In this document: in pieces, positions 1 to 64,000 of the stretch | How the letters are laid out: every line of letters begins with the position of its first letter | Numbering within the stretch: position 1 is the stretch's first letter | From: Paenibacillus sp. FSL K6-3182 | GTDB lineage: Bacteria > Bacillota > Bacilli > Paenibacillales > Paenibacillaceae | Length of the DNA stretch: 64,000 nt | Direction: 5' to 3' | Assembly: GCF_037976325.1 (NCBI RefSeq) | Contig: NZ_CP150265.1 | Location: forward strand, 6,151,001-6,215,000 | Position numbers and translations under genes: made by a program | The notes under the pieces: model-generated | The model's database searches: none | What the model was told of the DNA's origin: nothing | What the model saw: the letters and a program-made list of their open reading frames with translations, nothing else

Positions 1-277
1 CGCCAAGCGCAGTAACAAAAATTATCGGAACATCCTTATAGCGCTCCACCTGCAATATTCGTTTGCAAGCTTCTAAGCCATCAATCTCCGGCATCATCAT
101 ATCCATCAAAATCAAATCTACGTTTGATTCAGTCGATAGCGTACAATCAATGTCCAGCATCGTATAAAGCTCTTTTGCCGAGGACGCGATTTTCAAATTT
201 TTATATCCTTCTTTATTTAAAATAGCTTTAATAATAATCTGGTTAGTAGCATTATCATCTACAATTATAATACTCAT
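1..277 (-). CDS. Response regulator receiver domain protein (3' end outside window)
   Basis: Translation of the minus strand from an ATG at 277 gives 92 residues before the window edge, so the C-terminus and any output domain are missing. The chain reads as a CheY-like receiver: an acidic pair D7-D8, the phosphoacceptor Asp in LMDMMMPEIDG (about D59), and the conserved Thr in FVTA (about T89). A ribosome binding site AAAGGAG lies 7 to 8 bases before the ATG. It would accept phosphate from a histidine kinase. Without the C-terminal part it cannot be said whether it is a single-domain regulator or carries a DNA-binding, GGDEF or phosphatase domain. The family call is firm; the specific role is unknown. 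Confidence 0.88.
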   Translation of the reverse strand, partial: MSIIIVDDNATNQIIIKAILNKEGYKNLKIASSAKELYTMLDIDCTLSTESNVDLILMDMMMPEIDGLEACKRILQVERYKDVPIIFVTALG

Positions 278-420
278 ATGCAGGCTCCTTTAGCTCCAAT
301 AACTACTACTTATATTCTGAGCGTAAGCGGTAGTAGAGTCAAATTTTTATAAGTAAAATTACCAAGCTGCATATTAACTTATAAGCTTACTTATAAAATT
401 GAAACTTAGCTTTCTAATAA

Positions 421-446
421 AGGGCCTACCCTCGCGGATAGGCCCT
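421..446 (-). terminator. Rho-independent terminator of the YflT-like gene
   Basis: An 8-bp perfect inverted repeat (AGGGCCTA / TAGGCCCT) with a 10-base loop lies just past the stop codon of the stress-protein gene. On the minus strand it is followed by a short T-rich stretch (TTTATT). Confidence 0.6.
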
Positions 447-478
447 GATTGAATTCTTGGTAGTTGTGGAGTCTGTTG

Positions 479-877
479 TTAGCCCATGTATTGAGGGTAG
501 TAGTATACAGCAGGGTCAAATTCTTCACCTGTATATTCTTTACCGCCCCATGCGATGACCAAGATTTTATCCTGATCCATCTCGCGCTCAAGACGCTGTG
601 ACTCTTGCTCCGAAATACCAAGTGATCTCATCTTCGCCCGCAGCTCATCTCCGGTCGAGCGGAAAATGTTTGCGATCGCCGATCCTAGACCTTCCTCGGA
701 AATGCCGATTTTCTCAGCGTCCGTGTTGTCAGCAATACGATTTGTCCGGTCCTTGTCATGCGTCAGTACAAAAATTTTGTCCTTCGCATAACCTTCCGTT
801 TGAAATTTATAAACCTGCTCTTGCACCTCGACAGCGTTGTTTACCGTGTGTACCTTCGTATTGGATAGTTGATTCAT
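479..877 (-). CDS. General stress protein, YflT/GS17M-like domain
   Basis: This 132-residue soluble protein resembles the heat- and general-stress proteins of the YflT (GSP-17M) family in Bacillales. The N-terminal half carries the family's EVQEQVYKFQTEGYAKDKIFVLTHD stretch (here split around the Y and K residues), a region of predicted beta-alpha fold. The C-terminus is acidic and Tyr-rich (DPAVYYYPQYMG). The biochemical role of the family is not known; homologues are induced by general stress. The start is supported by GGAGGAGGAAT placed 5 bases before the ATG. A terminator hairpin follows the stop. It lies next to a DUF1328 membrane protein in the same orientation, and both families are often stress-associated. 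Confidence 0.75.
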   Translation of the reverse strand: MNQLSNTKVHTVNNAVEVQEQVYKFQTEGYAKDKIFVLTHDKDRTNRIADNTDAEKIGISEEGLGSAIANIFRSTGDELRAKMRSLGISEQESQRLEREMDQDKILVIAWGGKEYTGEEFDPAVYYYPQYMG

Positions 878-950
878 AATAAATTCCTCCTCCGTTTTTG
901 TTTGGAATCGTTTTGTTTAGATTAGTGTTGTTCTACATTGTTAGATGAAG

Positions 951-1115
951 TTAACTGACTCGTCTTCTACCAACGATGAGAGAAACAATAAAGAGAATAA
1001 CGAATACGACGAATAATATTTTTGCTATCCCGGCTAATGCGGAGGCAATGCCTAGAAATCCGAAAATGCCTGCGACAATGGCAAAAATGAAAAATAATAA
1101 TGCCCATCCTAACAT
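951..1115 (-). CDS. Small DUF1328/YtjA-family membrane protein
   Basis: This 54-residue hydrophobic protein reads [16 protein letters not shown] at the N-terminus and ends in a basic tail (GRRRVS). It has two predicted membrane segments separated by a Gly/Ala-rich turn ([15 protein letters not shown]), the pattern of the DUF1328 (UPF0391, YtjA) family. The start at 1115 is chosen because AAGGAAGG lies about 8 bases upstream; an in-frame ATG at 1124 would sit directly on that site. A plus-strand reading of the same bases gives a low-complexity Asn/Lys/Pro-rich peptide and is taken as a shadow. The family has no established function. Confidence 0.75.
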
Positions 1116-1349
1116 CGGAATCATCCTTCCTTTGAAGCTTTTTTTGTTAATTGGGTAATTTGTTAACTTGTCATGTTATTAACCAGCCTAGTGACCTTTG
1201 AAACAACCCATTCTCAGACTTCCGAATTGTAAATAGGGCTATTAATGAAGAAATAAATAATCCGTTTTTTCAAATGTTTCAGAAGCTCTGGAATAGGTTA
1301 AGAGACTACACCAAAACAAATCGATAATAGAAAAGGCTGGTGATGATCG

Positions 1350-2231
1350 ATGGAAAAGCAGCGTATACACGTTAATGGCATCGATTTAGTCTATGAAGAA
1401 TGTGGCAGTAGTAAAGGAGACGTCATTGTATTGCTCCACGGCTTTTGCGGCTCATCTCAATACTGGCAAAAAATCTGTCCTGTATTAGGTGATCAATATC
1501 GCGTCATCATCCCTGATCTCCGCGGTCACGGCGGTTCATCTGCTCCTGAGGGCCCATATACAATGGAGACTATGGCCGAGGATATTGCAGCACTTTTGGA
1601 AGCACTTGCAATTGAGAAGGTTGTTATGTTCGGTCATTCCTTGGGCGGTTATGTAACAGCCGCCTTTGCAGAGAAATATCCGGACAAGCTCGCAGGTTTT
1701 GCCCTTATCCATTCGACTGTGCTTCCCGACTCCGAGGTAACAAAGGAGAAACGTGATACAGATATTGAAGCGATTCACGAAAAAGGCATTTCAAAATACT
1801 TGTACAGCATCATTCCTAATCTATTTACCGATGATAAAGTCGGAGAAATGCGCGACGAGGTCAATCAGCTAATTGGAGTAGGTCAGGAGATGGAGGTACA
1901 CGCTGCTATTGCTACATTAGAGGGGATGAAGATGCGTCCCGACCGCAGCCATGTGCTGGCTGAAGCCAAATACCCTATTTTGCTAGTAGCAGGCGCTGAG
2001 GATGGTGTCATTAAACCTAATGATACGTTCACGGTTACGAGTCTGGATCAACCAGAAACGACGTTCAAATACCCTCATATTCTGGAGACTACTTTTGAAA
2101 ATGTCGGACATATGAGTCTTATGGAAGTATCCGATCAGCTAGCGAGAGTGATGTCGACGTATTTGAAAACGCTATTAGAGCGTGAGAAAACGAGAACTGA
2201 AGCAAAAACTGAAAATGCCGCAAGCAGCTAA
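1350..2231 (+). CDS. Alpha/beta hydrolase
   Basis: A 293-residue cytoplasmic protein with the complete alpha/beta-hydrolase layout: oxyanion motif HGFCG (30-34), PDLRGHG (55-61), nucleophile elbow GHSLGG with Ser97, an acidic residue in AGAEDG (about 218), and the catalytic His in NVGHMSLME (about 255). It would hydrolyse an ester or a similar bond in a small molecule, but the substrate cannot be deduced. The last about 20 residues (REKTRTEAKTENAASS) are a charged tail beyond the fold. The start has a modest GGTGATG-type ribosome binding site. It appears to be monocistronic. Confidence 0.88.
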   Translation: MEKQRIHVNGIDLVYEECGSSKGDVIVLLHGFCGSSQYWQKICPVLGDQYRVIIPDLRGHGGSSAPEGPYTMETMAEDIAALLEALAIEKVVMFGHSLGGYVTAAFAEKYPDKLAGFALIHSTVLPDSEVTKEKRDTDIEAIHEKGISKYLYSIIPNLFTDDKVGEMRDEVNQLIGVGQEMEVHAAIATLEGMKMRPDRSHVLAEAKYPILLVAGAEDGVIKPNDTFTVTSLDQPETTFKYPHILETTFENVGHMSLMEVSDQLARVMSTYLKTLLEREKTRTEAKTENAASS

Positions 2232-2342
2232 TCTATCTTTTTTCACTACAAAATGTTTCATATTATGCTAAGTGGGGTAAATAAGAATAAGCAGGTAACC
2301 CCCTATCTACCTGCTACAAAATAACTGGAGGTGCTAGTTACT

Positions 2343-2486
2343 ATGAGTAGTACGAATACTTCTTATCGAACGGGAGAAATTGTTAAGCATGCTGGGAACT
2401 ACATTTCAGAGTCAGGCAAGAAAGATAAGCTCCAAAAGGGAGAAAAATTCCCTGCTTGTCCTATTAGCGGTAATGAAACAACTTGA
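2343..2486 (+). CDS. YjzC-like microprotein
   Basis: A 47-residue ORF with a good ribosome binding site (GGAGGTG, about 9 bases before the ATG). It reads SYRTGEIVKHAGNY...KKDKLQKGEKFPACPISG. The pattern of a Gly-containing strand followed by KLKxGExFPxCP is typical of short YjzC-type or zinc-ribbon-like proteins in Bacillales, which are usually of unknown function. Only one Cys is present, so it cannot itself form a four-Cys zinc site. A terminator hairpin follows at 2530-2574. The call rests on the ribosome binding site, the motif and the terminator. Confidence 0.6.
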   Translation: MSSTNTSYRTGEIVKHAGNYISESGKKDKLQKGEKFPACPISGNETT

Positions 2487-2529
2487 AGTAATGCCGATTA
2501 GCGCAAAATAAACGTATGGAACCATATTG

Positions 2530-2574
2530 AAGGGCTGTCTCAGAAGTAGATTATATACTTTTGGGGCAGCCCTT
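2530..2574 (+). terminator. Terminator-like hairpin, repeat-family member
   Basis: The arms AAGGGCTG and CAGCCCTT pair, with a second inner pairing (AGTA/TACT) around a short AT-rich loop. No long T run follows. The arm sequence (GGGCTGCCCCAAAAGTA when read from the right arm) recurs at 20477-20519 and in part at 5309-5349, so it looks like a dispersed hairpin family used as a transcript end. Confidence 0.5.
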
Positions 2575-2600
2575 CTGGCATTTTAAATTTACGCTTACGC

Positions 2601-2630
2601 ACTTGTATACTTGTATGGTAGTATGGTAGT
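2601..2630 (+). promoter_or_regulatory. Repeat-rich operator candidate upstream of the GntR gene
   Basis: The 30 bases before the GntR gene hold short direct repeats, ACTTGTATACTTGTATGG and then TATGGTAGTATGGTAGT. The GTATAC core is palindromic and resembles the TTGTATAC-type sites bound by FCD-type GntR regulators. Autoregulation of the uxu operon is inferred from this; no binding data are available. Confidence 0.35.
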
Positions 2631-2653
2631 GTGAAGATGAAAGGAATGAGCCG

Positions 2654-3331
2654 ATGGATTACCATGTACGTCAACAGCCCCTATCCACTAGAGACTCCGT
2701 TTATATGCAGCTAAGAGAACAGATTTTGAAGCTGGAACTGCCGCCTGGAACAGCTCTTTCAGAGAATGAGACTTCCATTTTGTTCAATGTCAGCCGTACT
2801 CCCGTTAGGGAAAGCTTCCTTAGACTCGCACAAGAGGGTCTTGTTCAAGTGCTTCCACAGCGGGGAACACTCGTTTCATTAATCGACACTGCACTCGTAG
2901 AGGAAGCAAGATTTATGCGAGAGCATCTAGAGAGGGCTGTCATTCGGTTAGCGTGCAGCCATTTTCCTGCACTCTACCTTCTCAAGCTTCAGAACAACCT
3001 TCACCTTCAGCAGGAAAGCATTCACAACAAAGATAACCAAAGTATGTTTTCGCTTGACGAGGCTTTTCATCGCATCTTATTTGAAGGCTGCAGCAAGAGC
3101 AACACCTGGTCGAATATGCAGCAAATGAATGGGCATCTCAATCGAAGCCGTATGCTGCGTCTGGTGGATGATCTCCACTGGGAAAATCTTTATTCGCAGC
3201 ATCGCATGATGGCAGAAGCTGTAGAGGCTCATGATGCGGATACTGCTGAACGGCTCATGACGGAGCATCTTACTCAGAACATATCCGATCAGGCCGTGCT
3301 TAAGGAAAAGTATCCTCATTACTACAAATAA
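2654..3331 (+). CDS. GntR-family (FCD) transcriptional regulator of the uronate operon
   Basis: A 225-residue regulator. Residues about 12-75 form the GntR winged helix-turn-helix (YMQLREQILKLELPPGTALSE, then VSRTPVRESFLRLAQEGLV). Residues about 85-215 are the all-helical FCD ligand-binding domain, with the Asp and His residues that usually bind a metal (DEAFH, the QH near 183 and the EH near 208). AAAGGA precedes the ATG. The gene starts 19 bases ahead of uxuA and reads in the same direction, so it probably controls mannonate or fructuronate catabolism. Members of this subfamily often respond to uronate-derived acids. The family is certain; the ligand is inferred from context. Confidence 0.85.
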   Translation: MDYHVRQQPLSTRDSVYMQLREQILKLELPPGTALSENETSILFNVSRTPVRESFLRLAQEGLVQVLPQRGTLVSLIDTALVEEARFMREHLERAVIRLACSHFPALYLLKLQNNLHLQQESIHNKDNQSMFSLDEAFHRILFEGCSKSNTWSNMQQMNGHLNRSRMLRLVDDLHWENLYSQHRMMAEAVEAHDADTAERLMTEHLTQNISDQAVLKEKYPHYYK

Positions 3332-3350
3332 AACGGGAGGATTGATACGC

Positions 3351-4442
3351 ATGAAAATGACTTTTAGATGGTTCGGAGAAGGCAACGATACGGTTCCCCT
3401 TAGCTATATTAAACAAATTCCCGGTACAGACGGTATCGTCTGGTCGCTTCATGATGTTGCGGCAGGAGAGGAATGGCCGCTGGAGCGAATTTTGGAGGTA
3501 AAGCAGCAAGCAGAGCAATACGGTTTGCATATCGATGTCGTTGAAAGCGTTAACGTGCACGAGGACATTAAGCTTGGTTTGCCGTCGCGTGAATTATACA
3601 TAGAAAATTATAAGAAAACAATTGAGAAGCTCGGCAGCGTTGGCGTTAAAGTTATTTGCTATAACTTCATGCCCATCTTCGATTGGCTGCGCACCGATTT
3701 GCACAAGCCGATGGGCAATGGTGCAACCGCTTTATTTTATGAGAATAGCCGAATAGCTGATGCCGATCCATTCCAATTTGTTGAAGAGATTAACGCAAAC
3801 TCAGCGCTCACTATGCCGGGTTGGGAACCTGAGCGGCTTCAGCATTTGACCAAGCTGTTTGAGGCTTATCAAGGTGTGACCGAAGAGCATCTATGGGAAA
3901 ATCTTCGTTACTTCTTAAATGAAATTATACCTGTAGCAGCACGCAACGGCATTCGAATGGCCATTCATCCGGATGATCCTCCATGGTCTGTGTTCGGATT
4001 GCCGCGTATTATGACAGGACAGGAAAACTTCAGAACTTTCCTTAAGCTTTATGATAGTCCGTTTAACGGAATTACGCTTTGCAGCGGCTCGCTCGGTGCA
4101 AATCCTAGCAATGATATTATTTCTATGATTCATGAGTTTGCAGATCGTATCCCATTTGCCCATATCCGCAACGTCCGCGTGTATGAGAACGGAGATTTTA
4201 TCGAGACGTCTCACCGTACAGAAGATGGGACGGTTGATATCGCCGGCATTGTGAGAGCTTATCACGAGGTGGGCTACACAGGATATGCAAGGCCTGATCA
4301 TGGGCGTCATATTTTTGATGAGCAGTGCAGACCGGGATATGGCCTATACGATCGTGCACTCGGCATTATGTATTTATGGGGGCTTTGGGACGCGTATCAG
4401 CTTGCAGCCGCTTCGACTGCAGGTTTGGAGGGCAAATCATGA
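3351..4442 (+). CDS. uxuA: Mannonate dehydratase
   Basis: A 363-residue enzyme that removes water from D-mannonate to give 2-keto-3-deoxy-D-gluconate, in the cytoplasmic route for glucuronate. It begins [11 protein letters not shown] and carries the family blocks [35 protein letters not shown] and [12 protein letters not shown], with His, Cys and Asp metal ligands in a TIM barrel. The length matches B. subtilis UxuA. The start at 3351 follows GGGAGG with about 10 bases of spacing; an in-frame TTG at 3342 lies too close to it. The stop overlaps the start of the next gene by four bases (ATGA), which indicates translational coupling. The window also encodes a secreted pectin-degrading enzyme, a possible source of uronates. 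Confidence 0.94.
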
Positions 4443-5293
4443 CACAGCTGCCTAAGCATGAGTCATTTGAAGGCAAGGTCGCTGTCATCACTGGCGGTGC
4501 TGGCGTACTTTGCCGAGTCATGGCGCTTGAGCTTGCTAGACAAGGTGCCAAAATCGCTATTCTCAATCGCACCGCTGAGAAAGGGATTGCCGTAGCTGAA
4601 GAGATACAGGCTGCCGGCGGGATCGCCATCGCTGTCGCATGTGACGTCACCAACGCTGAAAGCACGAATGCAGCAGCAGCCGCTGTGCTCGATAAGCTTG
4701 GTCCATGCGATATATTAATTAATGGTGCAGGCGGCAATCATCCTAGCGCGAATACGACGAACGAGACCTTTAAGCCAGAGCATCTTCACGTAGAAAATAT
4801 AACGACGCTGTTTAATTTGAGCATTGAAGGATTCCGCAGCGTCATGGATCTCAACTTTATCGGCACACTTATTCCAACGCAAATCTTTACAGAACAAATG
4901 CTTGGCCGTCAGGGCGCAACGATCATAAATATTTCATCGATGAGCGCTCCATCGCCGATGACCAAAGTACCTGCCTATAGTGCAGCTAAAGCAGCTATCG
5001 TCAATTTCACACAGTGGCTGGCCGTTCATCTAGCTGAATCCGGCATTCGAGTTAACGCTATTGCTCCCGGGTTTTTCCTGACTGAGCAAAACAGAAAGCT
5101 GCTATTGGACGAGGATGGTCATTTAACCGAACGCTCGGGCAAAATTATTTCCCATACTCCAATGCGCCGTTTCGGCAAACCCGAAGATTTGCTGGGCACT
5201 CTATTATGGCTCGCTGACGAGACAACGGCAGGTTTTGTCACTGGTACAACGATTCCAGTGGATGGCGGTTTTTTAGCGTATTCAGGTGTTTAG
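4439..5293 (+). CDS. uxuB: Fructuronate reductase of the SDR type (UxuB/YjmF-like)
   Basis: A 284-residue short-chain dehydrogenase. It has the nucleotide-binding glycine motif TGGAGVL (18-24), NGAGG (95-99), catalytic Ser near 166-167 and YSAAK with Tyr180 and Lys184. The chain ends [10 protein letters not shown], a typical SDR C-terminus. In B. subtilis the equivalent YjmF acts with UxuA, reducing D-fructuronate to D-mannonate with NAD(P)H. The four-base overlap with uxuA and the lack of other partners make the same step likely here. The glycine motif is the TGGxGxL variant common in this subgroup. Other hexonate or sugar dehydrogenases look alike, so the substrate is inferred from position. 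Confidence 0.85.
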
Positions 5294-5308
5294 TTTTTCA
5301 TAAAAAAG

Positions 5309-5349
5309 AGCAGGCTGCCTAATAGACTTATCGTCTGGGGCAGCCTGCT
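5309..5349 (+). terminator. Terminator of the uxu operon
   Basis: A perfect 11-bp stem (AGCAGGCTGCC / GGCAGCCTGCT) begins 16 bases after the uxuB stop and is followed by a short T stretch. The arm shares GGCTGCCCCA with the hairpins at 2530 and 20477. Confidence 0.75.
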
Positions 5350-5400
5350 AACCTTTTTCCATACATTTGCTTAAAAAATCCAGCTTAATCAAGGGTATAT

Positions 5401-5688
5401 TCAAGCGCTGGCATAAGCAAGGTCAAAAGCTGCTGCTGCTGTAAAATCCAGCTCCGTAAGGCCGCCATCATGCCATGTCGTTATTCGGAGCGTTACCATT
5501 TTATAATCGATAGCTATGAATGGATGATGGTTCAGACGCTCGGATGCTTGCGCTACCTCGTTTACGAAAGCGATAGCACTTGGAAAAGATTTAAAGCGAT
5601 ATTTTTTGATCATCCATTTACCATCCTCCCGCTTCCAGCCTTCACATGCCGCCAAGCTTTTTTCGATTTCGGGCTCCGTTAGCTTCAT
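5401..5688 (-). CDS. phhB: 4a-hydroxytetrahydrobiopterin dehydratase (pterin carbinolamine dehydratase)
   Basis: A 95-residue protein of the PCD/DCoH fold. It has the diagnostic motif ERLNHHP (residues about 50-56), whose His pair handles the 4a-carbinolamine, and TLRITTWHDGGLTELD downstream. It dehydrates the pterin product of aromatic amino acid hydroxylases or of other pterin-dependent reactions, and in many bacteria it works without a hydroxylase. No phenylalanine hydroxylase lies in the window. The length fits the family. It seems to be a single-gene unit. Confidence 0.9.
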   Translation of the reverse strand: MKLTEPEIEKSLAACEGWKREDGKWMIKKYRFKSFPSAIAFVNEVAQASERLNHHPFIAIDYKMVTLRITTWHDGGLTELDFTAAAAFDLAYASA

Positions 5689-5794
5689 ACATTCCCCACC
5701 TTCGTTTCATTATGGCCTTACTCCTGTGTAAGGCCTATCTTATTTCATAATGTTATAGCAAGAAAAAGGATTGAACAAGTTTCGCCACAAGAAA

Positions 5795-5822
5795 AACGCC
5801 GCCCAGGGAGCTGGACAGCGTT
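5795..5822 (-). terminator. Terminator of the FhuF-like gene
   Basis: Arms AACGC/GCGTT with an inner CCAG/CTGG pairing. On the minus strand it is followed by a T run (GCGTTTTTC). It lies about 55 bases past the stop of the FhuF-like gene. Confidence 0.6.
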
Positions 5823-5877
5823 ATTTTTTTAAGGCTTATGCTGTTTATTGGATGAACGATACTTGTGCCCCTTAACA

Positions 5878-6639
5878 CTACAGCTTCGGGCAGTTGGAGC
5901 AGTATTCTTTGTCGCTTGTGACCTCATAGTAGAAGCAGCAGGTTTTGCGAACCCGCATAGGTGTATTAGAAACAGATGAGCAGGTCGGTTCGATATAAAA
6001 GCGGCTTAGCGGATTTTGTTTTTCCCCAAATAAAGCACCAGGAGCCTGATGAATCAAATACTGAAAGTCTGCTCGGGCTCGGGATTGCTCTTGCTGTTCA
6101 CCCGTTAATCCAATTCGTTTCTCGTAGAGCGAGAATATACGAACCGCAACATTTTCCCATAATATCGGTTTTGGCACGTTCGCTGCTCTAGACATGACCG
6201 CAACTAATTTTCCTAAGTTCTCAGCAAAAAGAGCTTGCATAACTGTATTGCGCCAAACATGCCGCTCGCTGGCTTCAGGCATTGCAGCATCACTATCGGC
6301 AAGACTGACATGCTCCAGCCAAGAGTGGCCCGGTGACGATCCAAGAATACAATTACGTGCAGATAAATTCAGTCCCTTGTTGTAAACTGTCATGGCGTAC
6401 AGCAGCGGTGCTGTAGTTAAGAAGGCGTACCTTTTAAAAAACTGCGATGCTGTGACCATCCTCGATGGGGAGTGTAGAATGACGGTCAGCCTGTCCAAAT
6501 AGTCGGAGCACATCTCCATGTCGAGCAAATCCAAAGCGCTCACCGATCCGACTGAGCGGGTTCCATCATATTCACACAAGCCAAAATGTTGGCTCAAATA
6601 ATCCCTCTCATTCTGCGCGAGCTGCGACTGCTTGTTCAT
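5878..6639 (-). CDS. FhuF-like siderophore-iron reductase
   Basis: A 253-residue protein related to FhuF and to the C-terminal IucA/IucC-like domain family. The C-terminus holds the four-Cys iron-sulfur motif as CC, then 11 residues, then CSNC. FhuF of E. coli has ten residues in that gap, so this copy is one longer. FhuF-type proteins reduce ferric iron in the cytoplasm to release it from the siderophore. The start at 6639 follows GAGGGGGA; an upstream in-frame extension would run into the preceding gene and lacks a ribosome binding site. It sits 37 bases after the siderophore-binding lipoprotein gene in the same orientation, so the two probably share a transcript and Fur control. Confidence 0.8.
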   Translation of the reverse strand: MNKQSQLAQNERDYLSQHFGLCEYDGTRSVGSVSALDLLDMEMCSDYLDRLTVILHSPSRMVTASQFFKRYAFLTTAPLLYAMTVYNKGLNLSARNCILGSSPGHSWLEHVSLADSDAAMPEASERHVWRNTVMQALFAENLGKLVAVMSRAANVPKPILWENVAVRIFSLYEKRIGLTGEQQEQSRARADFQYLIHQAPGALFGEKQNPLSRFYIEPTCSSVSNTPMRVRKTCCFYYEVTSDKEYCSNCPKL

Positions 6640-6676
6640 ACACAATCCCCCTCTGGCATTTTCGTTCAAAAAGGTT

Positions 6677-7690
6677 TTAATTGAGCGCCTCCGCGATCTG
6701 ATCAACAATCAAATTGATGGCAATCGGTCCATAATAACCAATCCACTGCGCTGTGTTTTCCTCATATACCCGATTTTCCTTAACCGCACTCATGCTTTTC
6801 CAGATCGATGTGTTTTGAAATTCAGTCGTTAGCTCCAAATTCGTTTCATCCTGAAGTAGAAATAAATGATCGGCAGCCAGCTCTGGGATAACTTCAAGAG
6901 AAATCATCATGCTTGAATCCTTGCTGTTAACTGCCATTTTAGGTGGAGTCAGACCTAGATCGTCGTACAAAATCTGTGAAGTTCGATGGGATGTCGTTTG
7001 GAGACGAATCATTTCATCTCTAGGCCTAATCAAAGCAACCGTTTGTCCCTTCATTTTATCTGCCAATGCTGCTTTTAGATCGCTTATCTTTTGCTTGTAA
7101 CCATCAACCAGCGCCTGCGCCTCTTGCGGCTTATTCAAGATTTGCCCAAATTTCAAAAGTACGGTCCGCCAATCCTCATTGCGCTCTAGTGTAATCGTCG
7201 GTGCGATTTTAAGTAAATCTTCGTAAATATCATCATGGAATTCTGTTGCAATGATGAGATCCGGCTCAATCGCAATGATTCCTTCCAAATTCGGTTCTAC
7301 ATACGTCCCAAGTAACGGGATATTGCCCATCTTATCGCCCAGATAGGGAGGAAGTCCGTTGTCGGTTTCGGCTATTACGCTGCCCGCCGGCTGAAAGCCC
7401 AGCGCCAGCATTTGATCCGCGTACTGGACATCCAACACGACAATTTTCTTAGGTACGCTCTCGAGAGTTAATTCGCCCTTCAAATGTTTGATCGTGACTG
7501 GTGCTGCAAAGGCCGGTTCTGTTACGGAGCCGCCTTTTGCGGACTCTCCATTTTGGGCTTGAGGTTGATTCGTCGTACCTCCCCCAGCGTTGCTGCTGCC
7601 TTTGTTTGAACTGTCTGAGCATGCGCCCAGAATCATAACCAAACTTACTAACAGGCTAATGGTCCAAATCCATTTGATTTTTGAATACAT
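6677..7690 (-). CDS. Siderophore (hydroxamate/catecholate) ABC transporter substrate-binding lipoprotein
   Basis: A 337-residue class III periplasmic-binding-type lipoprotein. A basic, hydrophobic signal peptide ends in the lipobox LGAC, followed by a Ser/Gly-rich linker to about residue 60. The binding domain follows (PKKIVVLDVQYADQMLALG, LGTYVEPNLEGIIAIEPDLII, IRPRDEMIRLQT). It should capture a ferric siderophore outside the membrane and pass it to a FecCD-type permease that is not in this window. The start at 7690 follows GGGGAGA, and a Fur-box-like site lies at 7718-7732. The mature domain is strikingly similar to the C-terminal domain of the adjacent AraC-type regulator, which suggests a duplication. 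Confidence 0.88.
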   Translation of the reverse strand: MYSKIKWIWTISLLVSLVMILGACSDSSNKGSSNAGGGTTNQPQAQNGESAKGGSVTEPAFAAPVTIKHLKGELTLESVPKKIVVLDVQYADQMLALGFQPAGSVIAETDNGLPPYLGDKMGNIPLLGTYVEPNLEGIIAIEPDLIIATEFHDDIYEDLLKIAPTITLERNEDWRTVLLKFGQILNKPQEAQALVDGYKQKISDLKAALADKMKGQTVALIRPRDEMIRLQTTSHRTSQILYDDLGLTPPKMAVNSKDSSMMISLEVIPELAADHLFLLQDETNLELTTEFQNTSIWKSMSAVKENRVYEENTAQWIGYYGPIAINLIVDQIAEALN

Positions 7691-7717
7691 ATGTATAATC
7701 TCTCCCCTTTTTCTTGT

Positions 7718-7732
7718 TGAGAATGACAATCA
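7718..7732 (-). promoter_or_regulatory. Fur-box-like site upstream of the siderophore-binding lipoprotein gene
   Basis: The sequence TGAGAATGACAATCA matches 11 of 14 defined positions of the Bacillus 7-1-7 Fur consensus TGATAATNATTATCA. It is 28 bases from the start codon, where bound Fur would block the promoter or the early transcript. Confidence 0.55.
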
Positions 7733-7816
7733 TCTTCACTTACAACACTATAACGACTCTCTCTGTTATCTTCAATGGATATTTGCGCCACTGCCCATGG
7801 ATTGTGGCGACAAAAA

Positions 7817-7858
7817 AACACCGTTGCTCGAATACGTAGATTCGGATGCAACCGTGTT
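7817..7858 (-). terminator. Terminator of the AraC/binding-protein fusion gene
   Basis: An 11-bp stem (AACACCGTTGC / GCAACCGTGTT, one mismatch) with an inner CGAAT/ATTCG pairing. On the minus strand it is followed by seven T residues. A second hairpin (GGAAAT...ATTTCC) lies between it and the stop codon, at about 7870-7903. Confidence 0.75.
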
Positions 7859-7916
7859 TATATAAGAAATGGAAATCGAAGCGCTAGTCATGCTTCGCTA
7901 TTTCCGTTATATCAAA

Positions 7917-9698
7917 TTATTTGGCGTTTAAGAAAACCTCCGCCACTTGATCGACCACCTGGTTCATCGCGATAGGGCCGTAATAGGCAATCCAAATGCT
8001 CGATTTAGCGTGGTAAACATGCTGCTGCTGCACGGCACGCAAATTTTTCCATGTCGCAGTGGTCTGAAGCTCTTCCGACCAAGCTTTATATTTGTTGTCG
8101 GTCAATACGAAATAATGGTCAGCATCCAGCTCCGGCAGCCCTTCCAAAGCTATTAAAGAGCTGGTCCTTTTGCGGTCAACCGCTAGCTTCGGCGGTTGAA
8201 GCCCCAGATCGCTGTATAGAATGGCTGCCGTACGATGAGCACTTGTGTGCAGCCTAATGATATTATCCCGCGGACGAATCATCATGACTGACTGTCCATG
8301 CAGCTTGTTTGCCAGTGCCGATTTTAGCCCGCTGATTTTGTGCCTATACTGCTGTAAGACCTGCTCTGCCTCAAGCTTTTTGCCCATAATTCGCCCGATG
8401 GTTCGCAAGGTTTCTCTCCAATCGCGATTTCGCTCTAGCATGATGGTCGGCGCAATATGGGTGAGGCTTCTATAAATGTTTTGGTGGAACTCCGTGCAGA
8501 TGATCAAATCAGGCTCTAAAGCACGCAGAGCTTCCAGATCGGGTTCAGCCATCGTTCCCAAGGCCTTAACCGAACGCTGCTTGTCTATTAGATACTCTGG
8601 AACGCTGATATGATCTCCGGTTACGATGACGCTGCCCGCCGGCAGCTCACCTAGAGCCAGCATATGGTCCATAAACTGCGGGTCCAGCACAGCAATTTTC
8701 TGTGGCTGCCGCTGGAGCAGCAGCTCGCCTTTGAGATGAACAATCGTCCGCTGTGAGCGGCGTATAGCCGCATCCAGGGGATCTGATGCCGCCTTCTCTT
8801 CGCCGCTTTCCAATTCCAGCTTAGGTGCGAATAACTTATCATTCTCCGAATCATCAACTTTGAGATGATGCATCGTTTCTCGGTACATGCTTGGAGAAAC
8901 ACCCGTATAACGCTTAAATAAACGGCTGAAATAATAGCTGTCCTCATAACCGACTGCTTCAGCAATATTTTTAAGCCCTATATTCGTACGAGACAGCAGC
9001 TCCTTGGCCTTGTCTATACGGATTTGCATCAGGTAGTCAATCGGTCCAAGAGACAGCCGCTTATTGAACATCCGCTGCAACGTCCGAGAACTGCAATTTA
9101 ATAATGCTGCAAGTGTGTCTGCTGTAATCGGTTCGGCATAGTGTGCATTCATATATCTAACAGCCTCAAGTACCGCATCCGGAGAAGCTTGCTCCATCCG
9201 CCTGTGCTGCAGTTGCCCCATCAGCTCGCAAATAAACTGATAAAATAATGATTTTACCTGCAGCTTCGCCATCGCTCCCGGCTGGTTCCACTCCTGCTCC
9301 ATACGGGACAAGGACTGGAGCAGCGGAGCAGCAGGACTCGCCGCAAAACCATATTGGATTTCAAATGGTTCCGTGCTAGCCAGCAATTGAAGTAAATCTT
9401 GGCTGCATGGCAGCGGAAGAGTAGCTTTATACTGAATCATATAATATTCTAAATGGTCGGTGATATCACAAATTGTAACAACTGCGCCTTTGCCGGCGTG
9501 GCATACATACCCACTCTCCAATTGATGCCCAGCCCCGTCCAGAAGGAGCCGAGCACGGCCATTTATCGCGTATAATAGAGTACTCGACGTAAGCTGAGAG
9601 GAGTGTAAATTGTCGCCAATCGTAAGCTCGGCTCGCTGCACATCCAATATTTTCAGCGAAACAAGGTTCCACAGTATAAGGTGATTTTCCATATTCAT
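7917..9698 (-). CDS. AraC-family regulator fused to a siderophore-binding-protein domain (Btr-like)
   Basis: A 593-residue fusion. Residues 1-150 form a cupin-like sensor region. About 175-270 is the AraC double helix-turn-helix (ITADTLAALLNCSSRTLQRMF, then GLKNIAEAVGYEDSYYFSRLFK). About 310-590 is a complete class III substrate-binding domain (KIAVLDPQFMDHMLALG, EPDLIICTEFH, MMIRPRDNIIRLHT). No signal peptide is present, so the binding domain acts in the cytoplasm, as in B. subtilis Btr (YbbB), which binds bacillibactin and activates feuABC. The likely target is the neighbouring lipoprotein gene. The C-terminal domain closely resembles that lipoprotein. The ATG at 9698 lies about 13 bases from AGGAG; a second ATG is at 9692. 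Confidence 0.88.
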   Translation of the reverse strand: MNMENHLILWNLVSLKILDVQRAELTIGDNLHSSQLTSSTLLYAINGRARLLLDGAGHQLESGYVCHAGKGAVVTICDITDHLEYYMIQYKATLPLPCSQDLLQLLASTEPFEIQYGFAASPAAPLLQSLSRMEQEWNQPGAMAKLQVKSLFYQFICELMGQLQHRRMEQASPDAVLEAVRYMNAHYAEPITADTLAALLNCSSRTLQRMFNKRLSLGPIDYLMQIRIDKAKELLSRTNIGLKNIAEAVGYEDSYYFSRLFKRYTGVSPSMYRETMHHLKVDDSENDKLFAPKLELESGEEKAASDPLDAAIRRSQRTIVHLKGELLLQRQPQKIAVLDPQFMDHMLALGELPAGSVIVTGDHISVPEYLIDKQRSVKALGTMAEPDLEALRALEPDLIICTEFHQNIYRSLTHIAPTIMLERNRDWRETLRTIGRIMGKKLEAEQVLQQYRHKISGLKSALANKLHGQSVMMIRPRDNIIRLHTSAHRTAAILYSDLGLQPPKLAVDRKRTSSLIALEGLPELDADHYFVLTDNKYKAWSEELQTTATWKNLRAVQQQHVYHAKSSIWIAYYGPIAMNQVVDQVAEVFLNAK

Positions 9699-9825
9699 AA
9701 TATGATGTCAGCTCCTAAGTTTGTCGCCTCCGTACAATATGTGTGAATTATATCATGAACATCAGAATTTGAGATCAACCCAATCATTCAGACCATTCTT
9801 CATCCAGCAGTTATTATATAACGTA

Positions 9826-9863
9826 AATAGCCCGGCAGGTCGTAGAAGACCTACAGGGCTATT
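9826..9863. terminator. Bidirectional hairpin terminator
   Basis: Stem AATAGCCC/GGGCTATT with an inner AGGTC/GACCT pairing, 14 bases past the stop of the small XRE gene. The T run is better on the plus strand (ATTTTTC) than on the minus strand (TATTTACG). Confidence 0.55.
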
Positions 9864-9876
9864 TTTCTTTGAATCA

Positions 9877-10101
9877 TTATTCTACTTCGTTGGATGTCCG
9901 CAACTCATAGAGTTCGGGTACATCACATTTAATCGTTGCAGCTATCGATATCGCTATCTTGAGTGGCATGATTCGTTTGTTGTCGATATAGTCGCCGATC
10001 CTCTCGGGTCTCACCATCAGTGCATCTGCAAGCTGCGCCTGTGATAACCCGCGTTCGCTTAATCGCTGCTCCAACAGGCAATCGCCCAATTCGTATTTCA
10101 T
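9877..10101 (-). CDS. Small XRE-family helix-turn-helix protein
   Basis: A 74-residue protein that is almost entirely one XRE/Cro DNA-binding domain (LLEQRLSERGLSQAQLADALM, then RPERIGDYIDNKRIMPLKIAISIAATIKC). No effector domain is present. The start at 10101 is set by GGAGGT eight bases upstream, so the first ten residues of the longer reading frame are excluded. It reads in the same direction as the sulfur operon that ends 120 bases upstream, with no clear terminator between them. It could be a distal passenger of that operon or a separate gene; no target can be named. Confidence 0.8.
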   Translation of the reverse strand: MKYELGDCLLEQRLSERGLSQAQLADALMVRPERIGDYIDNKRIMPLKIAISIAATIKCDVPELYELRTSNEVE

Positions 10102-10223
10102 CGTATTGCACCTCCATTTAACGGAACGCACAATACAAGTCTACCCAAGCAACCCTCTCTATACCCCCTCAAGACTTGTCATTATCACAATATGAAAGGA
10201 AGGACTATTCATTTTAAAATTAA

Positions 10224-11552
10224 TTAGCTGTTCACTTTCTCTTTGGTATAGCGATTCGCCGGAATCTGTAAGCCGAGATTGCCGCGCAGCGTATCCGATT
10301 CATAATCAGTGCGATAAATGCCGCGCTCTTGGAGAATAGGAACTACAAGCTCAACAAAATCATTCAAGCCGCTTGGAATCGAAGAATGAATAATGAAGCC
10401 GTCTGCTGCTCCCTCTTCATGCCACTCTTGAATCAAATCAGCAATTTTCTCAGGTGTACCGATGAATTGCGGACGCGGAGTCGCGGATTGAAGCGCAACC
10501 TGGCGCAGCGTAAGATTTTTCTCTTTCGCTACTTTTTTAATTTTGTCCGTGCCGCTGCGGAAGCTGTTTTGACCGAGGTCACCAAGCTCTGGGAACTGCT
10601 CATCAAGCGGATATTGAGAGAAGTCATGATGCTCGAAGAAACGCCCTAAATAGTTCAATGCATTCTCGATCGTCACTAACTCTGCCAGCTCTTGGTACTT
10701 GCGCTCAGCTTCCTCTTCCGTGCGTCCAATAATCGGACCAATGCCAGGAAGAATTACGATATCATCCACCGAACGGCCTTCAGCCACCGTACGATCCTTC
10801 ACGTCTTTATAAAATGCTTTGGCATCTTCGATATTGTCATGGCCTGTGAATACCGCATCTGCTGCTTTGCCAGCCAGCTTCTTGCCGCTCTCAGAAGAGC
10901 CTGCTTGAAAAATAACCGGATGCCCTTGCTTCGAGCGAGCAATATTAAGCGGACCTTGAACGGAGAAATACTCGCCTTTATGATCTAGACGGTGCAGCTT
11001 AGACGGATCAAAAAACACACCTGACTCTTTGTCTCTGACGAAAGCATCGTCCTCCCAAGAATCCCACAAGCCGCGTGTCACTTCCAAATACTCTTCGGCA
11101 ATTTTGTAGCGCTCATCATGTGTCGGATGATCCGTTTTGCTGAAATTGCTTGCCGAGCCCTCAAGCGGAGATGTAACGACATTCCATCCAGCACGACCGC
11201 CGCTAATATGATCTAAAGAGCCAAATTGTCTTGCAACCGTAAACGGCTCACTATATGAGCTCGATAACGTGCCAACCAATCCAATTTTAGACGTAACAGC
11301 TGCCAGCGCGGACAAAATCGTAATCGGCTCAAAGCGGTTTAAAAAATGTGGAATCGATTTTTCATTTATATATAGACCGTCAGCGATAAATACAAGATCA
11401 AACTTACCCGCTTCAGCAGTCTGTGCCTGCTCCGTATAAAATTTAAAGTTCACGCTCGCATCAGCCGGCACTTCCGGATGCCGCCATGCCGAGATATTGC
11501 CTCCCACACCATGAATCAATGCGCCAAACTTAAGTTGCTTGTGGTTCGCCAT
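10224..11552 (-). CDS. NtaA/SnaA/DszA-family flavin-dependent monooxygenase (YtnJ/YxeK-like)
   Basis: A 442-residue TIM-barrel, FMN-using monooxygenase of the bacterial luciferase superfamily. Visible blocks are [34 protein letters not shown] and [13 protein letters not shown], typical of the NtaA/SnaA/SoxA branch that works with reduced flavin from a partner reductase. B. subtilis YtnJ and YxeK, of the same branch, oxidise N-acetylated S-substituted cysteines and so release the cysteine sulfur. It is the last gene of the ten-gene operon with the cystine-type transporter, acetyltransferase and deacylase, which supports that role. The start at 11552 follows AGGAGG; eight upstream residues of the open frame are excluded. 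The exact substrate is inferred. Confidence 0.85.
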
Positions 11553-11615
11553 AATAAACAGCCTCCTAATAAACATAGTATGATTGATCTTCTGACAGCA
11601 AAAGCAGCCGTCCTG

Positions 11616-12152
11616 CTAAGTTACCTGCAATAACGATGCTTCCTTTAATTGAAGCCGATAGCTCTTAACGAGCGTTTCCCCGTTCATTAAATCCTTATCG
11701 AATGCGCGCTCGAAGCCGAGGCGCTCGTACAGCCTTACAGCTGAATCCATCATGTCTGAAGTATGAAGATGCAGCGTCTCCGCTCCCCATTCCTTTGCAA
11801 GCTTTGCACTGGCACGGATAAGCTCCGTCGCTACGCCGAAGCCGCGTGCTGCCTGTGATACAGCGAGCAGGCGAATAATCGGTGAATGAATTTGAAGCTC
11901 CGGCCGTCCATAGGCCGCTTCAGAGGAATCAAACAAGAACACACTTCCAACGATCTTCCCGCCCAGCACCGCGACTAAACGCGCCTTCGTTGCTGCTCCT
12001 TCAACAGATTCCAGTATGCTTTCTTTATATTGATTCCATGCCGCTTCAGGCAGCACTTGCTCATATTGGCCATAAGCATCAATAAGCACTTCCCGTGTAG
12101 CATCTAGATCCTCAAGCTCAGCATTACGAATAATGACAGCTGTATCAGACAT
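11616..12152 (-). CDS. GNAT-family N-acetyltransferase (YtmI-like role)
   Basis: A 178-residue acetyltransferase with the GNAT acetyl-CoA site: RLLAVSQAARGFGVATELI (residues about 92-110, corresponding to the Q/RxxGxG/A loop) and the C-terminal DSAVRLYERLGFERA. GNAT enzymes move acetyl from acetyl-CoA to an amine. In the B. subtilis ytmI operon an acetyltransferase at the same functional position N-acetylates S-substituted cysteine before oxidation. Here it sits between a DinB gene and the NtaA-like monooxygenase gene, 63 bases from the latter. The fold is clear; the substrate rests on operon logic. Confidence 0.82.
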   Translation of the reverse strand: MSDTAVIIRNAELEDLDATREVLIDAYGQYEQVLPEAAWNQYKESILESVEGAATKARLVAVLGGKIVGSVFLFDSSEAAYGRPELQIHSPIIRLLAVSQAARGFGVATELIRASAKLAKEWGAETLHLHTSDMMDSAVRLYERLGFERAFDKDLMNGETLVKSYRLQLKEASLLQVT

Positions 12153-12215
12153 GCTTCTTCACCTGCTCTCCCTTTATATGATCACAATGGCTATATCTTT
12201 TAAAATGGCATTAAT

Positions 12216-12695
12216 CTAATTGCGAGAGTCCAGCTCTCCCTGCTTGATTCGACGAATTTGACCTAAGTGACCTTGCACGTGCTTCACAAATGCCGGTACG
12301 ATCACAGCTATTGATACGGGCTCACCTTTAAAGTTAATGCCGGTCTTGCTCCATTCTTCCTCAGTCAAACGATTAAACAACAGGCTGTTATATTGAACAA
12401 GTGAACGTGCAGCAAGCAAAATATCTTTAACATCGCCTTCATTTGCCCTTTGGCCAGACACCCAAGCATCCTGTTTAAAGGAAGGCAGCCTTGTCTCGGA
12501 GCCAGACAAGATTTCACGAATGCGAAAGGATACGATAATGCTGTGATCAACGAGATGAGCGAGCACCTCGGTCACACTCCATGACTCAGGGGCCGCCTTC
12601 CATTTCAGCTGGTGATCCGACAGCCCTTCCAATTCCTGCTCAATTTGATCATATACGTTCACAAATGCATGAATATCGACAATGGGTTCGCTCAT
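12216..12695 (-). CDS. DinB/YfiT-family metalloprotein
   Basis: A 159-residue four-helix-bundle protein. ESWSVTEVLAHLVDH (residues 37-51) gives His47, and HVQGHLGQIRRI near the end gives the HxxxH pair; these form the usual DinB metal triad. DinB-family members include bacillithiol S-transferases and thiol-dependent isomerases, so a thiol-transfer step in this sulfur operon is possible but not shown. A strong GAGGAGG site precedes the ATG. It is not in the B. subtilis ytmI operon as far as known, so it may mark a variant of the pathway. Confidence 0.8.
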   Translation of the reverse strand: MSEPIVDIHAFVNVYDQIEQELEGLSDHQLKWKAAPESWSVTEVLAHLVDHSIIVSFRIREILSGSETRLPSFKQDAWVSGQRANEGDVKDILLAARSLVQYNSLLFNRLTEEEWSKTGINFKGEPVSIAVIVPAFVKHVQGHLGQIRRIKQGELDSRN

Positions 12696-12732
12696 TTAAA
12701 ATCCTCCTCGTGAATAACAAAAGTAAATTGCG

Positions 12733-13890
12733 TTATGCCTTGCTAAAACGATCAAGCTCAAATAATCTCAGATCATAGCCTGTATTCTTTTTTTGTATTT
12801 TGTCAGCCAAAATCTCGCCTACCACGCTCGCAAATTTAAAGCCATGACCGGAAAAACCGCCAGCAAGCAGCACATTATGATGCTCAGGATGAGCATCAAT
12901 AATGAAATCCTCATCAGGCGTAAACTCGTATTTGCATACTGCACCCCGCAAAAGCTTGCCGGCCGCATCCGGAACAAAAGCGGCAAGCGCGCGGCGAAGA
13001 TCCTCTTCATCTTCCGGATAAGCACCAAATGGAGCAATCGGCTCACCTGGCTGCCATTCCACGCCTGTATCGTGTCTGCCAATTTTAATTCCTGCGCCGC
13101 CAATGCTCGGAAAGCCGTAGTAGCCTCCCATCGCGCCTCCCCAAGTGAAACCGGGAAATACGCCTGCATCAAAAGCGGGTGAACGCGTTTCAAACCACCC
13201 AACTACCTTGCGAACTGCACGAATGGGAAGCTTAACATGATTCGCGAGCATGCCAAACCATGCGCCGGCGGTAATAATGATTTGCTGTGCGGTATAAGCA
13301 GCTTCTTTCGTATGAACGGCGACGCTTGAAGCACTCGCCTGAATATCTGTAACGAAGCTGTTTATCAGAAGCTCTGCTCCGGCTGCTAAAGCTTGCTGCT
13401 TATAAGCTGCAACACATTTTTCACTGTATAAGTAACCCGCATTCGGTTCGTACATCCCTTGGAAGGAGTCAGCTAATTGAACACCTGGAAAACGCCGATT
13501 AATTTCTTCCGCACGCAGCAGCTCCACTTGAACGCCATTGGCCATAGCATCGCCTAATCTGCCTTCATAATTATAAAAGCTCGTTTCTGCCATATTCAGT
13601 ACGCCCGATCGCTCCAGCAGCTTTTCCCCCGTTGCTTTCTCGAGTGCCAGCCACCTCTCATCAGCACGAAGCGCCATCTTTACATAAGTATCGCCGCCAT
13701 GATAGGCATGCCGGATTAGACGCGGCTCGCCGTGATGGCTTCCCATATTATGCGGCGGATAAAAAGCATCAATGAGCAGTGTCCTTGCTCCGCGGGCTGC
13801 AAGCTCATAACCTGCGCTCATCCCCATGGAGCCTGCCCCAACGATGATCACATCATATGATTTCGGAATGTTGTCGTCCTCCCGGCGCAT
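12733..13890 (-). CDS. FAD-dependent amine oxidase, SolA/MTOX (monomeric sarcosine oxidase) family
   Basis: About 385 residues. The ADP-binding fingerprint VIIVGAGSMGMSAGYELAARG is followed by GSHHGEPRLIRHAYH, the covalent-flavin and active-site region of N-methyltryptophan and sarcosine oxidases, and by FSGHGFKFA with the conserved C-terminal glycine. It would oxidise a secondary or N-methyl amine to an imine with release of H2O2. The gene overlaps the end of the M20 gene. The ATG at 13890 has a weak ribosome binding site. A very good GGGAGG lies exactly eight bases before an ATT at 13869, which would give MPKSYDVIIVGAG, the usual family N-terminus. Translation may therefore start at ATT. 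Its role in the sulfur operon is not known. Confidence 0.85.
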   Translation of the reverse strand: MRREDDNIPKSYDVIIVGAGSMGMSAGYELAARGARTLLIDAFYPPHNMGSHHGEPRLIRHAYHGGDTYVKMALRADERWLALEKATGEKLLERSGVLNMAETSFYNYEGRLGDAMANGVQVELLRAEEINRRFPGVQLADSFQGMYEPNAGYLYSEKCVAAYKQQALAAGAELLINSFVTDIQASASSVAVHTKEAAYTAQQIIITAGAWFGMLANHVKLPIRAVRKVVGWFETRSPAFDAGVFPGFTWGGAMGGYYGFPSIGGAGIKIGRHDTGVEWQPGEPIAPFGAYPEDEEDLRRALAAFVPDAAGKLLRGAVCKYEFTPDEDFIIDAHPEHHNVLLAGGFSGHGFKFASVVGEILADKIQKKNTGYDLRLFELDRFSKA

Positions 13891-15043
13891 TCTCGCCCGC
13901 CAGCTTGCGCAGAGCATCCACAGCAAGGGAAGCAAAAAAAGAAGCAGCAATCGGCAATGCTTTTTCATCTAAATCAAAGGCTGGATGATGCCATTCCTGT
14001 GAGCCGGCTGTGCCAAAAAACACAAACACCCCTTCGGACTCCTTCAAATAAAACGCAAAATCCTCGCCTGCCGGAGAAGGCGTCGGCTTCACCACTGCAA
14101 GGCCAAGAGCATTCGCTGTTATCGAAGCTTGATCGGCCCACTTCTGATCATTGACAACTGCCGGCGGCCCTTCCAGCCACTTCACTTTCGCACTCGTTGC
14201 AAACGCCGATGCTACACCATTTACGACCTGATCAAAGCGCTCGCGCACTGTCGTACGGACATGCTCTTCAAACGTACGCAGCGTACCGTCAAATACCGCT
14301 TTGTCCGAAATAATATTCCAAGCGGTTCCCGCATGAAGCCTTGTCACACTAACAACCGCACTGTCCAGCGCACTTACGCTGCGGCTTACGATCGATTGCA
14401 GCGCCGTAATCATATGCGCCGCGGTTACGATCGGATCAAGACCCGCTTCAGGTACTGCGGCATGACTGCCGCGGCCTTCCACTTCAACGACAAAACCATC
14501 AGCTGCCGCCATGATTGGCCCACCTGTAATTCCAATCGTTCCAACTGGGAGATCCGGCTTGTTATGCATGCCGAACACCGCGCTCACGCCTTCCAAAGCT
14601 CCGCTTGCAATAAGCTTCTGAGCACCTTTTGCTTTTTCTTCCGCAGGCTGGAACAACAAGCGCACCGTTCCTTGCAGCTCCTGCTCCCGTGCCTTGAGCA
14701 AAAGAGCAGTTCCTATAATCGACGCCGTGTGAAAATCATGTCCGCAGGCATGCATTTTACCCGGAATTTTTGAAGCAAATGCAAGTCCCGTCTCCTCCTG
14801 TATCGGCAGTGCGTCTATATCCGCACGAACCGCGACAATTGGACCGCCATGCAATCCTCCAATCTCTGCAATGACACCGGTTTGAAGTCCATAATCAACA
14901 ACTCGAATGCCCGCCTCCGTTAACCAGCCCCGTATGGAAGCCGTCGTCTCGAACTCCTCATGAGAAAGCTCAGGATGCTGATGCAGCTGCCTTCGAATGG
15001 CTATCAACTTCTCCTCTATGAATTGGGCTGAGAAATCGCTCAT
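13853..15043 (-). CDS. M20-family N-acyl amino acid deacylase (YtnL/hippurate hydrolase-like)
   Basis: A 396-residue metal-dependent amidohydrolase. Metal-site motifs are RADIDALPI (73-81), MHACGHDFH (97-105, with Cys100 and His102), FQPAEEKAKGA and FGMHNKPDLPVG. The chain matches the M20D group (hippurate hydrolase, N-acetylcysteine deacetylase, YtnL). In the S-substituted cysteine pathway a deacetylase of this type removes the acetyl group to yield free cysteine. The ATG overlaps the stop of the preceding LLM gene by four bases, which suggests coupled translation. Confidence 0.88.
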   Translation of the reverse strand: MSDFSAQFIEEKLIAIRRQLHQHPELSHEEFETTASIRGWLTEAGIRVVDYGLQTGVIAEIGGLHGGPIVAVRADIDALPIQEETGLAFASKIPGKMHACGHDFHTASIIGTALLLKAREQELQGTVRLLFQPAEEKAKGAQKLIASGALEGVSAVFGMHNKPDLPVGTIGITGGPIMAAADGFVVEVEGRGSHAAVPEAGLDPIVTAAHMITALQSIVSRSVSALDSAVVSVTRLHAGTAWNIISDKAVFDGTLRTFEEHVRTTVRERFDQVVNGVASAFATSAKVKWLEGPPAVVNDQKWADQASITANALGLAVVKPTPSPAGEDFAFYLKESEGVFVFFGTAGSQEWHHPAFDLDEKALPIAASFFASLAVDALRKLAGENAPGGRQHSEII

Positions 15044-16050
15044 ACCAATTCTCCTTCAAAGGCTTCCTTAAGCAGCTCGAAGGATCGTACACGCTTGGCG
15101 AAATCAGGAATAATCGTCGTAAAAATAAATTCATCCACACCATACTGCTCCCCAATTTCAAGCAGTCGTTTGCGAACCGTCTCCTTGGTGCCCCGAGTAA
15201 TATCGGCATCCCGTTCCTCCGCTGTAAACGTCTCTCCCGCCTGCCTAGCAAATTCCTTCGCTTGTTCCAGCGTGCCAACGTTTACTGTTTTTCCGCTTGC
15301 CAGTGTAACTCTCACATTTTTAAAATGACCTGCCAGCTCATTCGCTTCTTCTTCCGAATCGGACGCTATTACTGACAACGCTAGAATCGCTTTAGGCTCT
15401 CCGCCAAAGGATCGATTAAATTTATTCCGATACGTATTTATCGCCTTTTGAGCCGTATCTGGATCGTTATTAATGAATAATGCAAAAGCATACGGATAAC
15501 CCTTCTCCGCAGCCAGCTCCGCGCTTGATAAGCTTGTGCCAAGCAAAAAAATGTCAGCAGGCTGCTTCGGCAGCGGACTTGCAACAAGCCCAGCCAGCGG
15601 ATGCTCTTCGCCAGTCTTATCATGGAGCAGCTGCTCCAGCTCTGTCAGCTTCTCAGCTAAAGTATCGGCTTCCGCTACGCCCTTCTGCAAAGCTTTCGTA
15701 GAACGCGGCAATCCGCCTGGTGCTCGCCCGATGCCAAGTTCAACTCTTCCTGGCGCGAGTGAAGCAAGCACATTAAAATTTTCTGCTACTTTATAAGGGC
15801 TGTAATGCTGGAGCATTACGCCGCCTGAACCAATGCGAATGGATGATGTTTGAGCCAGCAAATAAGCAATAAGCACCTCTGGCGAGGACCCCGCCATCCC
15901 GGGAGAATCATGATGCTCGGATACCCAGAAGCGCTCGAAACCAAGCGTTTCTGCCAATTGCGCCAGCCTCACGGTATTCGCCAAAGCTTCAGCAGCAGTT
16001 TGACCGGGAAAAATTATACTTTGATCCAGAATGCCAATTTTGAGTGACAT
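15040..16050 (-). CDS. ytmO: LLM-class flavin-dependent oxidoreductase (YtmO-like)
   Basis: A 336-residue luciferase-like monooxygenase of the MsnO/YtmO type. Blocks are GFERFWVSEHHDSPGMAGSSPE, IRIGSGGVMLQHYSPYKVAENF and RVELGIGRAPGG, and the C-terminal EIGEQYGVDEFIFTTI. It uses reduced flavin and O2. In B. subtilis ytmO directly follows tcyN, and the same order is present here (16072-16824 encodes the ATPase), which supports the name. The start is fixed by GAGGAG nine bases upstream. Together with the NtaA-like enzyme it gives the operon two distinct flavin monooxygenases. Confidence 0.85.
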   Translation of the reverse strand: MSLKIGILDQSIIFPGQTAAEALANTVRLAQLAETLGFERFWVSEHHDSPGMAGSSPEVLIAYLLAQTSSIRIGSGGVMLQHYSPYKVAENFNVLASLAPGRVELGIGRAPGGLPRSTKALQKGVAEADTLAEKLTELEQLLHDKTGEEHPLAGLVASPLPKQPADIFLLGTSLSSAELAAEKGYPYAFALFINNDPDTAQKAINTYRNKFNRSFGGEPKAILALSVIASDSEEEANELAGHFKNVRVTLASGKTVNVGTLEQAKEFARQAGETFTAEERDADITRGTKETVRKRLLEIGEQYGVDEFIFTTIIPDFAKRVRSFELLKEAFEGELV

Positions 16051-16071
16051 ATTGATTCGCTCCTCTATGTG

Positions 16072-16824
16072 TTAGATGGAATAGACACCCTCAGGTGTGA
16101 TCCGTTTCAAAAATTGTTTGGTTCGTTCTTCTTTTGGATTGGTGAAAATATCGTTAGGCCTGCCCTCTTCAACGATCGCTCCGCCATCCATAAAGACAAC
16201 ATGGCTGGCAACATCCTGCGCAAAGCTCATTTCATGGGTCACAATAATCATCGTGATGCCTTCTTTTGCGATTTTGCGAATTACGCTAAGCACCTCGCCA
16301 ACCAGCTCTGGATCAAGCGCCGAAGTTGGCTCATCGAACAAAATAACTTCTGGATTCAGCGCCAGCGCACGAGCGATGCCTACACGCTGCTGTTGTCCGC
16401 CAGACAGCTCGCTCGGATAGGCATGCAGCTTATTGCCAAGACCAACCTTTTCAAGCAGCTCCTCGCTTTTTTGCCGCGCCTCTTCCTTCGGAAGCTTCTT
16501 AACGATGAGTAGACCTTCCATTACATTTTCAATTGCCGTCTTATGCTTAAATAAATTATATTGCTGGAAAACCATTGCGCTTTTTTGCCGAAGCGTATGG
16601 ATTCCTTTTTTATCGGGACGCTTGCAATTAACGGTGAAATCACCAATCGAAATTTGACCGTCGCTAGGCTTCTCTAAATAATTGATGCAGCGCAGCAGCG
16701 TTGTTTTCCCGGAGCCGCTTGGCCCGAGTATCGCAACGACCTCGCCTTTTTTGACTGTAAGATCGATTCCTTTGAGCACTTCATTGCGTCCAAAGCTCTT
16801 CCTAATTTGCGTCAGCTTAATCAT
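16072..16824 (-). CDS. tcyN: Cystine-type amino acid ABC transporter ATP-binding protein (TcyN-like)
   Basis: A 250-residue polar amino acid ABC ATPase: Walker A GPSGSGKT (34-41), Q-loop VFQQYNLF, signature LSGGQQQR, Walker [14 protein letters not shown] and the H-loop in IIVTHEMSF. It powers uptake by the two permeases encoded just upstream. The 4-base overlap with the second permease gene indicates coupling. The neighbouring monooxygenase and deacylase genes point to cystine or S-substituted cysteine derivatives as cargo, as for B. subtilis TcyN. Confidence 0.9.
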
Positions 16825-17531
16825 GAGACACCGCCTCTGTTGTACAGGTTAAAGCGCTTCTCGGCTAACGCGGTCAGTCGCTCGATGAAAAAGGTTAATC
16901 CCCAAAAAATAAGAGCTGCGGCAAGGTAAGCCTCAAAAAACTTCCAGTTTGTTGAAGCAACGATTTGCGCTTTAGCATTAATGTCAACGACGGACACTGT
17001 AAAAGCCAGCGTTGATCCGTGCAGCATGCCAATTACCGAGTTCGATAAGTTAGGCAAGCTGGCAGCAAAGGCTTGGGGCAAAATAATTCTGCGCATCGCT
17101 TGCGGGGTCGTCATTCCGATTGAATACGCTGCTTCCATTTGTCCGCGGTTAACCGCAAGCAGTCCCGATCTGACAACCTCAGACATGTATGCGCCAGCCG
17201 TAATCGAGAAAGAAATATAAGCGAACCCTATCATGGGAATCGAGACCGAACGGAACGATAAGCCTAACGCCTCAGCTATACCATCAACGATAATCGGCAA
17301 ACCGAAATAAATAAGCAATAAATGCGTTAGCATAGGAGTTCCGCGGATGACGGTAACATAGGAAACGGCGATAGGATAAAGGACTGGAATCTTATAAAGT
17401 CTAATGACAGCTACAGATGTCCCAATGAGAAAGCCGCAAAAAACAGAAACGAACGTAATCGCCAAAGCCGTTGGCACCGCGCTCAAAAGCTGAACAAACG
17501 CCGTCCATATGAATGCGAAATCAAGCTTCAT
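16821..17531 (-). CDS. tcyM: Amino acid ABC transporter permease (TcyM-like)
   Basis: A 236-residue HisM-type permease with about five membrane segments. The EAA-type cytoplasmic loop reads [23 protein letters not shown], which contacts the ATPase. The start at 17531 follows AGGAGG. Its 5' end overlaps the end of the preceding permease gene by 11 bases. It pairs with the permease encoded at 17521-18318 to make a heterodimeric channel. Confidence 0.88.
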
Positions 17532-18318
17532 TTTCCCTTCCTCCTCTGCCAAAGCCTATTCCGGCTGCAAACCGCCTTGATTTATCTTTTTTGATAAGTG
17601 GTTCTTTGTCTTCTACCGCGATGCGGCGCTCATGCTTCAATAACCTGCGTTCGATCAAATGGAACAGCTTCTCAAGCCCAAAGCTCAAAATAAAGTAGAT
17701 AATCGCTAGCGAAACATACGTTTCAAGGAAATGCCTGGACATAACAGCCAGTGTCTGTGATTTTCCTGTTAATTCCATAATACCTAATGAAAAGGCGAGT
17801 GATGTATCCTTCAAATTTGCAATGACAAGATTAGAGAATACCGGCAATGCAATCGAAACGGCTTGAGGTAGTACAATTCGGGTAAAAGCTTGGAAACCCG
17901 TCATTCCTACCGCGTAAGCTGCTTCAACCTGGCCCCGATCCACTGCCCCGACAGCCGCGCGAATCATCTCCGCTATATAGGCTCCGCTGTGCAGCGCATA
18001 AGTAAGAATGACAAAATATAATGCCGGCACTTTAGCTACATCCAAATGAAAAAGCTTCAAAACTTCAGGCAAGCCGTAATAAAACAGAAATAGCTGAATG
18101 AGTATAGGCGTCCCTCTAAAAAAAGATAAATACACCTGCGAAAACCGTCTTAGAACCGGAATCTTATAAAGCTGGGGAAAGGCGACAATAAATCCGACGC
18201 CAACCCCAAGTACGATGGAACTCACCACAATAAGAAGAGTGACTTTCAAGGTAGGCAGCAGCTTTATTAGATACTCGAACACATAGCTGATATCAAAAGG
18301 TTCTCCCACCTTAGCCAT
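17521..18318 (-). CDS. tcyL: Amino acid ABC transporter permease (TcyL-like)
   Basis: A 265-residue permease with five or so membrane segments and the loop EAAYAVGMTGFQAFTRIVLPQAV. After the last membrane segment comes a long, charged cytoplasmic tail (RRLLKHERRIAVEDKEPL and beyond). The ATG at 18318 has AAGG four bases upstream. A TTG at 18330 is an alternative. It belongs to the cystine-type importer with the lipoprotein encoded 18 bases upstream. Confidence 0.86.
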   Translation of the reverse strand: MAKVGEPFDISYVFEYLIKLLPTLKVTLLIVVSSIVLGVGVGFIVAFPQLYKIPVLRRFSQVYLSFFRGTPILIQLFLFYYGLPEVLKLFHLDVAKVPALYFVILTYALHSGAYIAEMIRAAVGAVDRGQVEAAYAVGMTGFQAFTRIVLPQAVSIALPVFSNLVIANLKDTSLAFSLGIMELTGKSQTLAVMSRHFLETYVSLAIIYFILSFGLEKLFHLIERRLLKHERRIAVEDKEPLIKKDKSRRFAAGIGFGRGGRENEA

Positions 18319-18336
18319 CTCACCTTTCAATTGGGT

Positions 18337-19173
18337 TTATTTTTCTTGGGATGTAAAATCATCGCCCAGCCATTCTGAGCTAAGCTTAGCCAGCGTACCG
18401 TCTGCTTTCAGTTCTTTGATTACCACATCAACAGCATCAGAAAGCTTTTGCTGCTCCGGATCGTCCTTGCGGAACATGAACAAGATGTCTGCTTCGCTCA
18501 GTGCCGGTCCTACTGCTTTAAGCTCTTTCTTCGGATCAACTAACGATAAAGTAAAGTCAGCAGCGAGGAAGGCATCCACTCGGCCCGAGGTTACTTGCGA
18601 TACGTTGTCGTTTGCACCGCCATTTTGATACACAAGCTCAAGCGCGTTTCCGTTTTCCTTATTGTAATTCTCAAGAATCGTTGCCGCTGCGCTTGTTGCC
18701 GTTGTTAGCACTTTTTTACCTTTTAGATCAGCCAACGTTTGAACTGAATTATTGTCTTTGTCTACAATGATCTTATTTCTCCAGTGCGCATAAGGCTCTT
18801 TATTAAAGAGGTACTTTTGTACGCGTTCCGGATTTTGCTCCATCTCATGTGCAATCATGTCAATTTTTTTCGTTTCCAAGCTTAACAGCAGGTTCGTAAA
18901 TTCAAGCGTTTGAATGTCAAATTCATAATCTGGAAGACGTTTATCAATTTCTCTTACAAGCTCTACATCGAAACCAGTAAGCTTACCATTCTCATCTATA
19001 AAGCAAACTTTAGGGAATTGTGTTCCTGTGCCAACAACAATTTTAGTTACGGATTTGGAAGCCTCTCCGCTTCCTGTTTCCGCACTGCCGCCGGTGTTGT
19101 TTTTATTGCTTCCGCAGCCAGCAACGGTAAGGGCAAGGACGAGTACAATCGATAAAACGAAACGTTTTTTCAT
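18337..19173 (-). CDS. tcyJ: Amino acid ABC transporter substrate-binding lipoprotein (TcyJ/K-like)
   Basis: A 278-residue lipoprotein: basic signal peptide, lipobox VAGC, Gly/Ser/Asn-rich linker, then a class F-type amino acid binding domain (GKLTGFDVELVREIDKRLPDY, GKKVLTTATSAAATILENY, GRVDAFLAADFTL). It would capture a cystine-like or S-alkyl-cysteine ligand outside the membrane. B. subtilis has two such proteins (TcyJ and TcyK); only one is present here. The start at 19173 follows GGGGG nine bases upstream. It is the first gene of the ten-gene operon. Confidence 0.88.
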   Translation of the reverse strand: MKKRFVLSIVLVLALTVAGCGSNKNNTGGSAETGSGEASKSVTKIVVGTGTQFPKVCFIDENGKLTGFDVELVREIDKRLPDYEFDIQTLEFTNLLLSLETKKIDMIAHEMEQNPERVQKYLFNKEPYAHWRNKIIVDKDNNSVQTLADLKGKKVLTTATSAAATILENYNKENGNALELVYQNGGANDNVSQVTSGRVDAFLAADFTLSLVDPKKELKAVGPALSEADILFMFRKDDPEQQKLSDAVDVVIKELKADGTLAKLSSEWLGDDFTSQEK

Positions 19174-19249
19174 TTTCTTTTTCCCCCAAATCATCAAATG
19201 TTTAAATCCTTATAATTCCTACCTGTTAAGTAAGGATTATGTTGAATTC

Positions 19250-19279
19250 ACTTTACCACCGGACTGCCAGCTTCGTCAA
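19250..19279 (-). promoter_or_regulatory. Predicted promoter of the sulfur-compound operon
   Basis: On the minus strand, TTGACG (19279-19274) and TAAAGT (19255-19250) are 18 bases apart, close to the sigma-A consensus. The start codon of the first gene lies about 75 bases downstream. Confidence 0.5.
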
Positions 19280-19287
19280 TCCTCTAG

Positions 19288-19308
19288 CTTATAGAGATCT
19301 TCTATAAG
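19288..19308 (-). promoter_or_regulatory. LysR-type operator candidate of the sulfur-compound operon
   Basis: Two perfect 8-bp arms, CTTATAGA and TCTATAAG, flank a 5-base centre. The T-N11-A geometry is typical of LysR-type sites. The centre lies roughly 55 bases before the predicted transcription start and 9 bases beyond the -35 box, the usual activator position. The LysR gene at 19466-20392 is the obvious partner. Confidence 0.6.
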
Positions 19309-19347
19309 AAAATTGAATAATCCAATGATACTTTTATCAACAAAAAA

Positions 19348-19377
19348 CGTCCGCTGCTTCAGTAGGAGCAGCGGACG
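19348..19377 (-). terminator. Terminator of the LysR gene
   Basis: A perfect 11-bp stem (CGTCCGCTGCT / AGCAGCGGACG, 8-base loop) followed on the minus strand by six T residues. It separates the LysR gene from the operon it probably controls. Confidence 0.9.
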
Positions 19378-19465
19378 AATGCGATTAAGTGCACTATTCA
19401 TATCGGCTTAACTGTAATTATGAATGTACCATACCCATCGCTTTTCGAATAATAGAGTTTTTGTA

Positions 19466-20392
19466 TTACAGATTTATATTTGCTGATAAGCTTAGCTCCG
19501 CCTCAGCTAATTGCTTGCCTATTTCGGTAATGGCATGTACAAATTCCAGATGCTCTCCATGATGCGAAATGAGGTTCGTCTGTAAAAAAATCCCCTCCGT
19601 CTCCGGGACGCGTATCGGATAAAGCTTCCCATCCTGCAGCTCCTGCTGGGCGCATAAGCCTGGAAGAAACGCGATGCCAGCTTTCTGAATGACAAGCTTT
19701 TTGGCCATCTCAGAATTATCCGTCTGAATTTGAATGTTGGGCGGCAGCTCCAAATTCTCGAATATACGATGAATGCGAAGCCAATCCAATGAGCCGCATT
19801 CAAAAAAAACGAGCGGCTGCTCAGCGATTGCCTCAACCGTCAGCTTATCCGTTGTTAAGAACGGATGCCCATGATACACATGCAGCCGTATTGGATCTTC
19901 AAAGAACTTGGTCGACTGCAGGTTAGGATGATTCACCTTGCGAACAAAGCCAATATCTACTTCCTTGCTCAGCACTTTATTCACAATCTCATCCGTGGTG
20001 CTTGTGACGATTTTATAGTGAGTGTGTGGGAATTTCTTCTTTAAGCGAGGTAATAAGTCAGGAATAATATAATTGGAGACAGACACGGTACAGCCAACTC
20101 TGAACTCGTTCGGCAAAGACTTCTTCTGATTAATATGCTGCTTGCCCTTCTGATAGATGAGCAGCAGCTGCTGGGCATAAGGGAGAAATCGTTTACCGTC
20201 TTCCGTTATTTGAATCTGTTTGCCATTTCGATCGAACAGCTTGCAGTCGAGCTCCTGCTCAAGGGACTTAATTCTTGCTGTTACAGAAGGCTGAGACAAA
20301 TACAACGCGTCAGCTGCTTTATTAAAGCTACCACAATGGATGACATAGACAAATGCTTCTATATTCTCAATGTTGATTTGACACACCTCCAC
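19466..20392 (-). CDS. LysR-family transcriptional regulator (YtlI/CysL-like)
   Basis: A protein of about 300-308 residues. The N-terminal helix-turn-helix is complete (GSFNKAADALYLSQPSVTARIKSLEQELDCKLFDR), followed by the two-lobed effector domain (FRVGCTVSVSNYIIPDLLPRLK, then PLVFFECGSLDWL). By position it should activate the downstream cystine-transporter operon, as YtlI does for ytmI in B. subtilis. The frame opens with GTG at 20392. However, GGAGG lies eight bases before an ATC at 20377 that would give the usual LysR N-terminus (MNIENIEAFVYV), so a non-AUG start is possible. A strong terminator follows. Confidence 0.86.
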   Translation of the reverse strand: MEVCQINIENIEAFVYVIHCGSFNKAADALYLSQPSVTARIKSLEQELDCKLFDRNGKQIQITEDGKRFLPYAQQLLLIYQKGKQHINQKKSLPNEFRVGCTVSVSNYIIPDLLPRLKKKFPHTHYKIVTSTTDEIVNKVLSKEVDIGFVRKVNHPNLQSTKFFEDPIRLHVYHGHPFLTTDKLTVEAIAEQPLVFFECGSLDWLRIHRIFENLELPPNIQIQTDNSEMAKKLVIQKAGIAFLPGLCAQQELQDGKLYPIRVPETEGIFLQTNLISHHGEHLEFVHAITEIGKQLAEAELSLSANINL

Positions 20393-20476
20393 TCACTTAA
20401 ATCCAACTAAACCAATACGAATATATATAATTAAAGTAACAAACTAAAGAGTTCATGTCAATCGAGCAAAAAAAAC

Positions 20477-20519
20477 AGGTTGCCCCAAAAGCAGATAAAC
20501 CTACTTTTGGAGCAACCCT
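20477..20519 (-). terminator. Terminator of the FNT-LDH-DoxX operon
   Basis: An 18-bp imperfect stem (AGGTTGCCCCAAAAGCAG against CTACTTTTGGAGCAACCCT). On the minus strand it is followed by eight T residues. It begins 23 bases past the DoxX stop and shares its arm sequence with the hairpin at 2530-2574. Confidence 0.85.
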
Positions 20520-20541
20520 TATTCCTTACATTCGTTCCGCT

Positions 20542-21075
20542 CTAACGAGGGATTGTCTTGTTGTCAGCATAGCCGCTATCGCCGCGGTTGCCGAATTTCT
20601 TAAATAGTTTGCGCAGATAAGGAAGGGCAAAGTAATCAATACCGAATTTGCCTGCGTTCGTGCCACCGATGAATACGATAATTCCGATCAGCAGCATCCA
20701 AGGGTTAGTCGATACCGTACCTGCAAACATAAACATGAAGTTCATTAATAATCCGAAGAATGCTGCAGCTGTCGTAAGTGCGCCAACGATAAGTCCAAGC
20801 CCTACCAAGCATTCACCAACGGGAATGAGAAAGTTAATGATGCCTGCATTCGGAAGAGCAACATGTTCTAGAAATGCAGTAAACGTCGGATAAACTAATT
20901 CGTTTGTCGCTTTATCCATTACAGGGTTGCCGATAGCTCCTTTTAAAAATCCGCTGGCATCAAATCCGCCAAGCTTATGCCATCCAGCGCTCAGCCATTG
21001 CCATCCCAAGTACACCCGCAGCACAAGCATTAAGCCCGCTGCATATTTGTTTTCGCTTAGCCATTTGGTTACCAT
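20542..21075 (-). CDS. DoxX-family membrane protein
   Basis: A 177-residue protein with four predicted membrane segments. It carries LRVYLGWQWLSAGWHKLGG, the family's first-helix signature, and a PVGECLVGLGLIVGALT helix. DoxX/DoxD proteins are linked to quinone-dependent thiosulfate oxidation in archaea and to redox-stress complexes in actinobacteria. In Bacillales the function is mostly unknown. The C-terminus is basic and likely cytoplasmic. It lies 25 bases downstream of ldh and is the last gene of the unit, before a strong terminator. Confidence 0.82.
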   Translation of the reverse strand: MVTKWLSENKYAAGLMLVLRVYLGWQWLSAGWHKLGGFDASGFLKGAIGNPVMDKATNELVYPTFTAFLEHVALPNAGIINFLIPVGECLVGLGLIVGALTTAAAFFGLLMNFMFMFAGTVSTNPWMLLIGIIVFIGGTNAGKFGIDYFALPYLRKLFKKFGNRGDSGYADNKTIPR

Positions 21076-21100
21076 GACGATCAGCTCCTCTTATTTTTGT

Positions 21101-22015
21101 CTAAACCGAGATCGTTTTAATCAGTTCCTTCAATTTGTTCGCCGAACGGTGCAGCAGCGCTTTTTCTTCCTCTGTAATCGGAATGTCCAGCACCTCTCTT
21201 ACTCCATTGCGATCAACGACACACGGAACACCCATGTATACATCCGATATGCCGTGGTAGTTTTCAACTAACGTGGATACATTGAGTACAGCCGACTCAT
21301 TGGACAGTATCGCAGTTACAATGCGATCCAGTGCTAACGCAATAGCGTAATAAGTGGCACCTTTCGCTTCTATGATTTCGTAGGCAGCATCTCTCGTATG
21401 CGTAAAGATGTCTGACTTTTCTTCCTCGCTAAGCGAGATGGACGAACCAGCTACGTTTGCCAAGCTCCATAATGGAAGCTCGGAATCCCCATGCTCCCCA
21501 ATAATATGGGCATGTACGCTGCGCGGGTCAAGCTGCAATCGCTCGCCGATCAGGTAGCGGAAACGAGCACTATCGAGCAATGTGCCTGAACCGATTACAC
21601 GATGAGTTGGCCAGCCCGACTTTTTCTGGCAGAAGTAACTCATAATATCTACCGGATTCGACGCGATTAATAGAATGCCGTCATCATTGTATTTCAGTAC
21701 TTCGGATACGATGCTTTCATAGATGGCAATGTTGCGCTTTAATAGATTCAGCCTTGGCTCCCCAGGCTTCTGTGCTGCTCCAGCTGTAATGATGACGATA
21801 TCCGCATCCTTACAGTCCTCATAAGTGCCTGCCCATACTTTAGTCTGACCAAGGAATGGCATCCCGTGATTCATATCAAGCGCATCCCCAACTGCTTTGC
21901 CTGCATTCGCATCTATTAACACTAGCTCATCCATCCGGCTGCGAAGCAGCAGCGTATAGGCTGTTGTGGATCCTACTGCTCCTACACCAATAACGACAAC
22001 TTTTGATTTTTTCAT
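21101..22015 (-). CDS. ldh: L-lactate dehydrogenase
   Basis: A 304-residue NAD-dependent enzyme interconverting pyruvate and L-lactate. It has the NAD fingerprint VVVIGVGAVGSTTAY, the mobile loop with catalytic Arg (AGAAQKPGEPRL, where Q rather than a hydrophobic or acidic residue marks pyruvate/lactate over malate use), SNPVDIMSY, and the catalytic His in IIGEHGDSELPLWS. It is a few residues shorter than many homologues, with no block missing. The gene starts two bases after the FNT stop, with AGAGGTGG inside the upstream gene. The neighbouring channel suggests lactate export under oxygen limitation. Confidence 0.93.
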   Translation of the reverse strand: MKKSKVVVIGVGAVGSTTAYTLLLRSRMDELVLIDANAGKAVGDALDMNHGMPFLGQTKVWAGTYEDCKDADIVIITAGAAQKPGEPRLNLLKRNIAIYESIVSEVLKYNDDGILLIASNPVDIMSYFCQKKSGWPTHRVIGSGTLLDSARFRYLIGERLQLDPRSVHAHIIGEHGDSELPLWSLANVAGSSISLSEEEKSDIFTHTRDAAYEIIEAKGATYYAIALALDRIVTAILSNESAVLNVSTLVENYHGISDVYMGVPCVVDRNGVREVLDIPITEEEKALLHRSANKLKELIKTISV

Positions 22016-22017
22016 TG

Positions 22018-22800
22018 TTATTCCACCTCTTCAAATGGTTTGTTTACGAAATAATACATAACGCCCATAAGGACGGAGCCACCAATTAAATTACCAAGTG
22101 TAACGGGTACAAGATTATGAATCATGCCTTCGAGTGAAATTGTTCCCGGATGATTCAGCACAAGCGCAATGGCGAAGGTGCAAAGATTAGCGATGCTGTG
22201 CTCGTAGCCTGAAATAAAGAAGCAGAATACGAATAGCATCATAGCGAACAACTTTGGCCCATCTCCGCGCAGTGACATCGGAACAAAAAATGCTAAGCAG
22301 ACCAGCCAGTTACACAATACACCCCGGAAAAACAATTCCCATACCGGAGCGTGAAGCTTCTTCTCTACGACACTGAGTAAAAATCCATTAACGGATGCAT
22401 CGCTGAACAATCCAGTTGCCCATATGAGAAGGGCGAAAGCGACTGCACCTAGAAAGTTGCCTGCGTAGCTTGCACACCATAGCTTTACAACGTTTAGCCA
22501 GCGCATTTTGCCCCTAAGAGCTGCAAAGGTGAAATAGAAGGTGTTTCCTGTAAAAAGATCTCCTCCGCCATATGCGATTAGAATGATTGCTGCACCAAAC
22601 GTTATCGCCGCCATTGGATAGGTTAGCGGACTATGTGACTCATAGAAAAAGCTGCCTGTCTTAAACGCTACGATTACGCCAAATCCGATAAACATACTCG
22701 CTAACATGGCTCGCAATATATATCTCAGCTTGCTTGTCAGAAACACCTTTTGCTTCTTCAAAGCAAGCTGTTCAACCCTTCTCAAAGGAGCATGCTCCAT
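22018..22800 (-). CDS. Formate/nitrite transporter (FNT) family channel
   Basis: A 260-residue pentameric-channel protein with six membrane segments. Family marks are GGDLFTGNTFYF, the slit residues in VLCNWLVCLAFF, and the central His in GYEHSIANL. FNT channels move small monoacids with protons: formate, nitrite, hydrosulfide, and in some members lactate. Here it is the first gene of a tight unit with L-lactate dehydrogenase, with no pyruvate-formate lyase nearby, so lactate is a reasonable cargo. AGGAGG precedes the ATG. The N-terminus up to residue 25 is cytoplasmic and charged. Confidence 0.87.
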   Translation of the reverse strand: MEHAPLRRVEQLALKKQKVFLTSKLRYILRAMLASMFIGFGVIVAFKTGSFFYESHSPLTYPMAAITFGAAIILIAYGGGDLFTGNTFYFTFAALRGKMRWLNVVKLWCASYAGNFLGAVAFALLIWATGLFSDASVNGFLLSVVEKKLHAPVWELFFRGVLCNWLVCLAFFVPMSLRGDGPKLFAMMLFVFCFFISGYEHSIANLCTFAIALVLNHPGTISLEGMIHNLVPVTLGNLIGGSVLMGVMYYFVNKPFEEVE

Positions 22801-22895
22801 ATGAAATCCTCCTAATGTGTGGTGTTAATCGTTTATGCTGTGCTCGCTTTCGTTTGCTACACCTTTAGTTTAGGGGATTCTCTTCCATTTGTATG

Positions 22896-22967
22896 TCGGG
22901 GAACTCCCTGAACTATAGCTAAGGGTTTCTAAGCGAAAGCTGCTTAGCAAATAGGGAGGTTCCCCGA
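22896..22967. promoter_or_regulatory. Long palindrome between the FNT gene and a Cys-rich microprotein gene
   Basis: Arms CGGGGAACTCCCT (22897-22909) and AGGGAGGTTCCCCG (22953-22966) pair over 13 bp with one bulged G. They enclose nested pairings GCTAAG/CTTAGC and CTAAGC/GCTTAG. The element starts about 95 bases upstream of the FNT start and ends about 24 bases before a plus-strand TATAAT. It could be an operator for both genes or a leader-RNA structure of the FNT transcript. Confidence 0.55.
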
Positions 22968-22990
22968 TGTGGCCTCCATGATCATTCTTT

Positions 22991-22996
22991 TATAAT
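22991..22996 (+). promoter_or_regulatory. Predicted -10 box upstream of the Cys-rich microprotein
   Basis: A perfect TATAAT lies 27 bases before the ATG at 23024. No good -35 box is visible 17 bases upstream, so an activator may be needed. The palindrome ending at 22967 occupies the -35 side. Confidence 0.4.
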
Positions 22997-23023
22997 AGAA
23001 ATAAGTAATCGGCAAATGAGAGG

Positions 23024-23206
23024 ATGGCGGTAAACAAAGTGGACATACAGGCATCTTTAAATGAGGATAACAAGGATAATACAGAAAACGGAGCACCGCA
23101 TGATAAAGACAAGGCTGCTGGTCATCGTCATAACGGCAAATGCTGCAATTGCTCAAAAAGCTCATGCCAGGACAAAACTGAAGCAGAATCGCCTCTTGAT
23201 AAGTAG
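23024..23206 (+). CDS. Small His/Cys-rich protein, possible metal binder
   Basis: A 60-residue hydrophilic ORF. The first two thirds are charged (NEDNKDNTENGAPHDKDK). The last third holds HRHNGKCCNCSKSSC, with four Cys and several His within 17 residues, a composition that could hold a metal ion or a cluster. There is no signal peptide and no match to a known family. Support comes from a TATAAT upstream, GAGAGG directly before the ATG (unusually close; a GTG at 23039 is an alternative) and a strong terminator 20 bases after the stop. It may be a real unannotated microprotein. Confidence 0.45.
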   Translation: MAVNKVDIQASLNEDNKDNTENGAPHDKDKAAGHRHNGKCCNCSKSSCQDKTEAESPLDK

Positions 23207-23225
23207 CAAATAAGCGCCAACACGC

Positions 23226-23276
23226 AAAAAAGGAGCAGCTCCTTAAGGTTTATGACCTATTGGAGCTGCTCCTTTT
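23226..23276. terminator. Bidirectional terminator between convergent genes
   Basis: A 13-bp or longer stem (AAGGAGCAGCTCC / GGAGCTGCTCCTT) flanked by A6 and T6 runs, so it works in both directions. It serves the microprotein gene on the plus strand and the HesB gene on the minus strand. Confidence 0.85.
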
Positions 23277-23300
23277 TTGTTGTCCTGCTATGCCATGTGG

Positions 23301-23588
23301 TTATTCCACAACCATTTTAATTTCTTCATACTTCTCGTCAAAAGAAATGCGAAGCGTCTTATTATCCAAATACCACAGATTATCATCTTCTATAAAATAG
23401 GTAATACCTTCTACGACATCACGAAGTCCCGCTGTCTTGGGCTCATCCTTCATAATGCCAAGTGAAAGTCCTGGATGAACGCTGCCGCAGCCGCCCAGGC
23501 GAACGTAAATACGAATCGCTTCACCATCGGAAAGACCCATTTCTTTTTTGTACCAGCGAGCTGCTGGTTGTTCCACTATTAAATTCAT
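23301..23588 (-). CDS. HesB/IscA-like (YneR-type) protein
   Basis: A 95-residue protein of the HesB-like fold (AARWYKKEMGLSDGEAIRIYVRLGGCG, then GITYFIEDDNLWYLDNKTLRIS). Only one conserved Cys (in GGCG) is kept, and the C-terminal CxC pair of true A-type iron-sulfur carriers is absent, as in B. subtilis YneR. A cluster-carrier role is therefore doubtful. AAGGAG precedes the ATG. Confidence 0.85.
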   Translation of the reverse strand: MNLIVEQPAARWYKKEMGLSDGEAIRIYVRLGGCGSVHPGLSLGIMKDEPKTAGLRDVVEGITYFIEDDNLWYLDNKTLRISFDEKYEEIKMVVE

Positions 23589-23711
23589 CTTAGGTCAGCT
23601 CCTTCCGCTACATGCTCTACTCCATCATCACGAAATCGCTTAGCGGTGTCAACCCTTACGTACCAAACTGCCTTTGCAATTGAGATCTAGCAATAAATTA
23701 CATAATAAAAA

Positions 23712-23730
23712 GACTGCCAATTCGGCAGTC
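23712..23730 (-). terminator. Terminator of the VanW-family gene
   Basis: A perfect 7-bp stem GACTGCC/GGCAGTC with a 5-base loop, followed on the minus strand by TTTTTATT. It lies about 20 bases past the stop codon. Confidence 0.85.
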
Positions 23731-23750
23731 ACTAACCTAAACTTTTATGT

Positions 23751-24689
23751 TTATTTTTTTGGCTCCGAGCCGCCAGCATCCATCTCCAGCTTGATTTCCT
23801 CAGGCAATTTTTTTGAAGCGCTGGGCACTTGTCTCGTTTTTGCATTAACGTCTTCCGAAGAGCAAATAACGATGCTAACCTGCCCTCCCTGCGCATAAGC
23901 ACGAATAAGTATAGGCTGATCATATTTATTTTGAAACACAAAATCCGGCCCATACCAGCTTACCGTCGCATCGCGGCCTGACGGAACATATTTGACATGC
24001 CGGCTATGTGAGTAGCGCTCAACAATTTTGAGTCCTGCCCGATCCACCGCATTAAAGAGGGTAGATGAAATTTGACAAATACCACCGCCGACGTCTTCCG
24101 AAACCTCTCCCCTCACAATGACTGGAGCACGCAAATACCCTTTTTCCCTTGTCCGCATGCCAACAACCTCATTAAAAGAAAACCGTTCATCCGGGAAAAC
24201 GACATGGTTATTAATTGCTTTCGCAGCTAATTCAACATTATGAGAACGGTTTTTGTTTCGTGAGTTGTAGTATGTAGCATAGAGTCCAATTTTTTTGGTT
24301 TTGATGTTTGAGAGCAGCTCGCTGTCTACTTTCGGATAAGTCGTTAGCATAGGAGCCTCAAGCTTTAATAATTCCCCTTCAAAAATAAAGCTGTAAAACA
24401 GCTCCTCGAACGCTTTCCGATTAAGCTTACTTCCTGTCTGCTCGGATATGATTCTCCCCGCTCCATCAAGCGCTGCGTTAATAGGAGGCTTCTGCACTCG
24501 TTTATCAAGCTCATCCATAAATTTATCAAGCTTCTCTTGATTAACGAGCGGAATGCCAGTCATCGAATCGCTATACTGTGCACGTTTCATTTCCGAAATC
24601 GCATGGCCTTCATGCTCGATAACTAAAGAATCAGAATATGCTCCTTGCTGGAACAAAAACAATATGGCCAGAATCCACGGCAATCCCAT
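23751..24689 (-). CDS. VanW-family secreted/membrane-anchored protein
   Basis: A 312-residue protein. Residues 1-18 are a hydrophobic signal or anchor (LPWILAILFLFQQG). Residues about 30-120 resemble the putative peptidoglycan-binding domain (PF12229-like). The VanW domain follows (LAAKAINNHVVFPDERFSFNEVVG, GGGICQISSTLFNAV, HSRHVKYVPSGRDATVSW). VanW proteins are found near cell-wall and vancomycin-resistance genes, but their activity is not defined. The last 30 residues are polar and disordered. It is transcribed away from the secreted-protein gene at 24834. Confidence 0.85.
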   Translation of the reverse strand: MGLPWILAILFLFQQGAYSDSLVIEHEGHAISEMKRAQYSDSMTGIPLVNQEKLDKFMDELDKRVQKPPINAALDGAGRIISEQTGSKLNRKAFEELFYSFIFEGELLKLEAPMLTTYPKVDSELLSNIKTKKIGLYATYYNSRNKNRSHNVELAAKAINNHVVFPDERFSFNEVVGMRTREKGYLRAPVIVRGEVSEDVGGGICQISSTLFNAVDRAGLKIVERYSHSRHVKYVPSGRDATVSWYGPDFVFQNKYDQPILIRAYAQGGQVSIVICSSEDVNAKTRQVPSASKKLPEEIKLEMDAGGSEPKK

Positions 24690-24833
24690 TGTCGTTAATC
24701 ACCCCTATACGGTAGTATCCGTGCTAGTATGAATCATTTTAGGCAGAAGCATGCATACGCGGTGACCACATAATTAACGGGAAATTGGCTGAATATAAAG
24801 ATAACGACAATTGGGATTGGAGGAGGACAACTT

Positions 24834-26003
24834 ATGACCCGGATCTTGAGACAAGCAGCTGTTGTTATTTTCGTTCTTATATCGCTGTTAACCTTACAAG
24901 CCAACGATGCCGCTGCACAGACGATGATGTTGAAGCCCAAAAAATCAAATGAGGAGCAGCAGCAACATATAATGATTATGACTGTCCGCTCTGGTCAACA
25001 CTCCTCATTTATGAGCGAGCTGCAAATCGAAAGCCAAGAAATGAATGCCGCTTTGCGTCAATCCAAGCATGTTCCTGAAGCTGAAATAGACTATTACTCC
25101 GATATAGACATCACACTAAAGTCTGCTGAAACGGTACATTATCGCTTGGATCGCTCTGGACAGCTCTGGAATGAAGCAAAAGCAGAAAAAATAATTTTGC
25201 CTGACAAGCTGGCTAAGAAGCTGGTTCGGTTAGCCGAAGGGTTGCGGACACAGCATTACGGGGAATTGTTGACATGGCAGCAAGCAACGGAGCTTTTGCC
25301 TAAAAAAAGCATGTTTTCTGTGACGGAGCTGGAAACGGGATTAACCTTCCATGTACAACGGCGCGCAGGCAGCGATCATGCAGATGTACAGCCGTTAACG
25401 AAAGAGGATTCCCGTGTTATGAAGCAAATTTATAATGACAAATGGAGCTGGAAAAGAAAGGCCATACTCGTCCACTCCGGCGACACCTGGATCGCTGCTT
25501 CTATGAATGGCATGCCGCATGGCGGTGACGGCATTCCAGAGAACGGCTTCTCTGGACACTTTTGCATTCATTTTCTAGGCAGCTCCACCCATAAATCAGA
25601 CACTCCAGACCCCGCGCACCAAATGATGGTACATAAGGCTGCTGGACAAATCAAACCTTATTTCGAATCTGTTCAGCCGAGCGTTCTGGCTAGAAGCTTC
25701 GTTGAAGCGATGTATCATCAAGACCATGAGTTGTTGCTTCCGCTCGCCAATGAAATGCCAAAGGAAAAGCTCGCTTCCATCTTACATGTTATGGAGTCAC
25801 TCGTTTCCATACGAGAGCAAATCCCGCCAAAATCCAAAGGCCAGATCCACACCGATGAGCTTGGTGATGCTTTAACGACCGAAATAAGATTGCCTGTATC
25901 GATCCATCAGCTGAATAAGCCTCGCCGAAGCAGTGTTTATACCTTCATGTTCAAACGAGAAACCGCTAAGTCCCCATGGCATATTCAAGATATTATTGAA
26001 TAA
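24834..26003 (+). CDS. Secreted protein of unknown function with an HFCIHFxxSxTH motif
   Basis: A 389-residue protein with a clear signal peptide (ILRQAAVVIFVLISLLTLQANDAAAQ). The middle part carries GGDGIPENGFSGHFCIHFLGSSTH (here residues about 227-250), followed by DPAHQMMVHKAAG. The arrangement of His, Cys and Ser in HFCIHFLGSSTH looks like a catalytic or metal-binding centre and recurs, in my recollection, in uncharacterised Paenibacillus surface proteins. I cannot assign a family. The last third is a compact alpha/beta region. GGAGGAGG precedes the ATG. It does not share an operon with neighbouring genes. Confidence 0.75.
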   Translation: MTRILRQAAVVIFVLISLLTLQANDAAAQTMMLKPKKSNEEQQQHIMIMTVRSGQHSSFMSELQIESQEMNAALRQSKHVPEAEIDYYSDIDITLKSAETVHYRLDRSGQLWNEAKAEKIILPDKLAKKLVRLAEGLRTQHYGELLTWQQATELLPKKSMFSVTELETGLTFHVQRRAGSDHADVQPLTKEDSRVMKQIYNDKWSWKRKAILVHSGDTWIAASMNGMPHGGDGIPENGFSGHFCIHFLGSSTHKSDTPDPAHQMMVHKAAGQIKPYFESVQPSVLARSFVEAMYHQDHELLLPLANEMPKEKLASILHVMESLVSIREQIPPKSKGQIHTDELGDALTTEIRLPVSIHQLNKPRRSSVYTFMFKRETAKSPWHIQDIIE

Positions 26004-26007
26004 AAAA

Positions 26008-26058
26008 TCCCTATAGCTGCGGAATCCGAATCATTCGGCTTTCCTTCGCTATAGGGAT
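26008..26058 (-). terminator. Terminator of the giant pectinase gene
   Basis: A perfect 11-bp stem (ATCCCTATAGC / GCTATAGGGAT) with an inner CCGAAT/ATTCGG pairing. On the minus strand it is followed by six T residues. It starts only five bases after the stop of the convergent secreted-protein gene. Confidence 0.88.
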
Positions 26059-26076
26059 CTGCTCAGTTGACGTATT

Positions 26077-29000
26077 TTATTCGAGCATTCTCATCATCGA
26101 ATAAATGACTTTTGCTGCTTGTGCTCTTGTACTCCAACCATTTGGCATAAATGTATTACCCGACATGCCGTTCAGAATGCCTGTCGACTGCATTTCCTGA
26201 ACAGCCTTGGCTGCATAATCGGCAATCTCCTCCTGATCGGTGAAAGCAATTGCGCTTCCACTCACAAGCTTCAAGCCAGCCACCTCAGCTGCACGGTAGG
26301 CCATAACGGCCATATCCTGCCGTGAGATAAGCTCGTTGACGCCAAAGGTTCCGTCAGACTTGCCTTTTATTATGCCAAGCTTCTCAGCTGCGGCAATTGA
26401 GCTGGCGTACCATGCGCCTGCTTTCACGTCGCTAAAGCTGCTTACTCCTTCCCTGTCTTCTAGCTCTAATGCCAGCATCAGCATTTTCACAAATGCTCCT
26501 CGTGTCACCTCGCCACTCGGCTGGAAGCTGCCATCTCCATAGCCATTAACAATGCTGCGCGCTGCCAATGCTTCAATCGGATCGATTGCCCATAAAGCTT
26601 GATTCAGATCCGTGAATGCAGATGCTGCGTATAGGCTAGAATAATAGCTGAAATGATTTGTTTTGAAGGTGATCATCCCTGTTTTTGCATCATACTTTCC
26701 ATTGCGAACGATTTCGAATTTGCCATCGTCTGCGATATAATATACGACCACATTGCCCGGCTTCTCACCTAGCTTAAGCACATAAGGAACACTTATCTCA
26801 AGTGTATGCTTGCCGCCCGCGAATTCACTTATTTTCTTATCGCCTACATATAGATTGAAATCATAGACGGTTCCATCGCCAACTTTCTCTCGAATAGCCT
26901 CGGAGAGTCCAGAAGTATCCATCCTATCGATTGATAGTTTAAGCGTTTCTGTACCTGCGCCAAGCGCACCCTTAAGTGCTTTGTTCGAAAGGGTTACTTT
27001 TACCGAGCCCGTATCCATTGTTAAAGAAAATGCATCCTTCGTATTCAAGCCCGCAAACGCACCGCCACGAATGCTGATCTCTACTGATTTGGCAGACCCT
27101 ACCGCATTCACCTTAATGGTGAGCGATTTTGTTGCTGCTTCGATCGCTTTTTGGAGATCCGCAGCTTCTACCACCGCTGTCGCTTTTCCGTTCACTGTCA
27201 CTGCTTCAACCGTTACTTGATTGCCAGCAGGCGTTGGAGTTGGCGCTGTACCACCAGGCGGTGAATCCGGTGTTGGACTTGGACTTGGAGTTGGTGTCGG
27301 TGTTGGGCTAGGTGAAACGACTGGATCTGCAAGCAGGGTAATTTTTTTCTCCCCTTTTACACCCGATCCATCCGCAGCCGTCGCTACGACGGTTACCTTT
27401 CCTTCCGCTGTCGCATGAAGCAGGCCATCTGTTCCGATTGCTGCCAGAGTAGTAGAGCTGCCATCCTCATTCACAACTGACCAAACTACATTTTTGTTAG
27501 CCGCAGTATCCATATGAACCTCTGCATTCATCTGGAGCGTGCTGCCCACCTTAACAGAATCGGCTTGCCCTGCCGCTGTTACCGTTATCGAGGTAACTAG
27601 CGCTTGAATATATTGAATATTTGGAGCTGCTGGCATCGCCATTCCGTCTCCTAAATAGAAGCTTGGATGCGGCGGCTGGTTATAAGCAACATTTTGCCAA
27701 GCTACTCCTAAACGATAGTTCGGATCATGCATCAGCGTGCGAATACGATATTCGGTTTCATCCACAGTAGAGTAGATTCTAAATTCGCTGCTGTCTTCTG
27801 AACGCAACATGATCTCCTCACGCCAGTCGCCGAACAAGTCAGCCTGCAAGCTAGAGTTCGCTTTCGTCGAGTTATTTGTAGCGGAGCCAACTGCCGTCAA
27901 TAAATTAACCGTTTTTGCATTCATATAATCCCATTTATCGATGCGATTATAATCCTGCAGCTCGCGCAGCAGATCGCCATCCCACCATACGCCAAAGTTT
28001 GTCGAGCTTGGGATGCTCGTCGTTATTTTCTCGCCTTTGGCGCTGTACAATCCTGTAACCGGGATATGCTCGCTACTTACAATATTGGCGCTCCACATCT
28101 CTTCACCCAAATATCTTGGATCGAGATCCGCTGACATCCCGCGGCCCGTATCTACGCCGGTATGAATACCCCAAATAATTTCGCCTGTACGCGCATCCTT
28201 CAAATCCATCCCGTATGGGGAGTCGCTATGCTCTTGTACAGCGAATATTTCCAGTCCCGGACGTTCAGGGTCAAGGTCGCCAAAATGCATCGCATCACCG
28301 TGGCCAAGTCCCGTATTGTAGAGCGGCTTGCCATCGTCATCAATACCCATCGCGCCAAAATGAATTTCGTCTTTGCCGTCGCCGTCTGAATCGCCTATCG
28401 ATAAATTGTGATTCCCTTGGCCTGCAAAGGAGCCGTTTCCTTCATCGTTAGAGTCAAATACCCACCGCTTCGTCAGCTGACCATTGCGATAGTCATAAGC
28501 AGCAAGCACCGTACGTGTGTAATACCCTCTGCTAAAAACTAAGCTCGGCTTCTCGCCGTCAAGATACGCGACCGCTGCTAGAAAACGGTCCACCCGATTG
28601 CCGTAAGCATCTCCCCACGCTGCAACATCACCGCGAGGCGGATCATACTCTGTTGTGGCAAGCGCTTTTCCAGTTAAGCCCTCGAATACGGTTAAATATT
28701 CATTGCCTAACAATACATATCCGCTGCTGTTGCGATAATCCTTACTAGGATCACCGATGGCTTTGCCCGTTCCGTCAATCGTACCATCCGCTGTCTTGAA
28801 CGTGACTTCCGCACGTCCATCACCGTCCAAGTCATAAACCATAAACTGTGTATAATGCGCTCCTGCTCGAATATTTGGTCCGAGATTAATGCGCCATAGC
28901 CGCGTGCCGTCAAGCTTATATGCATCCATATACACAATGCCCGTATAACCGGCTTGGGAATTGTCTTTGCTGTTGGATGGCGACCATAACATGACAATCT

Positions 29001-32000
29001 CATATTTACCGTCACCGTCGAGATCCCCTACGCTAGCGTCACCCGCTGCATACGAGTACGGCTGTCCGTCCTTCGTATAATCATCGGCTGGCTTCTGCAG
29101 CGGCACTGATTTGTACTGCTTTTGCCAAACGCCGAAGCTGCTGGTCGCAGCCTGCTCAACACCGCTCAGCACCGATGTAATATGGTACAAGGATGTGTCT
29201 GTACCCGCCGTATCCACATAGTTCGTGCTCTTCGTGATCAGCTCATCGTTAAGCTTGATGCCGTCACGATAAACATTGAAGCCGATTGACTCTGGATCAA
29301 GTCCTAACATACGCCATCCCAAATAGTTGCCGTTCTCCGTCTTAATGGCGACAGGCGAACGATCCAGATACTCCATTGCGCGAATAAGCGTTGTAATCGC
29401 CTGTGTCTCCAAAGCATCCGAGAGCTCAGAAATGCCGCCCTCATTGACAGAAGCCACTTTATAGTAATAAGGAATCGTCGTCAAAACGGTGTTGTCGGTA
29501 TAAGATGCCGTAGATGACTTTCCAATCAACGTATAAGGGCCATTCGCTTCTTTGGCGCGATACACATTGTACATTCTTGCCTGTGGAACAGCATCCCAAG
29601 TGAAGCTAATATCGTTTTTGTGAATGGAAGCAAGTGCAAGGCCTGTTGGAATCGCTGCTTTCTCCACATTCGGATCAATCATGGACACCTGCAGGAAATT
29701 AGATGTCACCGACTCAAATCCGGTATTGTCTATTGCCGACACCGAATATACGTACTCAAGGCCAACATCCGCGCTAGTATCAATAAACGTTGGTTGCGTC
29801 GTCACGCCTAGCAGCTCAGCGCTGCTTGCGACAGTAGCCTTGCGATAAACATGATATTTTACAGCATCTGCTACTCCTGTCCATGAAAGCTCCGCCTTAA
29901 TTGGATTGCTGCTCAAATCAAGATCGTTTAGCTCTAGCTTCGTAGGCGCTAGAAGCAGCGGCGTTATTTCAACCCCATTCAAATGAGCAGTCTGACCGCT
30001 GAGGATCATGTTCAGCTGTCCGTCCTTAACGGCAATCATGTTGAACACCCGTTCAGCAATATTTTCCTTGCCAGATGATACCGTGCCATAATCCTTATTT
30101 TCAATATTAATAATCGTTTTCGTTGACCCGATCCAGTCCCCCGTATAGGTCTTGACTGAATAATAACCGTTTGGCAGGTCTACTTTGAATTCATAGCTAT
30201 TGCCAAAATAAGCAACAAAGTCTCGTCTGAGCGCATCCGTACCCGCTCCGCGGTCGCGATCTATCATACCTGTGCTATCCGTTATGCCATATCCGCGTTC
30301 AGCGGTGTAGATCGTATTGCGAGTAACCTCGGTATAACCAGCCTCAACTACTCCGCCAATCGTTCCGAAATCATATTTGTACAATGCCGATTTCGTTTGA
30401 ATAAAGATGGGATCGGATGGCGCAGACTCTCCTTTGCCATTCACTGCTGTCACATAAACATGATAGCTGTTCCCTTCAACAAGTCCGCCCATATTCAGCG
30501 TCGGAAGTGTAGAAGTACCAATCATGGCATACGCGCTATCCGGCTCTGAGGAAAGCTTGCGATAGATTTTGTAAATATCCGCCGTTGCTGTTTTGTCCCA
30601 TTTGAGCAATGCTCCTGCATTGCTTATGCTTCCAGCGATAAGGCTGGTCGGCTTAGCTGGCACGTTTGCTGGCAATTCAATTTCTTTTACGGATTGAGCC
30701 AGTGGCAAATCCAGCTGCTTGATCGCTGCCGAAAGCATACGCGCGAGCTGAATGGCGCCATATTCTTGGAAATGCGTATCATCAGCGGACCCATTCGGGA
30801 ATGCTCCGTATACTCCAGCTGGCGTATGAAGGAACACGGATAACGTTGCTGCTGGACCGATTGAATCGTAATACGCAATACTCAGCGTGCTCAAATCGAC
30901 CACATTAACATCAAGCTCCTGCCCAACTTCCTTCATCGCTTGCACGTATTCTGGGAAGCTGACGTTAAACTTTCCAGTCTCGGCGTTGAAGCTGCGCCTG
31001 CCCATCGGCGTCACAAGAATTGGCGTTGCTCCGCGCTGCTTCGCGCCGTTTACATACGTTTTCAAATAGTTTTTGTAATCTGCTGGAGATGCATAACGAT
31101 CCGGAACGCTAATCGTTGCATCATTATGACCAAATTGCACGAGGAAATAATCGCCCGGCTTAATAGCTCTCAGCACCTCGTCCAAGCGGCCTTCGGATAT
31201 AAAGTTTTTGGTGCTACGACCGCCGATCGCATGATTTTTGAAAATAACATTTTCAGAGAAAAAGCTTGGAATCATTTGTCCCCAGCCCGCTTGTGGAAGC
31301 CAGTACGGATCGTACGTTTGTACAGTAGAATCACCTGCTAGATAAATAGTAGGCAGCTCGCCTGGTGTACGCTCCGCTTTTTTCGTAATGACGAGCGCGT
31401 TGATTTTTGGAGCAGTACCCGCAAACTCGAAGTTCAGCTGCCCGTCTACCAACGCAATATCAAAGCTCATTTCAAGAAATTGACCTGCTGGCCTAACCGC
31501 ATTGCCGTCCAGTCGTTTTACCTTTTCCATGTTCTCGACTGTAATTGAAATATCCGTTACGTCATTCAGATCCCCTGCAATAAGAGACACTGTGTAATCT
31601 GCATTCGGCAGATCTACAATGAAGGATGTGTCCTTTACGATGCTGAAGTCCGAGCGCAGCGCATCCGCTGTGCCGCGGTCGACGAAGCTTACCTTTGCCG
31701 GATCACCAAACCCGTATTTTCGCTCCGCGGAATAAGCAGCAGCAGAGGAAACGGAAACATAACCATCAGCTGCCCAACCTTTTCCAAAATCAAAACGTTT
31801 TACATCTCCATCCGGCAATACAACCGGCGGCACATACACGGTGCTTGCCGCGTAAGCCGAGTAGTCGGACAAGACTTGTCCATTCCGTGCTTTTATTTTG
31901 TAATATTGTACGATAGCGGTATTCGCAGTTTGATCGATATACGACAATGCAGCTGATTGGCCAATCTCACCATACGTCCCATCCACTGCATCCGAACGAT

Positions 32001-32964
32001 ATACGACATAGTTCGCCGCTCCGACAGAAGCTCCCCAAGCAAGCCGAATAGAGGCGGCATTCACTTCGGTAACTGCTAGATTGATGGGGACAACAGGAGA
32101 CTGCGGCATCGGAATCAAGGCAGCCTCGCTAGCTGTGCTTAAAGGCGATTGCTGGCCAAAGGCATTGACGGACGAAACATAATACGTATAGCTATCCCCC
32201 ACACTTACATTAGCATCGGAATAGCTCGTTTCTTTGATTTGCTCAGCAATCGGCGCACTTGGCTCACTGCCGCCAGTCGTACGGTATATATGGTAGTAAA
32301 CCGCATCTGTGACAGCTGTCCATTTCATTGAAACGCCATTTGCGCTTATACTCGTCAGCATGAGTCCTTCAGGCGCTGAAGGAAGTACTTGCTCGATGAT
32401 AACAGCGTTCAAAACACTGAATGTTCCATCGCCTGTCAGTTGAATATTAAATTGTCCATCTGCGACTGAAGCATTATAAACCTTGCTCTCTACAGCTCTA
32501 CGAGAGTTGATAGAATCCCCGGCTACTTCCTCAATCGTTACCTTCGTTTTGTAGGTAGAAGTCGTTTGAAGAAGATCACCGGAATAAAGCGTGACCTTAT
32601 AGTTGCCATTAGGTATGTCCGCTTTGAATACAAAAGGAACATTGGTTCCTCCCAAAACAAAATCGTTAATTACGTTATCCGGTGACTCTGCCCCTCGAAA
32701 ACGAGAAGCAAGATTCATATCCAAACCATAGCCCTTCTCAGGTGTATAAAGCGTCGTTCCAGTAATACCGATATAACCATCCGCGACAGGACCACCTGTA
32801 CTTCCAGCAGGTGCTGGCGCTGAACCAAAATCAAACTTCCACATCTGCGGCTGTGCAGTTTGCGCGGCCTCTGCTTGCTCATTTGTAAATCCAGCAACAA
32901 CCGTGCAGAAAACCATAACTACTGCCAACACTAACGACATGCTCCGTTTCAATCGCTTACTCAT
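26077..32964 (-). CDS. Giant surface-anchored rhamnogalacturonan acetylesterase + PL11 rhamnogalacturonan lyase with SLH repeats
   Basis: A 2,295-residue secreted protein. Order by approximate residue: signal peptide (1-34); galactose-binding-like domain (40-190); two Fn3 modules (190-380); second galactose-binding-like domain (385-530); SGNH esterase related to rhamnogalacturonan acetylesterase (535-760; GDST, GGRST, GHND, DDTHF); Fn3 (770-855); third galactose-binding-like domain (858-1000); two Fn3 (1003-1188); PL11 rhamnogalacturonan lyase (1189-1785; DLDGDGKYEIVM, SDGDGKDEIHFG, calcium-binding Asp-rich repeats); bacterial Ig-like (1786-1880); Pro/Thr/Ser linker (1885-1911); a module of unknown type; three SLH repeats (2113-2295). 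It would remove acetyl groups from, and cut, pectin rhamnogalacturonan I at the cell wall. In B. subtilis these are separate proteins (YesT, YesW/YesX). Two cre-like sites lie upstream. Confidence 0.92.
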   Translation of the reverse strand: MSKRLKRSMSLVLAVVMVFCTVVAGFTNEQAEAAQTAQPQMWKFDFGSAPAPAGSTGGPVADGYIGITGTTLYTPEKGYGLDMNLASRFRGAESPDNVINDFVLGGTNVPFVFKADIPNGNYKVTLYSGDLLQTTSTYKTKVTIEEVAGDSINSRRAVESKVYNASVADGQFNIQLTGDGTFSVLNAVIIEQVLPSAPEGLMLTSISANGVSMKWTAVTDAVYYHIYRTTGGSEPSAPIAEQIKETSYSDANVSVGDSYTYYVSSVNAFGQQSPLSTASEAALIPMPQSPVVPINLAVTEVNAASIRLAWGASVGAANYVVYRSDAVDGTYGEIGQSAALSYIDQTANTAIVQYYKIKARNGQVLSDYSAYAASTVYVPPVVLPDGDVKRFDFGKGWAADGYVSVSSAAAYSAERKYGFGDPAKVSFVDRGTADALRSDFSIVKDTSFIVDLPNADYTVSLIAGDLNDVTDISITVENMEKVKRLDGNAVRPAGQFLEMSFDIALVDGQLNFEFAGTAPKINALVITKKAERTPGELPTIYLAGDSTVQTYDPYWLPQAGWGQMIPSFFSENVIFKNHAIGGRSTKNFISEGRLDEVLRAIKPGDYFLVQFGHNDATISVPDRYASPADYKNYLKTYVNGAKQRGATPILVTPMGRRSFNAETGKFNVSFPEYVQAMKEVGQELDVNVVDLSTLSIAYYDSIGPAATLSVFLHTPAGVYGAFPNGSADDTHFQEYGAIQLARMLSAAIKQLDLPLAQSVKEIELPANVPAKPTSLIAGSISNAGALLKWDKTATADIYKIYRKLSSEPDSAYAMIGTSTLPTLNMGGLVEGNSYHVYVTAVNGKGESAPSDPIFIQTKSALYKYDFGTIGGVVEAGYTEVTRNTIYTAERGYGITDSTGMIDRDRGAGTDALRRDFVAYFGNSYEFKVDLPNGYYSVKTYTGDWIGSTKTIINIENKDYGTVSSGKENIAERVFNMIAVKDGQLNMILSGQTAHLNGVEITPLLLAPTKLELNDLDLSSNPIKAELSWTGVADAVKYHVYRKATVASSAELLGVTTQPTFIDTSADVGLEYVYSVSAIDNTGFESVTSNFLQVSMIDPNVEKAAIPTGLALASIHKNDISFTWDAVPQARMYNVYRAKEANGPYTLIGKSSTASYTDNTVLTTIPYYYKVASVNEGGISELSDALETQAITTLIRAMEYLDRSPVAIKTENGNYLGWRMLGLDPESIGFNVYRDGIKLNDELITKSTNYVDTAGTDTSLYHITSVLSGVEQAATSSFGVWQKQYKSVPLQKPADDYTKDGQPYSYAAGDASVGDLDGDGKYEIVMLWSPSNSKDNSQAGYTGIVYMDAYKLDGTRLWRINLGPNIRAGAHYTQFMVYDLDGDGRAEVTFKTADGTIDGTGKAIGDPSKDYRNSSGYVLLGNEYLTVFEGLTGKALATTEYDPPRGDVAAWGDAYGNRVDRFLAAVAYLDGEKPSLVFSRGYYTRTVLAAYDYRNGQLTKRWVFDSNDEGNGSFAGQGNHNLSIGDSDGDGKDEIHFGAMGIDDDGKPLYNTGLGHGDAMHFGDLDPERPGLEIFAVQEHSDSPYGMDLKDARTGEIIWGIHTGVDTGRGMSADLDPRYLGEEMWSANIVSSEHIPVTGLYSAKGEKITTSIPSSTNFGVWWDGDLLRELQDYNRIDKWDYMNAKTVNLLTAVGSATNNSTKANSSLQADLFGDWREEIMLRSEDSSEFRIYSTVDETEYRIRTLMHDPNYRLGVAWQNVAYNQPPHPSFYLGDGMAMPAAPNIQYIQALVTSITVTAAGQADSVKVGSTLQMNAEVHMDTAANKNVVWSVVNEDGSSTTLAAIGTDGLLHATAEGKVTVVATAADGSGVKGEKKITLLADPVVSPSPTPTPTPSPSPTPDSPPGGTAPTPTPAGNQVTVEAVTVNGKATAVVEAADLQKAIEAATKSLTIKVNAVGSAKSVEISIRGGAFAGLNTKDAFSLTMDTGSVKVTLSNKALKGALGAGTETLKLSIDRMDTSGLSEAIREKVGDGTVYDFNLYVGDKKISEFAGGKHTLEISVPYVLKLGEKPGNVVVYYIADDGKFEIVRNGKYDAKTGMITFKTNHFSYYSSLYAASAFTDLNQALWAIDPIEALAARSIVNGYGDGSFQPSGEVTRGAFVKMLMLALELEDREGVSSFSDVKAGAWYASSIAAAEKLGIIKGKSDGTFGVNELISRQDMAVMAYRAAEVAGLKLVSGSAIAFTDQEEIADYAAKAVQEMQSTGILNGMSGNTFMPNGWSTRAQAAKVIYSMMRMLE

Positions 32965-33004
32965 TCAGCATTTGTTCCCCTTTCATAAATGGGCTAAAAT
33001 AAGC

Positions 33005-33018
33005 TGTAAACGTTTCTA
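33005..33018 (-). promoter_or_regulatory. cre-like site upstream of the pectinase gene
   Basis: TGTAAACGTTTCTA matches 12 of 14 positions of the CcpA consensus TGWAANCGNTNWCA. It lies about 40 bases before the start codon, where bound CcpA would block transcription when preferred sugars are present. Confidence 0.45.
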
Positions 33019-33074
33019 GCAATCACGCAAAATTTTTGGCAAGAAATATTTACCTCTTAATAGTACTCTTATAA

Positions 33075-33088
33075 AGAATGCGCTTTCA
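33075..33088 (-). promoter_or_regulatory. Second cre-like site upstream of the pectinase gene
   Basis: On the minus strand the site reads TGAAAGCGCATTCT, 12 of 14 matches to the cre consensus including the central CG. The pair of sites supports carbon catabolite repression of the pectinase. Confidence 0.45.
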
Positions 33089-33190
33089 TTAGAAAAAACC
33101 ATAATGATTGTTCAAATATCCGTGTATTTAGGCAACTTTTGCAAAAACGACAGACTTCGGCGGCGGCATACAGGGCTGTTGATTAGTGAA

Positions 33191-33526
33191 GGTGACTGTA
33201 GGCAAGTCGGTGTTCTAAAAGCCTTAAAGTTATGTTAGTTTGGTAGCTGTAGGTACATATATGCGCTTATAGAGTTAGGTGGGCCGTTGGAGTGGGGATT
33301 TATGGTGGCTGTTAGCACGTATATGTTCTTAGAGCCTTGAAGTATCATGAGTTTGGCGGCTGTAAGCACATATATGTGCTTATGGAGTAAAACCAGCGTT
33401 GGAATAGTGATCTAAATTGGCTGTTAGCACGTATATGTTCTTAGAGCCTTGAAGTATCATGAGTTTGGTGGTTATAAGCACATAGATGTGCTTAAGGAGT
33501 CAATTCGCAGTCGGAGCGGAACTTTT
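33191..33526. repeat. Three tandem copies of a 112-bp repeat with 20-bp palindromes
   Basis: Units begin near 33191, 33303 and 33415. Units 2 and 3 are nearly identical over the stretch from GGCTGTTAGCACG through TATCATGAG. Unit 1 is degenerate, and a partial fourth start lies at about 33527. Each unit ends in a palindrome: TAAGCACATATATGTGCTTA at 33363-33382 is perfect, the copy at 33475-33494 has one central mismatch, and the copy at 33250-33269 is degraded. No ORF crosses the array. Confidence 0.85.
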
Positions 33527-33589
33527 TGGCGGCTGTAAGGTTGCTTACAACAAGCTAGTGTTCGGATTTGTACATGCAATTGGAAAACA

Positions 33590-33598
33590 TGATATAAT
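33590..33598 (+). promoter_or_regulatory. Extended -10 promoter of the XRE gene
   Basis: TGATATAAT is an extended -10 element with a perfect TATAAT, 74 bases before the start codon. A weak TTGTAC lies 19 bases upstream. Confidence 0.5.
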
Positions 33599-33671
33599 TA
33601 TGTGTGCATTTACCTTGCAAGCAATATGATCATTTAAAATAGACATTATGACGTTGGAGAGGGGGATATTG

Positions 33672-34028
33672 ATGTTTGCGAAGCGCCTTAAACAGCTGCG
33701 TAAATCGAGGAAATTAACGATGCAGGAAGTTGCTGATTATTTAGGAGTTGCGAAAAGCACCTATGCAGGCTATGAATCCGGCTATCGACAGCCGACTCTT
33801 GAATCCATTCAAACCATTTCACGCAAGCTGCGCACTTCCGCTGATTATCTTCTTGGGCTTACTGATTATCCTGAGCCGCCAATTGAGCTCAATCATAATG
33901 CGAAGGAATATTTGAATTATGATCAGCTGCACTGGGATGGGGTTCCTTTGGAAAAGGACGACCTGGATTTAATTCGCAACTTGCTCGAACGTGTACTCCG
34001 CGATCGCACCTTGCCAAAGGATGAATGA
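33672..34028 (+). CDS. XRE-family transcriptional regulator
   Basis: A 118-residue protein. The Cro/CI-type helix-turn-helix (RLKQLRKSRKLTMQEVADYLGVAKSTYAGYESGYRQP) fills residues 4-60, ending in the SADYLLGLTD block common in this group. A short C-terminal helix (DDLDLIRNLLERVLRD) may mediate dimerisation. The start at 33672 follows GAGGGGG with six or seven bases of spacing, so the first eight residues of the longer frame are excluded. It resembles SinR- and ImmR-type regulators, but no target can be named. Confidence 0.85.
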   Translation: MFAKRLKQLRKSRKLTMQEVADYLGVAKSTYAGYESGYRQPTLESIQTISRKLRTSADYLLGLTDYPEPPIELNHNAKEYLNYDQLHWDGVPLEKDDLDLIRNLLERVLRDRTLPKDE

Positions 34029-34083
34029 TCTATCCACTATATCTATATTTGATTAAAATAAGGAACTCCAAACGTTCTTAGCT

Positions 34084-34947
34084 TCAACCGCCCATCAATT
34101 GCAGCAGCTTCGCCTCGAATTGCCCTTGAAGCTGCAGCATGAGATCGCTGAACGTTTGCTCCCACTTATCCGTAATTTCTGCCTCCACATTATCCTTTTC
34201 TGCTTGTGCAATAATTCCCTGCATTTTCGTACTGCATGTCGCTTCCACCTTCGAAAGCCCGTCCATCCATTTCTGGCTTAACTCCTGAAACGCGTAAGGG
34301 TCAGACATATCCAATTGCGCAACACTTGTTTCCGCTCCTGCCAATACATCATTCATATCCTGCGTACACTTAGCTTGAATCTGGACAATCTGCTGCTCAT
34401 ACTTTTCCGTTGACGTAATTGGAGCTTCCGTTTCCGGCACATTTGGCTGATCAGGCGAAGGCGTTGGCTTTGGTTTTGTCGTTGGCGTTGACGTTGAACC
34501 ATCATTCGGCTTCGTCTCCGTCCCTTTGTTCGGTTTAGTTGTACTTGATGGCTTCGTCGTCTGAACGGGCAAAGGATTTTCATTTTCCCCAGCCGGCTTA
34601 TCCGCCTCTTTCTCCGGCAGTACAGCTTCCCCTCCACTTCCAGCAGGCTTACCCGCCACCTGTTCCACTGGTTTTCCGGTTTTGTCAGTCGTTGGCGGTA
34701 CGCCATCTACAGTTGGACTCGTTTTCTCAGGCGCTGTCCCATACAGTTCTTCCTCACTCAGCTGTGCTTGCTCGTTTAATGCTGCGCCATTCGCATTCAC
34801 AATAAGTGATTGTTGTGAGGATTCATTCCAATAGAGACCGCCCCACACAAATAATAGAATAAGCGTTAACGAGCCTAAAATAATATTAATCGTATCCGGC
34901 TTCTGAAGCCGCGGACGCCGTTTCTTCCTTGCATGATGCTTGCTCAT
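34084..34947 (-). CDS. Single-pass membrane protein with long Pro/Thr-rich linker
   Basis: A 287-residue protein. A basic cytoplasmic N-terminus (SKHHARKKRRPRLQK) is followed by one membrane helix (INIILGSLTLILLFVWGGLYW, about 21-41). A long Thr/Pro/Lys/Ser-rich linker (about 65-175) resembles a cell-wall spacer. The C-terminal 110 residues form a helical domain with two Cys (KCTQDMN and TCSTKM) that could pair outside the cell. No enzyme motif is seen. It lies just beyond the terminator of the exopolysaccharide operon and reads in the same direction. Confidence 0.7.
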   Translation of the reverse strand: MSKHHARKKRRPRLQKPDTINIILGSLTLILLFVWGGLYWNESSQQSLIVNANGAALNEQAQLSEEELYGTAPEKTSPTVDGVPPTTDKTGKPVEQVAGKPAGSGGEAVLPEKEADKPAGENENPLPVQTTKPSSTTKPNKGTETKPNDGSTSTPTTKPKPTPSPDQPNVPETEAPITSTEKYEQQIVQIQAKCTQDMNDVLAGAETSVAQLDMSDPYAFQELSQKWMDGLSKVEATCSTKMQGIIAQAEKDNVEAEITDKWEQTFSDLMLQLQGQFEAKLLQLMGG

Positions 34948-34984
34948 ATTATGCTCATACCACCTTCCGTTTTGAATAGAAAGA

Positions 34985-35024
34985 AGCCAGTCTCCTTTCT
35001 CTTAGACGAGAAAGAAGACTGGCT
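34985..35024 (-). terminator. Terminator of the exopolysaccharide operon
   Basis: A long 17-bp imperfect stem (AGCCAGTCTCCTTTCTC against GAGAAAGAAGACTGGCT) starts nine bases past the stop of the triple-repeat gene. On the minus strand a TTCTTTCT stretch follows. No comparable terminator was seen between 35033 and 54121. Confidence 0.75.
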
Positions 35025-35032
35025 GCTTTTTG

Positions 35033-38000
35033 TTAAGATCGCATGATTTCCGTAATAATAGTAGTAAGCAATTTGTTGACCTTGCTTTTCGTTTCGTTTA
35101 TCGCCTTATTTTTCAGCGCGTTCGTTGTTTTTACTTTATTGATCTCATCAACAGCTACATTTCTAGCCTGTACAACATCCATGATCAGTTGTGCCTTCTG
35201 CTCATCGTTGGTCGCTGCTTTCAGCTTTTTCTTAACCTCGTTCAGCTTGCTATCCAATTCTTCAGCTATTCTCTTAAACTCTGCCTTAGGATCAATTTCC
35301 ACATCTTCATTAACGAGCGTCACCTCTTGCTGGAAAATCACTTTAGCAGAGCCGCCGTATGGATTCACTAAAGTCGCTTGAATAACAGCCGTACCATTAG
35401 CAACCTTTTTCGGAATCGTTACTTTCCCTCGCGAATCGACCGTGACATCTTTGCTTCCCGATACTTTCTTCCATTTCAAGAACGAGGATGGCAAAACAGT
35501 GCCAAGCAGCTTCAAACTGTATTCATGCTGCCTTCCGCTAGCCGTAATCTTCACCGCCGAAATAACTTCTGAACGGATATAAGCAACTGTTAATGCGTTA
35601 AGGGCCCGCTCATCATATTTCAGCTTTAGTTGGAATTTAAAAACAGATAGTCGTACATCAGCCGATTTAACACCTAAGTTGTTCAACGCCTCGCTTAATG
35701 CATAATCATCCTTTTTGGATAAAATTTCACCCATGGCTTCCATAATAACCGCATTTATTTTTTCCTTGTTGCCGAGCAGCTGAGCGATCTCCTGCGGCTT
35801 CATATCCGAGATAATGTTGCGAACGGTCCCTTCAACACCCGGACGGTCAGCTCCATCACCGAACAACAAAACGAGGAAATCATCCATGCTGAGGCTTGTT
35901 ACCCCGCCTGCTGCGGCAATCGTCTTCAGTGCAGCACGGAATTCTGGATTCGTTCGTATCGCTTCAAGTCCCTTCGCTTCTGGATCATATTGCAGGGAGC
36001 CTACAGACTGAATAATCTGGAACACAGTCTTCTTCAGCTCCGCTTGGTTAACCGATGCGGGAAGCTTAGGAGCAATTTTGACCCAGACTGGATCAATAAG
36101 TGATTGATCCTTGGCAAAATCAAGCTTGGCGATCTCATCGCGCAAATTGCGTACATCCTGCACATCCGAAGGATCTCCAGCAAGCAGTGCCGCGTGAAGC
36201 TTATTCATTCTCTCAAGGAATTCTTCAGCCGGGAAGTGTTCTCCCTCTCCATTTGTAGCTGTTAACGTAACCTCTTTCTCAAAAATAACTTTAGCTTGTC
36301 CACCATATGGGTTAATCAATGTCGCTTGAACAACCGCCGATCCGCTGGCAACGCCTCGCGGAAGCGTAACCGTACCACCAGAAGATACTTTCACATCTTT
36401 GCTTCCAGAAACTTTGCTCCACCGCAGCGCAAGCGGCGGAACATCCACGCCGAACACCTTCAAGCTGAATTTTTGCTCACGGCCATCTTCACTGACTTTA
36501 ACAGCCTCGACAGCTTCAGAGCGCATATGAGCGATAATTAGCGCTTGAATTGCTGGCTCATCCATCTTCAATCGAGCTTGGAAGTTAAGCATGGTTGCAG
36601 CAGACTCCTCCGCCGTTACACCCAACTGGCTTAAAACGGAGCTGAACTTATAATTGCCGGTTTCACTTAGCAGCTCCTCTGTCTTCTGGAGCAGCAGTGC
36701 GGAAATCGCTTGCTTATCTCCAATCAACTGCAGCAGCTGAGTCGGTGACAGGCTGGCAAGCTTCTGCCTTATAGCGCCATCTACACCTGGGTTAACGCCA
36801 CCATCGCCAAATAAAAACATGAGAATATCGTCTATTACAAAGCTAGTTTCACCGCCTCCGGCTGCTCCAAGCTCAGCTAACACAGCACGATATTCAGGAT
36901 TTTTGCGAATCTCCTCTAAACTTGCAGCCTGCGGGTCATATGGAATCAAGCTAATCTCCTTAACCATATTGAATAAAACAGCCTTCAGCTTTGCTTGGTC
37001 TGCTTCTGCGGGCAGCTTAGCTGCAATCTTCTTCCAAATCGGATCAATTAAATTGTGATCCTTAGCGAAGTCCAGCCCAGCAAGCTCATCACGCAAATTG
37101 CGAACGGCTCCAACATCTGCTGGATCTCCTGCTGCTAGAGCAGAATACAGCTTATTCATCCGCGCAAGGAATGACTCCACAGGAAACTCGGTCTCATGCG
37201 AAATTGCAGCGTTTAAGGTAACCTCTTGCTCAAATATGACTTTCGCCGAGCCACCGTATGGATTGATCAGCTTAGCCTGAATAACAGCTGTACCGGTTTT
37301 CGCAGCATCCGGTATAGTAACGACACCCGTAGGCAATACCTTTACATTAGAATCACCGGATACCTTTGACCACTGCAGAACTTGTGGGAAAAGATATACG
37401 CCGAATACATTTAAGCTATACGAATGTACACGACCAGTGTAGTCTATTTTCACGCTTGACTTCACGCTTGAACGAATATACGCCACAGTCATCGCGCTGA
37501 TCGCAGGCTCGTCCTTCTGAAGCTTCACCTGGAAGTTTTGTACGGTCGCTCTTACATCCTTCGGCGTCACGCCTAAATTTTTCAAAATAGAGCTGAACTT
37601 GTACTCATTCGTCTCACCCATCAGCTTCTCCATCGCCTGAAGAAGAACCGTTACAATGCCCTGCTTATTGCCAAGCAGCAAAATCAGCTCCTCCGGAGAC
37701 TTCTCCCCGATCAGGCTGCCAATCGTTCCTTCAACGCCTTTACGGCTGCTGCCATCGCCAAACATAAAGACGAGAAAGTCTTCCAATCTAATGTTCTCGT
37801 CACCGCCTGCAGCTGCAATCGTCTTCAAGGTTGCTCGAAATTCTGGATTCGTGCGAATAGCCTCCAAATCAGAGGCTTCAGGGTCGTAACGGAAGGAGCC
37901 TACAGCCTTGATCAACCGGAACAGGCTCGCTTTAAGTTCCGCTTTGTCGGCAGACTCAGGAAGCTTCTCGCTAATTTTTGTCCAAATCGGATCGATCAGC

Positions 38001-38275
38001 TGCTGGTTTGTTGCTTCATCCAGACCGGCAATTTCATCTCGCAAATTTTTAACCTCTTGCATGTCCGTCTTGTCCCCAGCTGCTAGTGCAGCATATAGAG
38101 CCTGCATACGCTCCAAAAACACGCTTGAAGGCAGCGCAGCTTCTGCAGCACTCGCCGCTTGAACAAATCCCAGCTTCTCGGTCAGCCCTTTCTGGCTGAG
38201 CGGTAATCCGCCTAGCGATGCTGTAAGCATGGAGATCGCCAGCGCGGATAAGGTTACTTTTTTTCGAAACGTCAT
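35033..38275 (-). CDS. Secreted triple-repeat protein at the end of the exopolysaccharide operon
   Basis: A 1,080-residue protein with a signal peptide (RKKVTLSALAISMLTASLGG). Three repeats of about 315 residues follow (about 48-355, 362-675, 681-980). Each has a helical half (FLERMxxLxAALxAGD, LRDEIAxLD, LIDPxWxKI, AIRTNPEFRA, FGDG) and a beta half with an Ig-like strand pattern (RWSKVSGSKDVKV, INPYGGxAKVIFEQEVTL). A C-terminal coiled coil (about 990-1075; EFKRIAEELDSKLNEVKKKLK) ends the chain. No catalytic motif, SLH or sortase signal is seen. The start at 38275 fits AGGTG six bases upstream; an ATG at 38284 is an alternative. It lies close behind ugd and before the terminator, so it should be made with the polymer. 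It may bind it; that is inference. Confidence 0.85.
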   Translation of the reverse strand: MTFRKKVTLSALAISMLTASLGGLPLSQKGLTEKLGFVQAASAAEAALPSSVFLERMQALYAALAAGDKTDMQEVKNLRDEIAGLDEATNQQLIDPIWTKISEKLPESADKAELKASLFRLIKAVGSFRYDPEASDLEAIRTNPEFRATLKTIAAAGGDENIRLEDFLVFMFGDGSSRKGVEGTIGSLIGEKSPEELILLLGNKQGIVTVLLQAMEKLMGETNEYKFSSILKNLGVTPKDVRATVQNFQVKLQKDEPAISAMTVAYIRSSVKSSVKIDYTGRVHSYSLNVFGVYLFPQVLQWSKVSGDSNVKVLPTGVVTIPDAAKTGTAVIQAKLINPYGGSAKVIFEQEVTLNAAISHETEFPVESFLARMNKLYSALAAGDPADVGAVRNLRDELAGLDFAKDHNLIDPIWKKIAAKLPAEADQAKLKAVLFNMVKEISLIPYDPQAASLEEIRKNPEYRAVLAELGAAGGGETSFVIDDILMFLFGDGGVNPGVDGAIRQKLASLSPTQLLQLIGDKQAISALLLQKTEELLSETGNYKFSSVLSQLGVTAEESAATMLNFQARLKMDEPAIQALIIAHMRSEAVEAVKVSEDGREQKFSLKVFGVDVPPLALRWSKVSGSKDVKVSSGGTVTLPRGVASGSAVVQATLINPYGGQAKVIFEKEVTLTATNGEGEHFPAEEFLERMNKLHAALLAGDPSDVQDVRNLRDEIAKLDFAKDQSLIDPVWVKIAPKLPASVNQAELKKTVFQIIQSVGSLQYDPEAKGLEAIRTNPEFRAALKTIAAAGGVTSLSMDDFLVLLFGDGADRPGVEGTVRNIISDMKPQEIAQLLGNKEKINAVIMEAMGEILSKKDDYALSEALNNLGVKSADVRLSVFKFQLKLKYDERALNALTVAYIRSEVISAVKITASGRQHEYSLKLLGTVLPSSFLKWKKVSGSKDVTVDSRGKVTIPKKVANGTAVIQATLVNPYGGSAKVIFQQEVTLVNEDVEIDPKAEFKRIAEELDSKLNEVKKKLKAATNDEQKAQLIMDVVQARNVAVDEINKVKTTNALKNKAINETKSKVNKLLTTIITEIMRS

Positions 38276-38303
38276 TTCATTCACCTCTGGTCATTAGTTT
38301 GGT

Positions 38304-39644
38304 TTAAAATTGCAATACAGGTATTTGCTGCTTTACGCCTTGATTAAGGCTAGGGCGGCCTACGGAGTAATAAACAAATTCAGTACCAACCAAATGCTCC
38401 TCTTCGAAAACATTGCGGCCGTCAATCAGAATCGGACTTTTTAATACTTGTTGAAGCAGTCCAAGGTCAACATGTGAGAACTCCTCCCACTCTGTCAGCA
38501 AGCAAAGCGCATCCGCATCTTTTGCCGCTTCCATCGCGTCCTCACACCATTCAACACCGCTAATTTCATATAAAGTACGGAAGTTGTCAGTCGCAATAGG
38601 GTCATAAGCCTTGACCTTAACGCCGTTGTCCACCAAATGTTGAATAATTTCCGATGCTGGCGAATCGCGCACATCATCGGTATTCGGCTTGAATGCAAGC
38701 CCCCATACTGCAATCGTCTTACCTGAAAGCTCACCTTGAAATATCGTCTCCAGCTTGCGAATGACGTTAAAGCGTTGATCCTGATTGACCTCTACTACCG
38801 AGCGCAGCAGCTTGAACTCATAATCAACATGTCCGGCAATTTGAATTAAGGCGCTTGTATCTTTAGGAAAACAAGAGCCCCCGTAGCCGATTCCCGCTTT
38901 TAGGAACGATGGGCCAATTCGCTTGTCATAACCCATTCCTTCAGCTACCTTCGTTACATCTGCGCCTACCTTCTCGCAAATATTAGCGATCTCATTGATA
39001 AATGATATTTTGGTAGCTAGAAATGCATTGGACGCATATTTAATCATTTCAGCGCTGCGAATATCTGTAATAACGATTTGTTCCGTTAAAGGAATATGAA
39101 GCAGCTTCATAATTTCTGCTGCGCTTTGTGAGCTGGCTCCAATAATAATGCGATCGGGATGCAGCGTATCTTGTATCGCCGAGCCCTCGCGCAAAAACTC
39201 TGGCAGCGAGATACTGTCAAACAACTCACTCGTGTGGGAGGCGATGACGGTTGCTAGACGTTCATTCGTTCCAACGGGTACAGTGCTTTTTACCGCTATG
39301 ATTTTATAACCGTTCATCGCCTTTGCAATCTCTATGGCTGCTTGGTCAATGTAAGATAGATTAGCCTCGCCATTTGGCAGCGGAGGTGTTCCTACCGCCA
39401 AAATAATAATGTCCGATTGCTGTACCGCGCTTCGCAAATCAGTCGTGAAGGTGAGCATTCCTGCTGCTCGGTTCGACGCTGCTAGCTCCTTGAGGCCTGG
39501 CTCATAGATCGGAATGCCGCCAGCGTTTAGTGTCTCAATTTTGCGCGGGTCCTTGTCTACGCAAATGACGCGATTGCCAAGCTCCGCATAACAAATGCCC
39601 GACACGAGCCCCACGTAGCCAGTTCCAATAACCGTGATGTTCAT
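38304..39644 (-). CDS. ugd: UDP-glucose 6-dehydrogenase
   Basis: A 446-residue enzyme oxidising UDP-glucose to UDP-glucuronate with two NAD. It has the N-terminal NAD motif VIGTGYVGLVSG, VGTPPLPNGEA, the helical dimer core (KYASNAFLATKISFINEIA), the catalytic Cys in GYGGSCFPKD and the C-terminal UDP-binding domain (VWGLAFKPNTDDVRDSPA). It supplies glucuronate for an acidic polymer. The start at 39644 follows AAGGAG; the 14 upstream residues are excluded because they overlap the ManC C-terminus. It sits between manC and the triple-repeat gene. Confidence 0.94.
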   Translation of the reverse strand: MNITVIGTGYVGLVSGICYAELGNRVICVDKDPRKIETLNAGGIPIYEPGLKELAASNRAAGMLTFTTDLRSAVQQSDIIILAVGTPPLPNGEANLSYIDQAAIEIAKAMNGYKIIAVKSTVPVGTNERLATVIASHTSELFDSISLPEFLREGSAIQDTLHPDRIIIGASSQSAAEIMKLLHIPLTEQIVITDIRSAEMIKYASNAFLATKISFINEIANICEKVGADVTKVAEGMGYDKRIGPSFLKAGIGYGGSCFPKDTSALIQIAGHVDYEFKLLRSVVEVNQDQRFNVIRKLETIFQGELSGKTIAVWGLAFKPNTDDVRDSPASEIIQHLVDNGVKVKAYDPIATDNFRTLYEISGVEWCEDAMEAAKDADALCLLTEWEEFSHVDLGLLQQVLKSPILIDGRNVFEEEHLVGTEFVYYSVGRPSLNQGVKQQIPVLQF

Positions 39645-39673
39645 GCTATTCGCTCCTTCATTGAATGATTTAT

Positions 39674-41041
39674 TTATACGGTGCATAGTTGCATAATCTC
39701 ATTCCAATCGAAGGCAAGCCGGACGATGTCCTCTTCAATAAGCTCCGTCCCTGTCTGAATTTCGATAATGTCCATTTCTGTTTCTGCGCGCAGGCTATGA
39801 AGGCTTTCTTTCGATATCGTTAGCACATCGCCCGATTTCACTTCAAAGCTTCGACCATTCAGCACCATGACGCCATGTCCGGCAACAATCGTCCATACCT
39901 CGTCTCTCAGCAGATGATATTGATAGCTTAAGTTCCGTTCTGGCGCAACGCATATTCGTTTAGTCAGCACTTCCTTGCCGTCGGGATATTTCAAATAATC
40001 AAGCACACGATAGCGGCCCCAACGACGCTCCTCATACATCGGACGCTGGTCGGAATGCTTCATGACCTCCTTGATCATAGGACTAGCCGCTTTGTCCGAT
40101 ACCAAAATTCCGTCCGGACTCGCCGCTACAATGACATTCGATACATTCAGCAGAGTAATCGGGATGTCGAGCTCATTAATGACATGCGTGTTCGTTGAAT
40201 CTCCCGAAATAATCCCTTTTCCAATAAGCGGCGTTTCAATTTCCTCGGTCAAGGTGTTCCAAGTTCCAAGGTCTTTCCAATCGCCCTCATATGGCAATGC
40301 CACGATATGATTGGACTTTTCTACGATTTCATAGTCAAAGCTGTTTTTCGGCATCTTCCCGTATTGCTTCAGCATCTCGTCGTATTGAATCGGCAGTTCA
40401 TTAGCAATCAGAATGTTAATGAGAAAATCAAGCTTGAATGCAAAAACCCCGCAGTTCCAAAGTGCAGCCTGCTCAATCATGGCTGCCGCTTCTTCTTCGC
40501 GGGGTTTTTCTCTAAAGCTGTTTACATTGACATAATTGTTCGCCTCAGCTGCAAGCTCAGGAACGATATAACCGTATTTTTCCGAAGGATACGTTGGCTT
40601 CACGCCCATAAGCGCTAAATCTGCTCCCGATTCATTCAAAACCAGCTCAAGCTCCTTCGTCTTATGGAAAAACGATTGCTCCACGTAGGGATCAACTGGC
40701 ATGACAACGACTGTTTCATTCAAGCTTACACCTTGCACCGAATATAAATAGGTTGCTGCGAGCGCGATAGCGGGGAAGGTGTCCCTTCTTTCCGGCTCGA
40801 CGATCACTTCAATCTCGCTTCCGAGCTGACTATGGATCATATCTACCTGCGGCTTGCTTGTTGCGATATAAGCATGCTCGCGTAAACCCGCCTTCGTGAT
40901 TTGTCCCCATACGCGCTGAACCATCGATTCACGCTCGCCGCTCTCGTCTTTTAGCACCTTCAAAAACTGCTTGGATCTCGATTCGTTCGACAACGGCCAC
41001 AGCCGCTTGCCCGAGCCTCCGGATAGAAGAACAATCTTCAT
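39674..41041 (-). CDS. manC: Mannose-1-phosphate guanylyltransferase / mannose-6-phosphate isomerase
   Basis: A 455-residue bifunctional enzyme. The N-terminal nucleotidyltransferase has LLSGGSGKRLWPLS (5-18) and FREKPR; the C-terminal cupin isomerase has QYHLLRDEVWTIVAGHG. It converts mannose 6-phosphate towards GDP-mannose. No GDP-mannose dehydratase or fucose synthase lies in the window, so mannose rather than fucose is the likely product sugar. AGGAGG precedes the ATG. Confidence 0.92.
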   Translation of the reverse strand: MKIVLLSGGSGKRLWPLSNESRSKQFLKVLKDESGERESMVQRVWGQITKAGLREHAYIATSKPQVDMIHSQLGSEIEVIVEPERRDTFPAIALAATYLYSVQGVSLNETVVVMPVDPYVEQSFFHKTKELELVLNESGADLALMGVKPTYPSEKYGYIVPELAAEANNYVNVNSFREKPREEEAAAMIEQAALWNCGVFAFKLDFLINILIANELPIQYDEMLKQYGKMPKNSFDYEIVEKSNHIVALPYEGDWKDLGTWNTLTEEIETPLIGKGIISGDSTNTHVINELDIPITLLNVSNVIVAASPDGILVSDKAASPMIKEVMKHSDQRPMYEERRWGRYRVLDYLKYPDGKEVLTKRICVAPERNLSYQYHLLRDEVWTIVAGHGVMVLNGRSFEVKSGDVLTISKESLHSLRAETEMDIIEIQTGTELIEEDIVRLAFDWNEIMQLCTV

Positions 41042-41114
41042 GTTGATTCCTCCTAATCGTTTTTATGATACGGTGATTCGATTCGTACTTACTCTCTTCG
41101 ATATGCCAAGATCA

Positions 41115-42068
41115 TTATGCTTCGTTCTTCACCACCAGCTGCGCTGACTTGATCCCGCTGGTCCATGTATTGTAGTAGTTCGAGTTTTTGCCATATGAGT
41201 TATCGAGCAGCGTATTAGGCTTGTCCATCAAGCAGGATAATATATGCCCGTGCAGCCTAGAGGTTTGCACGATGCGATAGCCGCTGAAGCGCTTGACCGC
41301 TTTGTCTACGAGATAGTCGGAGTACTTGCCCCATATCGCCTGCATCGGCAGAGGGACACCGCTTTTCGTCATCATTTGCCCGATCATCTTAATTGATTTT
41401 TTCTCGACGCGATTGTATAGGGAAGCCCAGTCCAAATAATCGCCTCTCCCTGCCAGTTCAAAGCTCGCCTGCTCGCTTGTCTTCTCGATGTCGGTACGGA
41501 AGAAGCAGAGCAGCTCCTTGCCGGGGCTGCTTTTGGGCAAAATCGGCCACAGCTGATGTGCCATATCCGGCGATAAGTATACGCAGCATTTATCAAATTT
41601 TTGAGCTGCTATCCCATAGGACAGCGTATCCCGCACAAAAAGATGAACATCCTTATGCGCGTTAAAAATACGCGCCGTGCGATCATACTCCGCTTCCTTC
41701 TCGAAGAAAATCGTCTGCGGCAGCAGTACAATTCGGTGATTAGGATAATCCTTTACGATTTTCTCCCGCAGCTTCTGATGAACCGGGTACAAATCACCAA
41801 AGTTGCCTCCGCCTTGAAGGACGATAATTTGATCATTCGGAATGGTCAGCTTGTCTGGAAAATCAAGAACGCTATAACGCGCAGCCACGCGGATATGATT
41901 GTCTTTAAAAAACGCCTCTGCACCCTTCATAATGAGCAAATCGCCGCCATTGTTGTAAACGGGATAATCGATATAATAAATGCTTGAACCCGGTGGTATC
42001 ACCTTCGTAATTCGGAGAAGCATCTTTTTGAGCCCCTCCATCGGATGTACCTGTGCTTCAACTTGCAT
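41115..42068 (-). CDS. Polysaccharide pyruvyl transferase family protein
   Basis: A 317-residue protein of the CsaB/EpsO/WcaK family. Blocks are YNNGGDLLIMKGAEAFF (about 39-55), VLQGGGNFGDLYP, LLPQTIFF, FVRDTLSYG and SRLHGHILSCL with the conserved HGH. It adds a pyruvate ketal to a sugar of the repeating unit from phosphoenolpyruvate, which gives the polymer acidity. Its ribosome binding site (AAAGGAG) lies within the end of the flippase gene, which suggests coupling. Confidence 0.88.
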   Translation of the reverse strand: MQVEAQVHPMEGLKKMLLRITKVIPPGSSIYYIDYPVYNNGGDLLIMKGAEAFFKDNHIRVAARYSVLDFPDKLTIPNDQIIVLQGGGNFGDLYPVHQKLREKIVKDYPNHRIVLLPQTIFFEKEAEYDRTARIFNAHKDVHLFVRDTLSYGIAAQKFDKCCVYLSPDMAHQLWPILPKSSPGKELLCFFRTDIEKTSEQASFELAGRGDYLDWASLYNRVEKKSIKMIGQMMTKSGVPLPMQAIWGKYSDYLVDKAVKRFSGYRIVQTSRLHGHILSCLMDKPNTLLDNSYGKNSNYYNTWTSGIKSAQLVVKNEA

Positions 42069-42069
42069 A

Positions 42070-43422
42070 TCAACGCGCTCCTTTACGTTGTTTTTTGTCT
42101 TTCAAACGCTCAATTAAAAAACGGAAATCATTTTTATCAAACAACATCCCTGATAGCTTTACTTGGAAAATAATTCTCATCGAGGCCAACGTCACTACTA
42201 AACGAATGACTGCGCCAATTAATAAAGCAAGTGCAATTCCATTTAGCCCATACAGGGGTGTAAACAGAAAAAACAATCCAATGGTTGCCGCTAAGGCTAT
42301 AAGCTGACGGACAAGTACCAACCCAGGTCGGCCCATTGCATTAAACGAGGATGCCAAAATCCATGAGCCGCCACCGAGAATGCATTCGAACGACAGCAGA
42401 TAGAAGGCTCCGCTTGCTTCAAGGAACGGCGCTCCGAACAGGATGCCCATCAGATAACGCCCGATGAACATGCTCGGGATGACTACAATCGTCATCAGCA
42501 GCATCGATAACCGAAACGCCCTGCCTACCGTTGCGATAATGGCTGATTTCTCCATGCCGGTAACCTTCGGGAACACAACATTCGTAATCGCCATCTGTAC
42601 GACATTGAATACGCGGGACAGCGCATAAACGACCGTGTACAGCCCTAGCTCTCTAGCAGTCAGCATCGATAGAATGACAAGCTTGTCAAACTGTGTGTAC
42701 AGCGTACCGAGAAGCTCCACTCCGAACACTTTGCTGCCATAGCCGAATAACGCTTTCGCTGCCAGCCGATTGCCGAGTCCCTTCAACCAGTTCATCTGAA
42801 GCGTTTCTCTTAAACTATAGAGTGACCATGAAACGACAAGCACGCTGGTTACGAGAAATACAAGCGAAGCATTATGCAGGCTTAAATCACCTATTGCCCA
42901 TAACCCCAAGAGCCCAACCAGATTGCACAGCGGAACCAATAAACGCACACCGTTATAAATGTTAAACTTGCCAGTACTTTGCGCCAGCGCAGATATTAAA
43001 TTGATAGCGAGCAGAATCGGCAGCATGAGTACCGTATACCATCTCGTAATTTGAATGATGTCAGCAGGATAGTTGCCAAGCCATACCGGCAGCCATACCC
43101 ACGCGACCACGCCAATAATGATGCTGACTGGAATTTGAAATAGAAAACCAGCTCTAACAAAATCGCTGCCGCTGCCTTTGTTTTGCTTCATATTATAAAT
43201 AAGAGAGGTCGGCAGGCCGAAGCCAACAAGACCCGCGAGAAGCGTTGGCCAAAACAAAATGGCTGAAAATTCGCCCTTGCCAACAACGCCGAACATACGC
43301 GCCGTCACAATGGAAGTCAGCGTGCTGATAACCATGACTAGCAGGTTCGTTGCACTCGTGCGCATAATCGTTTGAACGAGGCCGTTGCCTCTCCACGCTT
43401 TAGAAATAGCAAGCTGTGCCAT
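42070..43422 (-). CDS. Wzx-type lipid-linked oligosaccharide flippase
   Basis: A 450-residue integral membrane protein with about 12 segments, of the MOP/polysaccharide-export superfamily. Visible are SATNLLVMVISTLTSIVTARMFGVVGKGEFS and the TM7-loop region FGVELLGTLYTQFDKLVILSMLTARELGLYTVVYAL. It would flip the undecaprenyl-linked repeating unit across the membrane. The C-terminus is basic and cytoplasmic. It lies between a GT2 gene and the pyruvyltransferase gene. Confidence 0.9.
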   Translation of the reverse strand: MAQLAISKAWRGNGLVQTIMRTSATNLLVMVISTLTSIVTARMFGVVGKGEFSAILFWPTLLAGLVGFGLPTSLIYNMKQNKGSGSDFVRAGFLFQIPVSIIIGVVAWVWLPVWLGNYPADIIQITRWYTVLMLPILLAINLISALAQSTGKFNIYNGVRLLVPLCNLVGLLGLWAIGDLSLHNASLVFLVTSVLVVSWSLYSLRETLQMNWLKGLGNRLAAKALFGYGSKVFGVELLGTLYTQFDKLVILSMLTARELGLYTVVYALSRVFNVVQMAITNVVFPKVTGMEKSAIIATVGRAFRLSMLLMTIVVIPSMFIGRYLMGILFGAPFLEASGAFYLLSFECILGGGSWILASSFNAMGRPGLVLVRQLIALAATIGLFFLFTPLYGLNGIALALLIGAVIRLVVTLASMRIIFQVKLSGMLFDKNDFRFLIERLKDKKQRKGAR

Positions 43423-43431
43423 AGCTTTCCG

Positions 43432-44331
43432 TCAACCCCTACCGTTATAGCGCAGAATGCCGACTAATGACCCGTTGCGATAACATATTTTCACGACTTG
43501 ACTGATGAATTTCTTAAAATGAAAAATCGATAGCAAGGATGTTCCAATCGCCTGAATCATTCGGATCACATGTTTTACGATAGCAAAGAGGCTTCGATCC
43601 TGCCGCTTAACCGCATCGCTCACGCCTTGCCAGAAAATCCGCTTCAAAAACCATTTTTTTGTCGTTCTCTCCTTGGCAATTTTGTGTTGAACAGATCCAT
43701 ATGGCGTATAATATACTTTGTAGCTTTCACGAATCCGTGCGATGAGCTCGCTTTCCTCACTTGAGAGCAGGTTTGTGCCTACCCGTCCAAGATCCTCTCG
43801 GAACGGCTTATACTTATGAAAGACGCTTGACCGAAATGCGACGTTTGCGCCATATGGAATGGACGGTGCAGGCATTTCCTTCACATCGTTTGCATAATCA
43901 AGAATCGTGAATACCGATCGATGCTCCTCTGGAATCCAGTCCGGCTCAGCCGCTTCCCAGATCGGATCAATTTTGCCGCCTACGCAGCCTATCGCCGGAT
44001 CGCTTTCGAACACGTTCACAATATGCTGCACCCAGTCCCGCGAAGCCAACGCATCATCATCCAAAAATAAAATGAATTCACCGTTTGCTTCCTTAATCGC
44101 TCGATTGCGGGCTACCGACAAACCAAGCTTGTTCTCAAAAATATACCGAATGCTTGGACCATACCGATACGCAAGCTTGCCTACCACTTCAACCGTATTG
44201 TCTGTTGATCTGTTGTCGATTACAACAATCTCGATTTGTTCCCGCTCAAAGCTTTGGGCAATTACGCTCTCTATTGCCTCTCCCGTATCCTTCGCCCGGT
44301 TATGGGTGCAGATGGCCACCGTTACCTTCAT
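43432..44331 (-). CDS. Glycosyltransferase family 2
   Basis: A 299-residue inverting GT-A enzyme: VAICTHNRAKDTGEAIESVI at the N-terminus, the nucleotide-sugar block VIDNRSTDNT, and the metal-binding DDDA (LFLDDDALASRDW). A C-terminal amphipathic or helical part associates it with the membrane. It would add one sugar to the growing repeating unit; the sugar cannot be read from the sequence. Confidence 0.92.
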   Translation of the reverse strand: MKVTVAICTHNRAKDTGEAIESVIAQSFEREQIEIVVIDNRSTDNTVEVVGKLAYRYGPSIRYIFENKLGLSVARNRAIKEANGEFILFLDDDALASRDWVQHIVNVFESDPAIGCVGGKIDPIWEAAEPDWIPEEHRSVFTILDYANDVKEMPAPSIPYGANVAFRSSVFHKYKPFREDLGRVGTNLLSSEESELIARIRESYKVYYTPYGSVQHKIAKERTTKKWFLKRIFWQGVSDAVKRQDRSLFAIVKHVIRMIQAIGTSLLSIFHFKKFISQVVKICYRNGSLVGILRYNGRG

Positions 44332-44334
44332 CCT

Positions 44335-45366
44335 TTATCCCCATCCTTGGTAAACATTTTTTATCCTCTGTGCGATCGCGCTCCAGTCGAGTTCCTTAAG
44401 CACTTCTTCGTACTTAGGCGTCTTATGCTCTCTCTTCACATTTAACGCGGCTTTCATTGCATTTTCGAGACCGTTATAATCGCTTGGGTTGTAGCTCACG
44501 ACCATATCCTCCATAAAATACTCATCGATAAAATCATTGTCCGGCATGACGATCAGCTTCCTGAACGAGAGGCCAAGTATCGCAGAGCCGGAGGTCGTAA
44601 TTTCCTTGTACGGCATCACCATCACATCAACGGCGCTAATCAAGTCAGCGACTGCTTCATTTGGAATGAAGCGCAGGTCCAAAATAATGTTTTCCTTATC
44701 CTCTACCCGCTTCAAATAGGATTCCATTTGCTTGTCCGCTTTGCCCGCAATGATCAGATAGGTATTTCGAGTTTTGAATGCATTAAACGCTTCAATTAAA
44801 TCCTCGACACCCTTATACGCTTTGATTGCCCCTAAAAACAAATAAACATCAGCTTCTTCGCTGATGCCATAAGACGCTCTGAAGTTGAAGCCTGCAGGCT
44901 TATACACGCCAAGATAATGACCATGCTTTATGACAAAAAGCTTGCTAGCCGGCACTCCGAATTCCATCATAACCTTACGTTTGATCGACTCCGAAGCAAC
45001 CAGCAGCTTGCTGCAAAATTTGCAAATGATCGTTCGCATGTAACGCTCCAGCCGCTTATACTTCACCTGATGCGGATACAGGTTATGAATCGTCCAAACC
45101 AGCTGCACTTTTCGCAGCTTCAAATAAATCATCGTCATTATAAATATGATCGATTTCACCATGAACAACAGCAGATTATCATTCTGATAGGCATGATGCA
45201 TCCAGTGAATATGGACAATGTCGCCAGCTTTCGCTTGCCCGACCTGAAGTGCTAGCTTGCCATGCTGCAAATCCTTCACTTCCATGCCTGCACTGCTGAG
45301 TGAATCGGTCAATAAATCATTGTAAAAGTTCAATTCGCTTGATTTTGGCCACATCCATACTTTCAT
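44335..45366 (-). CDS. Glycosyltransferase (GT-B, GT4-like)
   Basis: A 343-residue GT-B enzyme. The N-terminal lobe has DIVHIHWMHHAY and a basic, hydrophobic membrane-facing segment (SIIFIMTMIYLKLRKVQLVW). The C-terminal lobe has LFLGAIKAYKGVEDLIEAF and DVMVMPYKEITTSGSAILGLSF, the nucleotide-sugar site, with Glu in place of the common EGFG run. Such enzymes retain anomeric configuration. Some resemble GumK-type glucuronosyltransferases; the donor here is unknown. Confidence 0.85.
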   Translation of the reverse strand: MKVWMWPKSSELNFYNDLLTDSLSSAGMEVKDLQHGKLALQVGQAKAGDIVHIHWMHHAYQNDNLLLFMVKSIIFIMTMIYLKLRKVQLVWTIHNLYPHQVKYKRLERYMRTIICKFCSKLLVASESIKRKVMMEFGVPASKLFVIKHGHYLGVYKPAGFNFRASYGISEEADVYLFLGAIKAYKGVEDLIEAFNAFKTRNTYLIIAGKADKQMESYLKRVEDKENIILDLRFIPNEAVADLISAVDVMVMPYKEITTSGSAILGLSFRKLIVMPDNDFIDEYFMEDMVVSYNPSDYNGLENAMKAALNVKREHKTPKYEEVLKELDWSAIAQRIKNVYQGWG

Positions 45367-45381
45367 CGCCGTACGCTCCCT

Positions 45382-45954
45382 TTAGTTATATCTGCGAACC
45401 CATTCCTTCGTAATCTGGAGCTCGCGAATAATCTTTGCGGGTGCACCGCCTGCCAGCACATTATTCGGAATATCCCGCGTTACGATGCTGCCTGCAGCAA
45501 TGACTGAACCGCTGCCAATCGTTACGCCAGGCAAAATAACAGCTCCGCGTCCAATCCACACATTGTCCGAGATGACGATGTCCTTGCTGCCAGCTCGGTC
45601 TTCCATATCTACGGGGTGGAAGTTCGTATCGATAATGTTCACCATCGGACCGATAATCGTGTTGCTGCCAATTCGGATCGACTTCGTGCAGCCAATGTCG
45701 AGGCCATAATTAAAAAACACATTATCCCCTACCCAAAGCTCCGCCTGCTTCTCTACGGTAACTGAAGAAGGCAGCGGCTTCGCATGGAAAGAAACGTTTT
45801 TCCCAACGATGAACCGCCCTTTGTTTCGTAAGGTCAGCTTTCCAGAAATACGGCCAAGCCTGCCAGCTGAACTCGCCTTAATTGGCAGTATGGCAGCCCC
45901 CTTTAATACAGCCAGGAGCTTGCCGAAGCTTAATCGATTATATACGGTGCTCAT
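45382..45954 (-). CDS. Left-handed beta-helix O-acyltransferase
   Basis: A 190-residue hexapeptide-repeat enzyme (ADNVFFNYGLDIGCTKSIRIGSNTIIG-like coils, VWIGRGAVILPGVTIGSGSVIAAGSIV, then GGAPAKIIRE). The catalytic His is in IDTNFHPVD. It transfers acetyl or another acyl group to a sugar hydroxyl and probably decorates the polymer. Start and upstream stop overlap as ATGA, so translation is coupled to the GT4 gene before it. Confidence 0.9.
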   Translation of the reverse strand: MSTVYNRLSFGKLLAVLKGAAILPIKASSAGRLGRISGKLTLRNKGRFIVGKNVSFHAKPLPSSVTVEKQAELWVGDNVFFNYGLDIGCTKSIRIGSNTIIGPMVNIIDTNFHPVDMEDRAGSKDIVISDNVWIGRGAVILPGVTIGSGSVIAAGSIVTRDIPNNVLAGGAPAKIIRELQITKEWVRRYN

Positions 45955-47084
45955 CTGACCATCCCGCCTGCCGCTTCCGATTTTAAGTTTGGCGCAAGCA
46001 GCTCACGATATGTCGACTCCACCTTCTTCGCAATGGAGCTCATGTTAAAGTCGCTCATTACGCTTGCATAACCTTGGCTTGATAGTTCCTCATAATCAAC
46101 TTCCCCATCGTAAACGCTTCTCATCGTCTGATACAGCTCTTCTACATCGCCGTCCTTCACGATGAAGCCGCCTCTCGTATGATGGATAATTTCTGGCGCT
46201 CCGCCCGAATCTGCAACGATAACTGGCGTTTCAACGAGCATCGATTCAATAATAACTCTGCCAAACGGCTCGTTAAGGGAGAAGTTTATCGTTAAATCAC
46301 ATTCCTTCATCACATCTAGCGGTTTTTTGCTGTAGCCATAGAAGACCACATGATGCTCCAAGCCGTAGGACAGCACCTTTTGGATCATGTCATTGTAATA
46401 GTCATCCGACCCGTCAACGGATGCATCGCCCACGATGAGCAGCTTCCAATTGTTCCGATTGCTGTCGCTCAGTTTCTTCACTGCCTCGATCATGAGATGG
46501 TATCTTTTCCATTCCACAATCCGGCCGAACGTGCCGATGATGAGTGTATCATCCTCCATAAAGGCTCTGCTCTTTCTCGTCAAAGCAAGCTCTGGATCAA
46601 CACCGTTATAAATGATAGTCTTGTTGCTGCCCTGAATCGAATTGGCTACAAAATGCGAAATGCATATTACCTGATCAAAAAATTTCGGCAGCACTTGGTT
46701 GAACATACGCAAATGGGTATAGTCGCGATGATGCCAGATCAGCTTTGACTTCGTCATAAACTTTAGCGGAGCTGTGTACCAAGGTGCGCGCCAGCCGTTG
46801 GCATGAACGATGTCGATGCGATTTTTACGAACAAAGGACTGAATCTTAAGCACCGTTTCGATATAACCTAAGCCTAGTTTTTTCTTAATGCTGCCCAGCT
46901 GCAGCGGAAAATGAACATAATCCGATCTAATTTCATTTAGATATGTCGCATCGCGAGGACTTAACAAAAAAATCCGATATTTTGACGTGTCCAAATAATT
47001 GATGAGATGGATCAGGCTTTGCTCAGCGCCGCCCTTCTTATCCGCGTGGGTAACAAACAACACATTCGTTTTACTTCGACTCAT
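45951..47084 (-). CDS. Glycosyltransferase family 4
   Basis: A 377-residue GT-B enzyme. N-terminal: HADKKGGAEQSLIHLINYL with the donor loop GGAEQ. C-terminal: IGTFGRIVEWKRYHLMIEAVKKL and ETPVIVADSGGAPEII, with EPFGRVIIESM as the E-x7-E motif. It adds a sugar to the lipid-linked intermediate. It overlaps the acyltransferase gene and follows the next GT gene by one base. Confidence 0.92.
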   Translation of the reverse strand: MSRSKTNVLFVTHADKKGGAEQSLIHLINYLDTSKYRIFLLSPRDATYLNEIRSDYVHFPLQLGSIKKKLGLGYIETVLKIQSFVRKNRIDIVHANGWRAPWYTAPLKFMTKSKLIWHHRDYTHLRMFNQVLPKFFDQVICISHFVANSIQGSNKTIIYNGVDPELALTRKSRAFMEDDTLIIGTFGRIVEWKRYHLMIEAVKKLSDSNRNNWKLLIVGDASVDGSDDYYNDMIQKVLSYGLEHHVVFYGYSKKPLDVMKECDLTINFSLNEPFGRVIIESMLVETPVIVADSGGAPEIIHHTRGGFIVKDGDVEELYQTMRSVYDGEVDYEELSSQGYASVMSDFNMSSIAKKVESTYRELLAPNLKSEAAGGMVR

Positions 47085-47085
47085 A

Positions 47086-48255
47086 TTAGAGCACCTGCTT
47101 TACTGGATAACTGACGTTCAAGGATTGCATATATGTCTTCAATACTTCTTTGTGATTGTAATGGGTGCGCAAGAAGCTTTGCGATGACTCCAGCAATGAT
47201 TTTGCCCTTTGAGGATCATCGAATAGCTGCTTGATTTTCCCATAAAATTGCTCCGGCCGATCAGCGACCATGATATGCTCGTTATCTACAAGTCCTGTTC
47301 CCTCGTAGCCGATGGAGGTGGAAATAACCGGCAAGCCGTTCTGAATCGCTTCAATCGTCTTCAGCTTGACGCCTGCTCCGTTCTGCATCGGGTTAACGAA
47401 TAAATAGCCGCTTCGGTATATTTCATCCAAACTCTTTGGCGTATCATGTACAATGACATTCTTTAGGTTGTAGCTCTCGAGCCAGCTGAGGCTCTGTTTT
47501 CTGCTGTTCCCTGCTATGATGAACTTATAGTCCGGCTCCTTCAGCATCAGCGGGTGGATATGCTCCAGATACCACTGAATTGCTTCTCGGTTGTTCGGCA
47601 TAAATAGGGAACCAATGAACACGACATGCTTGCTGCGAAAATCACTAGCTTCGAAGTTGACCTTCGTAACCGGAGGCGGAAGGAACAAGCTTTTTGCAGC
47701 AGGATGCTGTTTGCGGAAGCTTTCAAATTCCTTGCTCGATATAAACAAGTATTTATCCACCTTCTCCAGCATTTTTTTTTGCAAAATCGTGAATTTGCGG
47801 CTCTCCATGTGGTAATACATTTTGTGAACGACGTTTTTAGTGCTATTGGCTAGCGCCTTGAAATAGACCGCTTCATCGTTATGCACTCGTAGGATAACCG
47901 TATCATGTTTGATTTTTGGATTTTGCAAAACCGGATACACATAGTCGCCTTCAAGAAGTACATAATCATAATCTCCTGCCAGCTCTACATTACTTAGTTC
48001 ACTACGCGACTGCACCTGCATCGGAATAACATGCAGCAGATCAGCCAGCTTGCTTCTTCGATCACATAACGTAATCTCTTCCACGTAATTATATACTGTG
48101 TCCATTTCTTCCTTAGATGGCATCTGCTTGCCGCAAACGAGCAAGTGGATTTTCCAGCCAAGCTCAGCGAGCACCTTGATTCTTCCCCATGTGTCTACCC
48201 TTCCGCCATGATCGGCGGGATAGGGAAAATCACTGCACACCACAAGCATCTTCAT
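47086..48255 (-). CDS. Glycosyltransferase family 4
   Basis: A 389-residue GT-B enzyme starting VVCSDFPYPADHGGRVDTWGRIKVLAELGW. The C-terminal lobe has VVFIGSLFMPNNREAIQWYLEHI and PMQNGAGVKLKTIEAIQNGLPVISTSIGYEG, the donor-site Glu run. It resembles the family of PEP-CTERM/colanic acid-type transferases. The start overlaps the stop of the Wzy gene by four bases. Confidence 0.9.
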   Translation of the reverse strand: MKMLVVCSDFPYPADHGGRVDTWGRIKVLAELGWKIHLLVCGKQMPSKEEMDTVYNYVEEITLCDRRSKLADLLHVIPMQVQSRSELSNVELAGDYDYVLLEGDYVYPVLQNPKIKHDTVILRVHNDEAVYFKALANSTKNVVHKMYYHMESRKFTILQKKMLEKVDKYLFISSKEFESFRKQHPAAKSLFLPPPVTKVNFEASDFRSKHVVFIGSLFMPNNREAIQWYLEHIHPLMLKEPDYKFIIAGNSRKQSLSWLESYNLKNVIVHDTPKSLDEIYRSGYLFVNPMQNGAGVKLKTIEAIQNGLPVISTSIGYEGTGLVDNEHIMVADRPEQFYGKIKQLFDDPQRAKSLLESSQSFLRTHYNHKEVLKTYMQSLNVSYPVKQVL

Positions 48256-49637
48256 TTGGATACCCCCGACCTTTTTGGTTGATCTATATCGTTTTTGCCT
48301 AAAAAAAGGCTAATAAAAGCAAATAGCAGCCATATCTCATATTTAATCTCCAAGGAAACAAGAAGCATTGAAAATAAGATAAAAACTAAAGCAAGAAATA
48401 ATATAGAGCTGGATTTCACTTTGACGATCAGGTTTTTGGCAAGCAGATAAAAGAACACAACTGCGAATAGCCCGCCAAACATAATCCATTGGAAAAATCC
48501 CGATTTGACGCCTAAGTTTTTGTCCGAGCCCGAATATTGCAACAGCTCCCCCGCATTAATTTGGCTGATGCCAAATGTATTGTAATAGAAATGGGACATC
48601 ATGCTGATCGAATCATTCACATACTTATCGAAATACATGAGATATGCTCCTGTGCCAACCCCGAGCGGATTGTGAAACACCGTAATCAGCGCGATGATGA
48701 TCGTTCCCATACGCGTGTAGGAAGATGTGTAGTTTTCGATGTCATTACTGAACGAGCTGACCAGCCCCGCAGAAAAATTAGTGATGAACATATACATGGC
48801 CAGAACGACTGAGATGAGCAAAACAAAATTTTTCTTTTTTCGAAAATCCAAAAACTTAATCATCGTCACGACTAACGTGAACAAGCTGATAATCATAAAC
48901 CCTTTGGAGCCTGTAATAAATAAGTAAAACAGAAAAAAACCTGAAGCATAAACGATCGTTAGCGTCTTGCCGAAACTGTTCAAATACTTTGTCAGATATA
49001 CCAAAATGGATGCATATACAACCACGATGGAGCCCGTCGTGCTGCTCTCCGAGGTCAGCATCCGAACCCTCCAATAAGGGCTGCTCCCTGCATGCAAATA
49101 CGTGAAGGCGTTCGGCATACTCATAAGCTCCAAGATCATAATGACCGTCAGCAGCGTAACGATTGCTAGGAAGCAGCCATACAGCGTCTTAAAGCTTGTA
49201 ATTTTGGAAAAAATGAGCTGCATATGCCTGATATAAAGCAGGATGAGCACAAAATAAATAAGTACCTTTATCGCTTTGCCAAGCAGACTCTCTGATCCGA
49301 AGCTGTAGCTGCCTTGAATGAATTGAATTAGCAAATAGGCAATGCTGATAAAGCACAAATATAAAATAAATCCGAATATATACTTCTGCAGCATGCTGCC
49401 ATGCATCACCCGCTTATGCTTCGCCAGCAGCCCAATTTCGCATAACACAAACAGCGGAACCAGCAAAATAATGGGTGACCTGCCAATCTCGCCGATTATG
49501 TTGACTAACGGGAAATCCTGGTAGACGGTCAGCACCAGCAAGAAGCATAAATAAATCGCCAAAAAGATTTGCTGCTTCTCTTCTTTTTTGGCTAATTTAG
49601 CTTTAATCACTAGATTGCTTTGCAAGATTTGGCTCAT
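48252..49637 (-). CDS. Wzy-type polysaccharide polymerase / O-antigen ligase-like protein
   Basis: A 461-residue protein with about 12 hydrophobic segments and long loops, with no soluble domain. The last third holds FHNPLGVGTGAYLMYF, a G-rich block typical of Wzy/O-antigen-ligase-like proteins. Position among Wzx, priming and GT genes makes it the polymerase that joins repeating units outside the membrane. Sequence conservation in this group is low, so the call rests on topology and place. Confidence 0.85.
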   Translation of the reverse strand: MSQILQSNLVIKAKLAKKEEKQQIFLAIYLCFLLVLTVYQDFPLVNIIGEIGRSPIILLVPLFVLCEIGLLAKHKRVMHGSMLQKYIFGFILYLCFISIAYLLIQFIQGSYSFGSESLLGKAIKVLIYFVLILLYIRHMQLIFSKITSFKTLYGCFLAIVTLLTVIMILELMSMPNAFTYLHAGSSPYWRVRMLTSESSTTGSIVVVYASILVYLTKYLNSFGKTLTIVYASGFFLFYLFITGSKGFMIISLFTLVVTMIKFLDFRKKKNFVLLISVVLAMYMFITNFSAGLVSSFSNDIENYTSSYTRMGTIIIALITVFHNPLGVGTGAYLMYFDKYVNDSISMMSHFYYNTFGISQINAGELLQYSGSDKNLGVKSGFFQWIMFGGLFAVVFFYLLAKNLIVKVKSSSILFLALVFILFSMLLVSLEIKYEIWLLFAFISLFLGKNDIDQPKRSGVSK

Positions 49638-49658
49638 CTTCTCTCCATCCCCGTAAAT

Positions 49659-50774
49659 CTAGACGTATTTTTTGACGGCGGAGGATAACGGTTTGCTTGA
49701 TTTCTGCAAGGCTTCCTCGTAAAGCCGCTCGATTTGGTTGTTCATTTTATCCGAATGGAATTTCTCTTGGAAAATGTCCCATCCCGCTAAGCCAAGCGCT
49801 CTCAGCTTCGGCTTGTCCAGCTCATGAATGATGTCTGCCAGCTCCTGCTTATTATCGAAGTCGAATACATAACCGTTAACGCCATCGCTAATAATTTCCG
49901 GCAGCGCACCTCGATTGCTCGCAATAACCGGTTTCTTATTCCGCAGCGCTTCAATGGCGACGATGCCAAAGCCTTCCCAGCGAGATGGAATAATGACCGC
50001 ATCACAGGATTGCATATAACGATCGATCTGAGAATTGTCCACCCAGCCGATCTTAATTGTGTTCTCAGGAAACTTGTATTCAACTTCCTTCAGCACAGTA
50101 TCGCCAACCAAATATAGGCGAACGTTTGTAAACTGATGCTTGTTGAACACCTCAAGCAGCAGATCAAACCCCTTCTGCCGATCGAAGCGTCCTACATAAA
50201 GTAGATGAATCATGTCAGGATCAGTCTCGAAAGGCGGCGTGCTTACTTCCGACGTATCCGAAACGCCGTTATAAACGACTCCCGACTTGGCTGCTGGCAG
50301 TCCATAATGCATGGCCTTCTCATATTCATGCCTCGAAATATTGATAATGAAATCAGTCCGAAGTGCGAGCGTCTTCTCAACTAAGGCGAATATCCGCTGC
50401 TTCCACGGCTTTATATCCATCAGAAAAGCCCAGCCATGCGCATTATAGATGACGATCGGGCGCTTGCTCTTGAAAAAAAACAACGTCCGCAGGAAAACAC
50501 CTGCGAACGTTCCGTGTACATGTACAATATCAGGCTTGAAGTCCTTTACCTTACGATGAATAGCTTTCATGGCTTTCACAAAATAAGCCGGCTTCCTCTT
50601 GTAAGGGTACAAGCACAATCGATCTTGGCTAATTTGAAGCGACTCAGGGCTCGAATTCTGCTCAGAAGCCATAAGAAAAATATCATGTCTGCTCGCTTGG
50701 TAGCTCAGCACCTCGTTCAAGTGCGTCTCGATACCGCCCTTCGTAAACTCCGAAATATGCAGGATTCTTGCCAT
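49659..50774 (-). CDS. Glycosyltransferase family 4
   Basis: A 371-residue GT-B enzyme: ILHISEFTKGGIETHLNEVLSYQ, DIVHVHGTFAGVFLR, then LYVGRFDRQKGFDLLLEVF and IPSRWEGFGIVAIEALRNKKPVIASNRGALPEII with the E-x7-E motif EGFGIVAIE. Translation begins at 50774, nine bases after GAGGAG. The open frame runs 69 codons further upstream, but that part is encoded by 39-bp hairpin repeats and is not a protein domain. Confidence 0.92.
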   Translation of the reverse strand: MARILHISEFTKGGIETHLNEVLSYQASRHDIFLMASEQNSSPESLQISQDRLCLYPYKRKPAYFVKAMKAIHRKVKDFKPDIVHVHGTFAGVFLRTLFFFKSKRPIVIYNAHGWAFLMDIKPWKQRIFALVEKTLALRTDFIINISRHEYEKAMHYGLPAAKSGVVYNGVSDTSEVSTPPFETDPDMIHLLYVGRFDRQKGFDLLLEVFNKHQFTNVRLYLVGDTVLKEVEYKFPENTIKIGWVDNSQIDRYMQSCDAVIIPSRWEGFGIVAIEALRNKKPVIASNRGALPEIISDGVNGYVFDFDNKQELADIIHELDKPKLRALGLAGWDIFQEKFHSDKMNNQIERLYEEALQKSSKPLSSAVKKYV

Positions 50775-50791
50775 TTTTATCAACTCCTCAA

Positions 50792-50900
50792 AGTTTTGCG
50801 AAGCAAAACTGACTTCGTAAGCATAAGCTAAGTTTTGCGAAGCAAAACTGACTTCGTAAGCATACGCTTGTTTTGCGAAGCAAAAATATCTTCGAAAGCT
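50792..50900 (-). repeat. 39-bp tandem hairpin repeats upstream of a GT4 gene
   Basis: Two near-identical 39-bp units (50792-50830 and 50831-50869) and a third partial one (50870-50900). Each contains GTTTTGC/GCAAAAC around TTC, which folds as a short hairpin. The last hairpin on the RNA lies next to the GAGGAG ribosome binding site at about 50785-50790. The array fills most of the gap between the priming transferase and the next GT. Confidence 0.85.
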
Positions 50901-50908
50901 TTCACACT

Positions 50909-51598
50909 CTAAAAAGCATCCTGAGAGCCGACTAACGTTTTCACCGTTCTCAGCATAATTTTGAAATCGAACCAAATGCATCGCTTCTGAATATAAGTTA
51001 GGTCAAGCTCAACCATTTGCTTAAAGCATAGATTGTTTCTGCCGCTTACCTGCCAAAGTCCCGTGCAGCCTGGCGTTACGGACAAGCGCTGCTTGTCGTA
51101 CTCCGTATATTCCGCTACCTCCCTTGAAAGAGGCGGCCTTGGACCAACCAAGGACATTTCGCCCCTCAGCACGTTCAGCAGCTGAGGCAGCTCATCGATG
51201 CTCGTTTTGCGAATGATTTTACCGATCTTTGTAATGCGCGGATCATCCTTCATCTTGAACATTGCACCGCTAATTTCGTTCTTATCCAGCAGATCCTTCA
51301 GCTTGTCCTCGGCACCCGTCAGCATCGAGCGAAATTTGTACATGCGAAACGGCTTTTCATCCTTGCCGATCCTTGTTTGATAGAAGAAGACAGAACCTTT
51401 AGGGTCCTCCCACTTAATAAGGATAGCGATGATGATAAACAGCGGGCTTAACAGGATTAAACCGACTAGCGAACCAACAATGTCAATCGTGCGTTTGATA
51501 ATCGAATACATGCTTACCGTTTGCTGAGCGCTGCGCCTATTCGAATAGTAATCAGAAACGCCGATTACCGCTTCATCCTGATATTGTGGAGGTGTCAT
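50909..51598 (-). CDS. Priming sugar-1-phosphate transferase (undecaprenyl-phosphate)
   Basis: A 229-residue protein of the bacterial sugar transferase family (PF02397-like). A single membrane helix ([28 protein letters not shown]) precedes the catalytic domain, with [28 protein letters not shown] and [12 protein letters not shown]. It starts each repeating unit by moving a sugar phosphate, probably glucose or galactose, to undecaprenyl phosphate. It is the short form lacking the extra N-terminal helices of WbaP. It overlaps galU by four bases. Confidence 0.92.
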
Positions 51599-52503
51599 CT
51601 TCTATCACTCCTTCCAGCTAATAACTGCTTGCTAAGCTCCCGTTCCATTAATTCCTCAAGCTCAGTCATCAACTGATACTTAATTTCATTATTTCTTAAG
51701 GCAAAGTCAAGCGTCGTCATAATGAAGCCAAGCTTCTCTCCGACATCATAACGAATGCCTTGGAAATCAAAGGCGTAAACGCCTTTTTCTACGTTAAGCT
51801 TTTGAATAGCATCGGTAAGCTGAATTTCGCCTCCAGCTCCGCGCTCATGGCGTCCTAAATATTCGAATATATCGGGAGTGAGCACATAACGGCCCATGAT
51901 GGCTAGATTGGAAGGCGCTTGTCCTTGCGGCGGCTTCTCTACAAAACGATTAACCTCATAAAGATTGTCTACCCGCTGCCCTGGGTCAACGATACCGTAC
52001 CGATGCGTCTGATCAACGCCAACCGTCTGTACGCCAATGACCGAGCGGCCGGTTTTCTCATATTGCTCAATAAGCTGCCTTGTGCAAGGGACTTCTGCTT
52101 CTACAATGTCATCCCCAAGAAGCACTGCAAACGGCTCGTCCCCAATGAAGTTGCGAGCGCACCATACCGCATGCCCAAGCCCCTTGGCTTCTTTTTGCCT
52201 TATGTAGTGAAGATTCACATTTGATGATTTTCTTACCTTTTCCAAAATATCAAGCTTGCCTTTTTCTTCTAATATATGCTCAAGCTCAAATGCGATATCG
52301 AAGTGATCTTCAATCGCCCGCTTTCCTTTACCCGTTACGACGATGATATCCTCAACGCCTGATTCAATGGCTTCCTCTACAATGTATTGAATGGTCGGTT
52401 TATCGACGATCGGAAGCATTTCTTTTGGCATCGCTTTGGTTGCCGGTAAAAACCGTGTTCCAAGTCCTGCGGCGGGGATAATGGCTTTTCTCACTTTTTT
52501 CAT
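51595..52503 (-). CDS. galU: UTP-glucose-1-phosphate uridylyltransferase
   Basis: A 302-residue nucleotidyltransferase: [23 protein letters not shown] (8-30, here given by its ends), [20 protein letters not shown] and [22 protein letters not shown]. It makes UDP-glucose, the direct substrate of the downstream Ugd. It is the first gene after the candidate EAR RNA. The ribosome binding site is weak (AGGGTGA). Confidence 0.92.
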
Positions 52504-52542
52504 TTGATTTCACCCTATCCTATTATTTTTTTATTGGTTGTT

Positions 52543-52654
52543 AAGGGGCATCTAACCCCTCCTCACGTCACACCCTTGACGATTAACGTCTAAGGTCGGC
52601 TGACCCACAGCATGACCGAGTGCCTCCGGTGATAGAGGTGCAGGAGACATTACC
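52543..52654 (-). ncRNA. Structured leader RNA, candidate EAR (epsC motif) antitermination element
   Basis: On the minus strand the 189-base gap between the kinase gene and galU folds into several helices: CUCCU with AGGAG and GCACC with GGUGU as an enclosing pair; CCUC/GAGG; GGUC/GACC with inner GCUG/CAGC; GACG/CGUC; and AGGGG/CCCCU. In B. subtilis the EAR element lies at the matching place, between epsB (tyrosine kinase) and epsC, and promotes processive antitermination through the long operon. Position and structure agree; I cannot test the sequence against the covariance model. Confidence 0.5.
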
Positions 52655-52692
52655 TATCTATTTCTTGCTTCTATGAGCTGGAGCAAAGACGA

Positions 52693-53385
52693 TTAAGCTT
52701 CTGTCTTTTCTCCGTAGTAGTAAGAGTAGATATCTGAATGATTTCGATTGATCTTATTCAGCACGACGCCGATAAGATTTGCTTTCACATGTTCAAGTGA
52801 CGCTTTTGCTTTAAGGGCAACATCTTTTTTCACTTTTCCCGAGTCGATCACAAGAACGACCCCATCGCTTTGCGTTGCTACAATTTGAGCATCCGTTACA
52901 GACATGATCGGCGGCGTGTCGATAATGACGACATCGTACCGCTCTCTAGCTGTCTTAAGCAGCTCCGCCATTTGCTCCGACGAGAGCAGCTCAGAAGGAT
53001 TGGGAGGCGTTGGCCCCGCTTGGATAATGGACAGATTGTCCGTATTCGTAAACTGAATGATGTCCTCAAGCTTCAGTTGGTTCAATAAAGCCGTCGTTAA
53101 GCCGCTGCGGTTGGACTTCCCAAAAATATGATGCTGCGAAGGCTTGCGGAGATCCGCATCAATCAGAAGCACCTTTTTGTTTGCTTGTGCAAACGCGACT
53201 GCCATATTGGCGCATGTCGTGCTTTTGCCCTCGCTTGGCTTGGAAGAGGTGACCATAATAATTTGCAGCTTTTGATTAATTGTCGAGAACTCAATGTTTG
53301 TCCGCAGCATCCGGTACCCTTCAGAAATGGGCGATTTGGGATTCAGCTCCGTTATCAAGTTCCACTTAGGAATCAAACGAGACAT
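52693..53385 (-). CDS. CpsD/CapB-family tyrosine autokinase (EpsB-like)
   Basis: A 230-residue bacterial tyrosine kinase: RMLRTNIEFST, Walker A SSKPSEGKST (about 47-56), Walker A' LLIDADLRKP and Walker B VVIIDTPP. The C-terminal Tyr cluster (YSYYYGE) is the autophosphorylation site. It works with the membrane activator encoded upstream to control polymerisation and export. The start at 53385 follows GGGAGGG and lies inside the preceding gene. Confidence 0.93.
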   Translation of the reverse strand: MSRLIPKWNLITELNPKSPISEGYRMLRTNIEFSTINQKLQIIMVTSSKPSEGKSTTCANMAVAFAQANKKVLLIDADLRKPSQHHIFGKSNRSGLTTALLNQLKLEDIIQFTNTDNLSIIQAGPTPPNPSELLSSEQMAELLKTARERYDVVIIDTPPIMSVTDAQIVATQSDGVVLVIDSGKVKKDVALKAKASLEHVKANLIGVVLNKINRNHSDIYSYYYGEKTEA

Positions 53386-54121
53386 TTTGTTCCCTCCCTG
53401 CATTCGTCTTTAACGTGGCGTTGCCGCTGTGTTCTGTCGCATCCCGCTCTTCGAACTTCGGAATCGATGTTAATACAGGTACTTCCAGCAGTGCCTCGAT
53501 GTCCTCTTCGGTCTTAACCGTGTCATCCAAGTAATCCAGCAGGAAGGATATGCCTACACCTACCATCAATGCCATCATGAATGTGACTGCAATGTTCATC
53601 TTAGGATTCGGAGCAACGGGTCCGTGTTGTTCATGCGGATCAGCTTGGTCCAGCACGGAAACATTATCTACCTTCATCAGCTCTGGAACCGATTTTTGAA
53701 AAACGATGGCAATCGCATTCGCGATTTTTGCTGCTTGCTCATAAGAGTCATCACGTACCGATATGGACATGACCTGTGTTTCATTCACTGAGCTTACGCT
53801 TACCTTGCCGATGAGCTCGCCGTATGTCACACCGAGATCCGGGTATTGCTTGACAACTCGCTTCATCATTCGCGGCGTTCGCAAAATCTCTTTATAGGTT
53901 TTGATAAGTCCGATCGTGGAGTTAATCGATCCAACATCTATGCTCGGAATGAGCGAGCTGCTGTCCTTATACTGGTTAACGATTAACTTAGCGGATGCTT
54001 CATACTGTGGTTTGATAAAGTAGCTGGAGTAAATGCCGATGGTTAGACAGCTCACTGAAATAATTAAAGCTATCATCAATAGCCTTCTTTTCACGATGAT
54101 CCAATACTGTTTTAATTCCAA
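53366..54121 (-). CDS. Wzz-like polysaccharide co-polymerase / kinase activator (EpsA/YveK-like)
   Basis: A 251-residue membrane protein with two helices (LLMIALIISVSCLTIGIYSSYF near 14-35 and MNIAVTFMMALMVGVGISFLLDYL near 176-200) around an extracellular domain (YEASAKLIVNQYKDS). The C-terminal tail activates the tyrosine kinase. A GPVAPNPKMN Pro-rich block precedes the second helix. It starts with TTG, seven bases after GGAGG, and is the first gene of the exopolysaccharide operon. It overlaps the kinase gene by 20 bases. Confidence 0.92.
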   Translation of the reverse strand: MELKQYWIIVKRRLLMIALIISVSCLTIGIYSSYFIKPQYEASAKLIVNQYKDSSSLIPSIDVGSINSTIGLIKTYKEILRTPRMMKRVVKQYPDLGVTYGELIGKVSVSSVNETQVMSISVRDDSYEQAAKIANAIAIVFQKSVPELMKVDNVSVLDQADPHEQHGPVAPNPKMNIAVTFMMALMVGVGISFLLDYLDDTVKTEEDIEALLEVPVLTSIPKFEERDATEHSGNATLKTNAGREQNVSFDS

Positions 54122-54284
54122 ATCATTTCCTCCATTGCTTTAAAATCATCCGTTGCCGAACTTCACGAAAGTTGTTCTTAATGAATATTAAAATTCTCTC
54201 ATTATTCGAAACGCGAACTTTTGGGCATCGTTTGTTTACAGGAATAGGTTTATCCATGGATTCCTGCTTAGACATAAAATGTTA

Positions 54285-54569
54285 TCATCTCGTGTTATTA
54301 ATGAACTCATCCACGGTCCCGCCATTCATTACATGCTCCATCATATCGTCAGAGCAGGCTTGCAGGCCGATCTTACCGAGCAGCTGAGATATCAGCTTCG
54401 CCATGTCAATCGGTTCATTATGGATTAGGCAGCCAGTTGCCATAAGCAGCTCAGGCAGCGACCTCACTTCCGATTGACCGTCTTTCAGTAATAGAGAAGG
54501 ATCCTCGGATAGTATTTTCAAAAACTGCTTCAGCTTCATCTGCTTCTGCTCCTGATTCGAAACATTCAT
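54285..54569 (-). CDS. Small protein of unknown function upstream of the exopolysaccharide operon
   Basis: A 94-residue, mostly helical, acidic protein (MKLKQFLKILSEDPSLLLKDG, IDMAKLISQLLGKIGLQACSDDMMEHVM). There is no signal peptide, membrane helix or known motif; two Cys are present. GGAGG eight bases before the ATG at 54569 supports translation. It reads in the direction of the operon, 163 bases upstream. Its conservation next to exopolysaccharide genes could not be tested. Confidence 0.65.
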   Translation of the reverse strand: MNVSNQEQKQMKLKQFLKILSEDPSLLLKDGQSEVRSLPELLMATGCLIHNEPIDMAKLISQLLGKIGLQACSDDMMEHVMNGGTVDEFINNTR

Positions 54570-55431
54570 CTCTGAAACCTCCATTCATCAGCTCGCTCAT
54601 ACATTTTGAGTTTTGGAAAGCTTCTTGTCTCTCTTTGCACTCTAGTATGACACAGATGATAATAATTCTTGAGGGAATAAAGACATGGTCACACTTAGAC
54701 AATCTTGCTCATTTTCATTATGGTTTTCATAAGTACGGACTCCTAATTGATGCGAATAGTGGGATATGTCATGTCATGTTTTTTATCGCCAAATTGATAA
54801 TTCTGACTATTGAAAGCGCTTAATAAATAATGGGTGAAAGTCCCACTTGGGACTCATGTTTTCCCGCATGCTTTTTCCCTCTAACCCATGTGAAATAAAG
54901 GTTTTTTTCCTGTTTGCCACTTTCCAACGAACGAAGAATCCAATTAAAATTCCACTAATTCATCGAAAAAATAAGGGACTATTGACCAGCATCCTACCTA
55001 AGCAGCAGTAAAACACCATTCGACATATTTCGCATTCCTCTTTTTCCTGTACGTTTTAACCCCTAACTGCTGCAAATTTACACTTAAAAAACAAAAAAAA
55101 GCGGGGTTTGAATTGAAAAAGGGACTATTCGGAGCCTAAAAAGCGGATATTCCATCGTTCTCAGCTAATCGATCATACGTTTCAGCAATCTATATTTTGC
55201 ACCCTGTCAGGATAAACCAACATCATTCGGGATAAATATAAAGCTTCTAAAGCACTGAAATCATAGAGCATTCCCTATCTTTTTGTCCCAAAATAACGTT
55301 TGGCGCTCTTCTACTAACGTCCTACTTCATTGTCTTTCTGACAAGTTTAGTCATCAAAAAAAAGAAGAGCATCGATTTCATCGCCGCTCTTCTTCGCATT
55401 TTTTCTACCTATTGTATATTAACTAGAAATC
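54570..55431. other. Gene-free 860-bp stretch with scattered elements
   Basis: No ORF with a plausible ribosome binding site was found. It holds a cre-like site (54811-54824, TGAAAGCGCTTAAT, 12 of 14), a 6-bp hairpin AGTCCC/GGGACT with a tetraloop (54839-54854), two copies of AAGGGACTATT (54973-54983 and 55119-55129) and A/T-rich tracts. The terminator of the M42 gene closes it on the right. Confidence 0.5.
55362..55394 (-). terminator. Terminator of the M42 peptidase gene
   Basis: A 9-bp stem (AAGAAGAGC / GCTCTTCTT) around a loop with an inner CGAT/ATCG pairing. On the minus strand a run of eight T residues follows. Confidence 0.88.
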
Positions 55432-56481
55432 TTACTCCATGACATAAGCCAGAAGCAAAGCAGACGTGCCAACGATGGCATCTGCGTGTGTGCGTTCCAT
55501 GCCATGGGAAGCGTGAACGCCCGGTCCGATTAATGCCGCACGAATATTGCTTCCGCCGCGCAGCGCAGCCGATGCATCGGAGCCGTAGTGCGGGTAAATA
55601 TCTACAGCATAAGCTAGGTTCTCACGCTTCGCTAATTCAATTAACTTAGTCGTCATATTATAATCGTATGGTCCAGTCGAATCCTTGGCGCAAATGGATA
55701 TATCCTGCTCTGTCGCAGAAAGATCATCTCCCAGCGCTCCCATATCCACCGCAATCATCTCCGTTATATCCTCAGGAATATAAGAACTTCCGTGTCCCAC
55801 CTCTTCGTAGGTCGAGAAGATCAGCTTGAGTGTATGTGCAGGTGTGTTCCCTTCGCGCTTGAACCATTCCATTAATCCAAGCAGTGCTGCTACGCTTGCT
55901 TTATCGTCCAAATGCCGTGACTTCACCCAGCCATTCGGAAAGATGCGCACTCGCGGCTCCCACGAAATGATATCGCCTACGGAAATGCCCAGCCCCTCTG
56001 TATCTGCTTTGGTTTTCACCAGCTCATCTATGCGAATTTCCATATTCGCTTCTTCGCGCTTCCACTCCCGCGAATCGGAGTATACATGTACAGAGGCTTT
56101 CGTAGACAACACCGTTCCCTCATATTTCCGGCCGTCACGCGTGTGAATAACGCAATACTCCCCTTCGACCGTTTGCATATTGTAGCCCCCGATCGACGTG
56201 AAGCGAAGCTTCCCATCCGACTTGATCGAACGAACCATCGCTCCAAGCGTATCCAAATGCGCGGTTATGCCGATCACTTTCTCTGAATTGACGCCTGGAA
56301 TGGTTATCATTCCGTTGCCTTTTGGCGTTATTTCGAGCGAATAGCCAAGCTTCTCTGCTTCCACTCCAAGATGCTTCACAATGTCCATACAGTACCCGCT
56401 AGGGCTTGGAATGTTCAGTAAAGCTTCGAGCTGGCTAAGAATAAAATCCCGATTAAGCTGTTTCGAAAGTGGCAATGACAT
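55432..56481 (-). CDS. M42-family metallopeptidase (glutamyl aminopeptidase/cellulase-like)
   Basis: A 349-residue tetrahedral aminopeptidase-type enzyme. Two-metal ligands appear as His in ITAHLDTLG (about 74), Asp in SRHLDDK (about 190), Glu pair in STYEEVG, Asp in AVDMG and His in GVHASHGME. These enzymes cut N-terminal residues from short peptides in the cytoplasm, completing protein turnover. AAAGGAG precedes the ATG. It follows the GyrI-like gene by 43 bases and may be co-transcribed with it. Confidence 0.9.
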   Translation of the reverse strand: MSLPLSKQLNRDFILSQLEALLNIPSPSGYCMDIVKHLGVEAEKLGYSLEITPKGNGMITIPGVNSEKVIGITAHLDTLGAMVRSIKSDGKLRFTSIGGYNMQTVEGEYCVIHTRDGRKYEGTVLSTKASVHVYSDSREWKREEANMEIRIDELVKTKADTEGLGISVGDIISWEPRVRIFPNGWVKSRHLDDKASVAALLGLMEWFKREGNTPAHTLKLIFSTYEEVGHGSSYIPEDITEMIAVDMGALGDDLSATEQDISICAKDSTGPYDYNMTTKLIELAKRENLAYAVDIYPHYGSDASAALRGGSNIRAALIGPGVHASHGMERTHADAIVGTSALLLAYVME

Positions 56482-56524
56482 GATATTGTGCTCCTTTTAA
56501 AGCTATATTTTTTATAACCTCTCA

Positions 56525-57001
56525 TTACTTCAATGCAATATACAAATCAATTTCATTATCGGGACTTTCGGGTTGATATCGTTCATCCCAAATTTCAAAA
56601 TCATAGTTTTTGGGTTCATTTCCCGTTTCACTCATCCAATCGCCATAGACATAGCCGTACGAACGACTTAGCTCGGATTCAAGTCCTTTGTGCTTGTATG
56701 TAACATACTTACTTTCAGTCACGGTATGACTAGTCATATCTACTGGAACATCAGCTTGTTCACTTACCTCGTAACAGATCAGATTCGTAAACCGATCGAC
56801 CTGTGGGTCAAAATCATCATTCATGGGGTAGATTTGCATTAAAATCACATTTTCATTTTTTCTATTCATAATTTCCGCTTTTCTTTCAACGAGTAATCGA
56901 TAAGTATTCTTGCCAAGACCAGACTCAAACTCTGTTATGTTAGATTCAATACGATAACCTACAACATGTAATAAAGGTAATGTTATTACTTTAGCTTCCA
57001 T
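56525..57001 (-). CDS. GyrI-like/AraC-effector-binding-domain protein
   Basis: A 158-residue stand-alone effector-binding domain. It has the two symmetrical halves (LPLLHVVGYRIESNITEFESG and SKYVTYKHKGLESELSRSYGYVYGDWM) and ends EIDLYIALK, typical of the SHS2-based GyrI-like family. Members bind hydrophobic small molecules or inhibit gyrase, and some are cyclopropanoid hydrolases. No helix-turn-helix is present. It is divergent from adaA, with about 165 bases between. Confidence 0.85.
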   Translation of the reverse strand: MEAKVITLPLLHVVGYRIESNITEFESGLGKNTYRLLVERKAEIMNRKNENVILMQIYPMNDDFDPQVDRFTNLICYEVSEQADVPVDMTSHTVTESKYVTYKHKGLESELSRSYGYVYGDWMSETGNEPKNYDFEIWDERYQPESPDNEIDLYIALK

Positions 57002-57165
57002 AAGCTCTCCTCCATTAGCAGCATTGATCCTTCTATTTTACGCGATTGCGCGTCAGGATCAAAGTATACCCTCTATTCATCCCGCTTTCGTTATCTTGCT
57101 TTTACATTCTAAAATACGTACATACGTTCACTTTCGAGGTTATACTAATGATGGAGGTGAGCAAA

Positions 57166-57759
57166 ATGGTGAAACAACACTCAGAAACATTGACCGAGGA
57201 ACGGTGGCATGCCATCTTAAGCAACAATGCTGCTTATGACGGGATCTTCTTTTACGCGGTGAAAACGACAGGAATATTTTGCAGGCCATCCTGCAAATCC
57301 AAACCGCCCAACAAAGAAAATATTGCTATCTACTCTACGGCCGAGCAAGCTTTATCTGCCCGCTTTCGCCCATGCAAACGATGCAAGCCTACCGGGATGC
57401 GCCTGCCTGATGATGAATGGATTCATTTGGCTGCCGAATATATCGACAAAAACTATATGAACAACTTAACTTTACAAGTCGTTGCCGATCAATGCCACGG
57501 CAGCCCCTATCACCTGCATCGGACCTTCAAAAAAATCAAACACTTGACACCCGTTGAATATATACAGCAATTACGAGTCGATAAAGCGAAGGAGCAGCTG
57601 ACATCATCCGATTTGTCCATTTCAGAAATCGGTTCAAGCGTCGGCATGCATAACACGCCGTATTTTGTAACGTTGTTTAAAAAGAAGACGGGCTGCACAC
57701 CCGCAGCCTATCGGCAATTGCACAAACAGGAGGCTGATTCGAATGACCAAACACAGTAA
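57166..57759 (+). CDS. adaA: AdaA-type methylphosphotriester-DNA methyltransferase and transcriptional activator
   Basis: A 197-residue protein. The N-terminal zinc domain has Cys pairs in GIFCRPSCKSK (Cys38 the methyl acceptor and Cys42) and RPCKRCKP. The C-terminal AraC-type region has LTLQVVADQCHGSPYHLHRTFK and ISEIGSSVGMHNTPYFVTLFK. Transfer of a methyl group from DNA phosphotriesters makes it activate its own operon. The start at 57166 has GGAGGTGA upstream; a longer frame upstream is not used. It overlaps ogt by 17 bases. Confidence 0.92.
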   Translation: MVKQHSETLTEERWHAILSNNAAYDGIFFYAVKTTGIFCRPSCKSKPPNKENIAIYSTAEQALSARFRPCKRCKPTGMRLPDDEWIHLAAEYIDKNYMNNLTLQVVADQCHGSPYHLHRTFKKIKHLTPVEYIQQLRVDKAKEQLTSSDLSISEIGSSVGMHNTPYFVTLFKKKTGCTPAAYRQLHKQEADSNDQTQ

Positions 57760-58258
57760 ACCGCCCATTTATTGGACATTGCTCACGCACGAGGCTTGGA
57801 GCCTATACGTTGCAGCCACAACGGAGGGACTATGTTTTATCGGCTCTCAGAATGAACCGATAGACGAGCTGCTCCAATGGGCAAATACCCGCTATCCAGG
57901 CACCCCTTTACTAGAGAATATTGAGCTGCTCCAGCCTTATACAATTGAAATAGCTGAATACCTTCAAGGTTTCCGCAAGCAATTCAGCATCTCCTTCCAC
58001 TATCAAGGAACAGCTTTCCAACAGGAAGTATGGAAAGCACTTTGCGATATTCCTTATGGGGAAACGAAGTCTTATTCCGATATTGCCCATCAAATCCAGC
58101 GGCCCGCAGCTGTTCGCGCTGTGGGCACGGCGATTGGCGCTAATCCGATCTTAATTACAATTCCCTGCCATCGCGTCATTGGAAAGAACGGATCGCTGAC
58201 TGGATACCGCGGCGGCATAGAAATGAAAACAAAGCTGCTTCAGCTGGAAAAACACTAA
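57743..58258 (+). CDS. ogt: Methylated-DNA-protein-cysteine S-methyltransferase
   Basis: A 171-residue O6-alkylguanine-DNA alkyltransferase (AdaB-like). It carries the acceptor motif IPCHRVIG and the helix-turn-helix with Arg finger RPAAVRAVGTAIGANP. It moves the alkyl group from O6-methylguanine to its own Cys and is then spent. It overlaps the end of adaA, the pair that forms the adaptive response in B. subtilis. Confidence 0.93.
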   Translation: MTKHSKPPIYWTLLTHEAWSLYVAATTEGLCFIGSQNEPIDELLQWANTRYPGTPLLENIELLQPYTIEIAEYLQGFRKQFSISFHYQGTAFQQEVWKALCDIPYGETKSYSDIAHQIQRPAAVRAVGTAIGANPILITIPCHRVIGKNGSLTGYRGGIEMKTKLLQLEKH

Positions 58259-58259
58259 T

Positions 58260-59078
58260 ATGACGATCGAATATTTATATACACAGCCCAAAACCTTATT
58301 GAATAAAGGAACCGGCTTTCTTACCGGCTACAGCCACTCCTTAAATCCTTATACAGGGTGTACGTTTGGCTGTTCCTACTGCTATGTGCGGAAAATGCCT
58401 GTTTCTTTATTTCGAGGCGCCGAGTGGGGAACATGGGTCGATATTAAGAAAAATGCTGCTGAAGTTTTTCGCAAACAATTTTCAAGAGAAAAGTCTAAAG
58501 GTCCGGTTACTATTTTTATGTCATCCAGCACTGATCCCTATCAGCCGATTGAATATAAGGAACAAATTACTCGGTCCTTGCTCGAGGTGATGGTTGATGA
58601 CCCGCCTGATTTTTTGTTTGTGCAAACGCGAAGCCCGCTTGTTCAGCGGGATATTGATCTGCTCTTGCGACTTGGAGAGAAGGTTCGCGTCAGTATGACA
58701 GTCGAAACAGATCGCGAGGACATTCGAAAACATTTTTCACCGAATGCCCCACCGATTATGGCTAGGCTAAAGACGCTTCAACTGCTAGCTGATGCGGGCG
58801 TTCCCACTCAAGCGACGATTGCCCCCATGCTTCCAAGCAGTGAGCAATTCGCCGAAATACTGCGCCCACTCGTTGAACGCATCTGCATAGACGATTATTT
58901 TATGGGTGACGGAAGCAGTGGAAAACGAACGCGACAACTAGGCATCAATGCTTTGTATGAGCAGCTAGGTCTTGAGGAATGGTATCATCCGGCTGCTTAT
59001 CGCGTCGTTTACGAGCGGTTCAAGCAGGTTTTTTCGGAGGATCGCATTTATGTAAGCCAGGAAGGCTTTGAGCCTTAG
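58260..59078 (+). CDS. SPL/Rv2578c-like radical SAM protein
   Basis: A 272-residue radical SAM enzyme. The cluster motif is CTFGCSYCY (34-42; Cys34, Cys38, Cys41), followed by FMSSSTDPYQPIE and RVSMTVETDREDIRKHFSP. It resembles spore photoproduct lyase and the Rv2578c group but is shorter than SplB and lacks clear evidence of the lesion-binding Cys. It begins one base after the ogt stop, so it should be made with the alkylation response. Its substrate is unknown. It converges with the alkD-like gene, and the two stop codons overlap. Confidence 0.85.
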   Translation: MTIEYLYTQPKTLLNKGTGFLTGYSHSLNPYTGCTFGCSYCYVRKMPVSLFRGAEWGTWVDIKKNAAEVFRKQFSREKSKGPVTIFMSSSTDPYQPIEYKEQITRSLLEVMVDDPPDFLFVQTRSPLVQRDIDLLLRLGEKVRVSMTVETDREDIRKHFSPNAPPIMARLKTLQLLADAGVPTQATIAPMLPSSEQFAEILRPLVERICIDDYFMGDGSSGKRTRQLGINALYEQLGLEEWYHPAAYRVVYERFKQVFSEDRIYVSQEGFEP

Positions 59079-59770
59079 CTTTTTTTTCGTTTCATACCGC
59101 GTATTATGATTTTGGTTTCTTGATCGACGCGGTATGATTCTATTATTTTTTGCAGAGCTTTGTTGTAGGTGAATTCATCTAAAGAATTAGCACCGCTTTT
59201 CAAATAATTCATAGTAGCCTCTGGCTGCTTAATATAACAAATCGACAATGCCCATGCTACCGCCATCTTGACGTAATACGTCTCTCGTTTCGTCTGATCA
59301 AGCAGCTGCAAGAGGCGCTCGATATAAGTTTCTTCAATATAATAGCCAAGCAGCATAACCACGCCAAAACGTATCTCATACTCTTTGTCACATACCAAAT
59401 ACGGCTGTATGAAATCCCATACCGCTGACTTATTGTCCGTTGTAAACTTCAGCCCATTGCAAAAGCTGTCACAGACTGACCAATTGTCTATCTTCGGAAC
59501 AAATTCAGCGACAATGTTTAAACGTTCTGTTATATCCGCTTGGGCATAACCAATGACCATCCCCTGCAGCATCACTTCCTCAAAGTACTCGCTATCTGCA
59601 TCCTTTAAATAGGTACGCCAGTCATCACTTGCTATCGACTTGGCCAGCTGGCGCAGCTTCGGCAGCCGAACGCCTAATACATTATTAATTGTAGGAATAA
59701 GCGCAGCCGTAAATTTCTGAAAATCGTCTTCCTTCAATGCTATGAGCTGTTCTTTTATTGTTTTCTCCAT
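59075..59770 (-). CDS. DNA alkylation repair protein (AlkD-like HEAT repeats)
   Basis: A 231-residue all-helical protein of the AlkC/AlkD family. It has LPKLRQLAKSIA, FEEVMLQGMVIGYA, PKIDNWSVCDSFCNGLK with the lesion-contacting Trp and Asp, and YVKMAVAWALSICYIKQPEA. AlkD removes bulky or positively charged alkylated purines without base flipping. AAAAGGAG precedes the ATG. It follows the AlkA-like gene by 18 bases, giving a two-gene repair unit opposite the ada operon. Confidence 0.9.
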   Translation of the reverse strand: MEKTIKEQLIALKEDDFQKFTAALIPTINNVLGVRLPKLRQLAKSIASDDWRTYLKDADSEYFEEVMLQGMVIGYAQADITERLNIVAEFVPKIDNWSVCDSFCNGLKFTTDNKSAVWDFIQPYLVCDKEYEIRFGVVMLLGYYIEETYIERLLQLLDQTKRETYYVKMAVAWALSICYIKQPEATMNYLKSGANSLDEFTYNKALQKIIESYRVDQETKIIIRGMKRKKS

Positions 59771-59788
59771 GTTGTTGCTCCTTTTAGC

Positions 59789-60406
59789 TTACTCCATTGA
59801 CAAGGTCCACAAATAAATCGAAGCCACTGAACCATAGGGCGAATACCTTAGCCGGTAGGTATCGAACTGTTCTTTGGTTAAATCTTGAAGACCATACAGC
59901 TTCATCATCCCGCGGCGAATGGCAATATCTCCCCAGCTCACGACATCTGGGCGCTCCATCGCATGAATGAGCAGCATTTCAGCCGTCCACTTGCCAACTC
60001 CCTTTAAGGACATCAGCTGCTTGATTACCTCTGCATCCGATAAGCGGTTCAACTCTTCCAGCCGGATTTCACCTTGCATAATCGACTCCGCAATGCTTTT
60101 TATGCAAACGGCCTTCTTCATCGTTATCCCGCAGCTTTGAATCTGATCTGCCTTTTGATTAGCTATGTTCGAAGGGGATATTTCGCCAAGCCGCACCTGC
60201 ATTCGCTCCCATATGGTGTGCACTGCTTTAGCTGAAATCAGCTGGCCTACAATCGCATAAACGAGTGAAGTGAATAAGTCCGGCATGATGATGCGTTCGA
60301 CTTTTCCGAGCCGAGACATGGCAGCACCAAGCGCTTCATCTACGCTTTTCAAATAATCGATCTCTGCTTGCCCATAGTCAAAAAGCTTTGTTTGTATGGT
60401 TTGCAG
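59789..60406 (-). CDS. DNA-3-methyladenine glycosylase II (AlkA-like, HhH-GPD)
   Basis: A 205-residue base-excision glycosylase. The helix-hairpin-helix LKGVGKWTAEMLLIHAM is followed by RPDVVSWGDIAIRRG, with the catalytic Asp. The frame lacks ATG or GTG at the expected place. A TTG at 60352 would cut into the conserved N-terminus (TKLFDYGQAEIDYLKSVDEALG). AGGGGG lies eight bases before a CTG at 60406, giving a complete N-terminus, so a CTG start is proposed. It repairs 3-methyladenine and related lesions. Confidence 0.85.
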   Translation of the reverse strand: MQTIQTKLFDYGQAEIDYLKSVDEALGAAMSRLGKVERIIMPDLFTSLVYAIVGQLISAKAVHTIWERMQVRLGEISPSNIANQKADQIQSCGITMKKAVCIKSIAESIMQGEIRLEELNRLSDAEVIKQLMSLKGVGKWTAEMLLIHAMERPDVVSWGDIAIRRGMMKLYGLQDLTKEQFDTYRLRYSPYGSVASIYLWTLSME

Positions 60407-60526
60407 ACGGCTCGCCCCCTGTAAATCGAAATAAATAGCTGTATATATATTTACTATACCTCATCGGGCTTTGTATGTTTTAATTACCGAATATAATCGC
60501 AAGATAACGAAATCGGCGATGATAAA

Positions 60527-60716
60527 AATAACGGACATCAGATGCCTTATTTGCTTTGAATTCCTCTTTTTTCAAAAGTAACGGACATAGAGTACGCTAT
60601 TAGGCTCCAAGCGTTATAATTTAACACGATTTCGACTAAATAGTGGAATCTATGTCCGTTAGATGCAAATTAAGCCCAAATTATGAAGAATAGCGGATTC
60701 TATGTCCGTTAGCATC
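60527..60716. repeat. Four GGACAT repeat units, two in each orientation at 50-bp spacing
   Basis: TAACGGACAT starts at 60529 and 60579; its reverse complement ATGTCCGTTA starts at 60652 and 60702. Flanking bases also match: three of the four units share GGACATAGA and a C-CTATT tail. The second unit and the two inverted ones form a broken inverted repeat. The stretch 60407-60863 has no ORF. Confidence 0.75.
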
Positions 60717-60772
60717 AAGCCTGAGTCACAAATGTATAGGTATGCTTAGAAGGAAAACGACCATTTCATAAA

Positions 60773-60819
60773 ACAGCGGCAGTTTTGGACTGTTTCATCT
60801 CGTCCATCGCTGCCGCTGT
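60773..60819 (-). terminator. Terminator-like hairpin after pgsA
   Basis: A perfect 10-bp stem (ACAGCGGCAG / CTGCCGCTGT) with an inner pairing of GGAC/GTCC. On the minus strand it is followed by TTTTATG. It lies about 45 bases past the pgsA stop. Confidence 0.7.
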
Positions 60820-60863
60820 ATTTTAAATGGGATAGGTTTAATCGTTCTACTCTACTTTTATTT

Positions 60864-61442
60864 CTACTGCAGCAAGTGATAGTTGTTTTTGATGTAGTTA
60901 GCTCCGGATAGGATGGTCAACGCCAAGGCAACATACATCAGAATTTGATCGACAGGAATCGCTGTCAAAAAGCTGAGCTGACGATGGTTTAACAACACCG
61001 CTGAAATCGCAACAACTTGAAAGACCATCTTAATTTTGCCGAATTGGTCGGCTTGCAGGGCAATTTTTTGAGATGAGGCGACAATTCGAATGCCCGTTAT
61101 AATAATCTCTCTTCCGATAATCACAACTGCGATCCAGCTGTAAATCATCTGCTCGCCTACCATTAATATTAACGCGGCGGATATTAGCAGCTTGTCTGCC
61201 AGCGGATCGAGCAGCTTGCCAAGATTCGTAATCTGATTATATTTTCTTGCGATATGTCCATCTAATTTATCCGTCGCTGAAGCGAGTATAAATAATGCTG
61301 CGGCATAATAAATGCCATAGGTATCTATATGTAGAAAAAATTCTGATTTGCTGATTAACCACTCGGGGTATATCGGAAAAAATAAAATAAACACAGGTAT
61401 TAATAAAATACGAGCAATCGTTATTTTATTCGCTAGATTCAT
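60864..61442 (-). CDS. pgsA: CDP-diacylglycerol-glycerol-3-phosphate 3-phosphatidyltransferase
   Basis: A 192-residue membrane enzyme of phosphatidylglycerol synthesis. The CDP-alcohol phosphotransferase motif DGHIARKYNQITNLGKLLDPLADK is complete with its four Asp residues. About five membrane segments follow. It joins CDP-diacylglycerol with glycerol 3-phosphate to give phosphatidylglycerophosphate. The start at 61442 follows GGAGG. It is not in its common place next to recA/cinA, so a second copy elsewhere in the genome is possible. Confidence 0.92.
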   Translation of the reverse strand: MNLANKITIARILLIPVFILFFPIYPEWLISKSEFFLHIDTYGIYYAAALFILASATDKLDGHIARKYNQITNLGKLLDPLADKLLISAALILMVGEQMIYSWIAVVIIGREIIITGIRIVASSQKIALQADQFGKIKMVFQVVAISAVLLNHRQLSFLTAIPVDQILMYVALALTILSGANYIKNNYHLLQ

Positions 61443-61530
61443 ATGGTTCCTCCTTCGCATTATGCTAGTCATTATACCATATGTTGGTAGGCTTCTGAAG
61501 AAGCTGCCTGCGCGCCTCCATAACCTATCC

Positions 61531-63459
61531 TTATTCTCTTTTTAAAGACTGATCAAGCATATCCCAATCGGCATGTGAGGCGTCAAACAGCATTAGCCCG
61601 TCTGTGTACCGGAAAGCCGAACGGAATACCTCACCCTGCCGCTTGGCGCTATTCATCTGATTAAGGGAAATGCCCGCATATACCGGAACTTCTCCACCTG
61701 TGGCAATATTGCCAAGGGCCATATATTTCTCCACCTCGGCCAGCGTATCCTGATACGTACCAATCATGAGGAAATCCAAGTGCCGAACATAGCCAGTGCC
61801 TCGGTAGTCCTTGGTATAGACGGAGCCCTCCTGAAATTGAAGGCGGCTGTCATATTGAAAATCCGGGCTGGCCCAGTTTGCACCGTTGACATAATAGGTA
61901 TCAAACCAAGACCCCACGTAGGCAGATAACAAAACATCGCTTCCCGTTTGTCGCTTATGACCGTCCACCATCTCCTTGACCTCCGCAACAAAAGAGGTAA
62001 TGACGCCTGCACGGAAAGCCCACCAGTCCAAAATCAACGGACCATCTATTCTCGTATTGCCTTGATAATCGAATATGTCCTCTGGCCAACGATGAAGCCG
62101 CTTGCCCCTTTCCGCCAAATAAGCCTCAAAGCGGCTTCGTGTCAAAGGACTGAAGTCCGCCGTTTCATTGTCGTATCTGCCCCGGTCCAAAATAATGCCG
62201 TCCACCTGATAGCCGGCAATCACTTCCCGGAAAGCTGCCAATTGATGCTCGCGCACCTTCTCATGAAGCGGGTTGGCAAACGCAACCAAGCCCGGAGCCG
62301 AGCTGTCTCGCTGCCGTTTGATCACGCCTTCATCTTGATGCTTGTAAACCATTTCCTCCCATTCAGGATGTTCATTTAGAATCGCATATTGACCACGTAC
62401 AATAGAGCCTTCTGCAAATACATTCATGGATGCATGAATAGCTAGACCAAGCTGATGCCCCTCCTCTATAAAAATCTGCAGCAAATCCAGCTTTGGATAA
62501 GGAGTATCCTGCTTAGCGTTTACCAATTCACTCATGTGGGGACGGCTCGTCAGCGGATTTTTGAAGTAAGAAACGTACCCCTCCACCCCTTTAACGTCAA
62601 GCGCAATATCCGTAACGCCTGCATGTTTTGCACGCTCCAGCAGTTTTCTTACAGCGTCCGCAGACTGCAGCTTCCCACTGTTGGCTCTCTGATCTATCCA
62701 AAGGATGACCCTCTGCTTCCTCTCAGCACGGCTCTTAGAAAAAATGGCTAAGCTTCGAGCAACTGGGGTTTCGTTCCCCGCTTTGATCTCCACATCAACA
62801 AAGTTGACGCCAAGCGCCAGTTTCAGTTTATGGGCAAAAATACCCTGCTCGTCAACCACAGCCTCTTCACCATTAATCGTTAGCGCCGGAAACTCGCCCG
62901 CATTGCCGCCGCTCACATTACCGCTAACTGTGGTAACGGTCTGCGTTTCCGTATAAACGGATGGATGATTCAAATAAAGGCTGAATTCATGATCAGCAGC
63001 GCCTGCCAGCCCGTGATGTTCAGTCACCGCACCATCCTTGCGCAGCTTGATACGGTCTCCTTTTCTAAAGCAGGTAGACAAAAAGAAGCGGCTGCTTTCC
63101 GGAGCATACAAAGGATCAAGGGCAACAAGCGCATAACCATCCTCAGGGATGTCTAGTATCGTTGGGCCCGACCAGGCCGGGGCAAAGCCGACAGGCGCTT
63201 CATTAACGACGCGTAAAACCAAGCCGCCTGCTCCCACCTGCACCGCAACGCCATTCTCAGGAACAGTGACCGATTCCCCCCATGCGCTTGTAAACAAGAC
63301 AAGCCACTCTTCGGCCGACGGAATGGTGTTGACAGCCGTTATAGCGTGCCGCTGCCCTTCTAATGTAATCGTAATATCCTCTGGCGCAGCTTCCACTTGG
63401 GCATGGATAGCAAGCATATCAACCTCACTGCCTTTATGCGGCTTAAATGGTTCGTTCAT
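61531..63459 (-). CDS. GHL10 (DUF187)-type glycoside hydrolase-like protein
   Basis: A 642-residue protein. Residues 1-240 are beta-rich, with an accessory Ig-like part (GEFPALTINGEEAVVDEQGIFAHKLKL). About 245-640 is a TIM barrel of the glycosyl hydrolase-like 10 family (RVILWIDQRANSGKLQSADAVRKLLERAK, DVKGVEGYVSYFK, GIILDRGRYDNETADFSP, FLMIGTYQDT). Asp and Glu at strand ends suggest catalysis. There is no signal peptide, unlike most family members, so it probably acts on imported oligosaccharides. GGGGG precedes the ATG. It lies behind a sugar ABC lipoprotein gene. Confidence 0.82.
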   Translation of the reverse strand: MNEPFKPHKGSEVDMLAIHAQVEAAPEDITITLEGQRHAITAVNTIPSAEEWLVLFTSAWGESVTVPENGVAVQVGAGGLVLRVVNEAPVGFAPAWSGPTILDIPEDGYALVALDPLYAPESSRFFLSTCFRKGDRIKLRKDGAVTEHHGLAGAADHEFSLYLNHPSVYTETQTVTTVSGNVSGGNAGEFPALTINGEEAVVDEQGIFAHKLKLALGVNFVDVEIKAGNETPVARSLAIFSKSRAERKQRVILWIDQRANSGKLQSADAVRKLLERAKHAGVTDIALDVKGVEGYVSYFKNPLTSRPHMSELVNAKQDTPYPKLDLLQIFIEEGHQLGLAIHASMNVFAEGSIVRGQYAILNEHPEWEEMVYKHQDEGVIKRQRDSSAPGLVAFANPLHEKVREHQLAAFREVIAGYQVDGIILDRGRYDNETADFSPLTRSRFEAYLAERGKRLHRWPEDIFDYQGNTRIDGPLILDWWAFRAGVITSFVAEVKEMVDGHKRQTGSDVLLSAYVGSWFDTYYVNGANWASPDFQYDSRLQFQEGSVYTKDYRGTGYVRHLDFLMIGTYQDTLAEVEKYMALGNIATGGEVPVYAGISLNQMNSAKRQGEVFRSAFRYTDGLMLFDASHADWDMLDQSLKRE

Positions 63460-63506
63460 TTCTGTTCCCCCTCAGTCAATTATGCTAGGCATTTCGCCTG
63501 GGCGAC

Positions 63507-63539
63507 AAAGAGGCACCTGCGATTCGCAGCTGCCCCTTT
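63507..63539 (-). other. Intercistronic hairpin between the lipoprotein and GHL10 genes
   Basis: Nested pairing of GGCA/TGCC, CTGCG/CGCAG and outer AAAG/CTTT with one mismatch, no T run. Such hairpins after a binding-protein gene often hold the upstream message more stable or reduce read-through. Confidence 0.5.
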
Positions 63540-63569
63540 GCCATCAAGCCTACGTCTATAGGCAAGCCA

Positions 63570-64000
63570 TTATTTTGAAATGGTTTGATACCACTCGTTC
63601 GCTTCCTTGACGGATTCTGCGCCGCCTTCTGCCATCCATTGCGAAAGGAAGGTATCGTAGTTGTCTCTAGATTGCGCTCCTGCGATATACATTAGCACCG
63701 TGTCGTCCAGCAGCTTCGTCAGCTTTTGCTTGTTTTTGGATACCGCATCGATTGGCGGCGCAATCGACATCGGATCAACGACAATATTGCCTTTCGCCGC
63801 GTTTTCCTGAAACGCCTCATAGTAGCTTTGCAGCACAGGGTCCTTCCGAACGCGCGCCTGCCAGTAAGCCGGATAATCATATTCATTAACCCCGGTCATG
63901 TAGGAGCTAGCATTGGTTAAGTCATCATTGAATTTAGGCAGAATGGGATAATATTTGCCATCCTTCACTTCGTGATGAACGCCTTCCTCGCCAATGGCGA
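63570..64000 (-). CDS. Sugar ABC transporter extracellular substrate-binding protein (5' part outside window)
   Basis: The last 143 residues of a solute-binding protein. IGEEGVHHEVKDGKYYPI and the following NDDLTNASSYMTGVNEYDYPAYWQ are typical of the large LipO-type sugar lipoproteins of Paenibacillus. The C-terminal YDTFLSQWMAEGGAESVKEANEWYQ is the closing helix pair of family 1 binding proteins. The upstream part, with signal peptide and lipobox, and the permeases lie beyond the window. It precedes the GHL10 gene by 110 bases in the same direction, so the two likely form a carbohydrate uptake and processing unit. Confidence 0.82.
   Translation of the reverse strand, partial: AIGEEGVHHEVKDGKYYPILPKFNDDLTNASSYMTGVNEYDYPAYWQARVRKDPVLQSYYEAFQENAAKGNIVVDPMSIAPPIDAVSKNKQKLTKLLDDTVLMYIAGAQSRDNYDTFLSQWMAEGGAESVKEANEWYQTISK

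Follow-up and report, generated by a model that had tools for sequence, protein, structure and literature searches.

The gene at 35033..38275 on the minus strand of the window (the whole 64,000-nucleotide stretch of Paenibacillus sp. FSL K6-3182 analyzed here) encodes a triple-repeat protein that appears to belong, as a multiplied form without the anchor, to an undescribed family that mostly bears S-layer homology (SLH) domains and is tied to polysaccharide loci. SLH domains are wall anchors in known proteins; Pfam and profile searches found none in the window protein. Architecture, gene order, and the presence or absence of SLH domains are the observed basis of our best explanation, to which we assign a probability of about one half: the protein is an accessory component of the cell surface or matrix from this undescribed family, secreted, made with the exopolysaccharide (EPS), and likely to hold or order the polymer.

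The protein consists of a candidate signal peptide, three repeats of ~315 residues, and a helical tail, as follows:

35033..38275, minus strand: gene of the putatively secreted triple-repeat protein, 1080 amino acids from the ATG at 38275
38138..38275, minus strand: candidate signal peptide region, residues 1-46, with conserved GLPLSxKGLxEKLG (cleavage place read by eye)
37472..38119, minus strand: repeat 1 helical half, residues 53-268 (helical profile and full-length model)
37208..37471, minus strand: repeat 1 Ig-like half, residues 269-356 (Ig profile and full-length model)
36521..37171, minus strand: repeat 2 helical half, residues 369-585 (profile and full-length model)
36257..36520, minus strand: repeat 2 Ig-like half, residues 586-673 (profile and full-length model)
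35573..36220, minus strand: repeat 3 helical half, residues 686-901 (profile and AlphaFold2 repeat model)
35309..35572, minus strand: repeat 3 Ig-like half, residues 902-989 (profile and AlphaFold2 model; holds the best Pfam Nis1 stretch)
35036..35293, minus strand: C-terminal three-helix tail, residues 995-1080 (profile, full-length model, and VIA-align)

The ATG is preceded by a ribosome-binding-like agaggtga, and a GTG start would give an alternative ORF of 1083 amino acids (35033..38284, minus strand); the stop codon ends at 35033. Secretion, as claimed in the sequence-only reading, still appears probable from a signal peptide judged by eye (N-terminal K/R, then a hydrophobic stretch and an Ala-rich end). 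Residues 47-1080 contain no Cys. The three helical plus Ig-like repeats of that reading are well supported: in a full-length alignment, repeats 1 and 2 are 56% and 51% identical to repeat 3, far above chance (a simple BLASTP self-comparison returned the full self-match alone), and helical-half and Ig-half profiles, built from the window protein's own repeats plus related repeats, each give three tandem matches (E from 4e-38 to 4e-104). AlphaFold2 predicts repeat 3 with mean pLDDT 91.8 and pTM 0.85 as 13 helices (residues 4-224) and a six-strand sandwich (225-309), so that the second half of the repeat has a predicted Ig-like beta-sandwich fold. The full-length model (mean pLDDT 82.4) has a pTM of 0.41, and therefore does not predict how the parts lie relative to each other. 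Of the coiled-coil end proposed earlier, the helical tail stands; in place of a plain coiled coil, the full-length model has a three-helix bundle (996-1079).

The gene begins 28 bp past ugd (stop at 38304), and the surroundings read:

43432..54121, minus strand: remainder of the EPS operon (glycosyltransferases, acetyltransferase, Wzy-like protein, sugar transferase, nucleotidyltransferase, CpsD-like kinase, Wzz)
42070..43422, minus strand: ORF that we take to be the flippase (Wzx) from its position and the nature of its sequence; NCBIfam gave nothing at E<=0.001, and the ORF served to mark the cluster
41115..42068, minus strand: polysaccharide pyruvyl transferase
39674..41041, minus strand: ManC-like mannose-1-phosphate guanylyltransferase (below the NCBIfam cut-off)
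38304..39686, minus strand: nucleotide sugar dehydrogenase (Ugd/TuaD-like), directly upstream of the triple-repeat gene
34985..35024, minus strand: terminator-like hairpin, 17 pairs with a T-rich tail, downstream of the triple-repeat gene
34084..34947, minus strand: X34, a conserved neighbor with an apparent N-terminal membrane helix and a long Pro/Thr/Lys-rich stalk

We surveyed 122 proteins with the helical half at 122 loci in 106 genomes of the window's family, out of 161 matching genomes; the places come mostly from the best-scoring part of the match list plus the window genome, and are not a random draw. One locus (L159) gave no domain protein, another (L079) gave two, and L157, a placeholder of 100 bases, was left out. 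Slots were set by BLAST to the genes of the window and of L003, within three genes and on the same strand; for the cpsB/wzz slot, either cpsB upstream or wzz/cpsD downstream was enough. The expectation that homologs would keep company with EPS genes held for 107 of the 122 and failed for 15. The slot of the window gene, at ManC/Ugd, holds 52 relatives (17 with SLH domains and 35 without), in line with the earlier view of a gene close behind ugd and co-encoded with EPS genes. The other 55 are at the cpsB/wzz end; all bear SLH domains, and 48 show the helical half and SLH only. A protein first described as belonging to no recognized family has a helical half that no Pfam family matches at E<=0.001, but is a member of a family that is wide in the order and in which 72/122 relatives have SLH domains. 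Two of the 35 SLH-less proteins (L075 and L077) group with SLH-bearing ones in the tree and are probably truncated. The 15 relatives outside EPS loci, none with SLH, fall into subfamilies of their own: fn3 fusions and a triple-repeat paralog that lacks the tail. One of them is in the window genome.

Within the window's order, 296 genomes were searched and 101 contain the domain family; in a further set of 20 relatives, three were outside EPS loci. Both EPS slots are kept across families of the order, and cpsB/wzz-slot proteins without SLH occur in other families (L169, L170). Two of five distant-family loci were read (L193-L195 were left out): L192, with a distant SLH-bearing relative, has no EPS genes, and L191 has, by eye, two glycosyltransferase-like ORFs on the same contig. 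When residues 45-345 of the SLH-bearing L090 protein were used as query, only six near relatives were returned.

Known surface proteins offer partial likenesses. In the passages of PMC3776848 on SlhA, its deletion in P. alvei halves EPS and impairs biofilm formation, and its gene sits between the SCWP locus and the S-layer gene. As far as these passages describe it, SlhA is, like 72 of our 122 relatives, a surface protein with SLH domains; the window protein, unlike SlhA, has none. SLH proteins are also reported from the P. amylolyticus biofilm matrix (in part of PMC11985002). The S-layer proteins SbsC, SbsB, and Sap contain Ig-like domains, as does the window protein, whose Ig halves and tail are similar to them by VIA-align (the rows of which cover mainly the Ig half and tail), and SbsC has a helical N-terminal bundle. 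Neither the window protein nor the helical profile has a worthwhile PDB sequence match. A rival reading is an S-layer-like structural surface scaffold, whose link to EPS genes would be regulatory only (timed with the slime, with no binding). We regard this as possible although doubtful: two different EPS slots are kept across the families, and the absence of SLH from the window branch would probably not be easy for a wall scaffold to bear.

The claim that the gene is the last before the operon terminator fared less evenly. The 17-pair hairpin does follow the gene, but the X34 gene begins 85 bp beyond the triple-repeat gene and, as it is among the next three genes at 49 of the 52 ManC/Ugd-slot loci, the operon may extend past the hairpin; its end there is questionable, and X34 could belong to it. 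Only 37 bp separate the hairpin from the X34 start codon, and for that reason we set aside an own promoter for X34 and consider read-through likelier. Among the 36 loci in which the gap before X34 does not exceed 250 bp, 20 have a hairpin with a T-run (two of the 36 gaps were too short to fold, and 13 larger-gap loci and three without X34 were left out).

The C-terminal part of X34, read from sequence, is helical-looking and has two Cys, and 48 of 52 X34-like sequences carry two Cys within their last 130 residues. This conservation, with the position of X34, speaks for a helper role in export or processing at the Wzx/Wzy exit, played together with this membrane-stalk protein, as do the hydrolase-like or LytR-CpsA-Psr proteins that take the place behind ugd in sister clusters. 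We nevertheless think such a role unlikely. X34 was not found in 3/52 ManC/Ugd-slot loci, and none of the 55 cpsB/wzz-slot forms has it among the three genes that follow (two weak X34-profile matches, in L122 and L124, lie four genes behind), and the triple-repeat protein was absent from all 20 related clusters opened, whose flippases are 51%-72% identical to that of the window. The 20 were picked for showing no, weak, or otherwise placed relatives, so 20/20 is not a rate; in two (L214, L217), no ManC or Ugd was labeled, and in six the place behind ugd is occupied by a large hydrolase-like protein. More widely, 153 of 394 genomes contain a match to the window flippase; genus g5 accounts for 66 of these, and only three of its genomes have any relative of the triple-repeat protein. 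Because such clusters exist without it, the protein is accessory, and we reject the view that the EPS machinery requires it. Given these clusters and the relatives outside EPS loci, the domain is neither required by nor restricted to EPS loci.

Some polysaccharide lyases have the outline of a helical half plus a beta sandwich. This outline could suggest an enzyme acting on the polysaccharide, and the corresponding slot of one sister cluster (L209) is taken by a protein that matches CHB_HEX_C_1 and Glyco_hydro_42 (27.5 bits against a cut-off of 21). We consider this very improbable. Foldseek, proposed earlier as the check for a known enzyme fold, gave nothing at E<=0.001 against PDB (repeat 3 and the full protein) or the viral set (repeat); no Pfam match at E<=0.001 was found among 35 helical halves (best E-value 0.0059), and the helical-half alignment has a single invariant residue. 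NCBIfam places the protein in none of its families at E<=0.001, and sequence searches of PDB gave best E-values of 1.2 (full protein) and 0.011 (helical profile, to flagellar hook protein 2), both taken as chance. By its predicted fold, the second half of every repeat resembles bacterial Ig-like domains such as Big_2 and Rib, but the Pfam Big_2 profile is not matched by the window protein, even at E<=10. That the protein is a relative of the fungal Nis1 effector family and acts on plants is scarcely credible: PF19271 exceeds its cut-off in the Ig half (35.8 bits vs. 27), is listed for 10 of 88 homologs including the window protein, and reaches 39.5 bits in P0002, yet the best stretch covers half of the profile (positions 51-107 of 114) in the Ig-like half only, the architecture is different, P0074 is below the cut-off (16.1 bits), L005 has no match, and the fold is the common Ig sandwich.

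Searches of open-licence PMC papers for Paenibacillus EPS clusters with SLH proteins showed no description of the family. The P. polymyxa pep clusters, as presented in part of PMC7911366, contain galU, manC, ugdH1, and the co-transcribed hydrolases PepM and PepN, and are thus EPS clusters with manC and ugdH1 like the window locus; the words S-layer and SLH are absent from the text. The stretch of about 2 kb between pepN and pepO, with a reverse gene, does not fit the gene order in the surveyed loci. In the portion of PMC9956331 that lists P. mucilaginosus EPS genes, the YwqE phosphatase directly precedes the chain-length protein, with nothing between.

In the accessory matrix protein that we favor, the basic unit would be the helical domain, to which an Ig-like domain is usually added except in the cpsB/wzz slot. 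Most surveyed relatives have this unit joined to SLH and encoded in an EPS locus, and its likely job would be to hold or order, on the cell surface, polymer that has just been exported. The window branch lacks SLH, which would have been lost rather than gained elsewhere, and mostly has the unit two or three times, so that the window protein might act as a multivalent linker within the slime. The window Ig halves are basic (net charge +2 to +7), and family means are -4.6 to -8.9 for helical halves and -0.5 to +1.3 for Ig halves. No charge is kept across the family in either half; plain electrostatic retention of an acidic polymer is therefore unsupported, and we reject binding of this kind through basic Ig halves. 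Docking to the cell may perhaps still occur through the three-helix tail or X34. X34 is rejected as a general substitute for lost SLH, being found also behind 14 of 17 SLH-bearing ManC/Ugd-slot proteins, and the tail is not a novel anchor, as it precedes SLH in other members (8/52). Rather more speculatively, EPS loci of Paenibacillales might encode a dedicated polysaccharide tether, a new helical-Ig module that holds carbohydrate and is fixed to the wall by SLH, and the window branch might have cut the anchor and tripled the module into a free slime cross-linker, with a new extended signal peptide targeting the EPS export site; we hold this bolder version to be improbable as a whole.

Little is understood of how Gram-positive Wzx/Wzy-type exopolysaccharides stay cell-bound or leave as slime. 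A family at two fixed places in EPS loci, mostly with SLH and with one branch without, gives a direct handle on cell-bound versus free polymer. Even without any contact with the polymer, the protein would still represent an unnamed domain family.

The gene for the triple-repeat protein follows a same-strand series of exopolysaccharide (EPS) genes, encoding Wzz, a CpsD-like kinase, a nucleotidyltransferase, a priming sugar transferase, glycosyltransferases, a Wzy-like protein, an acetyltransferase, a flippase-like protein (which we take to be such from its place and character), a pyruvyl transferase, and ManC-like and Ugd-like proteins. The gene starts 28 bp after the ugd stop codon, and a hairpin follows its own stop codon. 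The sequence-only reading, which had placed the gene close behind ugd, before a terminator and with the EPS genes, is borne out in these respects. A GTG three codons before the ATG is a possible alternative start.

Features of the triple-repeat gene and its 3′ neighbor
38138-38275 (-), putative extended signal peptide; carries a GLPLSxKGLAEKLG-like stretch that is conserved and also seen at the N-termini of relatives
35033-38275 (-), triple-repeat protein gene, 1080 residues; ATG preceded by a ribosome-binding-like stretch
34985-35024 (-), strong terminator-like hairpin (17 pairs, T-rich tail), 3′ of the triple-repeat stop codon, inside the gap to X34
34084-34947 (-), X34, conserved and membrane-stalk-like; two Cys in the end part

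Residues 1-46 have the look of a signal peptide and are followed by three repeats, each with a helical half of ∼216 residues and an Ig-like half of ∼88 residues. Profiles derived from these same repeats and related ones match the helical halves at E-values between 2e-91 and 4e-104 and the Ig halves between 4e-38 and 2e-40; repeats 1 and 2 are 56% and 51% identical to repeat 3. AlphaFold2 predicts repeat 3 as 13 helices and then a six-strand sandwich (mean pLDDT 91.8) and, together with the profiles, upholds the repeat architecture proposed earlier. The full-length model (mean pLDDT 82.4, pTM 0.41) does not predict the mutual placement of the parts. The end is helical, as had been suggested, but is predicted to form a three-helix bundle (the tail, residues 996-1079) rather than a plain coiled coil. 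Pfam Nis1, a name that comes from a fungal effector, scores above its cut-off in an Ig half (35309-35572), probably through generic Ig similarity.

A protein search found 88 homologues; those that are named belong to Paenibacillus, Cohnella, and close relatives of these. Judged by length and coverage, they have three repeats (∼1080 aa), two repeats (∼764 aa), or one repeat behind fn3 domains (∼640-1066 aa). Relatives occur in 161 of 394 genomes of the family, and the helical-half profile has matches in 101/296 genomes of the order (counting the family itself) and 10/398 of the phylum (three from that family). No description of the helical half or of an EPS-linked family was found in the literature searched or in Pfam, NCBIfam, or PDB. 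Some of the parts are of familiar type (Ig-like, three-helix tail and, in relatives, SLH). The window's own genome encodes two further relatives. One is a triple-repeat paralogue (7388-10465 of fetched locus L005; 43% identical) without tail or SLH, near which no labeled EPS genes were found. The other is an SLH protein that has the signal peptide and helical half in common with the triple-repeat protein and sits between CpsB-like phosphatase and Wzz/CpsD genes in a second EPS locus.

We mapped 122 loci, mostly the best-scoring of the matching genomes, with one common gene caller and the window's proteins as markers. Of 122 helical-half proteins, 107 fall in EPS slots and 15 elsewhere. The cpsB/wzz slot holds 55, all with SLH, and the ManC/Ugd slot 52, of which 17 have SLH and 35 do not; SLH is present in 0/15 of those outside both slots. 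The 35 SLH-less proteins comprise 19 with three units and a tail, 12 with two and a tail, two with one and a tail, and two with one unit and no tail, the last probably cut short. In the order's other families, 20 loci were mapped, with wzz-cpsD directly downstream in 13 (cpsB also upstream in 11; SLH in 11). Two of these (L169 and L170) encode two units without SLH, which may reflect independent SLH loss in the cpsB/wzz slot. The remaining seven have cpsB alone (one), ManC or ManC/Ugd upstream (two), GalU and a sugar transferase downstream (one), or no marker (three). In distant families of the phylum, one locus (L192) encodes an SLH-bearing unit and has no nearby EPS genes, and another (L191) has two glycosyltransferase-like ORFs, judged by eye.

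X34 lies within three genes downstream in 49/52 ManC/Ugd-slot loci and in 0/70 others. No Pfam family matches it at E ≤ 0.001; some sources label it TonB-like, probably owing to its Pro-rich stalk. A hairpin occupies the gap before X34 in 20 of 36 short-gap loci, and X34 may be expressed at a lower level by read-through. A small, convergent HTH regulator (33648-34028) stays beside X34 in many ManC/Ugd-slot loci (71%-94% identical where labeled, L040-L094). Adjoining the EPS operon, a 2295-residue protein (26077-32964) with GDSL esterase, rhamnogalacturonan lyase family 11, Big_2, and three SLH domains is a probable wall-anchored pectin degrader.

If the triple-repeat protein belonged to the EPS machinery, it would be expected to accompany the cluster. 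The window's flippase-like protein, used as marker (E ≤ 1e-60), is matched in 153/394 genomes, 66 of them in one genus (g5) in which only three genomes have any relative of the triple-repeat protein. In 20 clusters picked from genomes with no relative expected in the slot, none was found (0/20), and Ugd is labeled in 18. Directly behind Ugd, nine have a protein of 388-390 residues (one scanned, an uncharacterized nucleotidyltransferase) followed by a kinase-like protein; six have one of 978-1072 residues (one scanned, with CHB_HEX_C_1 and Glyco_hydro_42, 27.5 bits versus a cut-off of 21); and three have one of 313-319 residues (one scanned, LytR-CpsA-Psr), with a BNR/sortilin-like protein (one scanned) next in two of them. 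Unrelated accessory proteins thus occupy the place after ugd in sister clusters (L198-L217), which argues that it is a site for clade-specific accessories, some secreted by look.

Among 92 helical halves placed in a tree, labels are clustered (nine changes versus a shuffled mean of 45.6; 0/200 shuffles reached so few). Most first repeats fall in one group of 31 SLH-less rows (97/93), and SLH-bearing ManC/Ugd-slot proteins lie on several branches outside it. The tree is rooted at its midpoint, and support is weak at several of its deep forks. We therefore infer, rather than read from the tree, a loss and not a gain of SLH, given that SLH occurs across both slots and again in distant families. 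The tail also occurs in eight SLH-bearing ManC/Ugd-slot proteins (helical half, Ig half, tail, and three SLH domains) and is therefore probably old.

Conservation of the degree seen in the N-terminal stretch is unusual in a signal peptide. The motif has the form G-[LIVFM]-P-[LF]-S-x-K-G-L and was sought with a more permissive pattern in the 60 residues preceding the helical half. It is present in 75/107 EPS-slot proteins, in both slots, versus 0/15 elsewhere: 50/55 in the cpsB/wzz slot, and 20/35 SLH-less and 5/17 SLH-bearing proteins in the ManC/Ugd slot. An earlier pattern gave 38/55, 26/35, 6/17, and 0/15 for the cpsB/wzz, SLH-less, SLH-bearing, and elsewhere groups. The background is 0/1445 other ORFs of the same loci (≥150 aa, first 80 residues); these counts are a hint, since we adjusted the pattern by eye to these very sequences and secretion is improbable for most background ORFs. 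The 50-residue N-terminal piece matches only the triple-repeat protein and the SLH relative in its own genome (E ≤ 1). The conservation of the stretch hints at a dedicated route of export or sorting, and the extended signal peptide could serve as a sorting signal.

SlhA of P. alvei, of no demonstrated kinship with the triple-repeat protein, shows that losing a single SLH protein can cut EPS by half and harm the biofilm (PMC3776848). The window's form is a multiplied unit without SLH. Charge gives no support for a simple ionic hold on the polymer. We infer the putative binding step from gene order; the most likely role of the triple-repeat protein is an accessory one, at the surface or in the matrix, where it would hold or order the polymer.
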